A DNA stretch of 59,660 nt from an uncultured Sphingomonas sp. (GTDB lineage: Bacteria > Pseudomonadota > Alphaproteobacteria > Sphingomonadales > Sphingomonadaceae): assembly GCF_913778135.1 (NCBI RefSeq), contig NZ_CAJYVU010000013.1, positions 1-59,660 of the forward strand, read 5' to 3'. The notes beneath the pieces were generated by a model. That model had not been told where the DNA came from, made no database searches, and saw nothing but the letters and a program-made list of their open reading frames with translations. Position numbers and translations under genes: made by a program. Of the stretch, positions 1 through 59,660 are shown in pieces. Position 1 is the first letter of the stretch, and each line of letters opens with the position of its first letter.

Positions 1-75
1 AGTTCTATTGAACATCTTGTGCCTGTGCTATGGCGATCCGCACGAACCACGATCGTGGTCGCAAGGGAGAGGATC

Positions 76-1680
76 ATGCACGCTTTCGCCTCACGTCGCA
101 GGTCGCCGGTTTCGCGGCCCGGCAACAAGTCCGGAACATTCGATCTGTCTGGTGCGCGAACGATCGGGCGCTTGCTCGGCATGGTCCTGGGGCTAGCCTT
201 GCCGGCTGTCGCGATCGCACAAACGCCGACGGCTCGGGTGAAGCTCGACAGCGGCATCGTGGTCGGGGCGAACGAAGGCCCGGTATCCGTGTTCAAGGGC
301 ATCCCTTATGCCGCGCCGCCCGTCGGTCCGTTGCGGTGGAAGGCGCCGCAGACCGTTGCGCCATGGACCAACGTGCGAGAGGCTCGCCGTTTCGGTGCGG
401 CCTGTCCGCAGGATGACGCGCACAAGGAGCCGTGGGCGCAGGTCGGGCCGACGAGCGAAGACTGCCTGTTCCTCAACGTCTGGCAGCCGACCAAGCCCGG
501 AACGTATCCGGTCATGGTGTTCATCCACGGGGGCGGCTTCACCTACGGCGCTGCGGGTGTGCCGTTGTACGACGGGGCCGCGCTTGCTCGCCGGGGTGCG
601 GTGATCGTGACGATCAACTATCGCCTTGGCCGGCTCGGCTTCTTCGCGCATCCCGCGCTCACCCGGGAAGATCCGGACGGGCAACTCGGCAATTACGGGA
701 TCATGGATCAGGTTGCGGCCCTGCGCTGGGTACGCCGCAACATCGCGCGTTTCGGCGGCGATCCCGCCAACGTCACCGTCTTCGGCGAGTCGGCGGGTGC
801 CGGGACCGTTCAGGTCATGATGGGTTCGCCTTCGTCGCGGGGATTGTTTCAGAAAGCCATTTCCGAGTCCGGCGCGGGCGGCGGCGCGCTGTTCCCCATT
901 CGTGGCGGTCCCATCAATGCCGAAAAGCTCGGCGAACTATGGACCGCCAGCCTGGGGTTGAAGGACGCGACGGCCGCACAGCTTCGCGCCATCCCGCTCG
1001 CCGACATCGTGAAAAATGGTCGTGCCTTTCCGTTCATAGACGGAAAGGTCGTGGTGCGCAGTCCCGGTGACCCGTTCTACCGCAACGAGGAGATGCGCAT
1101 TCCGCTGATGATCGGCGCGAATTCCAACGAATCCAGCCTCGGCGGCATGAACGAGGCCGCGGCCATGGCGCTGCTGGGCGATCAGTTCACCGCACTGCGC
1201 GACGGCTATGTCGCGACCGGGGGCAAGCCGCGTGACGCCGCCACCATCGATCTGGCCGAAGATGTCGGCTTTGTCCTGCCGTCGTTCGCGCTGGCGGATC
1301 GCCATGCCGCCAACGGCAACCCGGCCTTCGCCTACTTCTTCGATCAGGTTCCCGTGGATCAGCGCGCCGGCGCGGCGGGGACCGATCACGGCGGCGAACT
1401 GGAATATGTGTTCGGTACCAAACCAGCCGAGCACCGTTGGGACGCCCGCGATGCCGCCGTGTCGAAACTGATGGGCGATTACTGGGTCCGCTTCGCGCGT
1501 ACGGGCGATCCGAACGGCAACGGTGCGCCGCGCTGGCCTGCGGTCACCACGACGCCGACAACCTATCTGTCGGTCGGTGCCACGACCGAGGTCAAGCGAC
1601 TGGAGCCGATCCGCGAGCGCGCCAAGGATGCCGCCATGATCGATGCGCGCAAGAAGTGGGCGCTGTCTCCTGCGCAGTGA
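76..1680 (+). CDS. Secreted type-B carboxylesterase
   Basis: 534-residue alpha/beta hydrolase of the carboxylesterase/cholinesterase type, predicted to hydrolyse carboxylic esters in the periplasm or outside the cell. The start at 76 is preferred over the ATG at 19 because AGGGAGAGG lies just upstream. The N-terminus has an arginine-rich stretch, then a hydrophobic segment ending AVAIAQ, a likely signal peptide with a long n-region. FIHGGGF forms the oxyanion region. FGESAGAG carries the nucleophile Ser (about residue 239), and GTDHGGELEYVFG carries the catalytic His. A GH1 gene follows 40 bases downstream and a DUF3089 gene overlaps that, suggesting a three-gene operon for esterified plant glycosides. 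Substrate is not predictable from sequence. Confidence 0.9.
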   Translation: MHAFASRRRSPVSRPGNKSGTFDLSGARTIGRLLGMVLGLALPAVAIAQTPTARVKLDSGIVVGANEGPVSVFKGIPYAAPPVGPLRWKAPQTVAPWTNVREARRFGAACPQDDAHKEPWAQVGPTSEDCLFLNVWQPTKPGTYPVMVFIHGGGFTYGAAGVPLYDGAALARRGAVIVTINYRLGRLGFFAHPALTREDPDGQLGNYGIMDQVAALRWVRRNIARFGGDPANVTVFGESAGAGTVQVMMGSPSSRGLFQKAISESGAGGGALFPIRGGPINAEKLGELWTASLGLKDATAAQLRAIPLADIVKNGRAFPFIDGKVVVRSPGDPFYRNEEMRIPLMIGANSNESSLGGMNEAAAMALLGDQFTALRDGYVATGGKPRDAATIDLAEDVGFVLPSFALADRHAANGNPAFAYFFDQVPVDQRAGAAGTDHGGELEYVFGTKPAEHRWDARDAAVSKLMGDYWVRFARTGDPNGNGAPRWPAVTTTPTTYLSVGATTEVKRLEPIRERAKDAAMIDARKKWALSPAQ

Positions 1681-1720
1681 TCCGATCACCGGCACCACAC
1701 CAACGAACGGGAGAGTGAAG

Positions 1721-3040
1721 ATGGGTAGCAACCCCAACCGCCGGCAGATGGTCGCAGGCGCAGCGAGCCTGCTTGCCGCGGGGCGTGCCGCAGACGCGCG
1801 CACGCGTCCTGCCGTACCGCGGAGCGGCAGGGATTTCCTCTGGGGTACCGCGATCTCCGCGCATCAGAGCGAAGGCAACAATACCGCCTCCGACAGCTGG
1901 CTGCTCGAGACGATCACGCCGACCGCGTTCAAGGACCCGTCCGGCGACGCCTGTGACAGCTATGCCCGGTACGAAGAAGACCTCGATATCGCCGTCAGCC
2001 TGGGCCTGAACTGCTACAGGTTCGGCATCGAATGGGCTCGGATCGAGCCGGCACAGGGCATGTTCTCGGAAGCCGCGCTCGATCATTACGTTTGCGTCCT
2101 GGAGGCGTGCCACGCGCGCAGGTTGTTGCCCATCGTCACCTACAATCACTTCACCGTGCCGCTGTGGTTCGCGATGCGCGGCGGCTTCGAGGTAGTGGAC
2201 GGTGCCGACCTGTTTGCCCGCTTTTGCGCGCGGGCGACGCAGAAGCTGGGGCCGCTGATCGGCATGGCGACCACGTTCAACGAGGCCAATATCCTCGGGC
2301 TGCGCAGGGTTCTGCCGCGTTTTGCCAGCGACGCCGAGGCAACCAATGCGCGGGCGATGATCGCTGCTGCGGCGCGGCGGACGAATTCGCCCGCATTCTC
2401 GTCCATGCTGTTCGGCGATCCCGACAAGATCGATGCCGTCATGCTGGACGCCCACGCCAAGGCGCAGGCGGCGATCAAGGCAGGTCCGGGCGATTTTCCC
2501 GTCGGAGTTTCGCTGACCATGCAGGAGGTGCAGGGCGTCGGTCCGGATAACCGGGCGGCGGAGGTGGAGCGCACCATGTACGGCGGCTGGCTGGATGCTG
2601 CGCGCCGCTCCGACTTCGTCGGCGTGCAGACCTATTCGCGGATGCGTGTCGGCGCGAAGGGGCTGCTGCCCGCCGATGGCAGCGTGCCGCTGACCGACAT
2701 GGGGTACGAGAACTACCCGCCCGCGGTCGGCGCGACGATCCGTTACGCCGCGAAGCATATCGGCCGCCCCATTTACCTGACGGAAACCGGGATCGGCACC
2801 ACCGATGATGCCGCGCGCGCCAGGTTCATCGACGCGACGGTCGCCGAGGTCGCCCGGTGCATCGCGGAGGGCATCGACGTGAAGGGCTATCTCTACTGGT
2901 CGCTGCTCGACAATTTCGAATGGACCTCGGGCTATGCCAAGCAGTTCGGTCTCGTCGCCGTTGATCGCAAGACGTTCAAGCGGACCGTCAAGCCGAGCGC
3001 ACGGGTGCTTGCGGCGCATGCCCGGGCCCGCAAATTGTGA
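1721..3040 (+). CDS. GH1 family beta-glucosidase
   Basis: 439-residue glycoside hydrolase family 1 protein, expected to release terminal beta-linked glucose or a related sugar. The start at 1721 follows CGGGAGAG and begins with an RRQMV stretch and a short hydrophobic region, compatible with a Tat-type signal. The GH1 opening FLWGTAISAHQSEG is intact. The acid/base motif reads TFNEANI where most members have TFNEP, and the nucleophile motif reads YLTETGIGT (usual ITENG). The C-terminal YWSLLDNFEW is typical of GH1. The stop overlaps the next gene's GTG. The Pro-to-Ala change beside the acid/base Glu is unusual, but both catalytic Glu residues are present, so it is probably active. Confidence 0.92.
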   Translation: MGSNPNRRQMVAGAASLLAAGRAADARTRPAVPRSGRDFLWGTAISAHQSEGNNTASDSWLLETITPTAFKDPSGDACDSYARYEEDLDIAVSLGLNCYRFGIEWARIEPAQGMFSEAALDHYVCVLEACHARRLLPIVTYNHFTVPLWFAMRGGFEVVDGADLFARFCARATQKLGPLIGMATTFNEANILGLRRVLPRFASDAEATNARAMIAAAARRTNSPAFSSMLFGDPDKIDAVMLDAHAKAQAAIKAGPGDFPVGVSLTMQEVQGVGPDNRAAEVERTMYGGWLDAARRSDFVGVQTYSRMRVGAKGLLPADGSVPLTDMGYENYPPAVGATIRYAAKHIGRPIYLTETGIGTTDDAARARFIDATVAEVARCIAEGIDVKGYLYWSLLDNFEWTSGYAKQFGLVAVDRKTFKRTVKPSARVLAAHARARKL

Positions 3041-4203
3041 GCACACGCCGCGCGACGTCGATCCGGCGTCGCTGGGTCACGCGCGGCTTGACCTGCCTGG
3101 GCGTGGTAATTGCCATATTGCTCGGGCTGTTCACGGCGGTCGGCGGCTGGGGCTTGTTGGCAGGGCTTCGTGGTCCGCCCAAGGCGTTCGACGCGTCCGC
3201 CCTGCCGCCCGCACCGGATTATGCGAAGGGCGGCGCGTGGCTCGCGCTGCCTGGCCGCAATGGTCTGGAGCGGTCGACGCCGCCCGAAACCGCCGTCATC
3301 GACGAACGAACGGCTCGCGCGGACGTGTTCTTCGTCCACCCCACCACGTTCAAGGGAAGCCCGGTGTGGAACGCGCCTTTCGACGCGACGAACGACGCCG
3401 CCCCCCTAAACCGGCCGGTGTTGCTGGCCCAGGTGAGCGTGTTCAACGCCTGTTGCCGGCTTTATGCCCCGCGATATCGCCAGGCGACGCTCGGCGCCTT
3501 GAAGGAGATGCGGGCGCTGGATGCCGCTTACGGCGATGTCGCGCGCGCATTCCGCTATTTCATCGCGCACCACAATGCCGGTCGACCCTTCATCATCGCA
3601 TCGCACAGTCAGGGGACCGCGCACGCCATCCGGCTACTGCAGGACGAAATCCTCGGCACACCGCTCGAGAAGCGGCTCGTCGCGGCGTATCTGATCGGCG
3701 GCTACGTGCCCGATACGTTCGGCCAGGTCGGCCTGCCGATCTGTGAAGCTGCGCGTCAGACCGGCTGCGTCGTTTCCTATAACACGAGTGAGGCCGGGCG
3801 CAGTGGCACGCGGATGATCACCGACAATCGCGCCTATTGGTGGCGGGGCGTGCATGTCGTGAACGGTCGCTCGCGCGCGCTCTGCGTCAATCCGCTGACC
3901 TGGCGCCGTCACGGCGCTGCGCCGAAGGATGCCAACCACGGCAGCCTGCCGTTCCCCGCAGCACCGTTCGGCACTGCGGCCGGCACGCTGCCAGCACTGG
4001 TGCCTCATCTGACCGGGGCGGCCTGCCGCGACGGCCTGCTCGAAGTGGAAGTGCCGTGGTCGGCACCCTCGGGCTTCATGGACAAGCTGTCGATCCTGTT
4101 CGGCAGCTACCATCTCAACGACTATGGGCTCTTCTACGACGCGTTGCGCCGCAATGCGGTGGACCGGGTCGCCGCATGGCAGGTCGCGAACCATGCCCGA
4201 TAG
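3037..4203 (+). CDS. DUF3089 family hydrolase-like membrane-anchored protein
   Basis: 388-residue protein starting at GTG inside the preceding stop (GTGA), so probably translated by coupling to the GH1 gene. One hydrophobic segment near residues 18-45 is a signal anchor. The body matches the DUF3089 alpha/beta-hydrolase-like family: ADVFFVHPTTF near the start, FIIASHSQGT as a nucleophile elbow (Ser in HSQG), and AYLIGGYVPD after it. DUF3089 proteins have no well-defined substrate. With an esterase and a beta-glucosidase upstream, a role in deacylating a plant-derived compound is plausible, but that is inference from neighbours only. Confidence 0.85.
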   Translation: MSTRRATSIRRRWVTRGLTCLGVVIAILLGLFTAVGGWGLLAGLRGPPKAFDASALPPAPDYAKGGAWLALPGRNGLERSTPPETAVIDERTARADVFFVHPTTFKGSPVWNAPFDATNDAAPLNRPVLLAQVSVFNACCRLYAPRYRQATLGALKEMRALDAAYGDVARAFRYFIAHHNAGRPFIIASHSQGTAHAIRLLQDEILGTPLEKRLVAAYLIGGYVPDTFGQVGLPICEAARQTGCVVSYNTSEAGRSGTRMITDNRAYWWRGVHVVNGRSRALCVNPLTWRRHGAAPKDANHGSLPFPAAPFGTAAGTLPALVPHLTGAACRDGLLEVEVPWSAPSGFMDKLSILFGSYHLNDYGLFYDALRRNAVDRVAAWQVANHAR

Positions 4204-4293
4204 CGGTCGGGGTGCACGGCCGCGCACACCTCTGGCCAACAGGGAAGGAAGGCCCACGCCGTACCCATCCTCTACAAGAGAGGGCCGTTGGAG

Positions 4294-4536
4294 ATGGACG
4301 ATGCCAGGTACAAGCATGGCGTGATCGCGACGGCCATCGCCCTTTCGCTCGCGGCGGACGCTGCTGCGCAATCGACGCCCAACGCGCCGACGGAGCCCGA
4401 TCGAGCGCAGAATATCATGCCGACGGGCCTGCTCAAACGTCCACATCACCTCATACGTCGCCTGCGACCGCAAGGGCAATCTGTGCGACATCTGGTAAGC
4501 CTCGGCTGCCGACGCCGGAGTCGATGTGCGCGGTGA
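4294..4536 (+). CDS. Small secreted protein, probably frameshifted
   Basis: ATG at 4294 follows AAGAGAGGG and opens an 80-residue frame with a convincing signal peptide (hydrophobic stretch ending AADAAAQS). After about residue 45 the frame turns arginine-rich and looks non-coding. In the neighbouring frame the same DNA reads TSYVACDRKGNLCDIW and stops at 4497, a plausible cysteine-containing C-terminus. The likely original product was therefore a small exported protein of about 65 residues, now broken by an indel near 4430-4445. Its 3' end overlaps a decayed TonB-receptor start on the other strand. Function unknown. Confidence 0.4.
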   Translation: MDDARYKHGVIATAIALSLAADAAAQSTPNAPTEPDRAQNIMPTGLLKRPHHLIRRLRPQGQSVRHLVSLGCRRRSRCAR

Positions 4537-4687
4537 CGACGATGTCGAGCGATGCGTCACCGCTCCGGTCCGGCGCCTGCGCAGCGCTCGGTGTGGGTGC
4601 TGAGGTCTGCGCAGCCGTCATGCTCGGCACCAGAGCCAGAGTAGCGCAGGCAATCAGCCACGCCGACTTGCTCAATCCTGTCATCAT
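4451..4687 (-). pseudogene. TonB-dependent receptor, N-terminal remnant
   Basis: Minus-strand frame with ATG at 4687 after GGGGGTGG. It encodes a signal peptide (hydrophobic core LIACATLALVPS, cleavage near TAAQ) followed by a TonB-box-like stretch, SLDIVVTA. A real receptor would continue into a plug and barrel of 700 or more residues; here the frame degenerates directly after the TonB box and stops at 78 residues. It is therefore the stump of a deleted receptor gene. It suggests that the 0-4 kb esterase/GH1 operon once sat next to its own outer-membrane transporter. Confidence 0.6.
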
Positions 4688-5172
4688 CCACCCCCTGTTG
4701 ACCAACCATCCGTGCGGTAGATGCACGTCAGTTTTCGGCTGCAATGACTCACACACCTTCTCGCCGAGCGTTAAGACGTTCATTGAAGTTTCAATGTCTA
4801 TTATCGCTGGCGGTCGAACGTTCAGGCCCTTCGACTAGGCAACGATGGCCTGTCCTGGCGCGACGCGTGGCTGACGCTGCGCCCGCTCGTCGCCGCGTCG
4901 GTCACCGTTTGCAATTCGCGTTGCGACCGATCCCGCCGCTACCGGGACCTGTCCTCATCACTCGACGGGTTCGGCGGGGCTGCCGGGTCGCCGGCGGATT
5001 GTCGGGCAGGTCGACCTTTTCGGCATCGCGCGCGACGGTCGCCGTCACCAGCTGCTACAGCGGCGCGGCGCTGACGATCCGGACGGCGGCGCGCGGCGCG
5101 CCGACGCCATCCGCCACGCCGATTTCGCAAGGGCCTTTTCCAACAGCCTCGCCTGGGCCTGGTACCTGCGGA
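4688..5172. other. Decayed coding remnants, no intact gene
   Basis: No intact gene is visible in this 485-base stretch. Plus-strand segments at about 4838-4960 and 4995-5195 have GC-rich third codon positions and protein-like translations (for example RADAIRHADFARAFSN), but they lie in different frames and have no start. They look like a broken plus-strand gene whose last codons run up to the histidine kinase. No family could be recognised. Confidence 0.35.
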
Positions 5173-6231
5173 CTAGTTCGGTTTGCTCAGCGGCAGGCTG
5201 ATACGAAATGCGGAAGTTCCCGGCGCACGCTGGTAGACCACGTCACCTCCATGTGCTTGCGCAATGCCACGCACCACAGCCAGTCCGAGCCCCGATCCTC
5301 CAAGTCGACTGGTGCCGCGCGTGAACTGGCGGAATGCATCGCCTTCAAAGCCGGGGGGCAGCCCGGGGCCGTCGTCAGAAACGGTGATCGTTGCCGCTCC
5401 TCCGGCGGATACGACCGCGATCCGCAGGGTGCAGGCATCGGCATGGCGGCGGGCGTTGTCGACCAACGCTAGGACGGCCTGACGGATGCGGGCGGCATCG
5501 GCGCGCACGGAGACGGGCTCAAGCGTCATCTGCAGCTCAAAACCGGCCGGTGCGAGTATCGCCAGCACTAGTGGCTGCATCTCGGCCAGCTCGGCGGCAA
5601 GATCGACATCCGCTATTACCAGTTCGAGCCGTCCGCTGTCGGCCAGGCTGACGCTACGAAGATCCTCGACCAGCCGGGTCAAGCCGTCCGCCTGCTTCAT
5701 CAGCCCGGTCACCAGCGCATCATCAAGCGGAAACACGCCGTCCTTCGCCCCCTGCAGTCGGCCGCGAAGCACGGTCAGCGGCGTGCGCAGCTCGTGCGCG
5801 ATCTGCGCGTTCCAGACCTTCACGTCGTCGGACATGCGTTGCAGGCGACCGGCCATCGCGTTGAAGTCGTCGATCAATAGCGCGATTTCGCCATGCGTTC
5901 CGGGCACGGCATCGATCCGCGTGGTAAGATCACCCGATGCGATCCGGCGCGCAGCGTCTCCCACCGCGCCCAACGGGCGAACGATCCTGCGCGCGAGGCG
6001 GATCGCGATGACCAGCGCCAGAACGATCCCGATCCCGGCGGCGGCAAGCGTGATGCCCAGATCGAGCCCGGTGGTGTCGGCGACGCTGGAGGGCATGGGC
6101 GGAAGGATGCGCATGCGCTCAAGCACCGCATAAACGATGTAGAAGGCCACGGTGCTGACGACGACGGCAACGAACGCCAGCCCCGCCATCGCGATCGACA
6201 ATTGCCGCGTAAGGCTGACCTGCCGGCTCAT
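5173..6231 (-). CDS. HAMP-domain sensor histidine kinase
   Basis: 352-residue membrane sensor kinase of the OmpR-partner class. Two membrane segments (about residues 13-35 and 55-78) flank a very short periplasmic loop, followed by HAMP (IVRPLGAVGDAARRI), the phosphoacceptor H-box AHELRTPLTV, an N-box VDNARRHA, and DDGPGLPP and GGSGLGLAVV in the ATPase domain. The loop is too short for a large ligand domain, so it probably senses membrane or envelope stress. Its start overlaps the regulator gene's stop by four bases (ATGA). It is divergent from an RND pump operon and most likely controls it. Confidence 0.92.
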   Translation of the reverse strand: MSRQVSLTRQLSIAMAGLAFVAVVVSTVAFYIVYAVLERMRILPPMPSSVADTTGLDLGITLAAAGIGIVLALVIAIRLARRIVRPLGAVGDAARRIASGDLTTRIDAVPGTHGEIALLIDDFNAMAGRLQRMSDDVKVWNAQIAHELRTPLTVLRGRLQGAKDGVFPLDDALVTGLMKQADGLTRLVEDLRSVSLADSGRLELVIADVDLAAELAEMQPLVLAILAPAGFELQMTLEPVSVRADAARIRQAVLALVDNARRHADACTLRIAVVSAGGAATITVSDDGPGLPPGFEGDAFRQFTRGTSRLGGSGLGLAVVRGIAQAHGGDVVYQRAPGTSAFRISLPLSKPN

Positions 6232-6905
6232 CCGCGGGACCAGAGGCGATAGCCGACGCCGCGCACGCCCTCCGGCATGTTCGGGGCGCCTGCCTGCTCC
6301 AGCTTGCGGCGCAACTTGCTGACATGGCTATCGACCGTCCGATCGAGCGCGTCCGATCCGGGCAGGCAGGCGTCGAGCAATTCGCCGCGGCTGAACACGC
6401 GGCTGGGCGTTCGCGCCATATGCGTTAGCAGTCGGAACTCGGTCAGCGTCAGTGTCACCTCGCCCGTCACGGTGCGAACCATATGTGCGCCGATGTCGAC
6501 CTCGACCGGACCGACCCGGAGGACGCCGCTGCCGTTGTCCCCGCCCGAGCGTCGCAGCACGGCCTTGACCCGCGCCACCACCTCGACGGGATTGAACGGT
6601 TTCACAACATAATCGTCCGCGCCGACGCGGAGCGCCTGGAGCTTGTCGATATCCTGATCGAGCGCCGTCGTGACGACGACCGGCGTGTTCCCCCGGCGTC
6701 GGACCTCCGCCAGTACCTCCCATCCGTCCACCAGCGGCATCGAGATATCCAGCAGCACGATGTCCGGTTTCAGCACCAGATGCAGGTCGAGCGCGGTTCG
6801 CCCGTCGGTCGCCTGCACCGTGCGAAATCCCTCGCGTTCGAGATAGGCACGCACGATATCGGCGATGTCGCGGTCATCCTCAGCGATCAGGGCGAGCGGG
6901 CTCAT
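6228..6905 (-). CDS. OmpR-family response regulator
   Basis: 225-residue two-component regulator. The receiver domain has the acidic pair AEDDRD, the phosphoacceptor Asp in VLLDISMP, the Thr in VVTTALD and the Lys in YVVKPF. The C-terminal winged helix ends in VRGVGYRLW. It is the first gene of a regulator-kinase pair, overlapping the kinase start by four bases, and is transcribed away from the RND efflux operon. It resembles BaeR-type regulators that activate adjacent multidrug pumps. The 11-base direct repeats at 6969-6990 in the shared promoter are candidate binding sites. Confidence 0.92.
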   Translation of the reverse strand: MSPLALIAEDDRDIADIVRAYLEREGFRTVQATDGRTALDLHLVLKPDIVLLDISMPLVDGWEVLAEVRRRGNTPVVVTTALDQDIDKLQALRVGADDYVVKPFNPVEVVARVKAVLRRSGGDNGSGVLRVGPVEVDIGAHMVRTVTGEVTLTLTEFRLLTHMARTPSRVFSRGELLDACLPGSDALDRTVDSHVSKLRRKLEQAGAPNMPEGVRGVGYRLWSRG

Positions 6906-6968
6906 CGGGTGGCGGGCGTCGGCATCGCATCATCCTAGCCGCACTTTCCACGATCCTGCCAGCGCGGA

Positions 6969-6990
6969 TCCACACAGTCTCCACACGATC
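6969..6990. promoter_or_regulatory. Tandem 11-bp repeat, candidate OmpR-type operator
   Basis: Two adjacent 11-base units, TCCACACAGTC and TCCACACGATC, agree at 9 of 11 positions and lie head to tail in the 124-base gap between the divergent regulator gene and the RND adaptor gene. Tandem direct repeats with about 11-base spacing are the usual layout of OmpR/PhoB-type sites. The assignment to the adjacent regulator is inference. Confidence 0.4.
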
Positions 6991-7029
6991 TCGACCCCGC
7001 GGCAACCGACCGCGCCGATGGGCGTGGCG

Positions 7030-8160
7030 ATGAAGCATAGCTACCGCCTTACAACCGCTAGTCTCGGCTTGCTGACAGCCATGATGATGGCTGCCACGCT
7101 GGGCGGATGTTCCGCGCAAGCGCCTGCGCGAAACACCAGCGAGATCGAGGTGCTGACGATCCGGGTGGCACCACGGGCGGTGACAGCCGTGGATGAACTG
7201 CCGGGCCGCGTTGTCGCGTTCCGCACAGCGGAGATCAGGCCGCAGATCGGCGGGATCATCCAGCGTCGCCTGTTCGATCAGGGCGCCGTGGTGCGCGCCG
7301 GGCAGGTGCTTTTCCAGATCAGCCCCGCGCCTTTCCGCGCCGAGGCCGATACGGCGCGGGCGACGGTCGCCAAGGCATCTGCCGCCTATGCGCGGACGCG
7401 AACGCAGGCCGAACGCCTGAAGCCGCTGGTGCAAGCGGACGCGATCAGCCGACAAGCTTACGACGACGCCGTCGCTGCGCGGGAACAGGCGTCGGCAGAA
7501 TTGGCGGAGGCGCGTGCCACGCTGCGGCGTCGGCAGATCGATGTCGGTTTCTCGCGTGTCACCGCGCCGATCGCCGGGCGCATCGGCGCGGCCAACGTGA
7601 CGGAGGGTGCGCTGGTTGCCGCCGCCGACGCCAATCCGCTCGCGACAATCCAGCAGATCGACCGGGTCTATGTCGATGTGCGTCAACCCGCGGAGCGCTA
7701 TGCCGCGCTGCGGAAACAGGGCGCCGACGCTCACGCGGCAGAGATCGTGGCCGGGTCCGGCGGGGTACCGCTACGAGGTCGCATCCTCTTTTCCGGCATT
7801 GCGGTCGATCCAATGACCGGCGATGCGCTGGTCCGCATCGAGGTGGCCAATCCGGGCGAACGATTGTTGCCCGGTATGTTTGTCCGCGCGCGGCTGCCCC
7901 GTGCCGCGCTGCCCGATGCGCTGACCGTGCCGCAACAGGCGGTGACGCGTGCAGGCGATGGGCGGGCTCAGATCAGTGTCGTCGACCCGCAGGATCGGGT
8001 TCACGTTCGTCCGGTGACCCTGGGGCCGCTGACGGACGGCCGTTATGTCGTCAGCGCCGGATTGAAGGCCGGTGAGGTCGTGATCGTCGAGGGGCAGGAT
8101 CGGGTCCAGTCGAACACCCCGGTCAGGCAACGTGCCTGGCGTGACCGGACTGGGGACTAA
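7030..8160 (+). CDS. RND efflux pump periplasmic adaptor (MFP), lipoprotein
   Basis: 376-residue membrane-fusion protein linking an inner-membrane RND pump to its outer-membrane channel. The start is placed at 7030 (an in-frame ATG at 7018 is the alternative). The signal peptide ends in LGGC, a lipobox, so the adaptor is lipid-anchored. Landmarks are the barrel/lipoyl half GRVVAFRTAEIRPQIGG, an alpha-helical hairpin (about residues 100-165), and the second lipoyl half VTAPIAGRIGAANVTEG. It resembles the AcrA/MexA group. The pump gene follows after two bases. First gene of an operon running to 14507. Confidence 0.92.
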   Translation: MKHSYRLTTASLGLLTAMMMAATLGGCSAQAPARNTSEIEVLTIRVAPRAVTAVDELPGRVVAFRTAEIRPQIGGIIQRRLFDQGAVVRAGQVLFQISPAPFRAEADTARATVAKASAAYARTRTQAERLKPLVQADAISRQAYDDAVAAREQASAELAEARATLRRRQIDVGFSRVTAPIAGRIGAANVTEGALVAAADANPLATIQQIDRVYVDVRQPAERYAALRKQGADAHAAEIVAGSGGVPLRGRILFSGIAVDPMTGDALVRIEVANPGERLLPGMFVRARLPRAALPDALTVPQQAVTRAGDGRAQISVVDPQDRVHVRPVTLGPLTDGRYVVSAGLKAGEVVIVEGQDRVQSNTPVRQRAWRDRTGD

Positions 8161-8162
8161 CC

Positions 8163-11100
8163 ATGCCGCGCTTTTTCATCGACCGTCCGGTCTTTGCCTG
8201 GGTCATCGCCATCGCGATTGTGCTGATGGGCATCATCGCGATCCCGCAAATGCCGGTCGCGCGATTTCCCAGCGTCGCACCGCCGACCGTCAGCATCTAT
8301 GCCAGCTACCCCGGTGCGACACCGCAGACGCTGAACGACAGCATCGTGTCGCTCGTCCAGCGCGAGCTGTCGAGCGCGAAGAACCTGCTGTATTTCGAAA
8401 GCTCGGCTGATACGTCGGGGTCCGCGACGATCACGGCGACCTTCCGCCCCGGCACCGACCCCGAACTCGCGCAGGTCGATGTGCAGAACCGGCTCAAGAC
8501 GATCGAACCGCGCCTGCCGCAAGTGGTGCGCCAGACCGGCGTGACCGTCGAATCTGCCGCATCGGGCTTTCTGATGATCGTCAGCCTGCTGTCGGACGGA
8601 CGCCAGGATGAGGTCGAGCTGTCCGATTACATGACGCGCAACATCGTCGATGAGCTGAAGCGTGTGCCCGGTGTCGGCCGCGTCCAGAACTTTTCGGCCG
8701 AGCGCGCGATGCGGATCTGGATCGATCCGGCAAAGCTCGCCGGATTCGGGCTGACCGCGACCGACGTGACCGCTGCGATCGCCGAGCAGAATGTACAGAT
8801 CGCGCCGGGTGCGCTGGGGGCGGAACCGAGGAACGGCGGCCAGCGCGTGCTGGTGCCGCTGACTGCCGATGGTCAGCTGAAAACGCCGGAGGATTTCGCA
8901 GCCATCATCCTGAAGTCGAATACCGACGGGTCGAGCGTGACCTTGGACAAGGTCGCACGGATCGAGCTTGGCCGTCAGAGCTTCGGCAACGCCACGCGTG
9001 AGAACGGCAAGGTCGCGGCCTCGGTCGGCATCCAGCTGACGCCCGGCGCCAATGCCGTCGCCGCCTCGAAGGCGGTGCGCGAACGGATGGCCGAGCTGTC
9101 CCGCGCGCTGCCGCAGGGGATGAGCTGGACCGCGCCGTTCGATACCGCTCCGTTCGTGCGTATCTCGATCGAGAAGGTGCTCCACACGCTGGCGGAAGCG
9201 ATGGTGCTGGTCTTTCTCGTCATGTACCTGTTCTTGCAGAAGGTCCGCTACACGCTGATCCCCGCGATCGTCGCGCCGATCGCGCTGCTCGGCACGATCG
9301 CGGTCATGCTGGCGACCGGTTATTCGATCAATGTGCTGACGATGTTCGGCATGGTGCTGGCGATCGGCATCATCGTCGACGACGCGATCGTCGTCGTCGA
9401 GAACGTCGAGCGATTGATGCACGAGGAAAAGCTGTCCCCGAAGGACGCCACGCGCAAGGCGATGGACGAGATCACGCCCGCGATCATCGGCATCACGCTG
9501 GTGCTGTCGGCCGTCTTCATCCCGATGGCACTGGCGGCGGGATCGGTCGGCACGATCTATCGCCAGTTCGCGGTGGCGATGGCGGTATCGATCCTGTTCT
9601 CCGCGTTCCTTGCGCTCACCCTCACTCCGGCTTTGTGCGCGACGCTGCTGAAGCCGCTGGAGGATGCACCGCGCAGGAACCGCTTTTTCACCTGGTTCGA
9701 CGACCGGTTCGATCGATTGACGCAACGCTACCAGAGCTGGGTCGCGCGGCTGCTCAGGGCCAGCGGGCGGATGATGCTCGTCTTCGTCGCGATCGTCGGC
9801 ATGCTGGGGCTCGCCTTCGCCAATCTCCCGTCCTCGTTCATGCCCGAGGAGGATCAGGGATATTTCATGACCAGCTTCCAACTGCCCGCCGATGCCACCG
9901 CGACGCGCACGCTTGAGGCAGTGCAGGCCTATGAGCGCCATGCCGCCACCCGCCCGGGCATCGAGACGACCGAGGCGATCCTCGGCTTCGGCTTTTCAGG
10001 CTCGGGGCCGAACGCCGCGATGGTCTTCACGATGCTGAAGGACTGGGGTGATCGGGGAGGGACGGACGTCCGCAAGGAAGTGGAAAGTGCCGACACCGCG
10101 GTCGCTGGCGCTATCCACGAAGGGCAGGTGATGAGCATCATGCCCCCGGCGATCGACGAATTGGGCACGTCGTCCGGCTTCGCGCTGCGGCTGGAGGATC
10201 GCGCAGGCAAGGGCCGTCAGGCGTTATTCACCGCACGCGACCTGCTCATCGCGCATGCCGCCCGCAGCACCAAGTTGAGCAGCGTCTATGCGGAGGGACT
10301 GCCGGCCGGTACCAGCGTGCGGCTCGACATCGATCGGGCAAAAGCACGTGCGCTCGGCGTGTCGTTCACCGCAATCAGTGACATGATCGGCACGGCGCTC
10401 GGCAGCAGCTACGTCAACGACTTTCCCAATCAGGGGCGCTTGCAGCAGGTGATCGTGCAAGCCGATGCGGCGCACCGCATGAACCTGGATGATGTGATGC
10501 GGCTGCGGGTCAAGAATGCAGCGGGCGGCACGGTGCCACTGACCGAGCTGGTCACGCCGATATGGAGCAACAGCCCGCTCCAGCTCGCCAGCTACAACGG
10601 CTATCCCTCCGTCAGCATCACCGGCACCGCCGCTCCCGGTACGTCCAGCGGCGATGCGATGCGTGAGATGGAGCGACTTGCCGCCGAACTGCCCCCCGGC
10701 TTCGCGATCGAATGGACCGGCCAGTCGTTGCAGGAGCGCAATGCGGGCGCGCAGGCGCCGATGCTGCTCGCCTTGTCGATGCTGGTCGTTTTCCTGGTGC
10801 TGGCCGCGCTATACGAGAGCTGGTCGATACCGATGGCGGTATTGCTGGTCGTCCCGCTGGGGCTGATCGGTGCGGTAGCCGCGGTGCTGTTGCGCGACCT
10901 GTCGAACGACGTCTTCTTCAAGGTGGGGCTCATCACCATCATCGGGCTGAGTGCCAAAAATGCGATCCTGATCGTCGAGTTCGCCAAACAATATCGCGAG
11001 GCCGGCAGCAGCCTGGTCGACGCCGCCATCGCCGCCGCACGCGTGCGGCTGCGCCCGATTATCATGACCAGCCTTGCCTTCACCCTAGGCGTCATGCCGC

Positions 11101-11273
11101 TGATGCTGGCGGGCGGCGCGAGCGCGGAGACGCAGCACGCAATCGGAACCGGCGTGTTCGGGGGCATGATCACGGGCACGCTTCTGGCGCTGGTTTTCGT
11201 GCCGACGTTCTTCGTGGTCGTGCTGGGACTGGCTGAGAAATGGCGCGCGCGGCGGGCGGGGCAGGTGCCATGA
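8163..11273 (+). CDS. RND multidrug efflux pump (HAE1 / AcrB-MexB type)
   Basis: 1036-residue inner-membrane proton-driven exporter of full family length. It opens with MPRFFIDRPVFAWVIAIAI, the standard HAE1 N-terminus. It has two repeats of a large periplasmic loop with membrane helices. GIIVDDAIVVVENVERLM in TM4 carries the two Asp residues of the proton relay, and GLSAKNAILIVEFAK in TM10 carries the matching Lys. It works with the adaptor upstream and the channel protein downstream. Its stop overlaps the start of the channel gene. Substrates cannot be read from sequence. Confidence 0.96.
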   Translation: MPRFFIDRPVFAWVIAIAIVLMGIIAIPQMPVARFPSVAPPTVSIYASYPGATPQTLNDSIVSLVQRELSSAKNLLYFESSADTSGSATITATFRPGTDPELAQVDVQNRLKTIEPRLPQVVRQTGVTVESAASGFLMIVSLLSDGRQDEVELSDYMTRNIVDELKRVPGVGRVQNFSAERAMRIWIDPAKLAGFGLTATDVTAAIAEQNVQIAPGALGAEPRNGGQRVLVPLTADGQLKTPEDFAAIILKSNTDGSSVTLDKVARIELGRQSFGNATRENGKVAASVGIQLTPGANAVAASKAVRERMAELSRALPQGMSWTAPFDTAPFVRISIEKVLHTLAEAMVLVFLVMYLFLQKVRYTLIPAIVAPIALLGTIAVMLATGYSINVLTMFGMVLAIGIIVDDAIVVVENVERLMHEEKLSPKDATRKAMDEITPAIIGITLVLSAVFIPMALAAGSVGTIYRQFAVAMAVSILFSAFLALTLTPALCATLLKPLEDAPRRNRFFTWFDDRFDRLTQRYQSWVARLLRASGRMMLVFVAIVGMLGLAFANLPSSFMPEEDQGYFMTSFQLPADATATRTLEAVQAYERHAATRPGIETTEAILGFGFSGSGPNAAMVFTMLKDWGDRGGTDVRKEVESADTAVAGAIHEGQVMSIMPPAIDELGTSSGFALRLEDRAGKGRQALFTARDLLIAHAARSTKLSSVYAEGLPAGTSVRLDIDRAKARALGVSFTAISDMIGTALGSSYVNDFPNQGRLQQVIVQADAAHRMNLDDVMRLRVKNAAGGTVPLTELVTPIWSNSPLQLASYNGYPSVSITGTAAPGTSSGDAMREMERLAAELPPGFAIEWTGQSLQERNAGAQAPMLLALSMLVVFLVLAALYESWSIPMAVLLVVPLGLIGAVAAVLLRDLSNDVFFKVGLITIIGLSAKNAILIVEFAKQYREAGSSLVDAAIAAARVRLRPIIMTSLAFTLGVMPLMLAGGASAETQHAIGTGVFGGMITGTLLALVFVPTFFVVVLGLAEKWRARRAGQVP

Positions 11274-12703
11274 TGATGCGCTCCATGATGCTCGCGCTGA
11301 TGCTGGCGAGCACTGCGGGCTGTTCGATGACGCCGAGGCTGGCTTTACCGACGCCCCCGGTCGCAAAAGCCTATCCGGTTGCGAGCGGACATGAACCGCT
11401 CCCGGCATGGCGCGGCATGTTCGGGGATCCGCGGCTGCAACGGTTGATCGCGCTGTCGCTCGATGAGAGCCGCGACTTGCGGATCGCGGCGCTCAACGCC
11501 GAAGCGGCGCGCGCGCAGGTGCGCGTCCAGCGCGCGCAGTCGCTGCCAGCCCTCAACGTCGATGCGGGCTATACGCGGCAGCGTCAGCCTGCCAGCGTAG
11601 CCGGTGCGGGCGTTGGCCTGACGCCCGGCACAGGGACGGGCACCGCGCCGACCGGGTACACCTTCGGGCAGTTCAGCGCGCAAACCGCACTGTCGAGTTT
11701 CGAAATCGATCTGTTCGGCCGCCTGCGTGCGCTCAACGAGGCAGCGTTCCACCGCTGGCTCGCGAGTAAAGAGGCGCGTCGTGCAGTGCAGCTTACGGTG
11801 ATCGGCGCAGTTTCCGACGCTTATTGGAACGAGCGGCTGGTCGACGAGCAGCTGGCGCTGACCGCGACGACGCTTGCGGACTGGCGGACCTCGCTCGACA
11901 TCACCCGTCGCCGCCACGATGCCGGACAGGCAAGCGGCATCGATCTGGCGCAGGCCGAGGGATTGGTGCGCCAGGCGCAGGCCGATCTGGCCGAGCGTGA
12001 GCGCGAGCGCGCGCAGGCGACGAATGCACTGACGCTCGCGGTCGGTGCCCCGCTGCCTCCCGATCTGCCTGTACCGGTTCCGCTGATCGACCAGCCGGTT
12101 CGCAACACCCTGGCGGCAGGTACGCCGTCGGAATTGTTGCTTCGCCGCCCCGACATCGCCCAGGCGGAGCAGGAGCTGCGCGCGGCCAATGCCGATATCG
12201 GGGCAGCGCGCGCCGCCTTCTTCCCGCGGGTGTCACTGACCGCAGCCTTTGGCTTTGCTAGTCTCGCGCTCGATACGCTGTTCCGGGGCGCCAACAGGTC
12301 CTGGTCCTACGCGCCGGCGATCAGCCTGCCGATCTTCCGAGGCGGTGAGCTAAGCGGCAGTCTCGACATCGCGAAACTGCGTACGTCCATCGCCGTCGCG
12401 ACCTATGAAAAGGCTATCCAGACTGGATTCCGCGAAGTCGCCGACGGCCTCGCCGCGCAGGCAACTTATGGCGCGCAGTTAACCGAGCAGCGCGCCGTGA
12501 TAACCGAGGCGGAACGCCGCCTATCGCTATCCAGCCTTGCCTATCGTGCTGGTCAGACGGACCGGCTCGAACTCCTAGACGCGCAGCGCGCGACCTATGC
12601 CGCACGGCAGACGGCACTGACCGTCCGTCGCGATCAACTAACCGCCGCCTCCGCGCTTTACCGCGCGCTGGGTGGCGATACTGCCCCTGAGGACATGCGA
12701 TGA
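11270..12703 (+). CDS. RND outer-membrane channel, NodT/OprM family lipoprotein
   Basis: 477-residue outer-membrane efflux factor. ATG at 11270 overlaps the pump gene's stop (ATGA). The signal sequence ends STAGC, an acceptable though imperfect lipobox, consistent with a lipid-anchored TolC-like trimer. Two OEP repeats are visible, with the typical RPDIAQAEQELRAANADIGAARAAFFPR segment between them (residues about 285-320; only the family feature is noted here) and LELLDAQRATYAARQ near the end. It completes the tripartite pump. Its stop overlaps the start of the cytochrome b561 gene. Confidence 0.93.
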   Translation: MMMRSMMLALMLASTAGCSMTPRLALPTPPVAKAYPVASGHEPLPAWRGMFGDPRLQRLIALSLDESRDLRIAALNAEAARAQVRVQRAQSLPALNVDAGYTRQRQPASVAGAGVGLTPGTGTGTAPTGYTFGQFSAQTALSSFEIDLFGRLRALNEAAFHRWLASKEARRAVQLTVIGAVSDAYWNERLVDEQLALTATTLADWRTSLDITRRRHDAGQASGIDLAQAEGLVRQAQADLAERERERAQATNALTLAVGAPLPPDLPVPVPLIDQPVRNTLAAGTPSELLLRRPDIAQAEQELRAANADIGAARAAFFPRVSLTAAFGFASLALDTLFRGANRSWSYAPAISLPIFRGGELSGSLDIAKLRTSIAVATYEKAIQTGFREVADGLAAQATYGAQLTEQRAVITEAERRLSLSSLAYRAGQTDRLELLDAQRATYAARQTALTVRRDQLTAASALYRALGGDTAPEDMR

Positions 12704-13248
12704 ACCAACGCCCCGATCGTTACCCGCTATCGATGCGTCTGCTGCACTGGATGCGCGCGGCATTGATCATCCCGCTTATCACGCTGGGATGGGCGATGAC
12801 CTCGCTGCCCGACAGCTTCGTTGCCAAGTCGGAATGGGCGTATCCCGTTCACAAGGAGTTTGGCGTGCTGGCCTTCCTGATCGGTGCGATCGCTCTCTTC
12901 GTTCGCCGACGATCTGCCGTGCCGCCGCATTCCGACGGTCTGGCGAGATGGGAAACGACACTGTCGACAATAGTGCAACATGTGATGCTGGCGCTCGCCA
13001 TCGTCGTGCCGCTGATGGGCTATGCGATGTCCAGTTCGTTCACGCAAAGCGACGGTGTGCCCTTCTTCGGCTTGGAGTTGCCGGAATTGCTCCCCAAGAA
13101 CGATCGGGCCTTTGCCGTCTTCGCGTGGACGCACAAGACGCTGGCTTACACCCTGCTTGCGCTGGTCGCGCTTCATGTCCTTGGCGTGCTCAAGCACCGC
13201 TTCCTTGATCGCGGACGGAACACCGACGTCCTGCCCCGCATGATATGA
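12700..13248 (+). CDS. Cytochrome b561
   Basis: 182-residue four-helix di-heme b-type cytochrome of the bacterial b561 (YodB-like) family. Candidate heme-ligand His residues are seen in RLLHWM, in TIVQHVML and in the C-terminal VALHVLG; YPVHKEFG and WTHKTLAY are also characteristic. Such proteins move electrons between quinols and periplasmic or membrane partners; some are superoxide:quinone oxidoreductases. It is tied to the efflux operon by ATGA overlaps on both sides, which is unusual for pump operons and suggests a shared oxidative- or redox-compound stress role. The direct partner is unknown. Confidence 0.9.
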   Translation: MNQRPDRYPLSMRLLHWMRAALIIPLITLGWAMTSLPDSFVAKSEWAYPVHKEFGVLAFLIGAIALFVRRRSAVPPHSDGLARWETTLSTIVQHVMLALAIVVPLMGYAMSSSFTQSDGVPFFGLELPELLPKNDRAFAVFAWTHKTLAYTLLALVALHVLGVLKHRFLDRGRNTDVLPRMI

Positions 13249-14507
13249 TGCCGGCCCAGACCACCGACGCGGCTGCGACGGCGCCGGCCGTCGACCCCGG
13301 TCCCGGCTGGCAATGGCGTTACGGGTCGATTTTCGGCGGTCAGGCGCTGTCGATGATCGGCTCCGCGATCACGCAGTTTGTGCTGATCTGGTGGATCACC
13401 GATACGACCCGGGATCTCGGCGCGCTGGCGACCGCCGGGCTTGCGGCGCTGCTGCCGCAGGCACTGCTGGGACCGCTCGGGGGGACGTTCGCCGATCGCT
13501 ACAGTCGCCGCCTGTTGATGATCGTCGCCGACCTGTTGGCGGCTGCGTGCGTCGTAGTCCTCATCGTGTTGTTCCTGATCGGGCAGGTCGCGCTGTGGCA
13601 CGTATACCTCGCAATGTTTGCGCGAAGCGCAGCGGGTGCATTCCAGATGCCGGCATCGTCCGCGAGCACGGCGATGCTGGTGCCACGCGGCTTCCTTCCC
13701 CGCGCAGCGGGGCTCAATCAGACGCTCATGGGAATTGTCACCGTTGCCGCAGCGCCGTTGGGCGCGCTGGCGATCACGGTGATGCCGGTCGGCATGGCGT
13801 TGTGGATCGACGTAGGGACCGCCGTCTTGGGGATAACGCCACTGCTGATCTTCGCGGTCCCGCAACAACGCGGAAAAGGCGAGAATTTAGGCCTGTGGGC
13901 GGAATTTCGCGAAGGCATAGCAGTGGTTCGGCAAAGCCCCCGGCTTTTGCGTATCTATGCGCTGCTGACCGCGGTGGTGTTGGTTATCATGCCGACCTTT
14001 ACGCTGCTGCCGTTGCTGGTGAAGCAGCATTTTGGTGGCGGGCCTGAACAGGTCGCCATCCTCGAAAGTGCTGGCGGAGCAGGAATGATCGCGGGCGGGG
14101 TGATCGTCGCCACGATCGTACCCAAGCGATTAGTCCGGTGGATCGTGTGGGGGTTTACCTTGTCCTGCGCGTCGCTCGCGGCGACTGCGCTGTTGCCGCC
14201 CGGATTATTCTGGCTCGCGACGATGATGTGGGCGATCAGCGGGATCACCTTCATTATGGGGGATGCGCCGTTCACCGCACTTATTCAGACCACGGTGCCC
14301 AACTGGTTGCAGGGACGCGTGCTGGCGCTGCTCGGCACGCTGATGGGTCTGGCTGCCCCGGTCGGCCTACTCGCTGCGGCTCCTCTAGGCGAAATCATCG
14401 GCGTTCGCTGGCTGTTCGTCCTGCTGGGCAGCGCGGGCACACTGGTCTGCTTGCTCGCCTTCGCATCAAAGAAGCTGCTGAGCGTTGAGAGCGGCATCCA
14501 CCAGTGA
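13245..14507 (+). CDS. MFS efflux transporter
   Basis: 420-residue major facilitator with about 12 hydrophobic segments, resembling the EntS/macrolide-exporter branch. The N-terminal half has GQALSMIGSAITQFVLIWW, and GGTFADRYSRRLLMIVADLL between TM2 and TM3 matches the conserved D-R-x-x-R-R loop. ATG at 13245 overlaps the cytochrome gene stop. As the last gene of the efflux operon it probably exports a toxic compound in parallel with the RND pump. Substrate unknown. Transposon debris follows immediately downstream. Confidence 0.9.
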   Translation: MMPAQTTDAAATAPAVDPGPGWQWRYGSIFGGQALSMIGSAITQFVLIWWITDTTRDLGALATAGLAALLPQALLGPLGGTFADRYSRRLLMIVADLLAAACVVVLIVLFLIGQVALWHVYLAMFARSAAGAFQMPASSASTAMLVPRGFLPRAAGLNQTLMGIVTVAAAPLGALAITVMPVGMALWIDVGTAVLGITPLLIFAVPQQRGKGENLGLWAEFREGIAVVRQSPRLLRIYALLTAVVLVIMPTFTLLPLLVKQHFGGGPEQVAILESAGGAGMIAGGVIVATIVPKRLVRWIVWGFTLSCASLAATALLPPGLFWLATMMWAISGITFIMGDAPFTALIQTTVPNWLQGRVLALLGTLMGLAAPVGLLAAAPLGEIIGVRWLFVLLGSAGTLVCLLAFASKKLLSVESGIHQ

Positions 14508-14614
14508 AGAGTGGCATTTGCGAAAGGGTTCGGCATCTTTTCGCTTGCTCGAAGTGGGGTATTGAAATCGTTCGACCCTGTTGAAAAAGGCTTGCTTGCG
14601 GCGGTGACGAGCGC

Positions 14615-14974
14615 GTGATCCACTTCTGCAAGGCGGAACAGACTCACGGACATCACGGGCCGGCGCGGTACGCCTACGCCATCAACCCGCTGCTCGACCG
14701 CGACACCGACCGCGTCCTCGACGTGGAGGCGACGCCCGCCCGCTTCGCAGCGAGGGTTGCGGCAAGCCAGGCGCTGGTGTCACGTGCCAGCACCAGGCTG
14801 GGCATTGAACCTGCCAGTCTCGCGGCTGACAAGGCCTATGGTAGTGATCCGCTGCTCGGCTGGCTACTCGGAACGCAACCTGAGGCTACGAAGGCTCAAG
14901 CTGCCGGACCTATCAGGGCTTATCATGGCAGTGATGCCATCGGAACGCTGACCGCGGGCGCAACCGGGACGTAG
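14615..14974 (+). pseudogene. IS transposase remnant (DDE, IS1182-like)
   Basis: The translation contains a block typical of IS1182/IS5-group DDE transposases: RYAYAINPLLDRDTDRVLDV, then ASLAADKAYGSDPLLGWLL, matching the region around the second catalytic Asp. The N-terminal part and the final catalytic Glu are absent, and after GWLL the frame loses similarity. It is therefore a short internal fragment, not a working insertion sequence. No inverted repeats were recognised at its edges. Confidence 0.65.
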
Positions 14975-14977
14975 GCG

Positions 14978-15174
14978 GTGAAGGAGTTGACCTGGCTGAG
15001 CAGCGCCGCAATGACGAACGAGCTCGTCGCCACCGGGCTGATCGATCTCCGAATCGCGGAAAGACGACCGCTGCGCGGTCGCGCTGACCATGATGCCTGC
15101 TGAACGACTTGGGCGACAGCGAGTGCGCCACGCTGATCGCGCTCCTTGAATGGATTGAACGCGCTCGGATCTGA
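14978..15174 (+). pseudogene. MarR-family regulator remnant, frameshifted
   Basis: Three adjacent frames together recreate the C-terminal half of a MarR regulator. First is LSSAAMTNELVATGLID (recognition helix and start of the wing), then in the next frame RKDDRCAVALT (the wing DxRxxxVxLT signature), then DSECATLIALLEWIERARI ending at 15174. At least two indels separate the pieces and no N-terminal dimerisation region is present. It is a dead fragment next to the transposase remnant. Confidence 0.55.
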
Positions 15175-15690
15175 TCAACAACCGTCAGGCATCCTGCGGC
15201 TTGCCACGAAGGGCAAGATCGCACCTATTGCTGCGATCCGCACTTGGCTTGGCAGATGCCTGGACATTCCCCCGCTGGAGCTGCTGCGCCGGGACAATGC
15301 GGCGCGGGACTGGTGACCTTCCGCTCGCTCATCTCGCAAGTTATCGCTTTGCTCGCCGGACAGGTCACGCCTTTCGCCCCGGCACGGTTCTGTGACGCGC
15401 TTACCATCGACATCGCTGCCGCTGCGGCGACGCTGATTGCGTCGCGCACGCCGACGACGGCATGTACGCGGTACGGGCGTAGCCGCACATTATGGCGGCG
15501 CTGCCGCGCTCCGCAGCATGCCCTGACGGTGAGCAGGCGGCGTGGGCTTGAGCGTCTAACCCAACCAGGGTCAGGTCGACCTGCCTTCGACACATCCCGC
15601 CCCAGCAGAAGCGAACCGATCTCGTTCCGATGGTGGTGCCGTGGTGTCCCGAGCGTTCACACCCCGGCAGAAAATATGCTAAGTTTCAAA
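15175..15690. other. Gene-poor debris between IS remnant and attachment site
   Basis: No intact gene. A short plus-strand frame ending at 15316 has a protein-like sequence with GILRLATKGKIAPIAAIRTW and ELLRRDNAARDW but no start codon or ribosome site, so it looks like another gene end. The longer open frame covering 15244-15762 has non-protein-like composition and runs into the tRNA fragment, so it is not called. Confidence 0.3.
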
Positions 15691-15694
15691 GAAA

Positions 15695-15740
15695 TGGTGC
15701 TGCCGGTGAGGATTGAACTCACGACCTCAGCCTTACCAAG
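15695..15740 (-). other. tRNA-Thr(GGT) 3' half, attachment-site (att) copy
   Basis: Read on the minus strand this is the 3' half of a threonine tRNA: the anticodon loop TTGGTAA (anticodon GGT), the anticodon 3' stem GGCTG, a TpsiC arm with GTTCAATCC, and the acceptor 3' end ending CACCA. The bases 5' of the loop (GGGAC) cannot pair with GGCTG, so the 5' half is missing and this is not a functional tRNA. A 3' tRNA end next to an integrase gene is the classic duplicated attachment site. The intact tRNA would be expected at the element's far end and was not found in this window. Confidence 0.75.
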
Positions 15741-15888
15741 TCCCGGCCCGCGGTTTCCGTGACTTACCATCGCTTACCGCCACTGGGTTTTCCCGATAAA
15801 AACAGTCATTTAGATGGACGTCCCCTTACCTTGGCATACCGTGGGCTTCCGCTGCGGTGCTTGCCAGGTGATTGCCAGGACAGCACCA

Positions 15889-16587
15889 ATGACGATCCCG
15901 ACGACGCCCGATTCCAAGAGCCTCACCGACACCCCCACCGTCATTAACAAGAAGTTCCTGAACGCGCTCGAGACGCCATCGCGGGAAGAGGGACGGCAGA
16001 TCCACTGGGACGCCCAACTCAAGGGCTTCGGCATCCGCGTCAATCCCAGCGGAAGCATCGTCTTCGTGGTCCAATACCGCACTCGCGCCGTCGGCGCGAA
16101 GACGCAGACGCTAACGATCGGGAAATACGGCTCGCCCTGGTCCCCCGATGCGGCACGGGCGGAAGCTCGCGCGGTTCTCGAGCAGGTCCACCGCGGAGGC
16201 GACCCCATCGCCGAGCGGCGAAGCCGGGAGGCCGATGAGCAGGCAGCGGTCGCCTCGGAAAGCCACCACGACTTCGATGCGTTCGCCGACCGCTACATCG
16301 AGAAGCACGTCAAGGCGAACGGATTGCGCAGCCTCAAGGACGTCGAGGGGACGTTCAACCGCGACCTGCGCCCCTTCTTCAAGGGCAGGTCGGTGCGCGA
16401 GATCACGAAGCAGGACTGCAAGGACATGCGCGCGGCGGTGGGGGACCGCAGCCACTCGGCCGCCAACAAAGCGCATAAATGGCTCAACGCTTCATTCATG
16501 TGGGGAATCGAGCATGACGGGCTCGACGCCAACCCGATGTTCGGCCTGCGCAAGCCGATCGCCGATGAGAGTTCGAACAGATGCTAG
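15889..16587 (+). pseudogene. Tyrosine integrase, C-terminally truncated
   Basis: 232 residues from ATG 15889 (weak CCAGGA site upstream). The arm-binding DUF4102-type domain is present (INKKFLNALET, then LKGFGIRVNPSGSIVFV and LTIGKYGSPWSPDAARAEA), followed by the core-binding SAM-like domain (FADRYIEKHVKANGLRSLKD to ASFMWGIEHDGLDANP). The chain stops at ANPMFGLRKPIADESSN, just where the catalytic domain should begin, so all of the Arg, His-x-x-Arg and Tyr residues are missing. It is the P4-type integrase of the tRNA-Thr element, inactivated by loss of its last ~170 residues. Confidence 0.85.
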
Positions 16588-16893
16588 CTGTGTTAAGCAA
16601 AAACCGTGTCTTATTAGCTGCCTAGATTTTCTCACCGCATTTTACTCGGATTTATATCCGAATCGGTCAAATCGCGCGATGTTTTAGAACGCGGCTCGGG
16701 CCGCGCGCATTCGTGTGCGCCCGCGGCTATGGCGAGCTCACATGCTTAGCATGCGGGGTTCAAGCGGACGTGGTCGGCTCTGTCGACGGCGCGAGGATCA
16801 TGCTTTGATTGATCCTTTACGAAGAGCGCTTTAGCCGGGCGAGTGTTCAATCATCCGCTTGAGAATGGTCGGTTCGGTCACCGCCACCGCTGC
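16588..16893. other. AT-richer intergenic stretch with hairpins, no gene
   Basis: About 300 bases with lower GC than the surroundings. A 6-bp stem, TCGGAT/ATCCGA with a TTAT loop, lies at 16646-16661, and a small CATGC/GCATG hairpin lies near 16741-16755. No coding frame is convincing. It is the likely 3' junction of both the truncated integrase and the minus-strand ATPase operon, and may hold a terminator for the latter. Confidence 0.35.
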
Positions 16894-18657
16894 CTACGCC
16901 TCGGCAGCGGCTTTCGAGAGCACCGCGCGCAACATCTCGTCACATCCCACCACACGCGCGATCGCGATGAGCGGGGCAAAGATCTCGTCGTGGCGATTGC
17001 GCACGTCCGACCTAGCCAAGTCGTATGCATCGGCTACTTTGCCAATCCGGCTCATGGCGAACGCGTGCGCCGCATCCCGCCAAGCCGCTACGTTGAAATC
17101 GACCTTGCACGCGTCGAACGCACTATCAGTCGAAACGCTAGTAGGGACTCGTATAGCCCGTGATGCCAGGATGGGGTCCAGGCCGAGCGTGTTTGACACC
17201 AAGCGGGGCCCGAAGAAGTCTATGGCCTCAGTTCGCCCACCGGGCATCGTCAGGATCTTGGTAGCCGTCAGCTGCTTGTAGCCTTGCTTTAAGGCTTGGC
17301 CCATCTCACCGCCTCCGGCAACCAGCGTCTCGGCATCGTCTAGCGCCACAAGGCCACCAGTCTCCCTGACGAGCCTCACGAGCGCAGCCGCAGAGCCTTG
17401 GGCCATGGTCTGTCCGTTAAAGGACATTGTGACTATCGTAGTCGTCAGATCCGATTTGCCACTTCCACGCTCGCCGTGAAGATGAATGATCGGCAGGGCA
17501 TCGAACAGGCGAAAAAAATACGTTGCGAAGATGAATGTGGTCAGCGCCCAGTAGTCATCGGCGCAGGGCAGCCGCGCTACGTCGCGCAGTCCTGCCGCGG
17601 CCTGTTCTGCGAGAGTCCTGGGGTCAGTGCGACAGGGATCTTCTCCGGCCTTGCGGTCAGCGACGAACTGCCGAATGCCTGCCAACGACCACGAGCAATA
17701 GTGACCTGGGTCCTGGATCGGGTTGATCCGGGTTCCATCCGAAAGCGAATGGACGCGCCGGTGAGTTGGCGTGCCAGCCGGCGCGGGTAGAACCCTAGCC
17801 TCAAGAAGCGTCCCGTCCGACCGTAACACGATGGTATGGTATTGGTGAAGGACACGGTCCGACCTGCCTCCTTCGGCGGCTCGTCGGCGTTCTACGGTGA
17901 ACGCATAGAAGCTCCGTGCGTCCTTGACGCCACCATGCACGGAGATCGGCTTTGCCGCAAAGTCACCCGACTCCCGGGTGAGGTCGCCCAAAAGATCGTC
18001 GTTCTCCAATTCCTCCGGAGCTGCGTCGTCAAGAATTTCTACCAGCCGAGTGGACATCGACAAGTCGTCTGGCCACTCATCGGCCACAAAGGTCGTACGG
18101 CTTCGTTCGACCGGCCTCTGCGCCACGCGGATGATCGCCGCGGCGCAAGCAGAAGCCACCCCGGCGGTGACTACCACCCTCGCGCGCCCCATCCAGTGAC
18201 TCGGATCCAGCCACGCCGCCGGTATCCGGCCCGGTTGGCTCGAGCATTCCGCGACGACGTCGATTTCCCCACCCACCGCCGCCCTCTGCGCCTGCCAGAC
18301 TTCGATGGCGCTCGCGCATATCAGAACGATCTGCCCGTTCTCGCCGGACGAGATCACCTCGGGCGCACCAGGTCCCCACCCAATCGGATTTTCGGGATTG
18401 ACGGTCATGCCAGGGAGATTCAGATAGGCATACCGCCGACGAGCGCTCTCGCTCCCGACAGGGAATGCAAGGACGTTCTCCGTTCTCGTGCCATCGGAGC
18501 GGCGGTAGGGCTCCTTCATGCCCAGTCCGACCAGATGCACCGTGGCTTCGTCGATGCCCATAGCGGCCAGCATCGCCATCGCTTTCGGATTGCGGTGCAG
18601 ATTGCTGGAGAGGCGGCGGAAGTTGCTGCCTATCTGGCTGCGGGCAGCGGCGGTCAC
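16894..18657 (-). CDS. Toprim-like/P-loop ATPase, primase-helicase-like element protein
   Basis: 587 residues, GTG start at 18657 behind GGAGG with 6-base spacing. Residues ~105-180 resemble a Toprim-type fold (GQIVLICASAIEVWQAQRA, then VVVTAGVASACAAAI). A central domain (240-330) is not recognised. A P-loop ATPase follows, with Walker A GERGSGKS at 395-402 and a Walker B-like GGLVALDDAE at about 434-443. This layout recalls replication or primase-helicase proteins of phage satellites and integrative elements. It lies 63 bases after the metallophosphoesterase gene on the same strand, so they are probably co-transcribed. The exact family is not identified; the Toprim assignment is moderate. 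Confidence 0.65.
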   Translation of the reverse strand: MTAAARSQIGSNFRRLSSNLHRNPKAMAMLAAMGIDEATVHLVGLGMKEPYRRSDGTRTENVLAFPVGSESARRRYAYLNLPGMTVNPENPIGWGPGAPEVISSGENGQIVLICASAIEVWQAQRAAVGGEIDVVAECSSQPGRIPAAWLDPSHWMGRARVVVTAGVASACAAAIIRVAQRPVERSRTTFVADEWPDDLSMSTRLVEILDDAAPEELENDDLLGDLTRESGDFAAKPISVHGGVKDARSFYAFTVERRRAAEGGRSDRVLHQYHTIVLRSDGTLLEARVLPAPAGTPTHRRVHSLSDGTRINPIQDPGHYCSWSLAGIRQFVADRKAGEDPCRTDPRTLAEQAAAGLRDVARLPCADDYWALTTFIFATYFFRLFDALPIIHLHGERGSGKSDLTTTIVTMSFNGQTMAQGSAAALVRLVRETGGLVALDDAETLVAGGGEMGQALKQGYKQLTATKILTMPGGRTEAIDFFGPRLVSNTLGLDPILASRAIRVPTSVSTDSAFDACKVDFNVAAWRDAAHAFAMSRIGKVADAYDLARSDVRNRHDEIFAPLIAIARVVGCDEMLRAVLSKAAAEA

Positions 18658-18720
18658 TTCAAACCTCCACTACCAAGCTCTTCGTCCTGCTGCGAAAATG
18701 CGAAATGCGAAGACTCGACC

Positions 18721-20436
18721 TCATCCATGGAACCGGTCGCCGTGATAGAAGAGGTGCTGGCGGGCACCATTCCAATACGTGATCACGTGAGCGATAGCCC
18801 ACGCGGTGAGCGGGCCCTTGGCGTATCCGAGCTCAGTCTGGCACACCCCGCTGGACCAAATGCCTCCGCGCGTGGTGGGCCTATGCGTGTGACCGATGGT
18901 GGCGCGAATGCCTAGGTTCTCGACGCTTTGCATGCCGCCCTTGCGTCCATCGGGGCCCTTGTCTCCGTGAATACCCATCTAAATCCCCGCCACCTTGTAG
19001 CTCTCGCCGTTCCGAAGGAAATGCACTCCCTGCAGCTCATCCGCGGCGAGATCCCGCAGCGTTGCCTCGAAGAACCCTTCCGAGTCCTCGCCGCGTGCGA
19101 GCCGCTCATGTAGAGCGAGTGCGCATCTCAGGAAGAAAATTGCGTTCGCCGGATCGTCCCGGAAATCAGTCTCCCGAAGCCAATGCCCGAACATGGCGTC
19201 GTGGTTGGAGGCAACGACCAGCGACGTGCACCACGGGCGTGAGGAGACGGAGAGAAATCTCGCAGCCTGCTCCATCTCCGCGCCCACGTTCCCACCCCCG
19301 TTCGCAAACTGGGCGAACCGACGGAGGTGGTTACGGGCGTCGAAAGGGCTTCGTGCCGAGAAGTCGCAGACGTCGTGGAAGATCTGCCGTCTCGGACGAA
19401 GTAGGTCGACGAGGGATTTGGCGGTTGGGTCCTTTGCGCCAATTCCCCAGGTCGCCGCCGCCACTTCCGCATCGAGACTGGAGTGGTGAATATCGCCGAA
19501 GTTGATCGCCTCGACCCCACAGCCGCGTTTGATGGATCCGCCTTCGACGCGGACTGCGAGATCCTGGAACGATCCGTCCCCGTCGACAGGCGCGAGGATG
19601 TGGCGGCAATGACCCACCCCGTCACTAGACAATTCCACGATCACGGCCCCGAGTTCCTCGCGCGATCCGGGGATGGCTGACCGGTGCGGAAGAGTCATAG
19701 CGCCCGTCGTGAGCTGCACGCGAAGGCCGTCGGCACGGATGCGCGGCATCGTCTCGAGCTGGATGACCGCATGAGGCACGACGGTCCAAACAGCGGATCT
19801 GCAGCCCTTCACGCTACCCAGAGGACGTGTGGCTCGCGGATGGACGCTTACGTTAGTGGCAACCTCCACCTGGTCCTCGAGATCGACCGGGCTCGCCCAC
19901 AAGAAGTCTATAACTACCGGATCGACGTCGCCGTCGCCAATCTTCACCACCATCAGCTCGGCGTTCAACCAGTTGGCGTATGCGAGCACGTTGCGGAGGA
20001 ACGCCTCGTGGGTGGGTGTTCCCGCCTCGGCACATGTGATGATCATCCTGGTGACGCCGGCGGTGGGGGCGTCGACCTTGCGGCGGGTCGGTTCGGACGA
20101 TCGCACCTCTCGCATAGGCGTCGGACGGGCCGCGACATCTACCTGCGGGTGCATGGCCGGCCGTCCGCCCGCCTTTCGACGATTGACGCCGAAGCGAGTA
20201 ATGACGTCCCCCTTCAACATGGCTTTCAACGGCGGCGGGGAAAATCCCTGATCCCGCAGCTTATTTCGCTGATACTGGACCAACGTCTCCCGAACCGTGA
20301 TCTGGGAAACGCCCATCATCCGAGCCACCTCCGACATCGACTGGTGTCGAACATACAGGCTGTATACGGTAGCCTGACGTTCGGTCACGAACGTCGTCCG
20401 GCTCGTCTTCGTGGATGCCGTGCCGTTGGTGGACAT
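18721..20436 (-). pseudogene. HTH-calcineurin-like metallophosphoesterase, interrupted by in-frame TAG
   Basis: A single reading frame of about 571 residues, interrupted only by TAG at 18981-18979. The start is ATG 20436, with AAGGAG upstream. The N-terminus has a helix-turn-helix (MSEVARMMGVSQITVRETL). The rest carries metallophosphoesterase motifs in order: NFGDIHHSSLDAE, FHDVCDFSARSPFDARNH, VVASNHDAMFGHWL (the GNHD-type motif), then after the stop HGDKGPDGRKG and ATIGHTHRP (the GHTH motif). Because the last metal-binding motif lies beyond the TAG, both parts are needed for activity. The junction reads VAGI-stop-MGIHGD. A single GAG-to-TAG change would explain it; suppression or restart at the ATG directly after the TAG is also possible. 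It lies upstream of the ATPase gene on the same strand. Confidence 0.7.
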
Positions 20437-20524
20437 GCCTCTCAACGCTCCTTCTTTAATGACTGGGTTCCACGACGTTCAGCGACGATCGAATGGATGC
20501 GTCGTCGATTATGACGGCGTGCGC

Positions 20525-20946
20525 CTAGCCCTTCCACGGCACCTGCAACGCCACGCGAACGGCATCGAAAGCGAGCGACGATGCTCCACCGACCTGCGCG
20601 GCACCCGGAATGACGAAGTCGCGGCCACTAAGCAGCGGATGGAGGACGCGCGCACCCGGCATGCCGACAGCGTCCGCGCGGTCGACCGCGTTAAGAATGC
20701 TCATCTTTGCCTCCCGGGTAAGATGCGTTTGTGGCGGAGACGGCACAGCTTGGGATTTCCACTGCGACGGGGGCGATGCGGCCGATCGCACGTCAGTTGT
20801 CGGCACCAGCTCGTCGGCCGCTTTGTCGGCGTCGAGCGGATCGGGAAAGATGCCGCGCTTTTCCTCGCGCGGCAGGTGCGCCGTGAAGCCGTCGCGTGCG
20901 TGGACGTCCTGGCCGGCATCGAACCGCTGACGGTGATCGCATCCAT
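20525..20946 (-). CDS. Hypothetical element protein, apparent frameshift
   Basis: ATG at 20946 follows GGAGG and opens MDAITVSGSMPA. From about 20915 the coding signal (GC-rich third positions, acidic residues) moves to the next frame, reading DVHARDGFTAHLPREEKRG and running without stops to TAG at 20525. An internal ATG at 20704 has its own GGGAGG site and gives a 59-residue frame (MSILNAVDRADAVG). Either a ~140-residue protein carries one indel near 20905-20920, or only the 59-residue product is made. First gene of the minus-strand element module. No family recognised. Confidence 0.45.
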
Positions 20947-21029
20947 CGGTTCCTCCAGGTCGTCGCCGTCTGTAGGTCGCCGAACGGCGGCCTACAGCGA
21001 CACACAGCAGATAAGAATTCTACGATTAT

Positions 21030-21057
21030 AATTCAATAGTTCTCGTATTATTGAATT
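21030..21057. promoter_or_regulatory. Inverted repeat, candidate ArsR operator
   Basis: Perfect 9-base arms AATTCAATA and TATTGAATT separated by 10 bases, in a markedly AT-rich stretch 69 bases before the arsR start. ArsR/SmtB regulators bind AT-rich inverted repeats of ATTCAAT type overlapping their own promoters, so autoregulation is the likely role. It also lies upstream of the divergent minus-strand module. Confidence 0.5.
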
Positions 21058-21125
21058 TGTGTGGCTAAATTCAGCGGGGCTTGGATCGGCGTCTCCGCCG
21101 CGCGTATCGGAATGGAGTGAAGAAG

Positions 21126-21429
21126 ATGCAGGCCGTACAAGTCATGAGCGCGCTGGCGCAGCAGACCAGGCTCGATATCTACAAGCTGCTGGTCGAGCAT
21201 CTGCCCCAAGGAGTGGCCGCGAGCGACATCGCGGACGCGGTCGGCATGTCGCGCAACGGCACCAGCCCGCATCTGGCGATCCTCTCAGCCGCCAAACTCG
21301 TTTCCGCAAGAAAGGGGGGGGGGGCAGGTGATCTACAAGGCGGAGATGCAGGTGGTGGAGGGCCTCGCGCGATTCCTATCGCAGCCCGTTGAACGCGATT
21401 GTGAGGGAGTTGCGAACCTAGACTGGTGA
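21126..21429 (+). pseudogene. ArsR-family regulator, frameshifted at an 11-G run
   Basis: ATG 21126 behind GGAGTGAAGAAG starts a typical ArsR winged helix: MSALAQQTRLDIYKLLVEHL, then SDIADAVGMSRNGTSPHLAIL and AAKLVSARK. At 21314-21324 there are eleven consecutive G residues. As written the frame goes wrong after the run. Removing one G restores QVIYKAEMQVVEGLARFL and a stop at 21427-21429, giving a normal ~100-residue ArsR. The run may be an assembly error, a fixed mutation or a phase-variable switch. There is no vicinal arsenic cysteine pair in the recognition helix, so the signal may not be a metal. Confidence 0.75.
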
Positions 21430-21586
21430 GCGCGTCTCCATCGCGGCGACCGCTGCCAAGCAGCAGACACCGCTCGACCCCCAGGCATCCAACCGGCTCG
21501 GCTGACCCCGCCGGTGACTTCACCTGCGGTCGTGCGTTAAAACACAGGTCTTTCTCTGGTTGCCGCCAGATGAAAGACTTGGTGAT

Positions 21587-21694
21587 ATGTTTCTGCATCG
21601 CGACGCGCCGGCGCTGACGCCGATTCAGTTTGCACGAGCGATCGAAATGGTCGACTTCGGCAATCGGCCTCGTCGTCCTACAACGACCGCATGA
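21587..21694 (+). CDS. Possible small ORF coupled to the next gene
   Basis: Short frame of at least 35 residues (MFLHRDAPALTPIQFARAIE and onward) whose stop overlaps the ATG of the 456-residue gene as ATGA, a layout usual for real co-translated pairs. The same frame stays open upstream to about 21518 and reads VFLWLPPDERLGD, so the true start may be earlier (TTG at 21560). No family and no good ribosome site was recognised. Confidence 0.3.
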   Translation: MFLHRDAPALTPIQFARAIEMVDFGNRPRRPTTTA

Positions 21695-23061
21695 TCAGCT
21701 CCTTCTGCGAACATAATCAACCCGATGAGGTGCGGTCCGAGCGGGTCCGCTCGTTGCTGGAGCACGCCGTCGGCGAGGCCCGGACGCCCACTGGAACCCC
21801 GGTGTGGCGCGCGTTGCACGACCTTTTCTTGACGGAGGCGCGGTTACGTGGCGCCGGGTTGGTCGAGGAAGCCTGGCTGGGACTCGATAGACCTGCGGTG
21901 CGCCGCCTAGCCGCGCGTTTCGACCGGCTCTTCTTCGGTCGTGGCGGCAGACGCTGCAGGCTGCCGGGTGGTGCGCTAATGGGTTCTGTTGGTCCAAGCG
22001 TCGGCTTCGTGGACGATCAGACCTTGAGCTTCGACGTCGACGAACCAGGGCTTCATCGGACCCAGGATCTACCGAAACGACCCGGCGGGTCGAACCTCTC
22101 TCTCCTTCTACGAGAAGTCGATCTCCTCTGTCGGGATCGGCCCTGCGGTGCCATCGGACGTCCGGCACTCGTTGAAAGGTTCATCGCGGGAAATTGGCGC
22201 TACTGTCTGCAGTGGCCGCCGTTCGCTCCGGCCGGTGGCGTGTTACTCGTACATTCCTTGAACTCGACCTCGCGCGGAATCTTCTGCGCGCTCACCGCTG
22301 GCGAGGTCGAGACCATCGCCGCGGACGTGGTCGACGAAATGGCTGATCTGTGGACCAACGATCGGGTGATCGCCGCGCGGGTGTGCGAGGCGAGCGATGC
22401 GGCTCGACGAGTGGCGACGACGCTGGACGGGGTCCGCTTTCGATGCGTGACGGTGCAGCTGAATGATCACGTGCCCTTCAGCCCCGTTGAGCTTTGCGTA
22501 GAATTCGACGCCATCGACGACGCTCTTCGACAAGGAACCGTGATGCAGGTCATCCGATCCGCACAGGCGCCTGGTAAGGCGGTCGGCATGCACGGGCTTC
22601 TCCGTTCGCTGGAGCTCGAGACGCTGCGCCATGCGGGAGCCGATGGACGCATCGACGAAATGGCTCTGTCGATCGCACTCGTTTCGACGGACGGTCTATC
22701 CTCCCTGCTCGTTCGACTCGCCGAGAAGTACGAGGTGTTCGCCGATGTCGCGGTGCCCTCGGGTCTTCAACGCTACAAGCTGTTCTGGTGCGACGGGATC
22801 ATCCACGCCTCGAGTTGGGACGCAGGCCGTCTTCACGTTTGGAAGAACGAGATACGCGTTGAGGGTGAGCAAATGCCTGCGACCGTCTTGGCTGCCCTCA
22901 GAGGTAAACCGCTGTACCGGTTGTTCGACTCGCCTTTCAGATGTAGCGCGCTCATTCGATCGGCTATCGATTATGGGACCTTTATTGCGGTCGAAACGGA
23001 GGTTGGTTCGCAACTCGTCAACTGCGTTGAAGGTAAGGTCTTTACTCGATCGCCTTCGTGA
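21691..23061 (+). CDS. Unrecognised 456-residue protein
   Basis: Intact frame starting at ATG 21691, overlapping the stop of a small upstream frame. It has no signal peptide and no membrane helices and looks cytoplasmic. Features seen: an alpha-helical N-terminus (SERVRSLLEHAVGEA), a Trp/aromatic patch (GNWRYCLQWPPFAPAGG), an acidic stretch VETIAADVVDEMADLW, and a beta-rich C-terminal third (KYEVFADVAVPSGLQRYKL to SQLVNCVEGKVF). No catalytic motif or P-loop is visible. Position between a broken arsR and a sugar-catabolism locus suggests accessory cargo of the integrated element. Function unknown. Confidence 0.6.
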   Translation: MISSFCEHNQPDEVRSERVRSLLEHAVGEARTPTGTPVWRALHDLFLTEARLRGAGLVEEAWLGLDRPAVRRLAARFDRLFFGRGGRRCRLPGGALMGSVGPSVGFVDDQTLSFDVDEPGLHRTQDLPKRPGGSNLSLLLREVDLLCRDRPCGAIGRPALVERFIAGNWRYCLQWPPFAPAGGVLLVHSLNSTSRGIFCALTAGEVETIAADVVDEMADLWTNDRVIAARVCEASDAARRVATTLDGVRFRCVTVQLNDHVPFSPVELCVEFDAIDDALRQGTVMQVIRSAQAPGKAVGMHGLLRSLELETLRHAGADGRIDEMALSIALVSTDGLSSLLVRLAEKYEVFADVAVPSGLQRYKLFWCDGIIHASSWDAGRLHVWKNEIRVEGEQMPATVLAALRGKPLYRLFDSPFRCSALIRSAIDYGTFIAVETEVGSQLVNCVEGKVFTRSPS

Positions 23062-23413
23062 ACGCTTCGGCGAGTTCGTAAGTATATATCGATGTCGCCT
23101 CTCGGTGCGCCTCGTTCAGGGTCGACCGGCTGGCGGTGGAGAACTCCTTCGTCGCCGCAACGAAGCGTCGGGTCTGATAAGTCGGTTCCCGCATCTTCTG
23201 CCCTTGGCACTCGCCGATCTGATCATCAGACGATTGTCTGTTTGTGGTGGATAGCCGCCTGTCCGTTATCTAGGGATGCTTGCCATGGTCGGCCGTTTGT
23301 TCAGGAAGTAGCTTGAAAACACAAGCGCTTGATGTGTTTAGAAGCGGAGCATTTGCTATTTGCGGGCGGAACAAGGTTAGAATGATCGCCTTGCGTCCGC
23401 CGTATTTTAGTTC
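23062..23413. other. Gene-free stretch holding repeat copy A
   Basis: About 350 bases without a convincing gene, between the unknown element protein and the end of a GH3 gene on the minus strand. The only structure recognised is the ~65-base sequence at 23246-23310, which recurs near 39285. The rest is of lower GC than its neighbours and may contain the 3' end of the GH3 transcript. Confidence 0.4.
23246..23310 (+). repeat. Dispersed ~65-bp intergenic repeat, copy A
   Basis: Shares with copy B (39285-39350) the block GGTGGAWAGCCGCCTGTC at one end and GCCGTTTGTTCA about 30 bases later, in the same orientation and at nearly the same spacing; the middle is diverged. No coding potential. The two copies lie at the left and right edges of the 23.4-39.1 kb catabolic locus. 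Confidence 0.55.
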
Positions 23414-25654
23414 TCAACGCTTGTTGCGAGTTGGGTCGCGAAGAGTGGCGTCGTGCCAACGACGCGCTGGCAAATGTATAGTTACGGGTTTGCTCAACTC
23501 TCCCGCTGACGAGCCGCTTGCGAAAGAATAATCATCTGCCGGCATCGTCCAGCCGGTATTCTGCCAATCGGCGAGTAGCCGTGGATCAATCGCAATTGTT
23601 ATCGTTCGCGACTCGCCGGGCGCGAGTTCAACGCGACCATAACCGACCAGCCGCTGCTTGATCTTGCCGCCGCGCTTGGTGAGGTAAAGCTGCCCCACGG
23701 TTGCGCCGGGGCGTTGGCCGGTGTTCGTGATGTTGATCGTCGCATTGGTGCCGTTCATGCGCGGCACGCCAATTGCGAAGCTGGTGTAGGACAGGCCGTG
23801 TCCGAACGGGAACAACGCCTTGTACCCGTTGCGCGCGTTCCAGCGGTAGCCAACGTCCGATCCCTCGATGCCGTAATCGGCGTCGAGCTTCATGTCGCCG
23901 TGCGGCGGATTGCCCGCGAAATCGGGTTCGAGCGCGTCGAAACCGTCGACCGACGTACGCGGTAACTGGTCGATCGATGCCGGGAAGGTGATCGGCAGAT
24001 GGCCCGAGGGATTGACCTTCCCGAACAATACCGCGGCAATCGCCTCGCCGCCGCGCGCGCCGGGGTACCACGCCTCTACCACCGCCGCGGTTCGGTTAAG
24101 CCACGGCATCAGCACGGGACCACCCGTTTCCAGCACCACGATCGTGTTCGGATTGGCGCGCGTCACCGCGTCGATCAGCGCATCCTGTCCGTTCGGCAGC
24201 GACAGGTCCGGCTGGTCGAGCCCCTCGGTCGACCACTGCGTGGCGAAGACGATCGCGACATCGGCCTGCTTCGCCTGTGTCACCGCATCGGCGATGTAGC
24301 GGCCATCGCGGAAGTGGAAGTCCGCTTGTGGCGCGAGCGCCTTCATCGCATCGAGCGGGACCGAACGCTGGTAGGATTGCGAGAGAAAGGCGGAGAACGG
24401 ATCGGTGCCGCCGAGCGGGATAGACAGCGCCGGCCCTGCCGCGCCCTGCACCTGGCTCGAGCCCGCACCCGACAGGACGCCGGTGTTGGCATATCCGCCG
24501 ATCACTGCGATCCGCTTCGCCGAAGCGGCGAGCGGCAGCGCGTTGCGTTCGTTGCGCAAGAGCACGATACCCTGCTTCGCGACCTCTTCGGCGACCTGCG
24601 CGTTGGCTGTCGCATCGATCGCACCGCCCGCGCGCGCGGGAAAGCGGTCGAGCCCGTTGTCGTAGATCGCCCACAGGATGCGACGGTTCATGTCGTCTAG
24701 CCGCGTTCTGTAGGCAGGGTCGCTAGCGGCGGCAGCGGCTAGCCTGTCGGCGAAGAACACCGCTTTGTCGAGCTGCGCACCCGATTGCTGGTCGAGCCCC
24801 TTAAGCGCGGCATCGAGGCTCGGCACCGCGCCCCAGTCGGACATGACGAAGCCCTGGTAGCCCCAGTCCTGCTTGAGCACGCGATTGAGCAGCCAATCGC
24901 TCGCGCACGCCTGTTCGCCGTTCACCTGATTGTAGGCGCACATCACCGACCCGGGATTGCCGATCTCCATGCCGATGCGAAACGCAAGCAGATCGCTCTC
25001 GCGGGCGGCGGCTTCGGAAATCTTCGAGTTGACGAACTTTCGTCCGGTCTCCTGACCGTTGAGCGCGAAATGCTTGATCGTCGAGATGATGTGGTTCGAC
25101 TGGATGCCGCGGATCGCGTGCCCCACCAGCGTGCCGGCGAGCAGCGGGTCTTCGCCCAAATACTCGAAATTGCGACCGTTCCGCGGATCGCGCAGCAGGT
25201 TGACGCCGCCCGCCAGCAGGACGTTGAACCCCTTCGCGCGAGCCTCACCGCCGATCATGCGCCCGCCCTGCTCGATCAGCGCATCGTTCCAGGTCGATGC
25301 CATTGCGAGGCCGGAGGGAAGGGCGGTTGCGCCGTCCTTGCGAATGCCGCCGACCCAGGCGACGCCCAGGCTGGCATCGGTTTCGCGCAGCGACGGCACG
25401 CTTAGCCGCGGGACGCCCACGACATAGCCCGCGCCCGCGATCGCATCGGCGGGCAGCTTGGGCGGGTTGGGGCCGAACGGCAGCGGCATGATGCCGTGGG
25501 TGAGAATGGTCTTCTCCTCCATCCGCATCTTGGCCAGCGTCGCATCGGCGCGTGCGCTCGCCTGATCGGGGGGCGGCGCCTCGCGCGCGGTAGCGGCATC
25601 GGCGGCGAGCACGAGCGCGAGCGCGGAGCAGAGCGACAGCCTGTGACGAGTCAT
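23414..25654 (-). CDS. GH3 family beta-glucosidase, secreted
   Basis: 746 residues from ATG 25654, preceded by GGGAGAACCAC. A signal peptide ends near ADAATARE. The GH3 TIM barrel includes GFNVLLAGGVNLLRDPRNGR and NHIISTIKHFALNGQE (the KH pair that binds substrate). The nucleophile Asp is in GFVMSDWGA (about residue 273). The (alpha/beta)6 sandwich domain begins IVLLRNERNALPL, and a fibronectin-III-like C-terminus contains FPFGHGLSYTSF. It is expected to remove beta-linked glucose or xylose from oligosaccharides in the periplasm. Last gene of the minus-strand cluster, 32 bases after the PF20091-type hydrolase. Confidence 0.94.
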   Translation of the reverse strand: MTRHRLSLCSALALVLAADAATAREAPPPDQASARADATLAKMRMEEKTILTHGIMPLPFGPNPPKLPADAIAGAGYVVGVPRLSVPSLRETDASLGVAWVGGIRKDGATALPSGLAMASTWNDALIEQGGRMIGGEARAKGFNVLLAGGVNLLRDPRNGRNFEYLGEDPLLAGTLVGHAIRGIQSNHIISTIKHFALNGQETGRKFVNSKISEAAARESDLLAFRIGMEIGNPGSVMCAYNQVNGEQACASDWLLNRVLKQDWGYQGFVMSDWGAVPSLDAALKGLDQQSGAQLDKAVFFADRLAAAAASDPAYRTRLDDMNRRILWAIYDNGLDRFPARAGGAIDATANAQVAEEVAKQGIVLLRNERNALPLAASAKRIAVIGGYANTGVLSGAGSSQVQGAAGPALSIPLGGTDPFSAFLSQSYQRSVPLDAMKALAPQADFHFRDGRYIADAVTQAKQADVAIVFATQWSTEGLDQPDLSLPNGQDALIDAVTRANPNTIVVLETGGPVLMPWLNRTAAVVEAWYPGARGGEAIAAVLFGKVNPSGHLPITFPASIDQLPRTSVDGFDALEPDFAGNPPHGDMKLDADYGIEGSDVGYRWNARNGYKALFPFGHGLSYTSFAIGVPRMNGTNATINITNTGQRPGATVGQLYLTKRGGKIKQRLVGYGRVELAPGESRTITIAIDPRLLADWQNTGWTMPADDYSFASGSSAGELSKPVTIHLPARRWHDATLRDPTRNKR

Positions 25655-25686
25655 GTGGTTCTCCCGGATCGATATGTGTTGTTGGC

Positions 25687-27687
25687 TCATCGGAGCACGT
25701 CGCTCTGCTCGGCCTGCTTCACCAGCCGTTCGGCGTCGGGGGCGAGCAGCCAGCCCTGTTGCACCTGTTCGGCGGCAACCCGGCGGACCTGCGCGACGAA
25801 GCCCGCGTGGTCGCGGTAGCGCGATTGGAGCGAGGGGCGCGGGTCCCCCGACGCGCGCCGCTCCGCTTCGGTGCGGGCAAAGGGCACGAACCCGCCGACG
25901 AAGCCGCAACCGCCGCCGGCACCATAGCCGCGGGCCTGCACGTTCCAGCCGGTATAGCTGCCTAGCGGTACCAGCATCTGCACCGATGGCACGCCGCCAA
26001 CCTCGTTGCCGTCGCGGTCGACGCGAGGGACGAGCGAGGGAATCACCTTCCGGATCGCTGGCGGCTGGCGCGCGATCACGCCCGACAGGTCATTGTAGCG
26101 AAAGCCGGGGCCGAAATCGTAATCGAGGAAGGCGTTCAGCTTGCCATCGGGCAGCGGTGCACCCGGAATGCGCGGCCAATTCATCGCGGCGGCGGTCGGT
26201 TCGACCAGCTCGCCACGCGCGAGCGTGGGATAGCGGCTGGCGGGCGGCTCCTTGCCTCGCGCGACCCATTCCGCGAGTGCCTGTAGCAAGGCGCGGCGCG
26301 TATCCGCGGACGGATTGGGGTTCCATGCCATCAGGCATGCCGGGGCGCCGGCGGGCACTTTCTCGCCTGCCGGCGGGAAGCCGCCGATGGACGATCCGCC
26401 GTGCGTCGTACCGGGGAAATAGTAGCGGCGTACCTCGAGCGGCAGCGGCAGGTCCGCGCGCGCGTCGGTGCCGACCAGATTGGGCGACATCCGTAGGCCC
26501 CAGAACTCGGCCGAGCCGAAGGTTTCGATGATCCGCGGACACGTGTCGTCGACGCGGCAACGATCGAGCAGGCTCGACACACCGCGGTCACGCGCGCGGT
26601 CGTCGTAGCGTGACCACCACAAAGCGCCTTCGCTGCCGGGCTCGAACAGTCCCGCGGCACCCCCGGGTACGCCGAAGCGAATGTTGAGCGGCACCTGTCG
26701 CGCAGCGATGTTGGGATTTGCGCCGTCGAACACGCGCCGCCCGTCTTCGCTCGCGTTGAAGCCGAGCGCGATCAGGCTGCGGACGAAATTGCCCGACTGC
26801 GACGTGCCCGTGATGATCGGCCAGCGCACCAGTCCCGCCACCGGGTTGGGTGTTCCCGCATCGTCTCGCGCGGCGTAGCGCAGGAATGCGTTGAAATCGC
26901 GCACCGCGGCGAACCCCAATCCCAGCACCTTCGAATCGCGGCCCTGATACGTGAGCGTATAGGCAGTGGCAGGTTTGAAGCCGCCGCGCAGGCAGAGCTG
27001 CGTCGGGTCGGGACGGCCCGGGAATGGGCCGTCACGGCAGTCGGCAAAAGCCCAGTCGCGTGCGGCCACTGCCACCAGCGCAGCGGAATCACTTGCCTGG
27101 TTAAACAGTTGCGCGCGATGGGTGTCGAGCGAAACGGGTAGCGGCCGCGCGGTCGGGCGCCCGATGCTGCCGGTGATCGCGACGCTTCGCGTGCCGGCGG
27201 GCACGTCGGTAAAGCGCTGGAGCACTGGACCGGTCAGCGGTCCGTCATGACCGCGTGCGACCGGCACCTCAAGCGTCTGCGCGCCGGGTTGCGGGGTCAG
27301 GTCACCCTGCCACCCGCTCACCACACGGATCGCGCCGTCCGGGTCGGCGGTGACACTGCCGTTGCCGCGATTGGGCACGTCGTACCACAGGAAGCCGTTC
27401 GTTCGTGCAGGATCGGCGGGAAGCGCAATTGCGAAGGTCGCGCTATAGGCGACATGGCCGTTGGCGAGCCGCGGGGCACTGCTGAGATCGGTGATGATAC
27501 GATTGCGTGCGTCGACGGGATCAACCTCGCCGTCGTAATGGCCGCGCATGATGCGATAGGCGGGAGCATCCGGACGGGCCGGGGCCACATCTTCCTGGCT
27601 GGTGACGAAAAGGCGCGTGAGCCGTGCATCGGCGACGCTCGCGCTACTGGCCGCCAGCAGGAGAAAGGCGAGCTGCTTGCGCACCAT
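25687..27687 (-). CDS. Large secreted alpha/beta hydrolase (PF20091-type)
   Basis: 666 residues; ATG 27687 shares its A with the preceding gene's TGA (GTG at 27690 is the alternative). A signal peptide ends near ASVADA. The sequence matches the alpha/beta-hydrolase-domain family PF20091: NGFLWYDVPNRGNG near the N-terminus, PIITGTSQSGNFVRSLI as the nucleophile elbow (Ser in TSQSG), and YYFPGTTHGGSS supplying a likely His. The family is poorly characterised and is thought to include esterases or lactonases. Gene coupling to the AtuA pair suggests it releases the acid those proteins handle. Confidence 0.82.
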   Translation of the reverse strand: MVRKQLAFLLLAASSASVADARLTRLFVTSQEDVAPARPDAPAYRIMRGHYDGEVDPVDARNRIITDLSSAPRLANGHVAYSATFAIALPADPARTNGFLWYDVPNRGNGSVTADPDGAIRVVSGWQGDLTPQPGAQTLEVPVARGHDGPLTGPVLQRFTDVPAGTRSVAITGSIGRPTARPLPVSLDTHRAQLFNQASDSAALVAVAARDWAFADCRDGPFPGRPDPTQLCLRGGFKPATAYTLTYQGRDSKVLGLGFAAVRDFNAFLRYAARDDAGTPNPVAGLVRWPIITGTSQSGNFVRSLIALGFNASEDGRRVFDGANPNIAARQVPLNIRFGVPGGAAGLFEPGSEGALWWSRYDDRARDRGVSSLLDRCRVDDTCPRIIETFGSAEFWGLRMSPNLVGTDARADLPLPLEVRRYYFPGTTHGGSSIGGFPPAGEKVPAGAPACLMAWNPNPSADTRRALLQALAEWVARGKEPPASRYPTLARGELVEPTAAAMNWPRIPGAPLPDGKLNAFLDYDFGPGFRYNDLSGVIARQPPAIRKVIPSLVPRVDRDGNEVGGVPSVQMLVPLGSYTGWNVQARGYGAGGGCGFVGGFVPFARTEAERRASGDPRPSLQSRYRDHAGFVAQVRRVAAEQVQQGWLLAPDAERLVKQAEQSDVLR

Positions 27688-28004
27688 CACGCCGGCTCTG
27701 CCTCACCGATCGGGAGGTCGAGCAGGTGCGCGCCGATGGTCTTGCCGTGCGCATCGAGGGCGAGCGATCGGGTCACGCCACCCGCCAACGCACCGTCGAG
27801 CACGAAGTTGAGTGCGCCGAGCTCCGGCAATTCGTAGCGCGTCGCCTGCCTGATCGGCAGGTGAGACAGATGCCGCGTGACGCGTACCTCCGTCACCTCG
27901 CGGGCGAGCAAGGCGAAGTCGGTCGGATCGTAAGCGATCACCGAAATCTGCGAGGTTTCGCCTTTGTCGCCGGTGCGCACGTGCGCCACGTCACCCAGCA
28001 GCAT
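27687..28004 (-). CDS. AtuA-like C-terminal (ferredoxin-fold) domain protein
   Basis: 105 residues corresponding to the small C-terminal domain that follows AtuA/DUF1446 in longer family members: VAHVRTGDKGETSQISVIAY at the start, then RYELPELGALNFVLDGALAGG. Here it is a separate gene immediately after the large AtuA gene (TAG directly before the ATG), so the two probably form a complex equivalent to the fused protein. Its stop overlaps the start of the hydrolase gene. A role in acyl-CoA or branched-acid catabolism is inferred from the family only. Confidence 0.8.
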   Translation of the reverse strand: MLLGDVAHVRTGDKGETSQISVIAYDPTDFALLAREVTEVRVTRHLSHLPIRQATRYELPELGALNFVLDGALAGGVTRSLALDAHGKTIGAHLLDLPIGEAEPA

Positions 28005-29336
28005 CTACGCCTCCACCATCGTCACGCGCGGGCTGACCACATCGTCGGGGATCAGCGTGGAGGCGATCGCCACCACCGGGCGGACGCTGCGCACCACGCC
28101 GCCGCCGCCGAAGGGACCGTTGGTATAGAGCGCTTCGACCTCCATGCCCGCCAGGTCTGCGGCCTGTTCGCTTGCGGCGCGCGCGGCGACACGCAACCGT
28201 ACTTCGCGCGCGGCATGGTCGTCGCGCGATCGATCGAGCAGGTCGGCGCCGATCAGATCGACGCGCAGTTCGTCGTGCTGCGCGCCGATCAGTTGCAATC
28301 GCTCGCGCACGATCTCACCCGCCAGCCTTGCGCGCTCGGCGGCGCGGGGGCCGGCATAGGAAATCTGTCCTTCTCCGATGAAGCCGTCGTCGTGGCCGAT
28401 CGACACCTTGAGCTTGCCCGTACGCCCGTGCCCGGTTCCGCCATCGACCGCGATCCGATCGGGCGCGAGCTCCCGAAAACGAACGCGGCGGAAGTCGGCA
28501 ACCACGTCGGCTTGGTGATAAGCGCCTGGATCGAGAATCTCGTACAATAACTGCTCCTTGCACCCCGCGAGCGTCAGGCGTCCCCCGGAGCCCGCGACCT
28601 TGGTCAGCACGGCGCTGCCGTCTGGTGCCACCTCCGCGATCGGAAAGCCCAGCCGGGCAAGGTCGGGGACGTGCTTGCGCGGCGGATCGGCAAAATAGCC
28701 GCCGGTCAATTGCCCGGCGCATTCGAGTAGATGACCGAGCAACGTGCCACGCCCTGCCATCTCTGGATCGTCGAGCGACCAACCGAAGGCGTGCGCCACT
28801 GGCCCGAGGAACAGCGCGGGGTCGCCGACTCGTCCGGTAATCACGACATCGGCCCCTTGCGCGAGCGCATCCATGATGGGTGCGGCACCCAGATAGGCGT
28901 TGGCGGAAATGACGCCGGCCAGGTCTCCGGTGCGACCCGCACGGTCGATCAGCGGCAGATCGTGAGCGACGATATAGTCGAGCACGTCGTCGCCGGTGAC
29001 GGCTGCGACGTTCAGCCGGGTGATCCCCATGTCACGTGCGAGCGCTGCGACGGCGGTTGCGGCTGCTATGGGATTTGCCGCGCCCGCGTTGGTGACGATC
29101 CGCACGCCGCGCGCATGCGCCGCCGGCAGGACGCGCCGCATTCGGTTCAGCAGCAACGGGTCAAAGCCTGCGGCTGCGTCGGCGCGGCGCGCGGCCTGCG
29201 CCAGTGCAATGGTACGTTCGGCCAAGCACTCGAACACGAGAAAGTCGAGGTCGCCGTGCTCGACCAGTTCGATCGCGGGTTCGATCCGGTCGCCCGCGAA
29301 GCCTGCGCCGGCGCCGATGCGGATGGTGCGGTTCAC
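28005..29336 (-). CDS. AtuA / DUF1446 family protein
   Basis: 443 residues matching acyclic-terpene-utilisation AtuA (DUF1446). It opens with IRIGAGAGFAGDRIEPAIEL, then DFLVFECLAERTIALAQ, VRIVTNAGAANPIAAA and DVVITGRVGDPALFLGP, all typical. AtuA proteins occur in operons for citronellol/geraniol and other branched-acid degradation; their reaction is not established. Start overlaps the CitMHS stop by four bases, so transporter and enzyme are co-translated, which argues that the transported compound or its product is this protein's substrate. Confidence 0.87.
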   Translation of the reverse strand: MNRTIRIGAGAGFAGDRIEPAIELVEHGDLDFLVFECLAERTIALAQAARRADAAAGFDPLLLNRMRRVLPAAHARGVRIVTNAGAANPIAAATAVAALARDMGITRLNVAAVTGDDVLDYIVAHDLPLIDRAGRTGDLAGVISANAYLGAAPIMDALAQGADVVITGRVGDPALFLGPVAHAFGWSLDDPEMAGRGTLLGHLLECAGQLTGGYFADPPRKHVPDLARLGFPIAEVAPDGSAVLTKVAGSGGRLTLAGCKEQLLYEILDPGAYHQADVVADFRRVRFRELAPDRIAVDGGTGHGRTGKLKVSIGHDDGFIGEGQISYAGPRAAERARLAGEIVRERLQLIGAQHDELRVDLIGADLLDRSRDDHAAREVRLRVAARAASEQAADLAGMEVEALYTNGPFGGGGVVRSVRPVVAIASTLIPDDVVSPRVTMVEA

Positions 29337-30637
29337 AGTGGGATCGTTCCGAGCAGCAGGGCGGCGGCGAGCATCACAAGGCTAGCGGCGAACAGCCAGG
29401 GAATGGAGAAGCGCTGGTGTGCGCCGAGTTCGATGCCGCTCAGCCCGGCCACCAGGAAGGTCGCCGGCGTCAGCGGGCTGACCGGAAAGCCGGTCGTCAT
29501 CTGCCCCAGCAGCGCCGCGCGCGCGACCGCAATCCCCGACGTTCCGAAAGCGTCGGACACGTGCGCGATCACGGGCAGCACGCCGAAGTAGAATGAATCG
29601 GGATCGAATACGAGGCTGAGCGGCATCGCCACCACGCCGACGAGGGCCGGTAGGTGCTGTCCGAGCGGAGCCGGAACGTGCGTCGCGCCGGTCTGCGCCA
29701 TCGCGCCGATCATCCCCGATCCGTTCATGATGCCGGTGAACGCACCGGCGGCGAGGAGGATGGTGGCCATCAGCAGCGCCGCGCGGGCGTGCGCGTCGAC
29801 GCGGGCGCGCTGCGCCGTTGCATCGGGGTAATTCAGTACCAGCGCGATTGCGGTGCCGACCATGAACACGATCGCGGGCTCGACGACGCCGGCGATCATC
29901 ACGCCGACCACCAACATCGTCAGCGCGACGTTCAGGGGAAAGAGGCGGGGGCGGTGGAGCGTTCGATCATCGTCGGCGGTGTTTGGAATGGCTGCATCGC
30001 CCTGCACGGTCGGGCGTGGGCTCCCGGCGGCGATGCGTCGTTCCTCGCGTTTGCCGAGCCACCAGGCGGCGGCGAAGACGAACACAAGCCCAGTCGCCTG
30101 CACCGGGATCATCGGCGTGAACAGATCGGTCATCGGAACCTTCAGCGCGGCGGACGCGCGCAGCGTCGGGCCGGTCCACGGCAGGAAGTTGACGCCTGCC
30201 GCCAGTGAGGCCGTGCAGGCGAGTACGCGTCGATCCATGCCGAGCCGATCGTAGAGCGGACGCAGCGCCGGAATGGTGACGAGGAAGCAGACCGCGCCTG
30301 ACCCGTCGAGGTGGATCAGCAGCGCGAGCGCGGCGGTGCCGAGCGCGATCCGGCTCGGTCGCTCGCCCACCAGGCGCAGCACCAGCGCGACCAGTGGTGC
30401 GAGCAGCCCGGCATCGGTCATGATGCCGAAGAACAGGATCGCGAAGACGAACATGGCCGCGACCGGCGCGATCTTGGACAAGCCGGCGGCGACGTAGCCG
30501 GGCACGTCCGCGCTTTGCCCGGCGATCACGGCAGCCGCCACGGGAACCAGGATCAACGCGGCGAGGGGCGAGATGCGGTTCGAGAGGATGAGCAGCAACA
30601 GCAACAGAATCGCCGATGCGCCGATGAGTGCGAGCAT
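29333..30637 (-). CDS. CitMHS-family organic acid transporter
   Basis: 434 residues, about 11-12 membrane helices, of the CitMHS (citrate-metal:proton) carrier family. Family blocks seen: AMFVFAILFFGIMTDAGLL, LIHLDGSGAVCFLVTIPAL, and in the C-terminal half FDPDSFYFGVLPVI. The start ATG follows GGGGAGGATC. First gene of a coupled set with AtuA, its small partner and the PF20091-type hydrolase. It is paralogous to the carrier at 46592 but probably differs in substrate. A 16-bp perfect palindrome lies 76 bases upstream. Confidence 0.9.
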   Translation of the reverse strand: MLALIGASAILLLLLLILSNRISPLAALILVPVAAAVIAGQSADVPGYVAAGLSKIAPVAAMFVFAILFFGIMTDAGLLAPLVALVLRLVGERPSRIALGTAALALLIHLDGSGAVCFLVTIPALRPLYDRLGMDRRVLACTASLAAGVNFLPWTGPTLRASAALKVPMTDLFTPMIPVQATGLVFVFAAAWWLGKREERRIAAGSPRPTVQGDAAIPNTADDDRTLHRPRLFPLNVALTMLVVGVMIAGVVEPAIVFMVGTAIALVLNYPDATAQRARVDAHARAALLMATILLAAGAFTGIMNGSGMIGAMAQTGATHVPAPLGQHLPALVGVVAMPLSLVFDPDSFYFGVLPVIAHVSDAFGTSGIAVARAALLGQMTTGFPVSPLTPATFLVAGLSGIELGAHQRFSIPWLFAASLVMLAAALLLGTIPL

Positions 30638-30712
30638 GATCCTCCCCGACCCGGCTGTTGCCGGTCGTCCGACAAATTGCGGGCGGCGACGCTATTCAGC
30701 AATTAGAAAATT

Positions 30713-30728
30713 CTGATCGATCGATCAG
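30713..30728. promoter_or_regulatory. 16-bp perfect palindrome upstream of the transporter operon
   Basis: CTGATCGATCGATCAG is a perfect palindrome lying between the end of the LysR gene and the CitMHS start. AT-rich sequence with a T-N11-A arrangement is adjacent. It could be an operator for the LysR regulator encoded next door, or a small terminator stem of the LysR gene. Assignment uncertain. Confidence 0.35.
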
Positions 30729-30729
30729 T

Positions 30730-31638
30730 TTATGCGATCGCGGTGCAGGTGTGCTGATGCGCGAGGAAGTGGAGCCGGAACGCCTCCACCGCGGGGGCGA
30801 GGGTGCGATTGACGGGGTGCGCGATGCCGATCGTCCGCTCGATCACCGGCGCCTCCAGCCGCCGCGCCGCGAGCGCCCCCATGTGCAGCATGCCCAGACA
30901 CGAGCGTGGCAGCGCGGTGATGCCGAGCCCAGCCTCGATCATCGCGCCGACGCTCGCCAGCTGGGTGCATTCAAACAACGGACGCACCGAGACATCCGCC
31001 TTGCTCATCGCGGCGTCGGTCAGGTCGCGCACGCTGCTGCGCGCGGCCATCGCGATGAAGGGATGGTCGACGAACACGTCCCAGCGCGCCGGCGCGGGCA
31101 CGTCGAGCGCGCTGCCCGCGGGTACGATCAGGTCGAGCCGGTCGTCGAACAAGGGTGCGAAATGAAATTCGTTGCTGGGCGGCGGCGTGGTGACCGCCAG
31201 ATCGACCTGCCGGTCCTGCATCTGCTGGTACAAGGTGCCCGACAGGTGATCGCGCACGATCACCTCGACCTGTGGGTGCGCAGCCAGGAACGTTGCCATG
31301 ACACGCGGCAGCGCACCCGCCGCGACCGACGGCAGGGCACCGATGACGACGCGCCCGCGCTGCCCGGCGAAATTCTGCGCCAGTTCGGTGAAAGCATGGT
31401 CGAAGTCAGCTGTCAGCCGCTCGACGATCGGCAGCAACGCCTCTCCCGCGCTGGTCAGGCGGACGTTGCGGCTATCGCGGTCGAACAGTCGCGTCCCGAG
31501 CTGTTCTTCGAGCAGCCGGATCGTGCGGCTGAGCGCAGGCTGCGAGACGTTGGTGAGCCGCCCGGTTTCGCTGAAGCTGCGGTTGTACGCGACCTGCATG
31601 AACAGGCGCAGGCTGGACATGCTGGGCGAGCGGCGCAT
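30730..31638 (-). CDS. LysR-family transcriptional regulator
   Basis: LTTR with an N-terminal winged HTH (LRLFMQVAYNRSFSETGRL, then NVSQPALSRTIRLLEEQLG) and a C-terminal effector-binding domain (GRVVIGALPSVAAGALPRV, then LAVTTPPPSNEF). The start is unsure: ATG 31638 is chosen; TTG 31674 lies against a strong hairpin and ATG 31620 would give the usual short lead before the HTH. It sits directly upstream of, and in the same direction as, the CitMHS-AtuA operon and probably activates it on sensing an organic acid or aromatic. Confidence 0.88.
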   Translation of the reverse strand: MRRSPSMSSLRLFMQVAYNRSFSETGRLTNVSQPALSRTIRLLEEQLGTRLFDRDSRNVRLTSAGEALLPIVERLTADFDHAFTELAQNFAGQRGRVVIGALPSVAAGALPRVMATFLAAHPQVEVIVRDHLSGTLYQQMQDRQVDLAVTTPPPSNEFHFAPLFDDRLDLIVPAGSALDVPAPARWDVFVDHPFIAMAARSSVRDLTDAAMSKADVSVRPLFECTQLASVGAMIEAGLGITALPRSCLGMLHMGALAARRLEAPVIERTIGIAHPVNRTLAPAVEAFRLHFLAHQHTCTAIA

Positions 31639-31679
31639 CGGCGGGAGGTTGGCGGGCACGAACGATGCGGTCAATCCGC

Positions 31680-31705
31680 CCTGTGCCGCTTGCCGGCGGC
31701 ACAGG
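31680..31705. terminator. 10-bp stem hairpin between carboxylesterase and LysR genes
   Basis: CCTGTGCCGC and GCGGCACAGG form a perfect 10-bp stem with a 6-base loop, 15 bases after the carboxylesterase stop on the minus strand. No strong T-run follows, so it may be a weak intrinsic terminator or a processing/stability hairpin. Confidence 0.55.
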
Positions 31706-31720
31706 ACGAGATCGTCTAGT

Positions 31721-33418
31721 TTACTTGCTCGCCGCGGTGTCGGTCACCGGTACCTTGGCGAGATCGGCGTCGATCGCGCGCAGCTTCTGATCGGTGAGCG
31801 CGGGCAGATAGGATTGCAGCGCCTCTAGCGTCACGCCGCGCGCCATCCCGATCTGCGGACTGGCGAGCACGTCGGGGATCTGCCGCTGGAGTACCGCCTT
31901 CGCACCCGGATTGTCGAGCAGCGTGCCGAGCGTGGTGGTGAGCGTATTGTAGCGACCCGACGCGGTCGCCGCCGCCAGCCGCGCCTTGCCTGCCTCGATG
32001 TCGACACCCCAAGGATCGCGCTGTGCCACCGCACGACCGTCGGCCGTAAAGTCCATGATCTGGTCGCCGGCGCGCGTGTAGCGCGGCCACTTGGGCAGGC
32101 TGCCGCCGTTCGGATCGCTCGTCTTGGCGAAGTTGACGACGTAGCGGCTGATCGTGTCGCCGACCTGGTTGTCGCGCGGCGTGGTCTTGTCGCCGTATTT
32201 GATCGCCTGCGTGTCAAAGAAGAAAGGGATGTCGGTGGCGTGCTGCGCGCCCGGCTGCCCGACCGAGTCCGCAACGTAGGAGAAGCGATACTCCCAAACC
32301 GGCACGCCCTTGTCGGCGATGGCGGCCGACGCGTCGCGCGCGCCCGCAATCATGAAGCCCGACTTGCCGCCCATATCGGCGCTGGTCGCACCGATGATCG
32401 TCGGCACGCGCGCGAAATTGCCGCTGCTATAGGCGTCGCCCAGGTTCACCACGACCTTGCCGTCGACAAACGGGCCGGTGTTGGTAGGCGGCCCTGCCTT
32501 GGGACGGAACATCTGCATCATGCTGAGCCCGTCGGTCACGTCGTCGGCGCTGAGCGCGCGCAGCTTGGCCAGCGCGTCAGGCGCCGCAGGGTCGATGTTC
32601 TTCGACCGCGCGAACGCGGCGCCGACCTGCTCGACATCGGCGAGCGTCTTCTTGTCGGATTGGCCGTTGCCGCCCGACATCACGAACGCCTTGTTGAACA
32701 GCCCGCGTGCGAGCGGCGAGGTGTTGAGCATGTGCACCGACATGCCGCCCGCGCTCTCGCCGATGATGGTCACATTGTTGGGATCACCGCCGAACGCGGC
32801 TGCATTGCGTTGCACCCACTTGAGCGCCGCAATCTGGTCCATGACGCCGTAATTGCCGAGCATGCCGTTGTCGACATTCGCCTTGGTCAACTGCGGCAGC
32901 GCGAATGTGCCGAAGCGGCCGACGCGGTAGTTGAAGCTGACGAACATGACGCCCTGCTTGGCAAGGTTCGCACCCGAGTAGGTCGGGGGCGAGGCGCCGC
33001 CGTTGACGAAGCCGCCGCCGTAGATCCACACGATAATTGGCAGCTTGGCACTCGCGGCCGCGCTCGCCGGTTTCCACACGTTGGCGTACAGGCAATCTTC
33101 CGCAGGCGTGGTGCCGAGCGGGGCGGCGTCGCTGGGGAAGGGCACCTGCATGCAGTCGTGCGAATAGGCGGTCGCATCGCGCACACCGGTCCAGGCGGCG
33201 GCAGGTTGCGGTGCTCGCCAGCGGAGCTGCCCGACCGGGGGAGCGGCGAATGGAATGCCCTTCCAGCTGGCGACGCCGTCCTCGACGGAGCCGCGCACTT
33301 GGCCGCGATCGGTCTTGATGACGGGCGCGCCGGCTTGCGGGCCAGTTTGTGCGGGCGCGACAACGGGTGTGGCGATGGCGGCGACGGCCGCCAGCATCGC
33401 AAATTGTGACTTGGTCAT
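31721..33418 (-). CDS. Secreted type-B carboxylesterase with C-terminal extension
   Basis: 565 residues; a signal peptide ends near VVAPAQ. Catalytic features are WIYGGGFVNGG (oxyanion), IIGESAGGMSVHML (Ser) and PGAQHATDIPFFF (the His region). After the usual esterase end near residue 490 there is a ~65-residue tail (LGTLLDNPGAKAVLQRQIPD to LRAIDADLAKVP), a small helical module that I recall as a tail on some secreted sphingomonad and caulobacter polysaccharide enzymes. Lies 31 bases after the TonB receptor gene. It probably deacylates imported oligosaccharides or hydroxycinnamate esters. Confidence 0.9.
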   Translation of the reverse strand: MTKSQFAMLAAVAAIATPVVAPAQTGPQAGAPVIKTDRGQVRGSVEDGVASWKGIPFAAPPVGQLRWRAPQPAAAWTGVRDATAYSHDCMQVPFPSDAAPLGTTPAEDCLYANVWKPASAAASAKLPIIVWIYGGGFVNGGASPPTYSGANLAKQGVMFVSFNYRVGRFGTFALPQLTKANVDNGMLGNYGVMDQIAALKWVQRNAAAFGGDPNNVTIIGESAGGMSVHMLNTSPLARGLFNKAFVMSGGNGQSDKKTLADVEQVGAAFARSKNIDPAAPDALAKLRALSADDVTDGLSMMQMFRPKAGPPTNTGPFVDGKVVVNLGDAYSSGNFARVPTIIGATSADMGGKSGFMIAGARDASAAIADKGVPVWEYRFSYVADSVGQPGAQHATDIPFFFDTQAIKYGDKTTPRDNQVGDTISRYVVNFAKTSDPNGGSLPKWPRYTRAGDQIMDFTADGRAVAQRDPWGVDIEAGKARLAAATASGRYNTLTTTLGTLLDNPGAKAVLQRQIPDVLASPQIGMARGVTLEALQSYLPALTDQKLRAIDADLAKVPVTDTAASK

Positions 33419-33449
33419 GAGATCGAAACTCCGTTGAAGGCTGCGTGCG

Positions 33450-36400
33450 TCAGAAGGCTTTGGTGAGCTGGAACGTCACGATACGCCCGAGGATGTTGGC
33501 GTTGGAAGGGTCGTACGCGCCGTAATTCGCCCCGGCCTGCGTCAGCACAAGCGGCGGGTCCTCGTTGGTAATGTTCTGGAAGTTCGCGCTCAGTCGCACG
33601 CCGCGCAGCACGCCGCTGGTACGCGGGACCGAGTAGGTGATGCCGATATCCAGCGTCTTCCACGACGGCACCTTGGTCTGGTCACGCCCGGTGATCGGGA
33701 TCGTGTTGGTGTACGAACCCGTGTAGTTGAGGAACGCATTGACACCGAGCCCGCCTAGGTTCCAGCTCAACTGCCCGCGCCCGCGTAGGCTGACCGGGTA
33801 GTAATAGGTATCCAGCACGTCGACCGTAGCGCCGCCGGATACCTGTTGTAGCGTCTGGTTCAGGATCTTGGTCACGCTGGCGCCGATGTTCCAGCGACCA
33901 AAACCGGTCTCGAACTGGTAGAAGGTCTGGAAATCCAATCCGTCCTGAAACGTGGTCGCGGCATTGGCGTTGCGCGCGTCGAGGATCACGCCGACCGTGC
34001 AGGCGCTGAGCACCGGTGTGTTGTAGAGCGCGGGATTGGCGGCGATGAAATTGGCGAGGCGTGGGTCATAGGTCGCCGGGTTGCCGTTGACGCAATTCGC
34101 CGGGTTGCTGACCGGTTGAATATACTGGCTGTAGAGCGCGGCATTGGCCGGGTTGGACAGGAACAGCCCGACATTCTGCCCGACGATCTGATTCGAGTAG
34201 TGCGTATTGTAATAGGTACCGGAGAAACGGAACCCGCTGCCCGCCGGCTTGACGTCGAAGCCCGCCGACCAGGTCGTTGCCGTTTCGGGGCGCAGGTCGC
34301 GATTGGCGCCGAGCAGGATGTAGGTGCTGCTGAAGCCGGGATAGAGCAGTGCGATATCCTGCCGTCCCGAATTGTTCGCGAACGGCAGCCCGATCACCGC
34401 GGACGAGTAATTGTTCGGGTTGGTGTCGGTCAGTGCGGGTGCGCGGAACGACGTTCCCCATGATCCGCGGATCGACAGGAAGTCGTTGACGGTCCAGGTC
34501 GCGCCGAACTTCGGATTGGTAGTGCCACCAAAGTCGGAATAATTGTCGTAACGAACCGCGGCGTCGAGGTTCAGCTCCTGTATGAGCGGCACGTTCATGT
34601 CGCTGCCGACGATCGGCACGAACAATTCGGCGAACACGCTCGCGGTGCTTCGCTGCGTGGCGCTGTCGTTGGTGATCGCGAAGGCGTTGTTGGTGCGAGC
34701 GTTCTCGAACGCATTGTTGCTGCCGTTGCGTAGATGCTGGCGGTTGTAGGCGAGCTCGCCGCCGAATGCGGTGCGCACCTCGCCGCCGGGCAGCGAGAAC
34801 AGCGGCCCGTCCAGCTTCACCACCGAGTCGACGAAGGTGTTGTACGAATATTGCGTGTTGGTGCCGAGAAAGGTCGCGTACTGCTCGGATGAGAGCGGCG
34901 CGTTGCCGTACGGATTGATACGGCCCGCGGTGATCTGCGCGGCGAGGGCGGCACCATTGGCGTTGTTGTCGAAATTGCAGATGCCGCAGGTCGAATCGTG
35001 CGCGTAGGTGAAGTAGGTGTCGACGTTCCAGCGATTGGGCAGATGCCCGGTCATGCCGCCGGTCACGCTGATCGTCTCGGTCGGGTTCTTCGTCACCGAC
35101 GGTCCGCCGAAGAAGGTGATGGGATCGACCGCAACCGTCTGCGCCAGCGCGCCGCCGCAGTCTGCGTTCGCCGCCGATGCCGAAGCCGGTGCGCCGTTGA
35201 TGTAATAAGGGCTGCCCTGACAGACGAGCACGTTGTTGCCGACGCGCGAATTGCCGTAGCTGCGGCTCGACGTCTCGCGCTTGGTATAGAAGGACTCCAG
35301 GTACAGCGACAGCGTCGGCGTCAGGTCCTGGTTGATGAACACCGCGGCCTGATCGCGCTTCTGCCGCCCGACGAAATCGGTGAAGTCCGATTGGTCGACC
35401 AAATTTGCACCCGGCGTGAGCTGCGCGAAGGTGGTGCCGGGCGCGGCGTTGGTCGGGATGGTGTAGTAAGCGTAGGGAACGCCGTTACCGCCGGTGACGA
35501 GCGTCGGCGTTGACACGCCCAGCGTTGCGTTGTTGGCGCGCGAGTCGACGCCGCCTAAGGTAGTTAGGTCGCGGCGCAGGAACTTTGAGCGTCCGCTGGT
35601 GAAAGGATCGCGATCCTCGTGATCGTAGGTGATAATGATGTTGCCGGTGTCCCAGCTCTTTCCTGCGGTGACCGACACGCCCCAGACGTTGTTATAACGG
35701 TTGAAGGTGTCGCGGCCCGATACCTCCAGCCCGTCGAACTTCTTGCGCAGCACGTAATTAATCACGCCCGAGATCGCGTCGGAGCCATAGATGGCCGAAT
35801 TGCCGTCGCTCACCACCTCAATCCTTTCGAGCGCGGCGACCGGGATCTGGATCGACTCGGTAAAGGTGCTGGCGGCGCCGCTCGGCACGACGCGGCGGCC
35901 GTCGACCAGCGTCAGCGTCGCGGAGGTGCCGAGCCCGCGCAGGTTGATCGCGGTGCCCTGCGTCGCATTGCCGCCGTAACCCGCGGTACCGCCCTGGCGA
36001 TAGACCGGGCCGGAGCCGCCGGAGTTGGGGTTGTTCTGCACCTGCGGAATCGTCTGCAGCACGTCGTTGACGTTGGTGTAACCGGTCGCCAGCACCTGCG
36101 ACCGGTCGATCGCCAGCGTCTGAGAACCGACCGGCTTTACGCCCGAAATGTTGGTGCCGGTCACGATGATGTCCTGCCCCGTGCCGGTCTCGTCTGTCGC
36201 TTGGGCGGCTTCCGGCTCCGACGCGGGCTGCTCGATCGTCGTCACCTGCGCACCGGCGGGTGCGCCGGCGGTCTGCGCGTTGGTGGGGATTGGCGGTGCG
36301 ACAGGCTCGTCGGTGGTCGATCGCGCGGGGCCGGCGGGCGAGGCGGCACCGCCCTGCGCTGGCGCCTGCGCCGACGCTACGGAGACGTGGGCGGCGATGG

Positions 36401-36452
36401 CGAGTGCCAGCGTGCTCGAGCCCAGACGAATGACGCGCTTTGTCGGCTTCAC
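33450..36452 (-). CDS. TonB-dependent outer-membrane receptor
   Basis: 1000 residues. GTG at 36452 is chosen because GGGGAGG lies six bases upstream; longer in-frame ATG starts have none. Signal peptide (STLALAIAAHVSVASAQ), a Pro/Ala-rich linker of ~60 residues, TonB box DIIVTGTNI, a plug domain (TNVNDVLQTIPQVQNNP to EVVSDGNSAIYGSDAISG) and a 22-strand barrel ending in IVTFQLTKAF with terminal Phe. It resembles the large oligosaccharide-type receptors of sphingomonads and xanthomonads. Divergent from a GH3 gene and upstream of a carboxylesterase, so it probably imports plant oligosaccharides for that set. Substrate not known. Confidence 0.95.
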   Translation of the reverse strand: MKPTKRVIRLGSSTLALAIAAHVSVASAQAPAQGGAASPAGPARSTTDEPVAPPIPTNAQTAGAPAGAQVTTIEQPASEPEAAQATDETGTGQDIIVTGTNISGVKPVGSQTLAIDRSQVLATGYTNVNDVLQTIPQVQNNPNSGGSGPVYRQGGTAGYGGNATQGTAINLRGLGTSATLTLVDGRRVVPSGAASTFTESIQIPVAALERIEVVSDGNSAIYGSDAISGVINYVLRKKFDGLEVSGRDTFNRYNNVWGVSVTAGKSWDTGNIIITYDHEDRDPFTSGRSKFLRRDLTTLGGVDSRANNATLGVSTPTLVTGGNGVPYAYYTIPTNAAPGTTFAQLTPGANLVDQSDFTDFVGRQKRDQAAVFINQDLTPTLSLYLESFYTKRETSSRSYGNSRVGNNVLVCQGSPYYINGAPASASAANADCGGALAQTVAVDPITFFGGPSVTKNPTETISVTGGMTGHLPNRWNVDTYFTYAHDSTCGICNFDNNANGAALAAQITAGRINPYGNAPLSSEQYATFLGTNTQYSYNTFVDSVVKLDGPLFSLPGGEVRTAFGGELAYNRQHLRNGSNNAFENARTNNAFAITNDSATQRSTASVFAELFVPIVGSDMNVPLIQELNLDAAVRYDNYSDFGGTTNPKFGATWTVNDFLSIRGSWGTSFRAPALTDTNPNNYSSAVIGLPFANNSGRQDIALLYPGFSSTYILLGANRDLRPETATTWSAGFDVKPAGSGFRFSGTYYNTHYSNQIVGQNVGLFLSNPANAALYSQYIQPVSNPANCVNGNPATYDPRLANFIAANPALYNTPVLSACTVGVILDARNANAATTFQDGLDFQTFYQFETGFGRWNIGASVTKILNQTLQQVSGGATVDVLDTYYYPVSLRGRGQLSWNLGGLGVNAFLNYTGSYTNTIPITGRDQTKVPSWKTLDIGITYSVPRTSGVLRGVRLSANFQNITNEDPPLVLTQAGANYGAYDPSNANILGRIVTFQLTKAF

Positions 36453-36812
36453 GATTATCCTCCCCATCGGCGCCGCGTTCCGCGCGGCTTGTCGCGCCTC
36501 CTCGTGCCGTTCGTGAAATCGCTGGCTGTTTGGCAGCCTCAGCGATGGCCGGCGGCGTTCAAGGAAACCGTTGCTGATTGATGTGCCGTAAGCCCGAGCA
36601 ACAAAAAAATAGAATTTGGCGATCGACCTATTTGGAAACGCTATCGATCTCGGAGTGGTATCAATGCCGCAAGCTGATCGGTCGATAACAATTCGAAGTT
36701 TGACGCGATTGATGCGATGCTCATTATCGCTGCAACGATCGTACGCATGATAGCGGCCGGCCGATTGCCGCGCTGCCACGCGCGAGCATGCACATGTGGG
36801 GGAGGTATTATC
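36453..36812. promoter_or_regulatory. Divergent promoter region, TonB receptor / GH3, with LacI-like site
   Basis: The 360 bases between the two divergent genes have no gene and lower GC. At 36633-36646 the sequence TGGAAACGCTATCG agrees with the LacI-family operator pattern TGNNANCGNTNNCA at every fixed position except the last. Such regulators commonly control sugar uptake loci in proteobacteria, but no LacI gene is in this window, so this is inference. GGGGAGG sites precede both start codons. Confidence 0.4.
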
Positions 36813-39080
36813 TTGCGTAATCAGTCACGAAGGCTCGCTCGCGCTACATCGCTGGCGGCGACTTTGCTCACCACGCTGCCGCTCGCCGGTGCCGCGGCGC
36901 AGGCACCCGCGAACCGGAATGTGGCAGACGGTGCACGTCCGTGGATGAACGCGTCGTTGCCCGCTGACCGCCGCGTCGCGCTGCTGCTAACGCAGATGAC
37001 ACGCGCGGAGAAACGCGTGCTGGTGCAGGGGTTCTTCGCCACCGACTTCCCGCCCAAGCAGTTCACTGCGCCAGCGGAGGCGCGCAACGGGTCGGCGGGC
37101 TACGTTCCCGGTGTGCCGCGGCTCGGCATCCCGCCGCAGTGGCAGGCCGACGCCGGGATCGGCGTCGCAAGCCAGGGGGGTGCGCCGCGCAAGCGCGCGC
37201 GCACTGCGCTTCCCTCCAACCTCGCCATCGCCGCGACGTGGGACCGCGCGGTCGCCGAACGCGGCGGCGCGATGATCGGCGCGGAGGCGCGCGCGTCCGG
37301 CTTCAACGTGCTGCTCGCCGGCGGCGTCAACCTGGCGCGCGAGCCGCGCAACGGGCGCAACTTCGAATATGGTGGCGAGGACCCATTGCTCGCGGGCACG
37401 ATGGTCGGTGCACAAATCGCGGGCGTGCAGTCGAACCACGTCATTTCCACGATCAAGCATTATGCGATCAATGATCAGGAGACCGACCGCAACGCCGGTA
37501 ATTCGATCATCGACCCCGCGCAGGCGCGCATGTCCGACCTGCTCGCGTTCCAGTTCGCGATCGAGCGTGCCGATCCGGGCTCGGTTATGTGTTCGTACAA
37601 CCGGGTCAACGGCCCCTTCGCGTGCGAGAACCCATGGCTGCTGAACGAGGTGCTACGTCGCGACTGGAACTGGCCGGGCTATGTCATGTCCGACTGGGGC
37701 GCGGTTCACTCCACCGCGCCCGCAATTACCGCCGGCCTCGACCAGCAATCGGGCTATCCGTTCGACAAGGAACCATATCTCGGCGCCGACCTCGACAAGG
37801 CGCTTTCGGATGGCACGGTCAAGGACGCACAGCTCGACCGCATGGCGGGGCGCATCCTCCACACGATGTTCGCCAAGGGCCTGTTCGATCATCCGATCGA
37901 GGCCGCGCCGTTCGACCTGCCCGACGCGACGCTCGCCGCGCACGCCGATGTGACCCGGCAGGCAGCGGAAGCGAGCATGGTGCTGCTGCGCAACGAGGGC
38001 GCGATACTGCCGCTGTCGCCCGCAACGAAGCGGATCGTCGTCATCGGCGGGCACGCCGACAAGGGCGTACTGGCAGGCGGTGGTTCCTCGCTGGTCTATC
38101 CCAAAGGTGGCAACGCGGTGCCGGGCTTGCAGCCGACGTTCTGGCCGGGGCCAATCATGTATTATCCGTCATCGCCGATGGAGGCGATAAGGCGGCAGGC
38201 GCCGGATGCTCAGGTGACGTTCGTCGATGGCAGCGACTCAGCCGCTGCGGCCATTGCTGCACGAAACGCCGATGTCGCCATCGTGTTCGCGACGCAATGG
38301 GCGGGCGAGGCGTTCGATGTGCCGCTCGAGCTCGGGAACAACCAGAATGGTCTGATCGACGCGGTCGCCGCGGCCAACCCGCGCACCGTCGTGGTGTTGG
38401 AAAGCGGCGGGGCGGTGCTGACGCCGTGGCGCAACAAGGTCGCAGGGTTGGTCGCGGCGTGGTTTCCCGGAACCGCGGGCGGTGACGCGATCGCCAACGT
38501 GTTGTTCGGGCGCTTCAATCCTTCGGGTCATCTGCCGGTGACCTTCCCCGACGCGGTCGCGCAATTGCCGCACCCGGGTGAGCCGGCGAAGGGAGACGTG
38601 ACCTACAGCGAGGGCGCGACGGTCGGGTACAAATGGTTCGAGCAGAAGGGGCAGAAGCCCGCTTACGCCTTCGGCCACGGCCTGTCGTACACCAGCTTCG
38701 CGATGAATGGGCTGCGCGCGACGCGGGTCGGGCAGGGCGTGCGCGCCGACTTCACCGTCCGCAACACGGGCAAGGTCGCTGGGAAAGCGGTGCCGCAGGT
38801 CTATGTCGCGGGGAACGGGTGGGAAGCACCCAAGCGGCTCGGCGGGTTCGCGTCGGTGATGCTCGCGCCCGGTCAAACGCGGCAGGTGAGCGTTACAATC
38901 GACCCGCGTCTGTTCGCGACCTTCGACGAGGCGACTCGTCGCTGGAGCATTGCGCCCGGAACCTTTCAGGTCATGCTGGGCCATGCCTCCGACCAGATCG
39001 ACGAGACCGCGACGATCACGCTGCAGAAGCTGGAACTGCCAGCGGGATGGCGACCTTCACCGCTGAGGAAGGCCGGCTGA
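36813..39080 (+). CDS. GH3 family beta-glucosidase, secreted
   Basis: 755 residues from TTG 36813, selected because GGGGAGG lies eight bases upstream; upstream in-frame ATGs have no ribosome site. A signal peptide ends near AGAAAQAP. The barrel has NVLLAGGVNLAREPRNGR and NHVISTIKHYAINDQE, the nucleophile Asp lies in GYVMSDWGA (about residue 294), the second domain begins MVLLRNEGAILPL, and FAFGHG-type YAFGHGLSYTSF opens the FnIII-like end. Paralogue of the GH3 at 23414 (same domain order, diverged sequence), so they may cut different linkages. Divergent from the TonB receptor. Confidence 0.94.
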   Translation: MRNQSRRLARATSLAATLLTTLPLAGAAAQAPANRNVADGARPWMNASLPADRRVALLLTQMTRAEKRVLVQGFFATDFPPKQFTAPAEARNGSAGYVPGVPRLGIPPQWQADAGIGVASQGGAPRKRARTALPSNLAIAATWDRAVAERGGAMIGAEARASGFNVLLAGGVNLAREPRNGRNFEYGGEDPLLAGTMVGAQIAGVQSNHVISTIKHYAINDQETDRNAGNSIIDPAQARMSDLLAFQFAIERADPGSVMCSYNRVNGPFACENPWLLNEVLRRDWNWPGYVMSDWGAVHSTAPAITAGLDQQSGYPFDKEPYLGADLDKALSDGTVKDAQLDRMAGRILHTMFAKGLFDHPIEAAPFDLPDATLAAHADVTRQAAEASMVLLRNEGAILPLSPATKRIVVIGGHADKGVLAGGGSSLVYPKGGNAVPGLQPTFWPGPIMYYPSSPMEAIRRQAPDAQVTFVDGSDSAAAAIAARNADVAIVFATQWAGEAFDVPLELGNNQNGLIDAVAAANPRTVVVLESGGAVLTPWRNKVAGLVAAWFPGTAGGDAIANVLFGRFNPSGHLPVTFPDAVAQLPHPGEPAKGDVTYSEGATVGYKWFEQKGQKPAYAFGHGLSYTSFAMNGLRATRVGQGVRADFTVRNTGKVAGKAVPQVYVAGNGWEAPKRLGGFASVMLAPGQTRQVSVTIDPRLFATFDEATRRWSIAPGTFQVMLGHASDQIDETATITLQKLELPAGWRPSPLRKAG

Positions 39081-39284
39081 GGACGTAAAAGTCGCTCACG
39101 ACCAGTGACATTCGTTAGAGGTGAGCGATTTGTGGCGGCGAGAGGGTGATCGGCTTCGATCGCTTTACCTAAGCCGATCTGAGCGGATCATTCCCGTTAG
39201 TGCACCGGAAGTTCTGTTTGATTAGGAACGTGCCGGTGAGAAATCGCCGTGAGGCGGCTGAATAGCTGGTTGTGGTGAAAAGTG

Positions 39285-39350
39285 GGTGGAAAGCCGCCTG
39301 TCTGCTTTCGGGCGTCTCATCGAGGTAAGCTGCCGTTTGTTCAAAAGTGA
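39285..39350 (+). repeat. Dispersed ~65-bp intergenic repeat, copy B
   Basis: Second copy of the sequence at 23246-23310, same orientation. The outer blocks GGTGGAAAGCCGCCTGTC and GCCGTTTGTTCA match almost perfectly; the middle ~30 bases are diverged. A shorter look-alike (TGGAAAGACGCCT, then ACCGTTTGT) occurs near 48992-49018. Probably a miniature repeat family of the genome. Confidence 0.55.
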
Positions 39351-39386
39351 GGGCAGGGCGCGCAGAGCGCGCGTCGATGGTGGGAA

Positions 39387-39414
39387 GCGTAATGGCCGGT
39401 TTCGGCCATTACGC
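39387..39414. terminator. 12-bp perfect hairpin with GTTT loop
   Basis: GCGTAATGGCCG and CGGCCATTACGC form a perfect 12-bp stem with a four-base loop, about 40 bases after repeat copy B. It lacks a run of T on either side, so it could be part of the repeat unit rather than a terminator. Confidence 0.4.
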
Positions 39415-39639
39415 AGCGTAAGCAGACCTTCATTCATCGGAGCAGGGCAGCGGGGCCTTAAACCGTGCGGGGGGCTTTCTGCCTGACCGCGTTTGGGCGT
39501 CCCACACGGAAATCCCGCCTGCGACGGTCCAGAAAACTCAGCCGGGCGGGCAGGTTAGCGCAGCAACTTGTGAACTGTTTCATCCGACATGGTCGATACG
39601 TGGCGTTCGTCGTTGACCAACTAAACCTTTGGCTGGAAC

Positions 39640-41154
39640 ATGTCGGAAACTTGGGGGCAGGGCTTGTCGGCGAATTCAACTGTAGCGGCATGGGTGCGGT
39701 TTCTTCGAAACTACGGCCCGATTCCGACCAACGACAATATGTACGACGAGTCGATCCAGCGTGCGCTGCGTCGCCACAAGCTTCGGCCGATCACCCTGCC
39801 GGCGCCACTTCGCGACCAGCTCGTACCGATGTTCAAAAGCGATGCAGCCGTTTCGCACATCATCACCGGCACGGCTGGCGACGGCAAAACCTATCATTGT
39901 CGCGAAGTATGGACCGCGCTCGGCGGCGACGTCACGGCCTGGAACCATGGCGACAAGATCCAGCGCCTCGCGTTCGACGACCGGACTCTCGTCATCGTCA
40001 AGGATTTGAGCGAACTGCGCGACGATGAGAGCAACGAACTCATCGTTGAATTCGCCCGCGACGTTGCCGATCCCGCGACGCGAACCTTCTATCTGTTCGC
40101 GGCCAATCACGGACAGCTGCTCGAGAAGCTCAAATCCGCCCCCGATGCCGCCGAGGTCGTCCGCGTCAGTAAGGTCGTCGAGGATTTGCTCGTCACGGGC
40201 ATCACCAGCGATCCCGGCATCGCGCTCGAGCTGACCGATCTCAGCCGCTCGCCCGCCGCCAAAATGGCGATGGCGATCATCGACGAGGTCACCGGCCATG
40301 AAGGTTGGGACGGCTGCGAAAGCTGCGGCGCGAGCACCGACGGGCGCTGTCCGATCTTCGAGAACCGCCGCCGGCTGATCGGCGAAGGGCCCGACGATCC
40401 GTTCAAGCAGCGCCTCACCGCGCTCATCGAACTAAGTGAGCGCAACGGCAGCCATTTCCCCGTGCGGCAATTGCTGGCGCTCGTCGCCAACGCCATTCTG
40501 GGGCACCCCGATGCGCGCGACGGACTGATGACCTGCAACGACGTCGCCGCCATCCAGGCTTCGGGCAAGGCCGACCTCGCCAGCATCTATCGCAATATCT
40601 TCGGCGAAAACCTGAAACCCAGCAAGGCCGAGAAGACCGAACTCTTCCGGAAACTGAACGCGTTCGGCATCGGTGCCGAGACCAGCAATCGTGTCGATAA
40701 TCTGCTCGTCTATGGCGCCGACGATCCGGCCTATGCGGCCGACTATCACGCATTGATCCTCAGCGATCCCGTCTATGGCGCGACGCCGGCCTATGCGACC
40801 GCGCAGCGCTCCTATCTCGAGGGTGCGGACGATGGCGATCGCACCGGCTTCCTGAATGTCCTGCGCGCCCAGCGGCAGCGGCTGTTCTTCACCATGCCCG
40901 AGGACAAGGTCGAGGATTATGCGCTGTGGGATTTGACGGTGTTTCGCTACGCGGGACTTTATCTCGACGTTGCCGATAAGATCGCCGCCAAACAGCCCGT
41001 GCCGCGCGCGGCGCTCAATATGGTGGTGCGCGGCCTCAATCGCATATTTACCGGCATGCTCGTTCAGAACCAGGATGAGCTCGTGCTCGCCACATCAGGC
41101 AGCTATTCGCAATCGAAGCGCAGTCCGTTGCTCAGATTTCCCGTCGCCTTATAG
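39640..41154 (+). CDS. P-loop ATPase with zinc-finger-like cysteine cluster, 3'-truncated
   Basis: 504 residues as open, start ATG 39640 without a clear ribosome site. The Walker A is HIITGTAGDGKTYHCREV (GxxGDGKT), followed by a candidate Walker B TLVIVKDLSEL and a cysteine cluster CESCGASTDGRCPIFENR (C-x2-C-x7-C) that may bind zinc. The GDGKT loop and the C-x2-C cluster recall ATPase subunits of restriction-like defence systems such as DptF, but I cannot assign a family. The last residues (from about SPLL) are produced by fusion to an inverted integrase fragment, so the true C-terminus is lost. No partner genes remain, so it is probably inactive. Confidence 0.6.
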   Translation: MSETWGQGLSANSTVAAWVRFLRNYGPIPTNDNMYDESIQRALRRHKLRPITLPAPLRDQLVPMFKSDAAVSHIITGTAGDGKTYHCREVWTALGGDVTAWNHGDKIQRLAFDDRTLVIVKDLSELRDDESNELIVEFARDVADPATRTFYLFAANHGQLLEKLKSAPDAAEVVRVSKVVEDLLVTGITSDPGIALELTDLSRSPAAKMAMAIIDEVTGHEGWDGCESCGASTDGRCPIFENRRRLIGEGPDDPFKQRLTALIELSERNGSHFPVRQLLALVANAILGHPDARDGLMTCNDVAAIQASGKADLASIYRNIFGENLKPSKAEKTELFRKLNAFGIGAETSNRVDNLLVYGADDPAYAADYHALILSDPVYGATPAYATAQRSYLEGADDGDRTGFLNVLRAQRQRLFFTMPEDKVEDYALWDLTVFRYAGLYLDVADKIAAKQPVPRAALNMVVRGLNRIFTGMLVQNQDELVLATSGSYSQSKRSPLLRFPVAL

Positions 41155-41657
41155 ATGATCGAAGCCTTGGTCCGTCGGAGCGAATGCGTCCCATAATCCT
41201 GGGGAGGTAGACCTATACCGACGACCCACTCATGCACTAGACGCGCATATTGTCGCGTACTCATATGAGCCATGTAGTCGTTACGGCTCGGGAAAACGAA
41301 GTCATTCAGGGTGCCGCCTCGTCGTTCCAACCAAGCACGCATCGTCTTTCGCGCCGTGTCCATCAACTCAAACTGAACAGGTCGTCTTGTCTTCTGCTGA
41401 ACAACGACCGCGCGATCACGCACACGCCCACCCGAGACCACATCGCCAATTCGGACCTTCACCACGTCACAGCCGCGCAGCTTGCTATCGATAGCGAAGT
41501 CGAAAAGGGCTCGGTCACGAAGTCGTCTGTGTTGATCCAGCCAGAAGCGGATGGCCCAGACCTGCTGTTGTTTCAGAGCCCGCTTGGCTCCGACCAGTCG
41601 GCCTTCGTTCCAGGGGCGGAGTTCATGAAAGGCGGGGTCTATCGACGAGTGACCCAT
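41103..41657 (-). pseudogene. Tyrosine recombinase/integrase, C-terminally truncated
   Basis: 184 residues from ATG 41657 (GGAG eight bases upstream). The catalytic domain of a phage-type integrase is seen: ALFDFAIDSKLRGCDVVKVR contains the first catalytic Arg, and YGTHSLRRTKASIIYKATGN contains His-x-x-Arg. After TGN the sequence departs from the family: the segment with LGH and the nucleophile Tyr is missing and is replaced by DNA of the ATPase gene on the other strand. It is therefore inactive. It overlaps the 3' end of the ATPase frame tail to tail by about 50 bases. Confidence 0.8.
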
Positions 41658-41660
41658 CAC

Positions 41661-41821
41661 TCATCTCCATCATACCAACTTGCTCAGTCGCAGATATGTT
41701 AGAGAAGTGAATCAATCATAAAACATTGGGGCTAACGATAGGATGTATTGAAGATATCAAAAACTTGAGAAAGCGAGTGCGCTAGAGGTTGCGACTCTAA
41801 ATCAATTCATCGGTGAACTTC
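41661..41821. other. AT-rich intergenic stretch, no gene
   Basis: Lower-GC spacer between the integrase fragment and the sensor kinase 3' end. No gene, strong hairpin or repeat was recognised. It is the right-hand edge of the ATPase/integrase relic. Confidence 0.4.
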
Positions 41822-43219
41822 TCACTTATGGTTCAGGGTGCATAGACTTTTGAAGCTAAGCGTCACGCGAAGTCCAGGATACGTGTTAGTGATTTGAAGC
41901 CGCGCACCCAAGCGTTGGGCTGCGGAGTGCACGATCGCCAGACCCAAACCGCTGCCCTCCTGTCCGGCGCTCGTACTAAATCGCACGAAGCGTTCGCCCA
42001 ATCGCTGCAGGTCCGCGTCGCCGATTCCGGGACCATCGTCGGCCACCGCGATCGTCGAGGACGTGTTGTCGCTCACGATGGTGACAGTGATCGACGAACC
42101 GTCTCCGATGTAGCAGATTGCGTTGTCGAGAAGGTTCGACACGATTTCGAACAACAGGGTGCGATGGCTGGCGATCACCACGGCGTCGTCGGGCGCGTCC
42201 AGCTGCACCTCCACACCGGCTCCGATCGCCTCGTGAATGCGGCGGTTGATGGCGGCAATGGCGACCTCGCGCAGGTCGACGTGCTCGAGCGGCGGCGACG
42301 TACCCGCCTCTTCGGCCCGCGCGAGGGCGAGAAGTTGCGTCACCAGTCGCTCCAGCCGGTCTGCGGCGTCGGCGATCTCACCCAGCGCCTGCATATCGCC
42401 GCGACGGGCCAGCTCGACCTGCACCTTCAGCACCGCGAGCGGCGTGCGCATCTGGTGCGAGGCATCGGCGGTGAAGCGCCGTACCCCGGCGGTGGCCGTG
42501 TCGAGCCTCGCGAGCAGATGATCGAAGGCGTCGGAAAGCGGGCGCAGCTCGGCCGGCAGGAGCCCGGCTCGAAGCGGCGAAAGGTCGGGTGTCGCCCGCG
42601 TATCGCGCGCTTCCACGGCGGCTCGCAGCCGTGCGAGGGGGCGCAGGCTCCACGCGAGGGCGGGACGGATCAGCAGCATCGCCACACCGACGAGCGCGAT
42701 CTCGCCGATCAGCAACGCGGCCATCAGGCGGCGTTGGAGCGCGCTGCGGCCGTCCAGGGTTTCCGCGACCTGCACAATCACGGGCTGATCGATCCGCGGC
42801 AGGGCACGGCGGACCTCCGCGATGCGAATCCGCTGGCCGCGGTACATGGCGAAGCGGAACCGCGCGGAGTCGATGTCGAGCGCGCGGTCGTTTGGCGCAG
42901 GAAGGTCGGCGTACCCAGTCAGCAGTCGTTCGCCCACCGCAATGCGGTAGTAAACGTTGTCGCGCTCGCTATTTTCCAGCATCCCGAATGCGGCAGCGGG
43001 CAGGTCGAGCGTCACCTCGCCCCGTTCGACCTGCACCGTTTCGGCGATCGCGCCGAGTGCGCCTCCCAGCACCCGGTCATTGGTGCGGCGCACGACGTCG
43101 GCGATCAGCGTCGCTCCGGCAAGCCCCAGCACGATCGCGATCGCCAGCAGCGGCACGAGCATCGCGGTCAGCAGCCGCGTTCGCAGCGCCAGTGCACCGG
43201 TGCGGGGTTCAGGTCGCAT
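41822..43219 (-). CDS. Sensor histidine kinase, TctE-like
   Basis: 465 residues. Two membrane segments (about 14-40 and 165-185) enclose a ~125-residue periplasmic sensing domain of the TctE N-terminal type (RDNVYYRIAVGERLLTGYAD). The kinase has the H-box DASHQMRTPLAVLK, an N-box NLLDNAICY, and VADDGPGIGD plus GSGLGLAIVHSA. It pairs with the regulator upstream (11-base overlap) and faces a substrate-binding protein, porin and CitMHS carrier, matching the layout of tricarboxylate-sensing TctDE systems. Probably detects citrate or a relative in the periplasm. Confidence 0.9.
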   Translation of the reverse strand: MRPEPRTGALALRTRLLTAMLVPLLAIAIVLGLAGATLIADVVRRTNDRVLGGALGAIAETVQVERGEVTLDLPAAAFGMLENSERDNVYYRIAVGERLLTGYADLPAPNDRALDIDSARFRFAMYRGQRIRIAEVRRALPRIDQPVIVQVAETLDGRSALQRRLMAALLIGEIALVGVAMLLIRPALAWSLRPLARLRAAVEARDTRATPDLSPLRAGLLPAELRPLSDAFDHLLARLDTATAGVRRFTADASHQMRTPLAVLKVQVELARRGDMQALGEIADAADRLERLVTQLLALARAEEAGTSPPLEHVDLREVAIAAINRRIHEAIGAGVEVQLDAPDDAVVIASHRTLLFEIVSNLLDNAICYIGDGSSITVTIVSDNTSSTIAVADDGPGIGDADLQRLGERFVRFSTSAGQEGSGLGLAIVHSAAQRLGARLQITNTYPGLRVTLSFKSLCTLNHK

Positions 43220-43874
43220 CGAGCAGGTATCCGACGCCGCGTATCGTGCGGATCACCGGTGCGTCGGGTGCCAGCTTGCCGCGCAGCCGGGTGATGTTGA
43301 CCTCCAGCGCGTTGGGGCCGACCGGTTCGTCGAACCCGAACACCTCCGCCTGCAACGTCTCGCGCGTGACGATCTGACCGGCGCGCGTCGCCAGCGCATC
43401 GAGCACCATCCATTCGCGCCGGCGCAGGTCCAGCAGGCGACCATCGACCCGCGCCTCGCCGGTGGAGCGGTTGATCGCGAGCGCGCCGACCGTCAGTTCG
43501 GGCGTCGGATCGCCACCGCGGCGTCGGCCGAGTGCGCGAATGCGGGCCTCCAGCTCTTCGGGCGCGAACGGCTTGCGCAGGTAGTCGTCGGCCCCGAGGT
43601 CGAGGCCGCGGACACGGTCGTCGAGCGCATCGCGTGCGGTCAGCATCAGCACCGGCACGCGCTGTCCCCGGCGTCGCAGCGTCTGGAGCACGGCAAAACC
43701 GTCAGTGTCGGGCAGCCCGACGTCGAGGATCACCAGCGCGTAGACATCGTCGGCGGTGACCATCAGCGCATCCTCGCCGGTGGCGACATGGTCGACCGCG
43801 TACCCGGCGTCGCGCAGCAGCGCGACGATGCTGCGCGCCAGCGGCGCGTCATCCTCTACGATCAAGATCCTCAA
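43209..43874 (-). CDS. Response regulator, TctD-like
   Basis: 221 residues of the OmpR class: receiver with VEDDAPLARS, the phospho-Asp in LVILDVGLPDTDG, LMLTARDA and YLRKPFAPEEL, then a winged helix ending TIRGVGYLLDAT. The start is taken as TTG 43874 (MRILIVEDD); the open frame continues upstream to 43985 but that part crosses the divergent promoter and is not protein-like. It overlaps its kinase by 11 bases. Its likely target is the divergent transport operon starting at 43977, from which it is separated by ~100 bases. Confidence 0.9.
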   Translation of the reverse strand: MRILIVEDDAPLARSIVALLRDAGYAVDHVATGEDALMVTADDVYALVILDVGLPDTDGFAVLQTLRRRGQRVPVLMLTARDALDDRVRGLDLGADDYLRKPFAPEELEARIRALGRRRGGDPTPELTVGALAINRSTGEARVDGRLLDLRRREWMVLDALATRAGQIVTRETLQAEVFGFDEPVGPNALEVNITRLRGKLAPDAPVIRTIRGVGYLLDAT

Positions 43875-43976
43875 CGCGTCGCTCGCTTCGTGAAAGGTTG
43901 ATGACAGCTTGCCCGTGTAGCTGGTGGCTGTCGACTTACCCGAACGAAGAGGCGGGAAGCGAGAGGAGCCTGAACG
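43875..43976. promoter_or_regulatory. Divergent promoter, TctD-like regulator / transport operon
   Basis: 102-base gap between divergent starts. It contains nested inverted repeats: GACAGC with GCTGTC and, inside, CAGCT with AGCTG, around 43901-43930. These are candidate sites for the TctD-like regulator, but the match to any known consensus was not tested. AGAGGAG precedes the plus-strand start. Confidence 0.35.
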
Positions 43977-45065
43977 ATGCGTCACCCGTTATTGCTGATC
44001 CCGGTGCTGCTTGCATTGTTCGTCGGCACCGCCGCGCCCGCCGCGGCGCAAAGGCCGGCTGGATACCCCAGATCCTATGATGCGCTGATTGCGGAAGCGC
44101 GCGCCGAAGGCGGCGTTCGCATCTACGGTAATGCCGACGCGGCGGCGATGACGGCGGTGATCGCGACCTTTCGCCGTACCTATCCGGGCGTCGTCGTCCA
44201 GTATCGTGATCTGGAGGCACGCGACATCTATCGCCGCGTCGTGACCGAGGCGCGGGAGCAGCAGCCGAGTGCGGACCTCGTCTGGTCGTCGGCGATGGAT
44301 CTCCAGGCCAAGCTAATCAACGACGGCTACGCCCAGACCTATCAGAGCCCGGAGAAGCCGGCGCTGCCACCGGCCGCGGTGTGGAAGAACATGGGCTATG
44401 GCGTCACGTCGGAGCCGGTCGCCTTTGTCTACAACAAGCGGCTGATCCCGCCCGCCCGGGTGCCGCGCACGCACGAGGCGTTCGAGCGATTGTTGCGGGA
44501 CCGCGGCGCTGCACTGACCGGCCGGGTCGCGACGTACGACCCCGCACGCTCCAATGTCGGGTACCTGTACCTGACCGAGGATTACGCGATTACCCGCGAC
44601 ACGGCATCGCTGCTGCAGGCGATTGCCGCGACCCGGCCGATGCTGTCGCGCACCACCGAACCGATGCTGGATGCGGTCGCCAGGGGATGCGCCGCGATCG
44701 CCTACAATGTGGTCGGCCCATATGCGCTGACGCGTGCGCGCCGCGATCCGCGGATCGGCGTCGTGTTCCCGCGCGATTACGTGCTCGTCGCGTCACGCGT
44801 TGCCTTCATCGCGCGCAATGCCCGCCATCCCGCGGCGGCGAAGCTGTTCCTCGACTTTCTGCTGTCGCGCACCGGGCAGGTGCTGCTCGCGCGGCAGTGG
44901 CTGTTTCCGATCCGCAGCGACGGTCCCGCGCCACGGCTGGGAGCCGAGCGGGCGCGTCCGATCCGGATCGGGCCGCAGCTGCTCGTCAATCTCGATGCCA
45001 TCAAGCGACGTCGCTTCCTCGCCGACTGGAACGCCATCCTGACCCAAGGAGCAGTTACCCGATGA
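43977..45065 (+). CDS. Periplasmic substrate-binding protein (iron/2-aminoethylphosphonate-type SBP)
   Basis: 362 residues, ribosome site AGAGGAG eight bases before ATG. A signal peptide ends near APAAAQ. It is a type-2 periplasmic binding protein of the Fbp/PhnS-like group (SBP_bac_6/11): EGGVRIYGNADAAAM, TYPGVVVQYRDLEARDIYRR, SADLVWSSAMD and EPVAFVYNKRLIP. No ABC permease or ATPase gene is nearby. Instead the gene is coupled (ATGA) to a porin and then a CitMHS carrier, so it may deliver substrate to that carrier or serve the TctE-like sensor. The ligand is unknown; a metal-citrate complex would fit. Confidence 0.85.
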   Translation: MRHPLLLIPVLLALFVGTAAPAAAQRPAGYPRSYDALIAEARAEGGVRIYGNADAAAMTAVIATFRRTYPGVVVQYRDLEARDIYRRVVTEAREQQPSADLVWSSAMDLQAKLINDGYAQTYQSPEKPALPPAAVWKNMGYGVTSEPVAFVYNKRLIPPARVPRTHEAFERLLRDRGAALTGRVATYDPARSNVGYLYLTEDYAITRDTASLLQAIAATRPMLSRTTEPMLDAVARGCAAIAYNVVGPYALTRARRDPRIGVVFPRDYVLVASRVAFIARNARHPAAAKLFLDFLLSRTGQVLLARQWLFPIRSDGPAPRLGAERARPIRIGPQLLVNLDAIKRRRFLADWNAILTQGAVTR

Positions 45066-46570
45066 AACCGTTGCGAACCGGTTGCGCGCTGATCGCGCTC
45101 GTCGTCGCCACGCCGGCCCTGGCGCAGACACCAAATGCGGACGAACTGGCGGCGCTGGTCCGCGCGCAGGCCGCGGAGATCGCGGCGCTCAAGGCGCGGC
45201 TCGACCGTCTTGAGGGCGCGCAGCAGGTGGCTTCCGCACCAGCAACGTCGGCGACGCCGGGAACACCGCCGGTAGCCGCGAACACGTCCCCGCCGGCACT
45301 GGTCCAGTTGGCGCAACAGGCTCGCCGTCCGCAGGTCACCTCACCATACGCGCCGCAGCTCGTGCCCCCGGGCCCGGCAGAGCGCGACGTGGCGCGCGCA
45401 CGCGAAGCAAATGCGGCCGGCGTCACCACCGAATGGGGCGCGGGCCTGCCGGTGTTCCATTCGGCCGACGGCGTCTTCACCTACAAGCCACGCGGGCGCA
45501 TCCTGACCGACGTCAGCACGACGTTCGGGTCGAAGAGCGACACGCGCAACATCACCACCACAGGCATGCGCGCGCTGCGCCTCGGCATCGAAGGGGGCGT
45601 GGGCACGCACTTCTTCTATCAGTTCGAAACCGATTTCTCGGAGAATGAGGTCGACGTCGTCACCGCCTTCATCGGCTGGCGCAACCGGATTGCACCGGGG
45701 CTCGATTATGACGTGCGCGCAGGCCACCTGTTCAACGACCGCGCCTTTGAAGGGTCGACCGGCTCGGACTCGACGCCGTTCCTTGAACGCAGCACGGTGT
45801 CGACTGCGATCATCCCGCAGCGCGGCTTCTACGGCATCGGCATCATGCCGCGCTTGTTCTGGAAGACGGGCCACGCGTCGTTCACGATCACCGGCGACCG
45901 CGTCGATGGCAACCAGGCGGTCAGCGACAGTCGCACGATCCTGGCGCGCGCGCACTGGAACCCGATCAAGAGCGATACGGGCGTGCTTCACCTTGGCTTG
46001 TGGGGTTTCGATGAATCGCTCTCCTCGGCCGCGACGACGCTGACGCGCAACACGGTGATCGGCGGGCGCTTCAATGGTGCGTTGCGCGTCTCGACGGGGC
46101 CGCTGCTGGGCGGCACCGGCACCACCGGCTACGGTGCCGAACTGGGCGGCTATGCCGGCCCGGTGTGGGTGATGAGCGAGGCGGGGCGACGCAATGCGCG
46201 GCTCGACGGTGGGCGGCCCGACTTCGTCAGCAAGGCGTGGAGCCTGTCGGGCGGGTGGTTCGTCACCGGCGACCTGCCGCCCTACAACCCGCGGCTTGGC
46301 AGCTTCGGGCAGCCGCGCGTGCTCAGGCCGGTGTTCGATGGCGGGCCCGGCGCGATCGAGCTCACCGCGCGCTACGAGGACCTCGATTTCACCAATCTGG
46401 TCACCGGCGGCCGCGGCTGGGCGGCGACGATCGGGGCCAACTGGTACCTCAACAGCTTTGTGCGGCTGCAGCTGAACGCAATTCACTGGAACACCGACAA
46501 CCGCGTCGGTGCGGTCACCGGCGAAGACGACGGCCAGACCGTCAGCACGCGCGTCGCCGTTACCTTCTGA
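45062..46570 (+). CDS. Phosphate-selective-porin-like outer membrane protein (OprP/O type)
   Basis: 502 residues; ATG 45062 overlaps the SBP stop and has AAGGAG ten bases upstream. A signal peptide ends near ATPALAQ. A coiled-coil segment follows (LAALVRAQAAEIAALKARLD), then an Ala/Pro linker, then a 16-strand OprO/OprP-type barrel (TYKPRGRILTDVSTTFGS, then FFYQFETDFSENEVDV), ending in VSTRVAVTF with terminal Phe. N-terminal coiled coils of this kind form trimers. It probably supplies the outer-membrane route for the anion carried by the CitMHS protein encoded next. Confidence 0.9.
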   Translation: MKPLRTGCALIALVVATPALAQTPNADELAALVRAQAAEIAALKARLDRLEGAQQVASAPATSATPGTPPVAANTSPPALVQLAQQARRPQVTSPYAPQLVPPGPAERDVARAREANAAGVTTEWGAGLPVFHSADGVFTYKPRGRILTDVSTTFGSKSDTRNITTTGMRALRLGIEGGVGTHFFYQFETDFSENEVDVVTAFIGWRNRIAPGLDYDVRAGHLFNDRAFEGSTGSDSTPFLERSTVSTAIIPQRGFYGIGIMPRLFWKTGHASFTITGDRVDGNQAVSDSRTILARAHWNPIKSDTGVLHLGLWGFDESLSSAATTLTRNTVIGGRFNGALRVSTGPLLGGTGTTGYGAELGGYAGPVWVMSEAGRRNARLDGGRPDFVSKAWSLSGGWFVTGDLPPYNPRLGSFGQPRVLRPVFDGGPGAIELTARYEDLDFTNLVTGGRGWAATIGANWYLNSFVRLQLNAIHWNTDNRVGAVTGEDDGQTVSTRVAVTF

Positions 46571-46591
46571 TCCATCCGGAGCCGCTAACCT

Positions 46592-47893
46592 ATGAGCCTT
46601 GCCCTGTTCGGCTTCCTGATGGTTGCCACCTTCATGACGCTCATCATGACCAAGCGGATGACCCCGCTGGTCGCGCTGATCGTCGTGCCCACCGCCTTCG
46701 CGCTGATCGCCGGCTTTGCCTCGGGGCTCGGCGACATGATGATCGACGGGATCAAGAACCTCGCGCCGACCAGCGTCATGCTGCTGTTCGCGATCCTGTT
46801 CTTCTCTACCATGACGGACACGGGTCTGTTCGATCCGTTGGTCAACCGGCTGCTGCGGCTGGTCCACGGCGATCCGATGAAGATCCTGATCGGCACCGTC
46901 GCGCTGTGCGCAATGGTCAGCCTGGATGGCGACGGATCGACCACGTACATTATAACGATCGCCGCGCTGCTGCCGCTCTACAAGCGCTACGATATGAACC
47001 GGCTGTATCTTTGCTGCCTTCTCATGACGACCAGCGGCATCATGAACCTGACGCCGTGGGGCGGTCCAACCGCGCGCGCGGCGAGCGCGCTGAAGCTCGA
47101 CCCCGCGACATTGTTCCTGCCGCTGATCCCCGGCATGATCGCCGGGCTCGCCTTCTTGATCGGCCTCGCGGTCTGGTTCGGGCGCAAGGAACGCGCGCGG
47201 ATCGGGCACGTGGCGGCGAACGAGCCGGCGAGCTTCACCGGCATGGCGGTGTCGCAATTCCCCGAAGCGCGTCGACCGCATCTTCGCTGGTTCAACGCGG
47301 CGCTCACGATTGCGCTGCTAGCCGGGCTCGTCTCAGGCATCCTGCCCTTGTCGGTGCTGATGATGCTCGCCTTCGCTGTCGCGATGATCGTCAACTATCC
47401 GCAGGTCGCCGAGCAGAAGGAGCGGATCGCCGCGCACGCGGGCAACGTTCTGTCGGTCGTGTCGCTGATCTTCGCCGCGGGCATCTTCACCGGCATCCTA
47501 TCGGGCACCGGCATGGTGGAGGCGATGAGCAAGGAAGTGGTCGGGATCATCCCGCCCGCGCTCGGGCCGTACATGGCGCCGATTGCCGCTGCCTTGAGTC
47601 TGCCGTTTACCTTCTTCATCTCCAACGACGCCTTTTATTTCGGCATGCTGCCGATCCTGGCTGAGGCGGGGGCGCATTATGGCGTCGAGCCGATGGCGAT
47701 CGCGCGCGCGTCCTTGATGGGGCAGCCGGTTCACCTGCTCAGCCCGCTGGTGCCGTCCACCTACCTGCTCGTCAGCCTGGCGGGAGTTGATCTGGCGGAT
47801 CATCAACGTTTCACGCTGGTTCCCGCAATCCTGGTGTGCACGGTCATGACGGTGATCGGGATGCTGGTCCTCGCCTTTCCCCTCGCCGGGTGA
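46592..47893 (+). CDS. CitMHS-family citrate/tricarboxylate transporter
   Basis: 433 residues, about 12 membrane helices. Family blocks: MLLFAILFFSTMTDTGLFDP, MVSLDGDGSTTYIITIAALL, MNLTPWGGPTARAASALK and in the C-terminal half FFISNDAFYFGMLPILAE. CitMHS proteins import citrate complexed with a divalent metal together with protons. It is the third gene after an SBP and a porin, and the TctDE-like system is divergent, so citrate or a related tricarboxylate is the likely cargo. Paralogue of the carrier at 29333. Confidence 0.92.
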   Translation: MSLALFGFLMVATFMTLIMTKRMTPLVALIVVPTAFALIAGFASGLGDMMIDGIKNLAPTSVMLLFAILFFSTMTDTGLFDPLVNRLLRLVHGDPMKILIGTVALCAMVSLDGDGSTTYIITIAALLPLYKRYDMNRLYLCCLLMTTSGIMNLTPWGGPTARAASALKLDPATLFLPLIPGMIAGLAFLIGLAVWFGRKERARIGHVAANEPASFTGMAVSQFPEARRPHLRWFNAALTIALLAGLVSGILPLSVLMMLAFAVAMIVNYPQVAEQKERIAAHAGNVLSVVSLIFAAGIFTGILSGTGMVEAMSKEVVGIIPPALGPYMAPIAAALSLPFTFFISNDAFYFGMLPILAEAGAHYGVEPMAIARASLMGQPVHLLSPLVPSTYLLVSLAGVDLADHQRFTLVPAILVCTVMTVIGMLVLAFPLAG

Positions 47894-47903
47894 GCGGCGC
47901 ACG

Positions 47904-48170
47904 GTGACCACGCGCTTCGCGATCGACGGCGACGCCGCATGCATTGCGATGCGCGCGTCGCTCCTCTGGGTGCTCGGATCGATGGTCGCCAGCGCGGCGG
48001 TGAGTGTCGCCGGAGGGCCGATCGCTGTCCGGCCGGCGACCCGCCGGCCAACGGCGGCGGCGATCGGCGTGATGCCGGGACGCTCGTTACACCACCTTGC
48101 CCGCGTCGTTCTCATCCTGCTGGCCGCGCCGCTTGCCTTCCGTCCAACCCGTGAGGAACTTCCATCATGA
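47904..48170 (+). CDS. Small hypothetical membrane protein
   Basis: 88 residues from GTG 47904, ten bases after the carrier's stop; its own stop overlaps the next ATG by four bases. Two hydrophobic stretches (SLLWVLGSMVASAAVSVAGG and LARVVLILLAAPLAF) suggest a small two-helix membrane protein. No ribosome site is obvious and no family was recognised. The tight packing in the operon is the main support. Confidence 0.45.
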   Translation: MTTRFAIDGDAACIAMRASLLWVLGSMVASAAVSVAGGPIAVRPATRRPTAAAIGVMPGRSLHHLARVVLILLAAPLAFRPTREELPS

Positions 48171-48832
48171 TCCGCAAGCCTGTGCCGCTAGTCTTGCTTC
48201 CCGCGATGGGGTGCGACGGGCAACTCTGGGCGCGACAGATCGTCGACCTGGGCGATATCGCACACCCGGAGCTTGGCGACCTCACCGTCGACGTGACCCT
48301 CGCCGACATGGCCACGCGGGTGCTGACGCATGCCCCGCAACGCTTTGCAGTGGCCGGCGTCAGCCTGGGCGGATACGTCGCACTGGAGATGGTGCGTCAG
48401 GCACCCGACCGGATCGACCGCGTCGCGCTGTTCGGCACCCGCGCGACGATGCAGATGAGGCCTCGTACTGTCGGAGAGCAGGGTATGCTGGCGACCGCGC
48501 CGCACGCCGATCCGATGCTGACTTCGATCATCAGCGGCCCGGTACAGGCAATGGCTGAACGAGTCGGCGCTGAGGTCTTCGAGCGGCAGCAGCGCGCGCT
48601 CCTGGCCCGTCCCGATCTGGAACCTGCCATCGCTGCGATACACATGCCAACGCTCGTCGCGGTTGGCGATCGCGATCGGATCTGCCTACCCGCCGACGCG
48701 CGTGCGCTGGCCAGCCGCATCTCTCACGCGAAGTTCCACGAACTGCGCCACTGCGGTCATCTTGCACCGCTGGAGCGGCCGGGAGAAGTGACCATGCTAC
48801 TGCGGAAATGGCTGCTAAATACCCCGGATTAA
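48167..48832 (+). CDS. Alpha/beta hydrolase
   Basis: 221 residues, cytoplasmic alpha/beta hydrolase fold. It has VLLPAMGCDGQLW (oxyanion loop), FAVAGVSLGGYVALEM as nucleophile elbow (Ser in GVSLGG), VAVGDRDRICLP with the acidic residue, and ELRHCGHLAPLERP with the His. It overlaps the small gene upstream by ATGA, so it belongs to the carrier operon. It may hydrolyse an ester or lactone form of the imported acid. Substrate unknown. Confidence 0.85.
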   Translation: MIRKPVPLVLLPAMGCDGQLWARQIVDLGDIAHPELGDLTVDVTLADMATRVLTHAPQRFAVAGVSLGGYVALEMVRQAPDRIDRVALFGTRATMQMRPRTVGEQGMLATAPHADPMLTSIISGPVQAMAERVGAEVFERQQRALLARPDLEPAIAAIHMPTLVAVGDRDRICLPADARALASRISHAKFHELRHCGHLAPLERPGEVTMLLRKWLLNTPD

Positions 48833-48853
48833 GGCGGCTTCGCTCATATCAAG

Positions 48854-49006
48854 GTGTTCAAAATCGCATCTTTGATCCGGCTCTGTTTCGGCCCCGACAA
48901 ACTCAATCGATGGCTGAAGCAAGAATTGGCGAAACAACAATCGCTGGGAGGCGGCGCTTGGCTGGTGAACGAACGTCTGAAAGCGGGGAACTGGAAAGAC
49001 GCCTAA
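48854..49006 (+). CDS. Possible small protein or gene fragment
   Basis: A 50-residue frame from GTG (FKIASLIRLCFGPDKLNRWL and onward, ending AGNWKDA) with a protein-like composition (Lys, Trp, amphipathic helices) but no ribosome site. It could be a small gene or the end of a deleted one. It lies between the hydrolase and the Crp/Fnr gene's 3' end, overlapping the look-alike of the dispersed repeat. Confidence 0.25.
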   Translation: MFKIASLIRLCFGPDKLNRWLKQELAKQQSLGGGAWLVNERLKAGNWKDA

Positions 49007-49069
49007 GTGACCGTTTGTGGGTCTGCTCGGAATTTGTGCGCCATCATGCTTATCTGACTTCAGCCGACA

Positions 49070-49807
49070 TCACTCCAGCAAGCGCGCATACTCCTGCTCG
49101 GGCAAGCCGTAGGTATCACCTGCCAACGCCATCAACTTGGCTCGGTCAACAACCAGCACCTTGGCACGTACAGCACGTATTGCCTGCTCCTCTTCAAGGC
49201 GATGAAGAGCATCAGTGACGCTGCTGCGCCGCACGCCAAGCATCAACCGAAATTCCTCGTGCGTCATGCAAATTTCATCGGCTCGCACGCGGTCGTGGTA
49301 CAATAAAATCCAGCGTGCCATGCGGCGCTCGATCGAATGCGCCAGCGAGGATACGATCGTGCGACCCATCTGTAACATGAATACGTGCGTGAAACGGAGC
49401 AGCGTCGTGCGCAAGGTTGCACTTTGTTCGATTGCCGCCAGCAGCTTGTCCGCCGGGATGCGCAGCGCGCGTCCGGCTTCAGCGCGCATGGTGACATCGT
49501 AGGGGGAGCGGTCGTCACCCATCAACAACGGCCAGCCGACAAACCCCTCGGCGCCGAGCAGCCCGACCGCGTAGCGCCGGTCGTTGTCGAGTGAGTCCAG
49601 CACACCGGCTATTCCCTGCTCGAAGAAACACAAACTCTCGATCGGCGCTCCGGCACGGGTAATGTAGTCGCCGACCGTGAAAGATACCGGTTCCAGATAG
49701 GGGCTGATCATCGCCGCGTCATCGCGGCTCAGGGCCGCGAGCAAGCGGTTACCGCGCGTTTGGATGAGGGGCGAGACATCGCCGCTGATAGGTACGATCG
49801 TTGCCAC
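49070..49807 (-). CDS. Crp/Fnr-family transcriptional regulator
   Basis: 245 residues; GTG 49807 is chosen since AGGAG lies five bases upstream, and the longer open frame overlaps the divergent esterase. An N-terminal cNMP-like barrel (SFTVGDYITRAGAPIESLCFFEQGIAGVLD) is followed by a dimerisation helix and a C-terminal HTH (MTHEEFRLMLGVRRSSVTDAL). It lacks the N-terminal cysteine cluster of oxygen-sensing FNR, so it resembles the Crp/Fnr group common in sphingomonads with unknown effector. Divergent from the secreted esterase and catalase-like genes, which it may control. Confidence 0.88.
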   Translation of the reverse strand: MATIVPISGDVSPLIQTRGNRLLAALSRDDAAMISPYLEPVSFTVGDYITRAGAPIESLCFFEQGIAGVLDSLDNDRRYAVGLLGAEGFVGWPLLMGDDRSPYDVTMRAEAGRALRIPADKLLAAIEQSATLRTTLLRFTHVFMLQMGRTIVSSLAHSIERRMARWILLYHDRVRADEICMTHEEFRLMLGVRRSSVTDALHRLEEEQAIRAVRAKVLVVDRAKLMALAGDTYGLPEQEYARLLE

Positions 49808-49835
49808 TGCCTCTCCTGCGCTCACCCAGACTTGG

Positions 49836-49857
49836 AACGGTTTCGTACAGAAACGTT
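49836..49857. promoter_or_regulatory. Inverted repeat, candidate operator for the Crp/Fnr regulator
   Basis: GTTTC and GAAAC around a GTACA centre, extended on both sides by AAC and GTT with one unpaired base, in the 94-base gap between divergent genes. The size and dyad symmetry suit a Crp/Fnr dimer, though the half-site is not the classical TGTGA or TTGAT. Confidence 0.35.
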
Positions 49858-49901
49858 GTGACGGGCTCCATTGTTCAGGGGCGGGATAACAGGAGGAACG
49901 T

Positions 49902-51026
49902 ATGCGCTCGATCTCGAAACTGCCTCTGGCACGCGGCGTCGCCGCCGCCGCGCTGCTCACGGCTTCCGCCGGCGTAGTCGCGCAATCGCCACGCTCGGTC
50001 AGCGCTCCGCCACCTCCGCCGCCGCCCGCGACCAGCATACAGCCGCCGAAGGCCGCACCCGACATGCAGATGGTGCTGGATGCCATGGCGGGTCTCGGCG
50101 GTAAGCCGATCGAGACGCTGACCCCGGCGGAGGCACGGATGCAGCCGTCGGCGGCGGACGGCGCAAAGGCGGCAATGGCGAAGAAGGGCATGTCGACCGC
50201 GCCCGACGCCTCGGTCACGACGCAGGATGTGCCTTACGGCAGCGACCCGAAGCAGTTCGCGCGCATCTACAAGCCCGCAAACGCGCCCGCAGGTGGCACG
50301 CCAATGCCGGTCGTGGTCTATTATCACGGCGGTGGCTGGGTGATCGCCGATGTCGCGACCTATGATGCGGCACCACGCGCGATGTCGAAGGCACTGAACG
50401 CAATCGTTGTGTCGGTCGAATACCGCCATGCACCCGAATTCAAGTTCCCAGCACAGCACGAAGATGCGGCCGCTGCCTATCGCTGGACACTGGCGAACGC
50501 GGCGAGTTCGGGCGGCGACCCGATGAAGATCGCGGTGGCAGGCGAAAGTGCTGGCGGCAATCTGGCGGTCGCGACTGCTATCTACGCGCGCGACAATGGC
50601 CTGACCGCTCCGCGCCACGTCGTCTCGGTTTATCCGATCGCCAATAGCAGCATGACGCTGCCATCGCGCATAGACTCGGCAAACGCCAAGCCGCTCAACG
50701 CCGCGATGCTCAAGTGGTTCGGGTATTACTATCAGAGCAGCGCTGCCGACGCGCAGGACCCACGCCTGAACCTGGTGTCGGCCAATTTGCGCGGCCTCCC
50801 GCCCACCACAATCATCAACGCGCAGATCGATCCGCTGCGCTCGGATGGTGAGACGCTGGCAGCCGCGATGCGCAAGGCGGGCGACAAGGTCGAGCAAAAG
50901 ACTTTCCCCGGCGTCACGCACGAGTTCTTTGGCATGGCGAAGGTCGTTCACGGCGCGAAGGAAGCGAACGATCTCGCGGTCGCGCGGCTGAAGGCGGCAT
51001 TCGCCGCTCCCGCGGCACGTCGCTGA
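49902..51026 (+). CDS. Secreted alpha/beta hydrolase, HSL family esterase
   Basis: 374 residues, AGGAGG site before ATG. A signal peptide ends near GVVAQSP, followed by a proline-rich linker (SAPPPPPPPATS). The HSL-type motifs are YYHGGGWVIAD (oxyanion), VSVEYRHAPE, and VAGESAGGNLAVATA (Ser), then NAQIDPLRSDGE (Asp) and GVTHEFFGM (His). All catalytic residues are present. It lies directly upstream of two catalase-like genes and divergent from the Crp/Fnr regulator. Substrate unknown; probably small acyl esters in the periplasm. Confidence 0.92.
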   Translation: MRSISKLPLARGVAAAALLTASAGVVAQSPRSVSAPPPPPPPATSIQPPKAAPDMQMVLDAMAGLGGKPIETLTPAEARMQPSAADGAKAAMAKKGMSTAPDASVTTQDVPYGSDPKQFARIYKPANAPAGGTPMPVVVYYHGGGWVIADVATYDAAPRAMSKALNAIVVSVEYRHAPEFKFPAQHEDAAAAYRWTLANAASSGGDPMKIAVAGESAGGNLAVATAIYARDNGLTAPRHVVSVYPIANSSMTLPSRIDSANAKPLNAAMLKWFGYYYQSSAADAQDPRLNLVSANLRGLPPTTIINAQIDPLRSDGETLAAAMRKAGDKVEQKTFPGVTHEFFGMAKVVHGAKEANDLAVARLKAAFAAPAARR

Positions 51027-51082
51027 ACGTCACGGCGGCGGCATCGCGCCGCCGCCAATTCTTTTCGATAGGACCCATCATC

Positions 51083-52165
51083 ATGGCTCAAGCACCTGTT
51101 CGCTACTCGCCAGACATTGAGGACGTGAAGTCCGACGAGGAGGAGACGATCGCGAAGCTGAACGAGACGTTCGACACTATCCTCGAAAAGACCGCCGAGG
51201 ATTACGGCCACACGGTCCGATCGGTGCACGCCAAGGCGCACGGGTTCCTCGAAGGCACGCTCACCATCCACGGCGACCTTCCAGCTGAGCTCGCGCAGGG
51301 CATGTTTGCGACGCCGGGTGACCACAATATCGTGATGCGGTTCTCGACCAACGCGGGCGACATCCTGCCCGACACGATCAGCCTGCCGCGCGGCCTTGCG
51401 TTGAAGGTGATGGATGTCGAAGGCGATCGCTTGCCGGGTGCTGACGGACACACGCAAGACTTCTTGATGGTCAACGGCCCGGTCTTTCAGAACAAGACCG
51501 CCGATCAGTTCCTCAGCAACCTTAAGCTGCTGGCCGGCACGACCGACAGGCTGGAAGGCACCAAGGAGGCGATGTCGAAGGTGCTGCGCGGCGTGAACAC
51601 CGTCCTGAGCGCAGTCGGGATCGAGAGCCCCAAGGTGCAGACGCTCGGCGGCGCGCCCAACACCGATCCGCTGGGCGAGACATATTTCAGCGTCACGCCA
51701 TTCCGTTACGGTGACTATGTCGCGAAGTTTGCGGTCTTTCCTGTATCCAAGGACCTAACCGACCAGACAGACACGACAGTCGATGCCAGCACGCGCCCGG
51801 ATGCGTTGCGCGACGTGATCCGGACGGAAACTCAGGTGCTCGACATGGAATGGGAGTTGCACGTCCAGCTGTGTCGCGACCTAAAGAAGCAGCCGATCGA
51901 GGATCCCACCACTGAATGGAAGCAGGAAGAAGCGACGTTCCAGAGAGTCGCAACCATTCGCGCGGCCAAGCAGGACAGCCTGAGCGATGACAAGTTCCAG
52001 CACATCAACGAGGAGATGCGCTTCTCTATCTGGACGGGCCTCGCCGCGCACCAGCCACTCGGCAACATCAATCGTGCGCGCAATGAAACCTATCGTCATT
52101 CTGCGAACTTTCGTGCTCGCGTGAACGGTTGCCTTTTTCACGAACCGGTCGGCGCAGAAGCGTAA
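51083..52165 (+). CDS. Catalase-family (y4iL-like) heme protein, copy 1
   Basis: 360 residues, no signal peptide. It belongs to the short catalase-related branch (y4iL-like), about 150 residues shorter than true catalases. HAKAHGFLEGTLTIHGDLP contains the distal-His-type segment (VHAKAHG), and RFSTNAGDILPDTISLPRGLALKV and DFLMVNGPVF match the catalase core. The proximal ligand region near YRHSANFRAR is diverged from the R-x-x-x-Y pattern of catalases, so peroxide turnover is uncertain; a peroxidase or lipid-peroxide role is possible. It has a homologous gene immediately downstream. Confidence 0.85.
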   Translation: MAQAPVRYSPDIEDVKSDEEETIAKLNETFDTILEKTAEDYGHTVRSVHAKAHGFLEGTLTIHGDLPAELAQGMFATPGDHNIVMRFSTNAGDILPDTISLPRGLALKVMDVEGDRLPGADGHTQDFLMVNGPVFQNKTADQFLSNLKLLAGTTDRLEGTKEAMSKVLRGVNTVLSAVGIESPKVQTLGGAPNTDPLGETYFSVTPFRYGDYVAKFAVFPVSKDLTDQTDTTVDASTRPDALRDVIRTETQVLDMEWELHVQLCRDLKKQPIEDPTTEWKQEEATFQRVATIRAAKQDSLSDDKFQHINEEMRFSIWTGLAAHQPLGNINRARNETYRHSANFRARVNGCLFHEPVGAEA

Positions 52166-52198
52166 GACGAGCAATCATCAAAGATGGGAGCGGGTGCA

Positions 52199-53284
52199 AT
52201 GACCTACCTACGCTACAGCGACGACATCGAGACGCGCGAACCGGATGAGCAGGAAAGCATCGACGGCATCATCAAGGGTATGACTCAGGAGAGTCAGACG
52301 GTGGAGAAGCGTGATGGTCACGCTGTCCGCGCCAGTCATGCCAAGAGCACTGCTTGTGTAACTGGCACGCTGACGATCGCCGCCGATCTGCCGCCCGAGC
52401 TCGCGCAAGGGTTGTTCGCCAATCCCGGTACCTTCGACGTTGCCGTCCGCTTCGCGCAAGGGCCGGGAGAGAAGCTCGGCGACCGCGTGTCGACGCACCG
52501 CGGCATGTCGATCAAGGTCTTCGGCGTCGAGGGCGAGAAGCTGCCCGGTCATGATGCGCCGACGCAGGACTTCGTGCTGGCAAGCGGCACGACGTTTCCG
52601 GCGGGCACCGCCGCGGGGTTCCTGTCTCAGGCCAAGAAGATCGGCGTGACCGTGCCAATGCCCGAAGGCGTGAAGAGCGCGGCGGCATCGATCGCGCGCA
52701 ATATCAACAAGGTGCTGAACGCGGTCGGCGCTGGCCCGAGCCCGACGCTCGACTTCTACGGTCACCCATTTAGCCATCCGCTCGCCGAGTCCTACTTCAG
52801 CCAGTGTCCGATCCGCTTCGGCGACCATGTGGCGAAGATCGGCACATTCCCGGTCGCGCCGGAGCAGCAGACTCTGACCGACTGGCGGCTCGATCCGCAC
52901 GAGGACGAGGACGGCTTTCGTCACGCCGCGGTCAGTTACTTCGGCGGCAGTGACGCAGTGTTCGACCTGCGTGCGCAGCTGTGGACCGACGCGGACACGC
53001 AGCCGATTGAGGATACATCGGTCGACTGGCCGACGAACGAGAGCGCGTATCGCACAGTCGCGACGATCAGATTACCCCGGCAAGCCGCATATGGCCCCGA
53101 GCGGGTGCGTTATTTCGACGAGGTAATAACCTTCCGTCCGGCAAACAGCCTGACGGTGCACCGCCCGCTTGGCGGCATCATGCGCGCGCGCATGCAGGTC
53201 TACCAAGCGCTCAGCAACTTTCGCCACCGCGAGAACGGCATTGCGGCGGCGAATACCGGCAGAGTGAACGACATTCCGGCCTAA
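52199..53284 (+). CDS. Catalase-family (y4iL-like) heme protein, copy 2
   Basis: 361 residues from ATG 52199 (GGGAG upstream; ATG 52184 is the alternative). Clearly paralogous to the gene 33 bases upstream: SHAKSTACVTGTLTIAADLP, RFAQGPGEKLGDRVSTHRGM and a PIRFGDHVAKIGTFPV segment align with it, but overall identity is low. Tandem duplication followed by divergence suggests a heterodimer or different peroxide substrates. The pair follows a secreted esterase and precedes a yellow/MRJP-type protein. Confidence 0.83.
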   Translation: MTYLRYSDDIETREPDEQESIDGIIKGMTQESQTVEKRDGHAVRASHAKSTACVTGTLTIAADLPPELAQGLFANPGTFDVAVRFAQGPGEKLGDRVSTHRGMSIKVFGVEGEKLPGHDAPTQDFVLASGTTFPAGTAAGFLSQAKKIGVTVPMPEGVKSAAASIARNINKVLNAVGAGPSPTLDFYGHPFSHPLAESYFSQCPIRFGDHVAKIGTFPVAPEQQTLTDWRLDPHEDEDGFRHAAVSYFGGSDAVFDLRAQLWTDADTQPIEDTSVDWPTNESAYRTVATIRLPRQAAYGPERVRYFDEVITFRPANSLTVHRPLGGIMRARMQVYQALSNFRHRENGIAAANTGRVNDIPA

Positions 53285-53407
53285 ACCCGACTCTGCATGG
53301 ATCGCGCTCAACCGGTGCTTCCATCACGCCCGTTGCACCCAAAGCGATCTCTCGCGTTTCCCTATCAACAGACGCGCATCACGCGCAGTTCGGAATTGGA
53401 GACAATC

Positions 53408-54520
53408 ATGCGCTCGAAGATCCGCTTCCTTGCTTCCCTCGCGCTTGCCAGCACGCTGCTCGGCGCCGGCACAATCACCTATGCCCAAGCGAGCGCGGGA
53501 GAGCTCAAGCAGGAAGCCCAGTTCGACCATCAGGCAACCGGGGTCGCAGTCACCGCCGATGGTCGACGCTTCGTCAACTTCCCGCGGTGGACGGACGATG
53601 CGCCGATCTCGGTTGCCGAGGTGATGAAGGACGGCACGCTGCGCCCCTACCCGGACGCAAAGTGGAACAGCTGGCGCAACGCGCGCAGCAGCGAGCTGCC
53701 CGTCAGCGACTATTTCGTCTGCGTCCAGTCGATCGTCCCGGACGGCAAGGGCAATCTGTGGGTGGTCGACCCTGGCGCACCGGGCAACGAGAAGATCCTC
53801 GAAGGCGCGCCCAAGCTAGTCAAGATCGATCTCAGGACCAATCGCGTGACAAAGGTCATCCCCGTGCCCGGTGACGTGGCGCTGCAAGGCACCTACCTCA
53901 ACGACATCCGCTTCTCCCCCGATGGTAAGACAGGCTACATCACCGACAGCGGCACGCGCGGCGCGATCATCGTCGTCGATCTGGAAAGCGGCCGGTCGTT
54001 CCGCACGCTCGACGGTCACCCCTCCACGCAGATCGACAAGACGGTCAAGATCACGCTCGATGGCCGTCCGCTGGTCCGCCCCGATGGACGCCAGCCTGCC
54101 TTCGCCGCCGACGGCATCGCCATCTCGAACGATGGTCGCGCGCTCTATTGGCAGGCGCTGACCGGCAAGACGCTCTACTCGATCGACACCGCGCTGCTGC
54201 GCGATGGCGTCAGCGAGGCGCAGCGCGGTGCGGGCGTCCGCACCGTTGCGCAGACGCAGGTTGCCGACGGTTTGTGGATGAGCAAGGCGGGCACGCTCTA
54301 CATCACCTCACCGACCGATTATTCGATCAAGCGGCTGAACGGCAGCTCCGTGCAGAACGTCCTGACCGACCGCCGCTTGCGCTGGCCCGACACCTTTTCG
54401 GAAGGCAGCAATGGCCGCATCTACGTTACCGCCAGCCACATCCAGGATACGAACTGGTTCAAGCCCGGCGCCCCAGCATCAATCCGCACAGAACTCTTCT
54501 CGTTCGCCGGTGTTCGTTAA
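53408..54520 (+). CDS. Secreted yellow/MRJP-family beta-propeller protein
   Basis: 370 residues from ATG 53408 with TGGAG seven bases upstream. A signal peptide ends near TITYAQ. The sequence matches the major royal jelly/yellow family: VTADGRRFVNFPRW, WNSWRNARSSELPVSDYFVC, GNLWVVDPGAP, LNDIRFSPDGKTGYITDSG and GRALYWQALTGKTLYSI. Eukaryotic yellow proteins include dopachrome-converting enzymes; bacterial members are thought to be lactonases or similar six-blade propellers. It lies downstream of the catalase-like pair and may act on an oxidised product, which is inference. Confidence 0.88.
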   Translation: MRSKIRFLASLALASTLLGAGTITYAQASAGELKQEAQFDHQATGVAVTADGRRFVNFPRWTDDAPISVAEVMKDGTLRPYPDAKWNSWRNARSSELPVSDYFVCVQSIVPDGKGNLWVVDPGAPGNEKILEGAPKLVKIDLRTNRVTKVIPVPGDVALQGTYLNDIRFSPDGKTGYITDSGTRGAIIVVDLESGRSFRTLDGHPSTQIDKTVKITLDGRPLVRPDGRQPAFAADGIAISNDGRALYWQALTGKTLYSIDTALLRDGVSEAQRGAGVRTVAQTQVADGLWMSKAGTLYITSPTDYSIKRLNGSSVQNVLTDRRLRWPDTFSEGSNGRIYVTASHIQDTNWFKPGAPASIRTELFSFAGVR

Positions 54521-54521
54521 C

Positions 54522-54992
54522 ATGGCTCACGTGAACACCAAACGCTGGGTCGGCGCGCTCGCGGGAGGGCTCGTAGCCGGCCTCGGCATCACGGCGCTGC
54601 TAATCTCAGGGGAGCGCAAGTCGGGCGAACCGTCCGAACTGGCGAAGCTGGAACGCGCAGCGGCGGACAAACTCGGGCTCGACACGCCGCCTGCCGACCA
54701 GCTGCCGTCCGCAGGCGAACAGGCGTTCATTCAAGGTGGACATCTGGTTCTTGGGCTACTTGCCGCCGCGGCCTACGCCGCTGTAACCGACGAGGACACG
54801 CCGGTAGTTGCGGGAGGGCTGGCATTTGGCGCGGCCTTCTATGTGGCGATGCACTGGTTGATTGGGCCTGCGCTTGGAGTGAAGCAGCCCGAGTGGCGCG
54901 TCGATCGCGCGACGTTGGCCATGCACACGATCAATCATCTAGTCTTCGGACTTACCACCGCCGCAACGTCGCGGACCGCCCAGCATGCATGA
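54522..54992 (+). CDS. DUF1440 (YagU-like) membrane protein
   Basis: 156 residues, starting one base after the MRJP gene's stop. Hydrophobic segments at about 10-28, 65-85, 90-110 and 130-148 suggest four membrane helices; GALAGGLVAGLGITALLISG and ALGVKQPEWRVDRATLAMHT are typical of the DUF1440/YagU group of inner-membrane proteins of unknown function. Lack of its own ribosome site suggests translation coupled to the upstream gene. Confidence 0.7.
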   Translation: MAHVNTKRWVGALAGGLVAGLGITALLISGERKSGEPSELAKLERAAADKLGLDTPPADQLPSAGEQAFIQGGHLVLGLLAAAAYAAVTDEDTPVVAGGLAFGAAFYVAMHWLIGPALGVKQPEWRVDRATLAMHTINHLVFGLTTAATSRTAQHA

Positions 54993-55396
54993 TACGGAGC
55001 TAGCGACGATTGCTGGCAGCCCACTAAGCGGTATCTTTGCCAAAGGACAGCCTGAAGACGTTGATGCGCCATAGCAATCGCGGCGCATGACAGCAGGTGT
55101 ATATTTGGCTGCGTGCACGGGCTGGTAACGTGTTTGAAAGACTGATCGATCGGTTGGCAGGTCAGAGCGCGATAAAACGCGAGCTCCAAACGGCACGCTG
55201 GCTGCCAGCCGCGGCAAATGGTTTTGGCAAATTACGCGGGCGAGAAGCACTGCATGGACAATGCGGCCTTTCCGATTAGGCCATGCCACGTGAACGGATG
55301 GCTGAAGTTGGGAACTGCGATGTTTCCAGTAAATGGCCGAATATGGGTCCTCGTTATCGCGTGCCGGCGCGCCCTATTAGCAATCTCCGCCAGCAT
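54993..55396. other. 404-base gap, no gene recognised
   Basis: No convincing gene, hairpin or repeat was found between the DUF1440 gene and the end of the PNPOx-like gene. A 60-residue GTG frame at 55097-55279 has weak coding character and no clear ribosome site, and is not called. Confidence 0.4.
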
Positions 55397-56020
55397 TCAA
55401 CGCTTCTTTATATTTTGAGCCTGCAGTCGTTCAATTTCATCTTCGAGTGCTGCAATCCGTGCGTGGAGGGGTGCTGCGGCTTCGGCGATTTCGGCCTGAG
55501 TGAACCGGGGCGTGATGTGCTGCGGGCAATTCCAGTCGAACGTCTCCAGTCGCAACACCATCGCGCGCTCGACCCGCGCCTTGTAGCCCGGCAACGCCAG
55601 CCGGGCCGCAAGATCGGTGTTGCTTGTCAGATCGCGGGCCTCGACATGCGCAAGGATCTTGAGCCGCCGTCGGCGAGGATAGTCCATCAGGATCAGCGAG
55701 GCCCGGTCGTCGGCGCTGACATTCCCGACGCTCAGATACTGGCGATTGCCGCTGAAATCGGCGAAGCCCAATGTGCGATCGTCGAGCACATGCAGGAACC
55801 CGGCAGGCCCGCCGCGATGCTGAACATAGGGCCAGCCACTCTCGCTCACCGTCGCCATATAAAAGCTGTCGCGCTCCGCGATGAAGGCCGCCTCTGCGTC
55901 TGTGAAGCGGTCGAAGGCGCGATCGCCACGAAACCCCTCCCAATAATCGAGGCTGCCGTTCGCCGCCTGCGCTGCCTTGACCGCGGGCGTGGCTGCAAGG
56001 TCGAGAAATCCGTAAGCCAT
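55397..56020 (-). CDS. Pyridoxamine-5'-phosphate-oxidase-like (split-barrel) protein
   Basis: 207 residues, flavin-binding split-barrel fold of the PNPOx-like group. The core has FYMATVSESGWPYVQHRGGP, GFADFSGNRQYLSVGNVSAD and ASLILMDYPRRRRLKILAHV, typical of family members encoded with oxidoreductases. A C-terminal helical tail with LHARIAALEDEIERLQAQN looks like a short coiled coil. It is encoded downstream of the epoxide-hydrolase-like gene on the same strand (53-base gap). Probably an FMN- or F420-independent reductase or chaperone of unknown substrate. Confidence 0.85.
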   Translation of the reverse strand: MAYGFLDLAATPAVKAAQAANGSLDYWEGFRGDRAFDRFTDAEAAFIAERDSFYMATVSESGWPYVQHRGGPAGFLHVLDDRTLGFADFSGNRQYLSVGNVSADDRASLILMDYPRRRRLKILAHVEARDLTSNTDLAARLALPGYKARVERAMVLRLETFDWNCPQHITPRFTQAEIAEAAAPLHARIAALEDEIERLQAQNIKKR

Positions 56021-56073
56021 ATTCGCTCTCCTTGGGAGAGACCGGGCGTCGTAGCGGCGCCAGGCCGGTTCGA

Positions 56074-57057
56074 TCAGCGGCGCGCCGACGTGCGGCCCAA
56101 GAAGTCGCGGATCAGCGGCACCATCTCGTCGAGCCGATCCTCCAGTGCGAAATGCCCCGAGTCGATCAGGTGCAGTTCCGCCCCAGGATTGTCGCGCAGA
56201 TAGGCCTTCGCGCCCGACGCGGGGAAAATGTCATCATTGGCGCCCCAGACGATCAGCGTCGGCGGCTTGCGGCGCCGAAAGAAGTCTTGGAATTGCGTAT
56301 ACATGGCGACGTTCGTTCGATAGTCGTAGAACAAGTCGAGTTGGATCTCGTCATTGCCCGGCCGATCAAGCAGCGCCTGATCATGCTGCCACGTGTCAGG
56401 GTCGAGCCGGCTTGGATCGCGCACGCCGTTCACATATTGCCACCTGGTCAATTCAGGCGTCAGCACCTTGCGTAAATCATTGCGGTTGTCAGGCGTGGGA
56501 TCGGCCCAGAGCGCTTCGACCGGCTTCCAGAAATCTTGGATGCCCTCCTTATAGGCGTTGCCGTTCTGCACGATCAGCCCGGTGCCACGGTCGGGATGAC
56601 GAAGCGCAAGCCGCAGTCCCACCGGCGCGCCGTAGTCCTGGATGTAGAGGGTATAGCGCAACACCCCGATCTGGGCGAGCAGCGCCTCGGTGACGTCGGT
56701 CAGGTGCCCGAATGTGTAGGCAAAGGCCTTGTGGTCTGGCGCGCTCGAATGGCCAAACCCCGGATAGTCGGGTGCGATGACGTGATAGCGGTCGGCGAGC
56801 GCAGGGATCAGGTTGCGGTACTGGAAGGACGAACTCGGAAAGCCGTGCAGGAGGAGGACCGTCGGCGCATCCTTCGGACCGGCTTCACGGTAGAAGATGT
56901 CGAGCCCCTCGACCTTCGCGGTGCGATAGTGGATGACGGGGAGGGCAGGCGCCCCGGCCTGCGGGGCCGGAGCGGCGTGGCCGGTGGTCGGCATGCTGAA
57001 AGCGAGAGATGCGGCAGTCAGGGCCGTTGCGATGGCAGCGGGGGCGGTCTTCATCAT
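56074..57057 (-). CDS. Secreted haloalkane dehalogenase/epoxide hydrolase-like protein
   Basis: 327 residues; ATG 57057 follows GAGGA at seven bases. A signal peptide precedes GHAAPAPQAG. Features: LLLHGFPSSSFQYRNLIPAL (HGxP oxyanion), VIAPDYPGFGHSSAP, and YIQDYGAPVGLRLAL, where the nucleophile is Asp, as in dehalogenases and epoxide hydrolases; LIDSGHFALED supplies the His. A cap domain lies between about 165 and 240. Divergent from a LysR regulator. Whether it dehalogenates, opens epoxides or hydrolyses esters cannot be told. Confidence 0.9.
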   Translation of the reverse strand: MMKTAPAAIATALTAASLAFSMPTTGHAAPAPQAGAPALPVIHYRTAKVEGLDIFYREAGPKDAPTVLLLHGFPSSSFQYRNLIPALADRYHVIAPDYPGFGHSSAPDHKAFAYTFGHLTDVTEALLAQIGVLRYTLYIQDYGAPVGLRLALRHPDRGTGLIVQNGNAYKEGIQDFWKPVEALWADPTPDNRNDLRKVLTPELTRWQYVNGVRDPSRLDPDTWQHDQALLDRPGNDEIQLDLFYDYRTNVAMYTQFQDFFRRRKPPTLIVWGANDDIFPASGAKAYLRDNPGAELHLIDSGHFALEDRLDEMVPLIRDFLGRTSARR

Positions 57058-57183
57058 GATCGGTGTCCTCGTGGCAATCTCGATGACGAGGATGTGGCCC
57101 ATTTTGGTAGTGAGGATAATCAGCCGGTTTCGCACTTCATTATTGCGACAAATGCCAGCAATCCTGCGACAGAGGACGACCCG

Positions 57184-58071
57184 TTGGATCAGCTGAAAAC
57201 CTTACGCACGTTCATCAGCGTGGCTGACCATGCCAGCTTTGCCGAGGCCGGGCGGCGTCTCAACATGTCGCCGACTGCCGTGACGCGCACCATCGCGGCA
57301 TTAGAGGCGAGCCTCGGCGTGCAGTTGCTGATGCGGACGACGCGTAGCGTCCGGTTGACCGACGAGGGCGCGGCCTTTCTGGAGCGTACGCGAGCGGGGG
57401 TGAGCGAGATCGACCAGGCGCTCGCCATCGCGCAAGGGAGCCGGGGCGAACCGAGCGGATTGCTGACCGTAACGGCGCCGGTGGTGTTCGGGCGGCTGCA
57501 TATCCTGCCGGTGGTGACCGAGCTTTTGCAGTCGCACCCGGATCTTCGTGTACGCCTGCTGCTGCTCGACCGCGTCGTGCACATGGTCGAGGAGGGCGTA
57601 GATGTCGCCGTGCGCATCGCGGATCTGCCGGACAGCGCGCTGCACATGGTGCGTATCGGCGAAGTGCGTCGCCTGTTGAGTGCTAGTCCGGCCTATCTTG
57701 AACGTCACGGCGTTCCGTCGACCCTCGCCGACCTGGAACGGCACCAGATGATCGCCATCGAAGACGAATTGGGACCGCAGCGAGGATGGGCGACGTCGCC
57801 CGGTCAGCGCCCGAGCCACATTCCCCGGCTAACGGTCAACAGCGTCGACGCCGCCATCGCGGCCGCCATCGCCGGTGCGGGCATCGTGCGCACCTTGTCC
57901 TATCAGGTGGCCGAGGCGATCGTGGCAGGGCGCCTCCAACAGGTATTGGCAGGCGAATCCCCACAGACCCTGCCGGTGTCGCTGCTGTTCCAGGCGGGGC
58001 GACGCGATCAGACGAACATAAGGGCGTTTGTCGAGGTCGCACGGCGTCAGATCGGTCGCGCCCGGCTATAA
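57184..58071 (+). CDS. LysR-family transcriptional regulator
   Basis: 295 residues from TTG 57184 (GAGGA eight bases upstream). An HTH domain is seen in LKTLRTFISVADHASFAEAG and NMSPTAVTRTIAALEASLG, then the effector domain (GLLTVTAPVVFGRLHILPVV and VDVAVRIADLPDSALHMVRI), in the CrgA/LTTR group. Divergent from the epoxide-hydrolase-like gene, with a gap of about 125 bases, and convergent with an SDR gene. It probably regulates the neighbouring hydrolase and may control the SDR genes. Confidence 0.9.
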   Translation: MDQLKTLRTFISVADHASFAEAGRRLNMSPTAVTRTIAALEASLGVQLLMRTTRSVRLTDEGAAFLERTRAGVSEIDQALAIAQGSRGEPSGLLTVTAPVVFGRLHILPVVTELLQSHPDLRVRLLLLDRVVHMVEEGVDVAVRIADLPDSALHMVRIGEVRRLLSASPAYLERHGVPSTLADLERHQMIAIEDELGPQRGWATSPGQRPSHIPRLTVNSVDAAIAAAIAGAGIVRTLSYQVAEAIVAGRLQQVLAGESPQTLPVSLLFQAGRRDQTNIRAFVEVARRQIGRARL

Positions 58072-58103
58072 TCAATCCTTATCGATGATCGCCGCTTGCC
58101 TCG

Positions 58104-58790
58104 TCACCACGGTAAGGTCTTGTTGAAGCGATCGACATAGCGAAGCCCGGCTTTGCCGCGATTGGCCTCAATCATGTCGACGACAAGCGGAATGCTCTCC
58201 TCGATCGAAAGGGACGCGCCGCTGCCGCCCATGTCGGTCCGCACCCAGCCGGGGGCGACGAGGAGAAGCGTGTGGCCGTCGTTCGCATGCTTGGCGGCAT
58301 ATCCCTTCATCAGCATGTTGAGCGCGGCCTTGCTTGATGCGTAAAGCTGCCATCCGCCGTTCGCATTGGCGATGCTGCCGAGTTCGGACGTCATGATGGC
58401 AATGGTCCCGCCCTCCGGAACCAGGTCATGCAGGGCCTCGGCCGCGCGGACAGGCGAGAAGGCGTTGGTCAGCATCATGTCGAGGAAGTCGTCCTCGCTG
58501 GCGGTAGCGGGGCTCGCTTCGATCGAACGGGCGATGCCAGCGTTAATGAAAAGCACGTCGAGGCGGCGATCGCGCAGCCGGTCATACAAGGCGTACACGC
58601 CGTCCCCGTCGTTGATGTCGACGGTTTCGACGTCGAGCTGTCCCGGATGTCGCTCGCTCAGGCGGTCGAGCGCGTCGGACGCGCCGCGTGCGGTGGCGAT
58701 GACGTGCCATCCCCGCCCAAGCCATTCCTCGGCAAGCGCAAAGCCTAGGCCTCGGGAAGCACCCAGGATAAGAACGGTCTGTTGGGTCAT
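58104..58790 (-). CDS. Short-chain dehydrogenase/reductase
   Basis: 228 residues from ATG 58790, GGAGAAGATC upstream. Classical Rossmann SDR: cofactor motif LILGASRGLGFALAEEW, LFINAGIARSI, the catalytic Ser region MTSELGSIAN, and YASSKAAL with the catalytic Tyr and Lys, then PGWVRTDMGG. Lies 25 bases after the other SDR gene, same strand. Probably NAD(P)H-dependent; substrate unknown. Confidence 0.92.
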   Translation of the reverse strand: MTQQTVLILGASRGLGFALAEEWLGRGWHVIATARGASDALDRLSERHPGQLDVETVDINDGDGVYALYDRLRDRRLDVLFINAGIARSIEASPATASEDDFLDMMLTNAFSPVRAAEALHDLVPEGGTIAIMTSELGSIANANGGWQLYASSKAALNMLMKGYAAKHANDGHTLLLVAPGWVRTDMGGSGASLSIEESIPLVVDMIEANRGKAGLRYVDRFNKTLPW

Positions 58791-58815
58791 GATCTTCTCC
58801 AATGTTGCTTTGCGG

Positions 58816-59532
58816 TCAGAACGCGGCCTTGCCGATCGAGGCTCCGCCATCGACGTGCAGCGTCTGGCCGGTGATGAATCCGGCATCGTCCGACAGCAGG
58901 AAGGCGATCGCTGCGGCGATCTCGTCCGGCTGGCCGAAACGGAGCATGGGCACGTTTGCCAGGTATCGGCGTTCGCCATCGCTGCCCGGCGGATTGTTGG
59001 CTCGGAAGAGCTCGGTCTCGGTCGGGCCCGGCGACACGGCGTTGACGGTGATGCCCGTCATCGCCAGCTCCAGCGCCCAGCCGCGCGTGAAGCTCGTCAG
59101 CGCTGCCTTGGCAGCGGCATAGGCGGTCCGATCGACCGCGCCGAGGACGGTAAGGCTGGTGATGTTGACGATGCGGCCCCAGCCACGGGCGCTCATGCCG
59201 GGCAGGAGCGCCTGCACCGTCTGAAGTGCCGGATGGAGGTTGACACGAAGCACCTCCTCGAACGTCGGCAGAGCGATCCGGCCCAGTGGTTGTGGACGGA
59301 CCAGCCCGACATTGTTGACGACCCCGTCGAACGCGCTGCACTTCGTCAGTCCGGCAAGCGTCCTCTCGGTCGCCTGCGGGTCCGCCAGATCGGCCTGAAC
59401 GAGCGTACCGGGAAAGTCCGGGGCGTCACCACGCGCGATGCCGACGACGTGATGGCCGATGCGGACCAGACGGTGGGCCAGCGCGAGCCCTATTCCTTTG
59501 CTGGCGCCGGTGACGAGGAAGGTGCGGGACAT
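58816..59532 (-). CDS. Short-chain dehydrogenase/reductase
   Basis: 238 residues. Classical SDR with LVTGASKGIGLALAHRL, VVNNVGLVRPQ (NNxG type), INITSLTVLG (catalytic Ser region), YAAAKAALTSFTRG (Tyr/Lys) and the PGPTETELF loop, ending in FITGQTLHVDGGASIG, typical of 3-oxoacyl-ACP reductase-like enzymes. It lies upstream of the other SDR on the same strand, so they are likely co-transcribed. Substrate not predictable. Confidence 0.92.
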   Translation of the reverse strand: MSRTFLVTGASKGIGLALAHRLVRIGHHVVGIARGDAPDFPGTLVQADLADPQATERTLAGLTKCSAFDGVVNNVGLVRPQPLGRIALPTFEEVLRVNLHPALQTVQALLPGMSARGWGRIVNITSLTVLGAVDRTAYAAAKAALTSFTRGWALELAMTGITVNAVSPGPTETELFRANNPPGSDGERRYLANVPMLRFGQPDEIAAAIAFLLSDDAGFITGQTLHVDGGASIGKAAF

Positions 59533-59582
59533 AGAATGCTCCGTCGGGAAGGCCCGGTCGCGATGGCGACCGGGCCGATCGT

Positions 59583-59660
59583 TCAGGCGGCGACGCTGGC
59601 CGCTCGGCGGAGCGCTGGCAGCATGTCCTCGGGCTCGGGGCGGCGCGTATAGTCCGGGTT
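59583..59660 (-). CDS. Partial gene, C-terminal end only
   Basis: The last 25 codons of a minus-strand gene that runs off the right end of the window: NPDYTRRPEPEDMLPALRRA and a short tail, TGA at 59583. The frame is open to the edge with GC-rich third positions. Located 50 bases upstream of the SDR gene, so probably the preceding gene of that operon. Too short to identify. Confidence 0.5.
   Translation of the reverse strand, partial: NPDYTRRPEPEDMLPALRRAASVAA

Follow-up and report, generated by a model that had tools for sequence, protein, structure and literature searches.

A single amber codon interrupts an otherwise open gene on a Sphingomonas contig, raising the question of whether the gene is broken, encodes an enzyme in two parts, is read through or has been misread in the assembly. 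The window, that is, the whole stretch of DNA analysed here (59,660 nucleotides), is the entire contig C13 of a 3.33-Mb draft assembly of 203 contigs. On its minus strand, the frame running from the ATG at 20436 to the TGA at 18723–18721 is open throughout except for one TAG, and the codon immediately following this TAG is an ATG (18978–18976). The sequence and its translation agree in this respect with the initial annotation of the locus. We consider that the stop is a recent inactivating nonsense mutation, and that the gene is a young pseudogene of phage T5 A1 type in a decayed mobile island (probability about 0.84).

Both parts of the interrupted frame matched the same profile, PHROG 1745 ('DNA transfer protein', phage T5 A1; 542 positions), with E = 3.4e-77 for the 485-residue part and E = 6.5e-19 for the 85-residue part. 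Since the matched profile positions are consecutive (Table 1), the two parts were originally a single gene. A whole-profile search of the source genome reported a single PHROG 1745 match with '1 TAG' inside, and the genome search gave one copy of the A1-like gene. The two-part reading is therefore not due to chance, because both parts fall in one family and the whole-profile match crosses one TAG. The homologues also support the earlier view that the protein was once one chain. In alignment A3, which comprises 24 sequences (the window protein and 23 phage, plasmid and bacterial homologues), the 23 other rows are single open frames, and the relatives from the genus were without inner stops in 10/10 cases.

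The gene is a member of the phage T5 A1 family located in a chromosomal island, encoding an N-terminal helix-turn-helix (HTH) followed by a calcineurin-like metallophosphoesterase. The conserved elements GDIHH, HDVCD, SNHD, HG and GHTH, which we take to be motifs I–V of the metal site, occur in the order required by the calcineurin-like superfamily, and the set is complete only when both parts are counted. The initial annotation had placed the stop just before the last metal-binding motif; the three motifs upstream of the stop are as it described, but two motifs (HGDKG and GHTH), not one, are severed. The profile match extends over most of the length of PHROG 1745, while the single uninterrupted chain with all phosphoesterase motifs is lost; as the TAG lies between motifs III and IV, the window gene represents a broken copy of a PHROG 1745 member and not a working one.

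Table 1. Positions of the A1-like gene, its motifs and neighbouring elements in the window
Feature	Position	Strand	Remarks
IS1182-family transposase remnant	14615..14974	+	Positions 256–343 of a 488-position model; score 26.9 bits against a cut-off of 270
Exact 49-bp copy of the tRNA-Thr(GGT) 3' end	15692..15740	-	46 gene bases and 3 flanking bases; adjoins the integrase
Tyrosine-integrase remnant	15814..16587	+	Arm-binding and central domains matched; catalytic domain absent
Partner gene, 587 aa	16894..18657	-	DnaG-like N-terminal half and MCM-like AAA+ C-terminal half (predicted structure)
Downstream part, 85 aa, from the TAG-adjacent ATG to the TGA	18721..18978	-	PHROG 1745 positions 457–534; last two metal-site motifs
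Motif V, GHTH, residues 515–518 (numbered through the stop)	18883..18894	-	Downstream of the stop; H518 invariant
Motif IV, HG, residues 490–491 (numbered through the stop)	18964..18969	-	Downstream of the stop; H490 and G491 invariant
In-frame TAG	18979..18981	-	Occupies a column that is Glu almost throughout the A1 family
Upstream part, 485 aa	18982..20436	-	HTH, linker and metallophosphoesterase motifs I–III; PHROG 1745 positions 68–455
Motif III, SNHD, residues 410–413	19198..19209	-	N411 and H412 invariant in 24 sequences
Motif II, HDVCD, residues 354–358	19363..19377	-	D355 invariant in 24 sequences
Motif I, GDIHH, residues 314–318	19483..19497	-	D315 and H317 invariant in 24 sequences
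N-terminal helix-turn-helix, residues 19–62	20251..20382	-	Pfam HTH matches weak, below cut-offs; three helices in the predicted model

The window protein gave no match to Pfam Metallophos, which was matched by only one of the 24 family members (E = 1.7e-4). We compared its predicted structure (mean pLDDT 71.8, falling below 50 at residues 491–546) with known folds. The model aligned with Vps29 (Z 10.1, rmsd 3.6, 147 residues aligned), LpxH (Z 7.9, rmsd 4.7, 162 aligned) and PolD (Z 7.6, rmsd 4.7, 184 aligned); the comparison tool (VIA) gave Z of 7.3 to 10.1 in the rows shown, and values below 8 may reflect a mere common arrangement. The top Foldseek matches were likewise phosphoesterases, yet all had E above 0.001. 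Structural comparison of the model thus points in the same direction as the phosphoesterase assignment, without being decisive. When solved structures were searched with an A3 profile, a 3-dehydroquinate dehydratase was returned (E = 0.0022), which we regard as a chance match. Two stretches of the model of 18724–20436 (minus strand) aligned to phosphoesterase folds, residues 126–293 to Vps29 and PP5 and residues 305–568 to LpxH and PolD, and the A1-like protein might accordingly be predicted to combine a degenerate first phosphoesterase domain with a catalytic second one. A PADLOC defence-system scan gave no match for the four A1-like entries submitted. Genes of this kind serve phage T5 in the takeover of its host, although the mechanism of A1 is, to our knowledge, poorly defined. 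A1 has been assigned a part in host DNA degradation and in second-step DNA transfer (PMC13250531, PMC7472727).

Which residue did the TAG replace? The stop falls on a column occupied by a nearly invariant Glu, four residues ahead of the motif IV His. This Glu was found in all nine full-length relatives from the genus (encoded by GAA in four and by GAG in five), in 21 of the 23 other A3 sequences (Asp in Vibrio phage Achelous and Arg in Rhodobacter phage RcRhea being the exceptions) and, among 95 public loci on genome and viral contigs, in all but two, which have Leu (L186) and Ser (L188). The presence of Glu in the relatives is consistent with a single substitution, such as the GAG-to-TAG change proposed in the initial annotation. 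For the public data, a single-sequence scan of genome_contigs and viral_contigs gave no close relatives, while a scan with alignment A2 reached 15 loci in genome_contigs and matched 159 times in viral_contigs, 80 of these matches being retained; the resulting 95 loci are redundant, as they include many T5-like phages and genus relatives found again, with 47 different local contexts printed. The context of the stop column in L188, a viral contig, is unlike that of the family, owing to misalignment, a frameshift or a real variant.

The stop itself was shared by none of the nine full-length genus relatives and by none of the 95 public loci. Naturally split homologues, a possibility raised at the outset, were also not encountered, the aligned stretch being interrupted by a stop codon in 0/95 loci. 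Within the class, PHROG 1745 was matched in four of 385 genomes including the source genome, and the other three copies have no inner stop. Three homologues annotated as two features, those of Caulobacter BL57, Brevundimonas Marchewka and Rhizobium RHEph08, were considered as split genes, but each proved to be one A1-like gene that overlaps an adjacent feature. A second damaged A1-like gene was observed in the genus, in genome G157 (L021, about 9650–10171), in which N- and C-terminal pieces lie some 80 bases apart and the middle was not found.

We analysed the conservation on the two sides of the stop. When the window sequence was left out of alignment A2, 78 columns were identical in the other nine relatives, and the window protein was changed in three of these (L to V, V to I and R to H). 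Compared with the four nearest relatives, the window copy differed at 37 of 194 conserved columns upstream of the stop and at 7 of 42 downstream, whereas the next most divergent sequence, L004, differed at 26 of 183 upstream of the stop position and at 6 of 41 downstream. On either side of the stop, the window copy diverged more than any of the other four, but not disproportionately past the stop, and the third-position G+C content was nearly equal in the two parts (0.744 and 0.741). The C-terminal part has either had no time to drift or is still in use. Because the conserved residues downstream of the stop are kept, the nonsense event looks recent, one of the two possibilities (recent or tolerated) supposed from the intact motifs.

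The ATG adjoining the TAG offers another reading, in which ribosomes terminate at the TAG and restart at this ATG, and the resulting 85-residue C-terminal chain restores the metal site by assembling with the N-terminal one. No Met occurs at this position in the 23 other sequences of the A3 table, and the TAG-adjacent ATG is therefore particular to the window among those sequences. Pairing with the 16S tail has a duplex energy of −7.9, among the best 12% of the 1596 ATGs in the window, indicating a fair Shine–Dalgarno match, and the C-terminal part is kept. However, the Shine–Dalgarno-like stretch doubles as coding sequence of the upstream part, the stop lies inside the phosphoesterase-aligned stretch of the predicted model (residues 305–568), much of the 85-residue piece is of low confidence in that model (pLDDT below 50 at residues 491–546), and split homologues were found at 0/95 loci. 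Restart is consequently very unlikely. An extended form of this reading is improbable to a like degree: the TAG–ATG junction would be used to produce a low-dose two-chain enzyme, thereby reducing the amount of a host-damaging nuclease, within an undescribed integrative element that has its own primase/helicase-like protein. If it were true that truncated and restarted chains rebuild the enzyme, the stop would matter. Decoding of the TAG by a near-cognate or suppressor tRNA, often enough to provide some full-length enzyme, would also account for the equal conservation of the two flanks of the stop, and bacterial genes with in-frame stops that keep dN/dS below 1 have been reported (PMC7918605). 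Against such readthrough, the stop is shared by no relative examined, and within the window TAG seems to serve as a normal terminator, closing six other ORFs of at least 200 aa (by a simple selection rule). These include the partner gene described below and AtuA, in which the Pfam match stops three residues ahead of the TAG. The suppressor tRNA suggested in the initial annotation did not appear in a whole-genome search: none of the 42 tRNA genes above the cut-off, all of which were also called by ARAGORN, has a CTA anticodon, and neither of two sub-threshold candidates was called by ARAGORN. Asn, Ile-GAT, Ser-GCT and Ala-TGC tRNAs, which a bacterium would be expected to have, are absent from this set; the set is therefore incomplete, and a suppressor was possibly missed. 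The C-terminal part of pyrrolysyl-tRNA synthetase (PylS) gave no match in the source genome, in a search that returned some match in 13 of 14 control genomes and a match above the cut-off in only one of them. Efficient suppression is probably absent, and we regard readthrough as highly improbable.

A sequencing or assembly error, by which the true codon would be a sense codon and the gene intact, fits the otherwise intact frame and the draft state of the 203-contig assembly. Single wrong bases are nonetheless generally rare in consensus assemblies and the island carries other, larger damage, and we regard an error as very unlikely. The preferred explanation, a recent nonsense mutation, is compatible with the account of Belinky et al. 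(2021), who argue that many bacterial in-frame stops are tolerated for short times (PMC7918605).

The larger damage lies in the surroundings of the gene, which is apparently part of an integrative island in decay. The tyrosine integrase is truncated, and no continuation was obvious by eye in the three plus-strand frames up to 16893. The adjoining 49-bp tRNA-Thr copy, whose counterpart (C103:10509–10557) belongs to an intact tRNA-Thr(GGT) gene on contig C103, is a probable attachment-site copy, and its orientation would fit an island that extends to the right and has this copy next to its integrase. A fragment of an ArsR/SmtB-type regulator at 21081–21392 (plus strand), covering positions 2–61 of a 77-position model just under the cut-off, is possibly a further sign of decay. 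No phage structural family was matched by the ten window proteins scanned, which represent part of the window ORFs, and a search of window positions 12000–25000 against Rfam gave three matches with E from 0.22 to 0.73, all under the gathering score. In such a decaying island, a nonsense mutation would cost little.

Past the intact tRNA gene, contig C103 carries an ArsR-like gene and ORFs resembling an IS transposase by eye. The ArsR-like genes of C103 and the window contig are 68% identical over 165 bases, and near the tRNA the two contigs match at 90% over 30 columns. We considered whether C103:1–10509 forms the opposite end of this island, but the contigs could not be joined; the C103 region past the tRNA is perhaps that opposite end.

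The A1-like gene has a recurrent partner. In the window this partner follows it on the same strand after a gap of 63 bases. The window partner protein had no Pfam match at the cut-off and no NCBIfam match, none of six partner members matched PHROG at E up to 0.1, and the scan of viral_contigs found no relatives. Of three partner proteins scanned with PADLOC, two matched weakly (E = 0.0077 and 0.047) and the third did not match. On the basis of a predicted model (mean pLDDT 68.2, pTM 0.51), residues 2–309 aligned with DnaG primase cores (Z 12.6, rmsd 5.4, 208 aligned) and residues 323–587 with MCM helicases (Z 10.8, rmsd 3.9, 200 aligned), and Foldseek also gave an MCM match (E = 1.1e-6). An invariant Ser-Ser-Gln occurs at residues 139–141 of the DnaG-like half (gene at 16897–18657, minus strand), presumably about where a primase is expected to carry acidic residues; the primase domain may therefore be degenerate.

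Among 295 genomes of the genus, the A1-like gene was detected in 11, in one of them as a fragment, and the partner was matched in nine, clearly in eight and weakly in one (G238, E = 6e-4). The two genes occurred together and close to each other in seven genomes (the window and L008, L009, L010, L011, L019 and L020), separated by about 0.1–0.3 kb in three relatives and by 3–4 kb in divergent orientation in three others. Neither gene always accompanies the other: in G130 and G852 the partner had no A1-like gene in its vicinity, and G264, G037, G021 and G157 carried an A1-like gene but no partner. The chance figure for this co-occurrence is 7e-11, a value that ignores relatedness and leaves out the weak match in G238. 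Large serine-recombinase-like genes lie near three of the pairs, at 10548–12245 (minus strand) in L011, 11081–12868 (plus strand) in L019 and 13504–15219 (plus strand) in L020, as identified by Pfam (Resolvase and Recombinase) for L011 and judged from the N-terminal sequence for L019 and L020. The co-occurrence in seven genomes suggests that the pair is a functional module. We infer that the pair may be linked to mobile-element replication, and the module could be an integrative replicon or a phage satellite of an undescribed kind. The recurrent pair may matter more than the stop codon, as the module reading would give T5 A1 relatives outside lytic phages.

Taken together, the inactivating nonsense mutation would have arisen by a recent substitution that converted a nearly invariant Glu codon into TAG. 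Ribosomes would halt after residue 485, leaving a product without metal-site motifs IV and V, and since these motifs are missing, the truncated product would presumably have no catalytic activity. The copy would then be a young pseudogene, and the mobile island around it no longer has a working integrase either. The truncated integrase and nearby IS1182 remnant, together with the second damaged copy in G157, argue for this explanation; the well-kept residues on both flanks of the stop, which equally fit a tolerated or used stop, the fair Shine–Dalgarno match at the adjacent ATG and the incomplete tRNA set argue against it. In itself the stop codon matters little, being a single nonsense mutation, and a young one, in a gene of a mobile island.

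The window gene can be compared with several known systems. With the in-frame stops of Belinky et al. (2021; PMC7918605), it shares a single stop in an otherwise conserved gene, whereas the TAG of their worked example occurs in several genomes and the window TAG in one. With the calcineurin-like metallophosphoesterases Vps29, LpxH, PolD DP1 and Mre11, it shares metal-site motifs in the same order. With T5 A1 and PHROG 1745, it shares the profile match across both parts and the phosphoesterase motifs common to the 23 homologues, including A1 of an Escherichia T5-like phage (L085). In contrast to these phage genes, the window gene is interrupted by a TAG and has a primase/helicase-like gene next to it on a bacterial contig, and its HTH is located outside the match to T5-like phages, which begins near residue 130.
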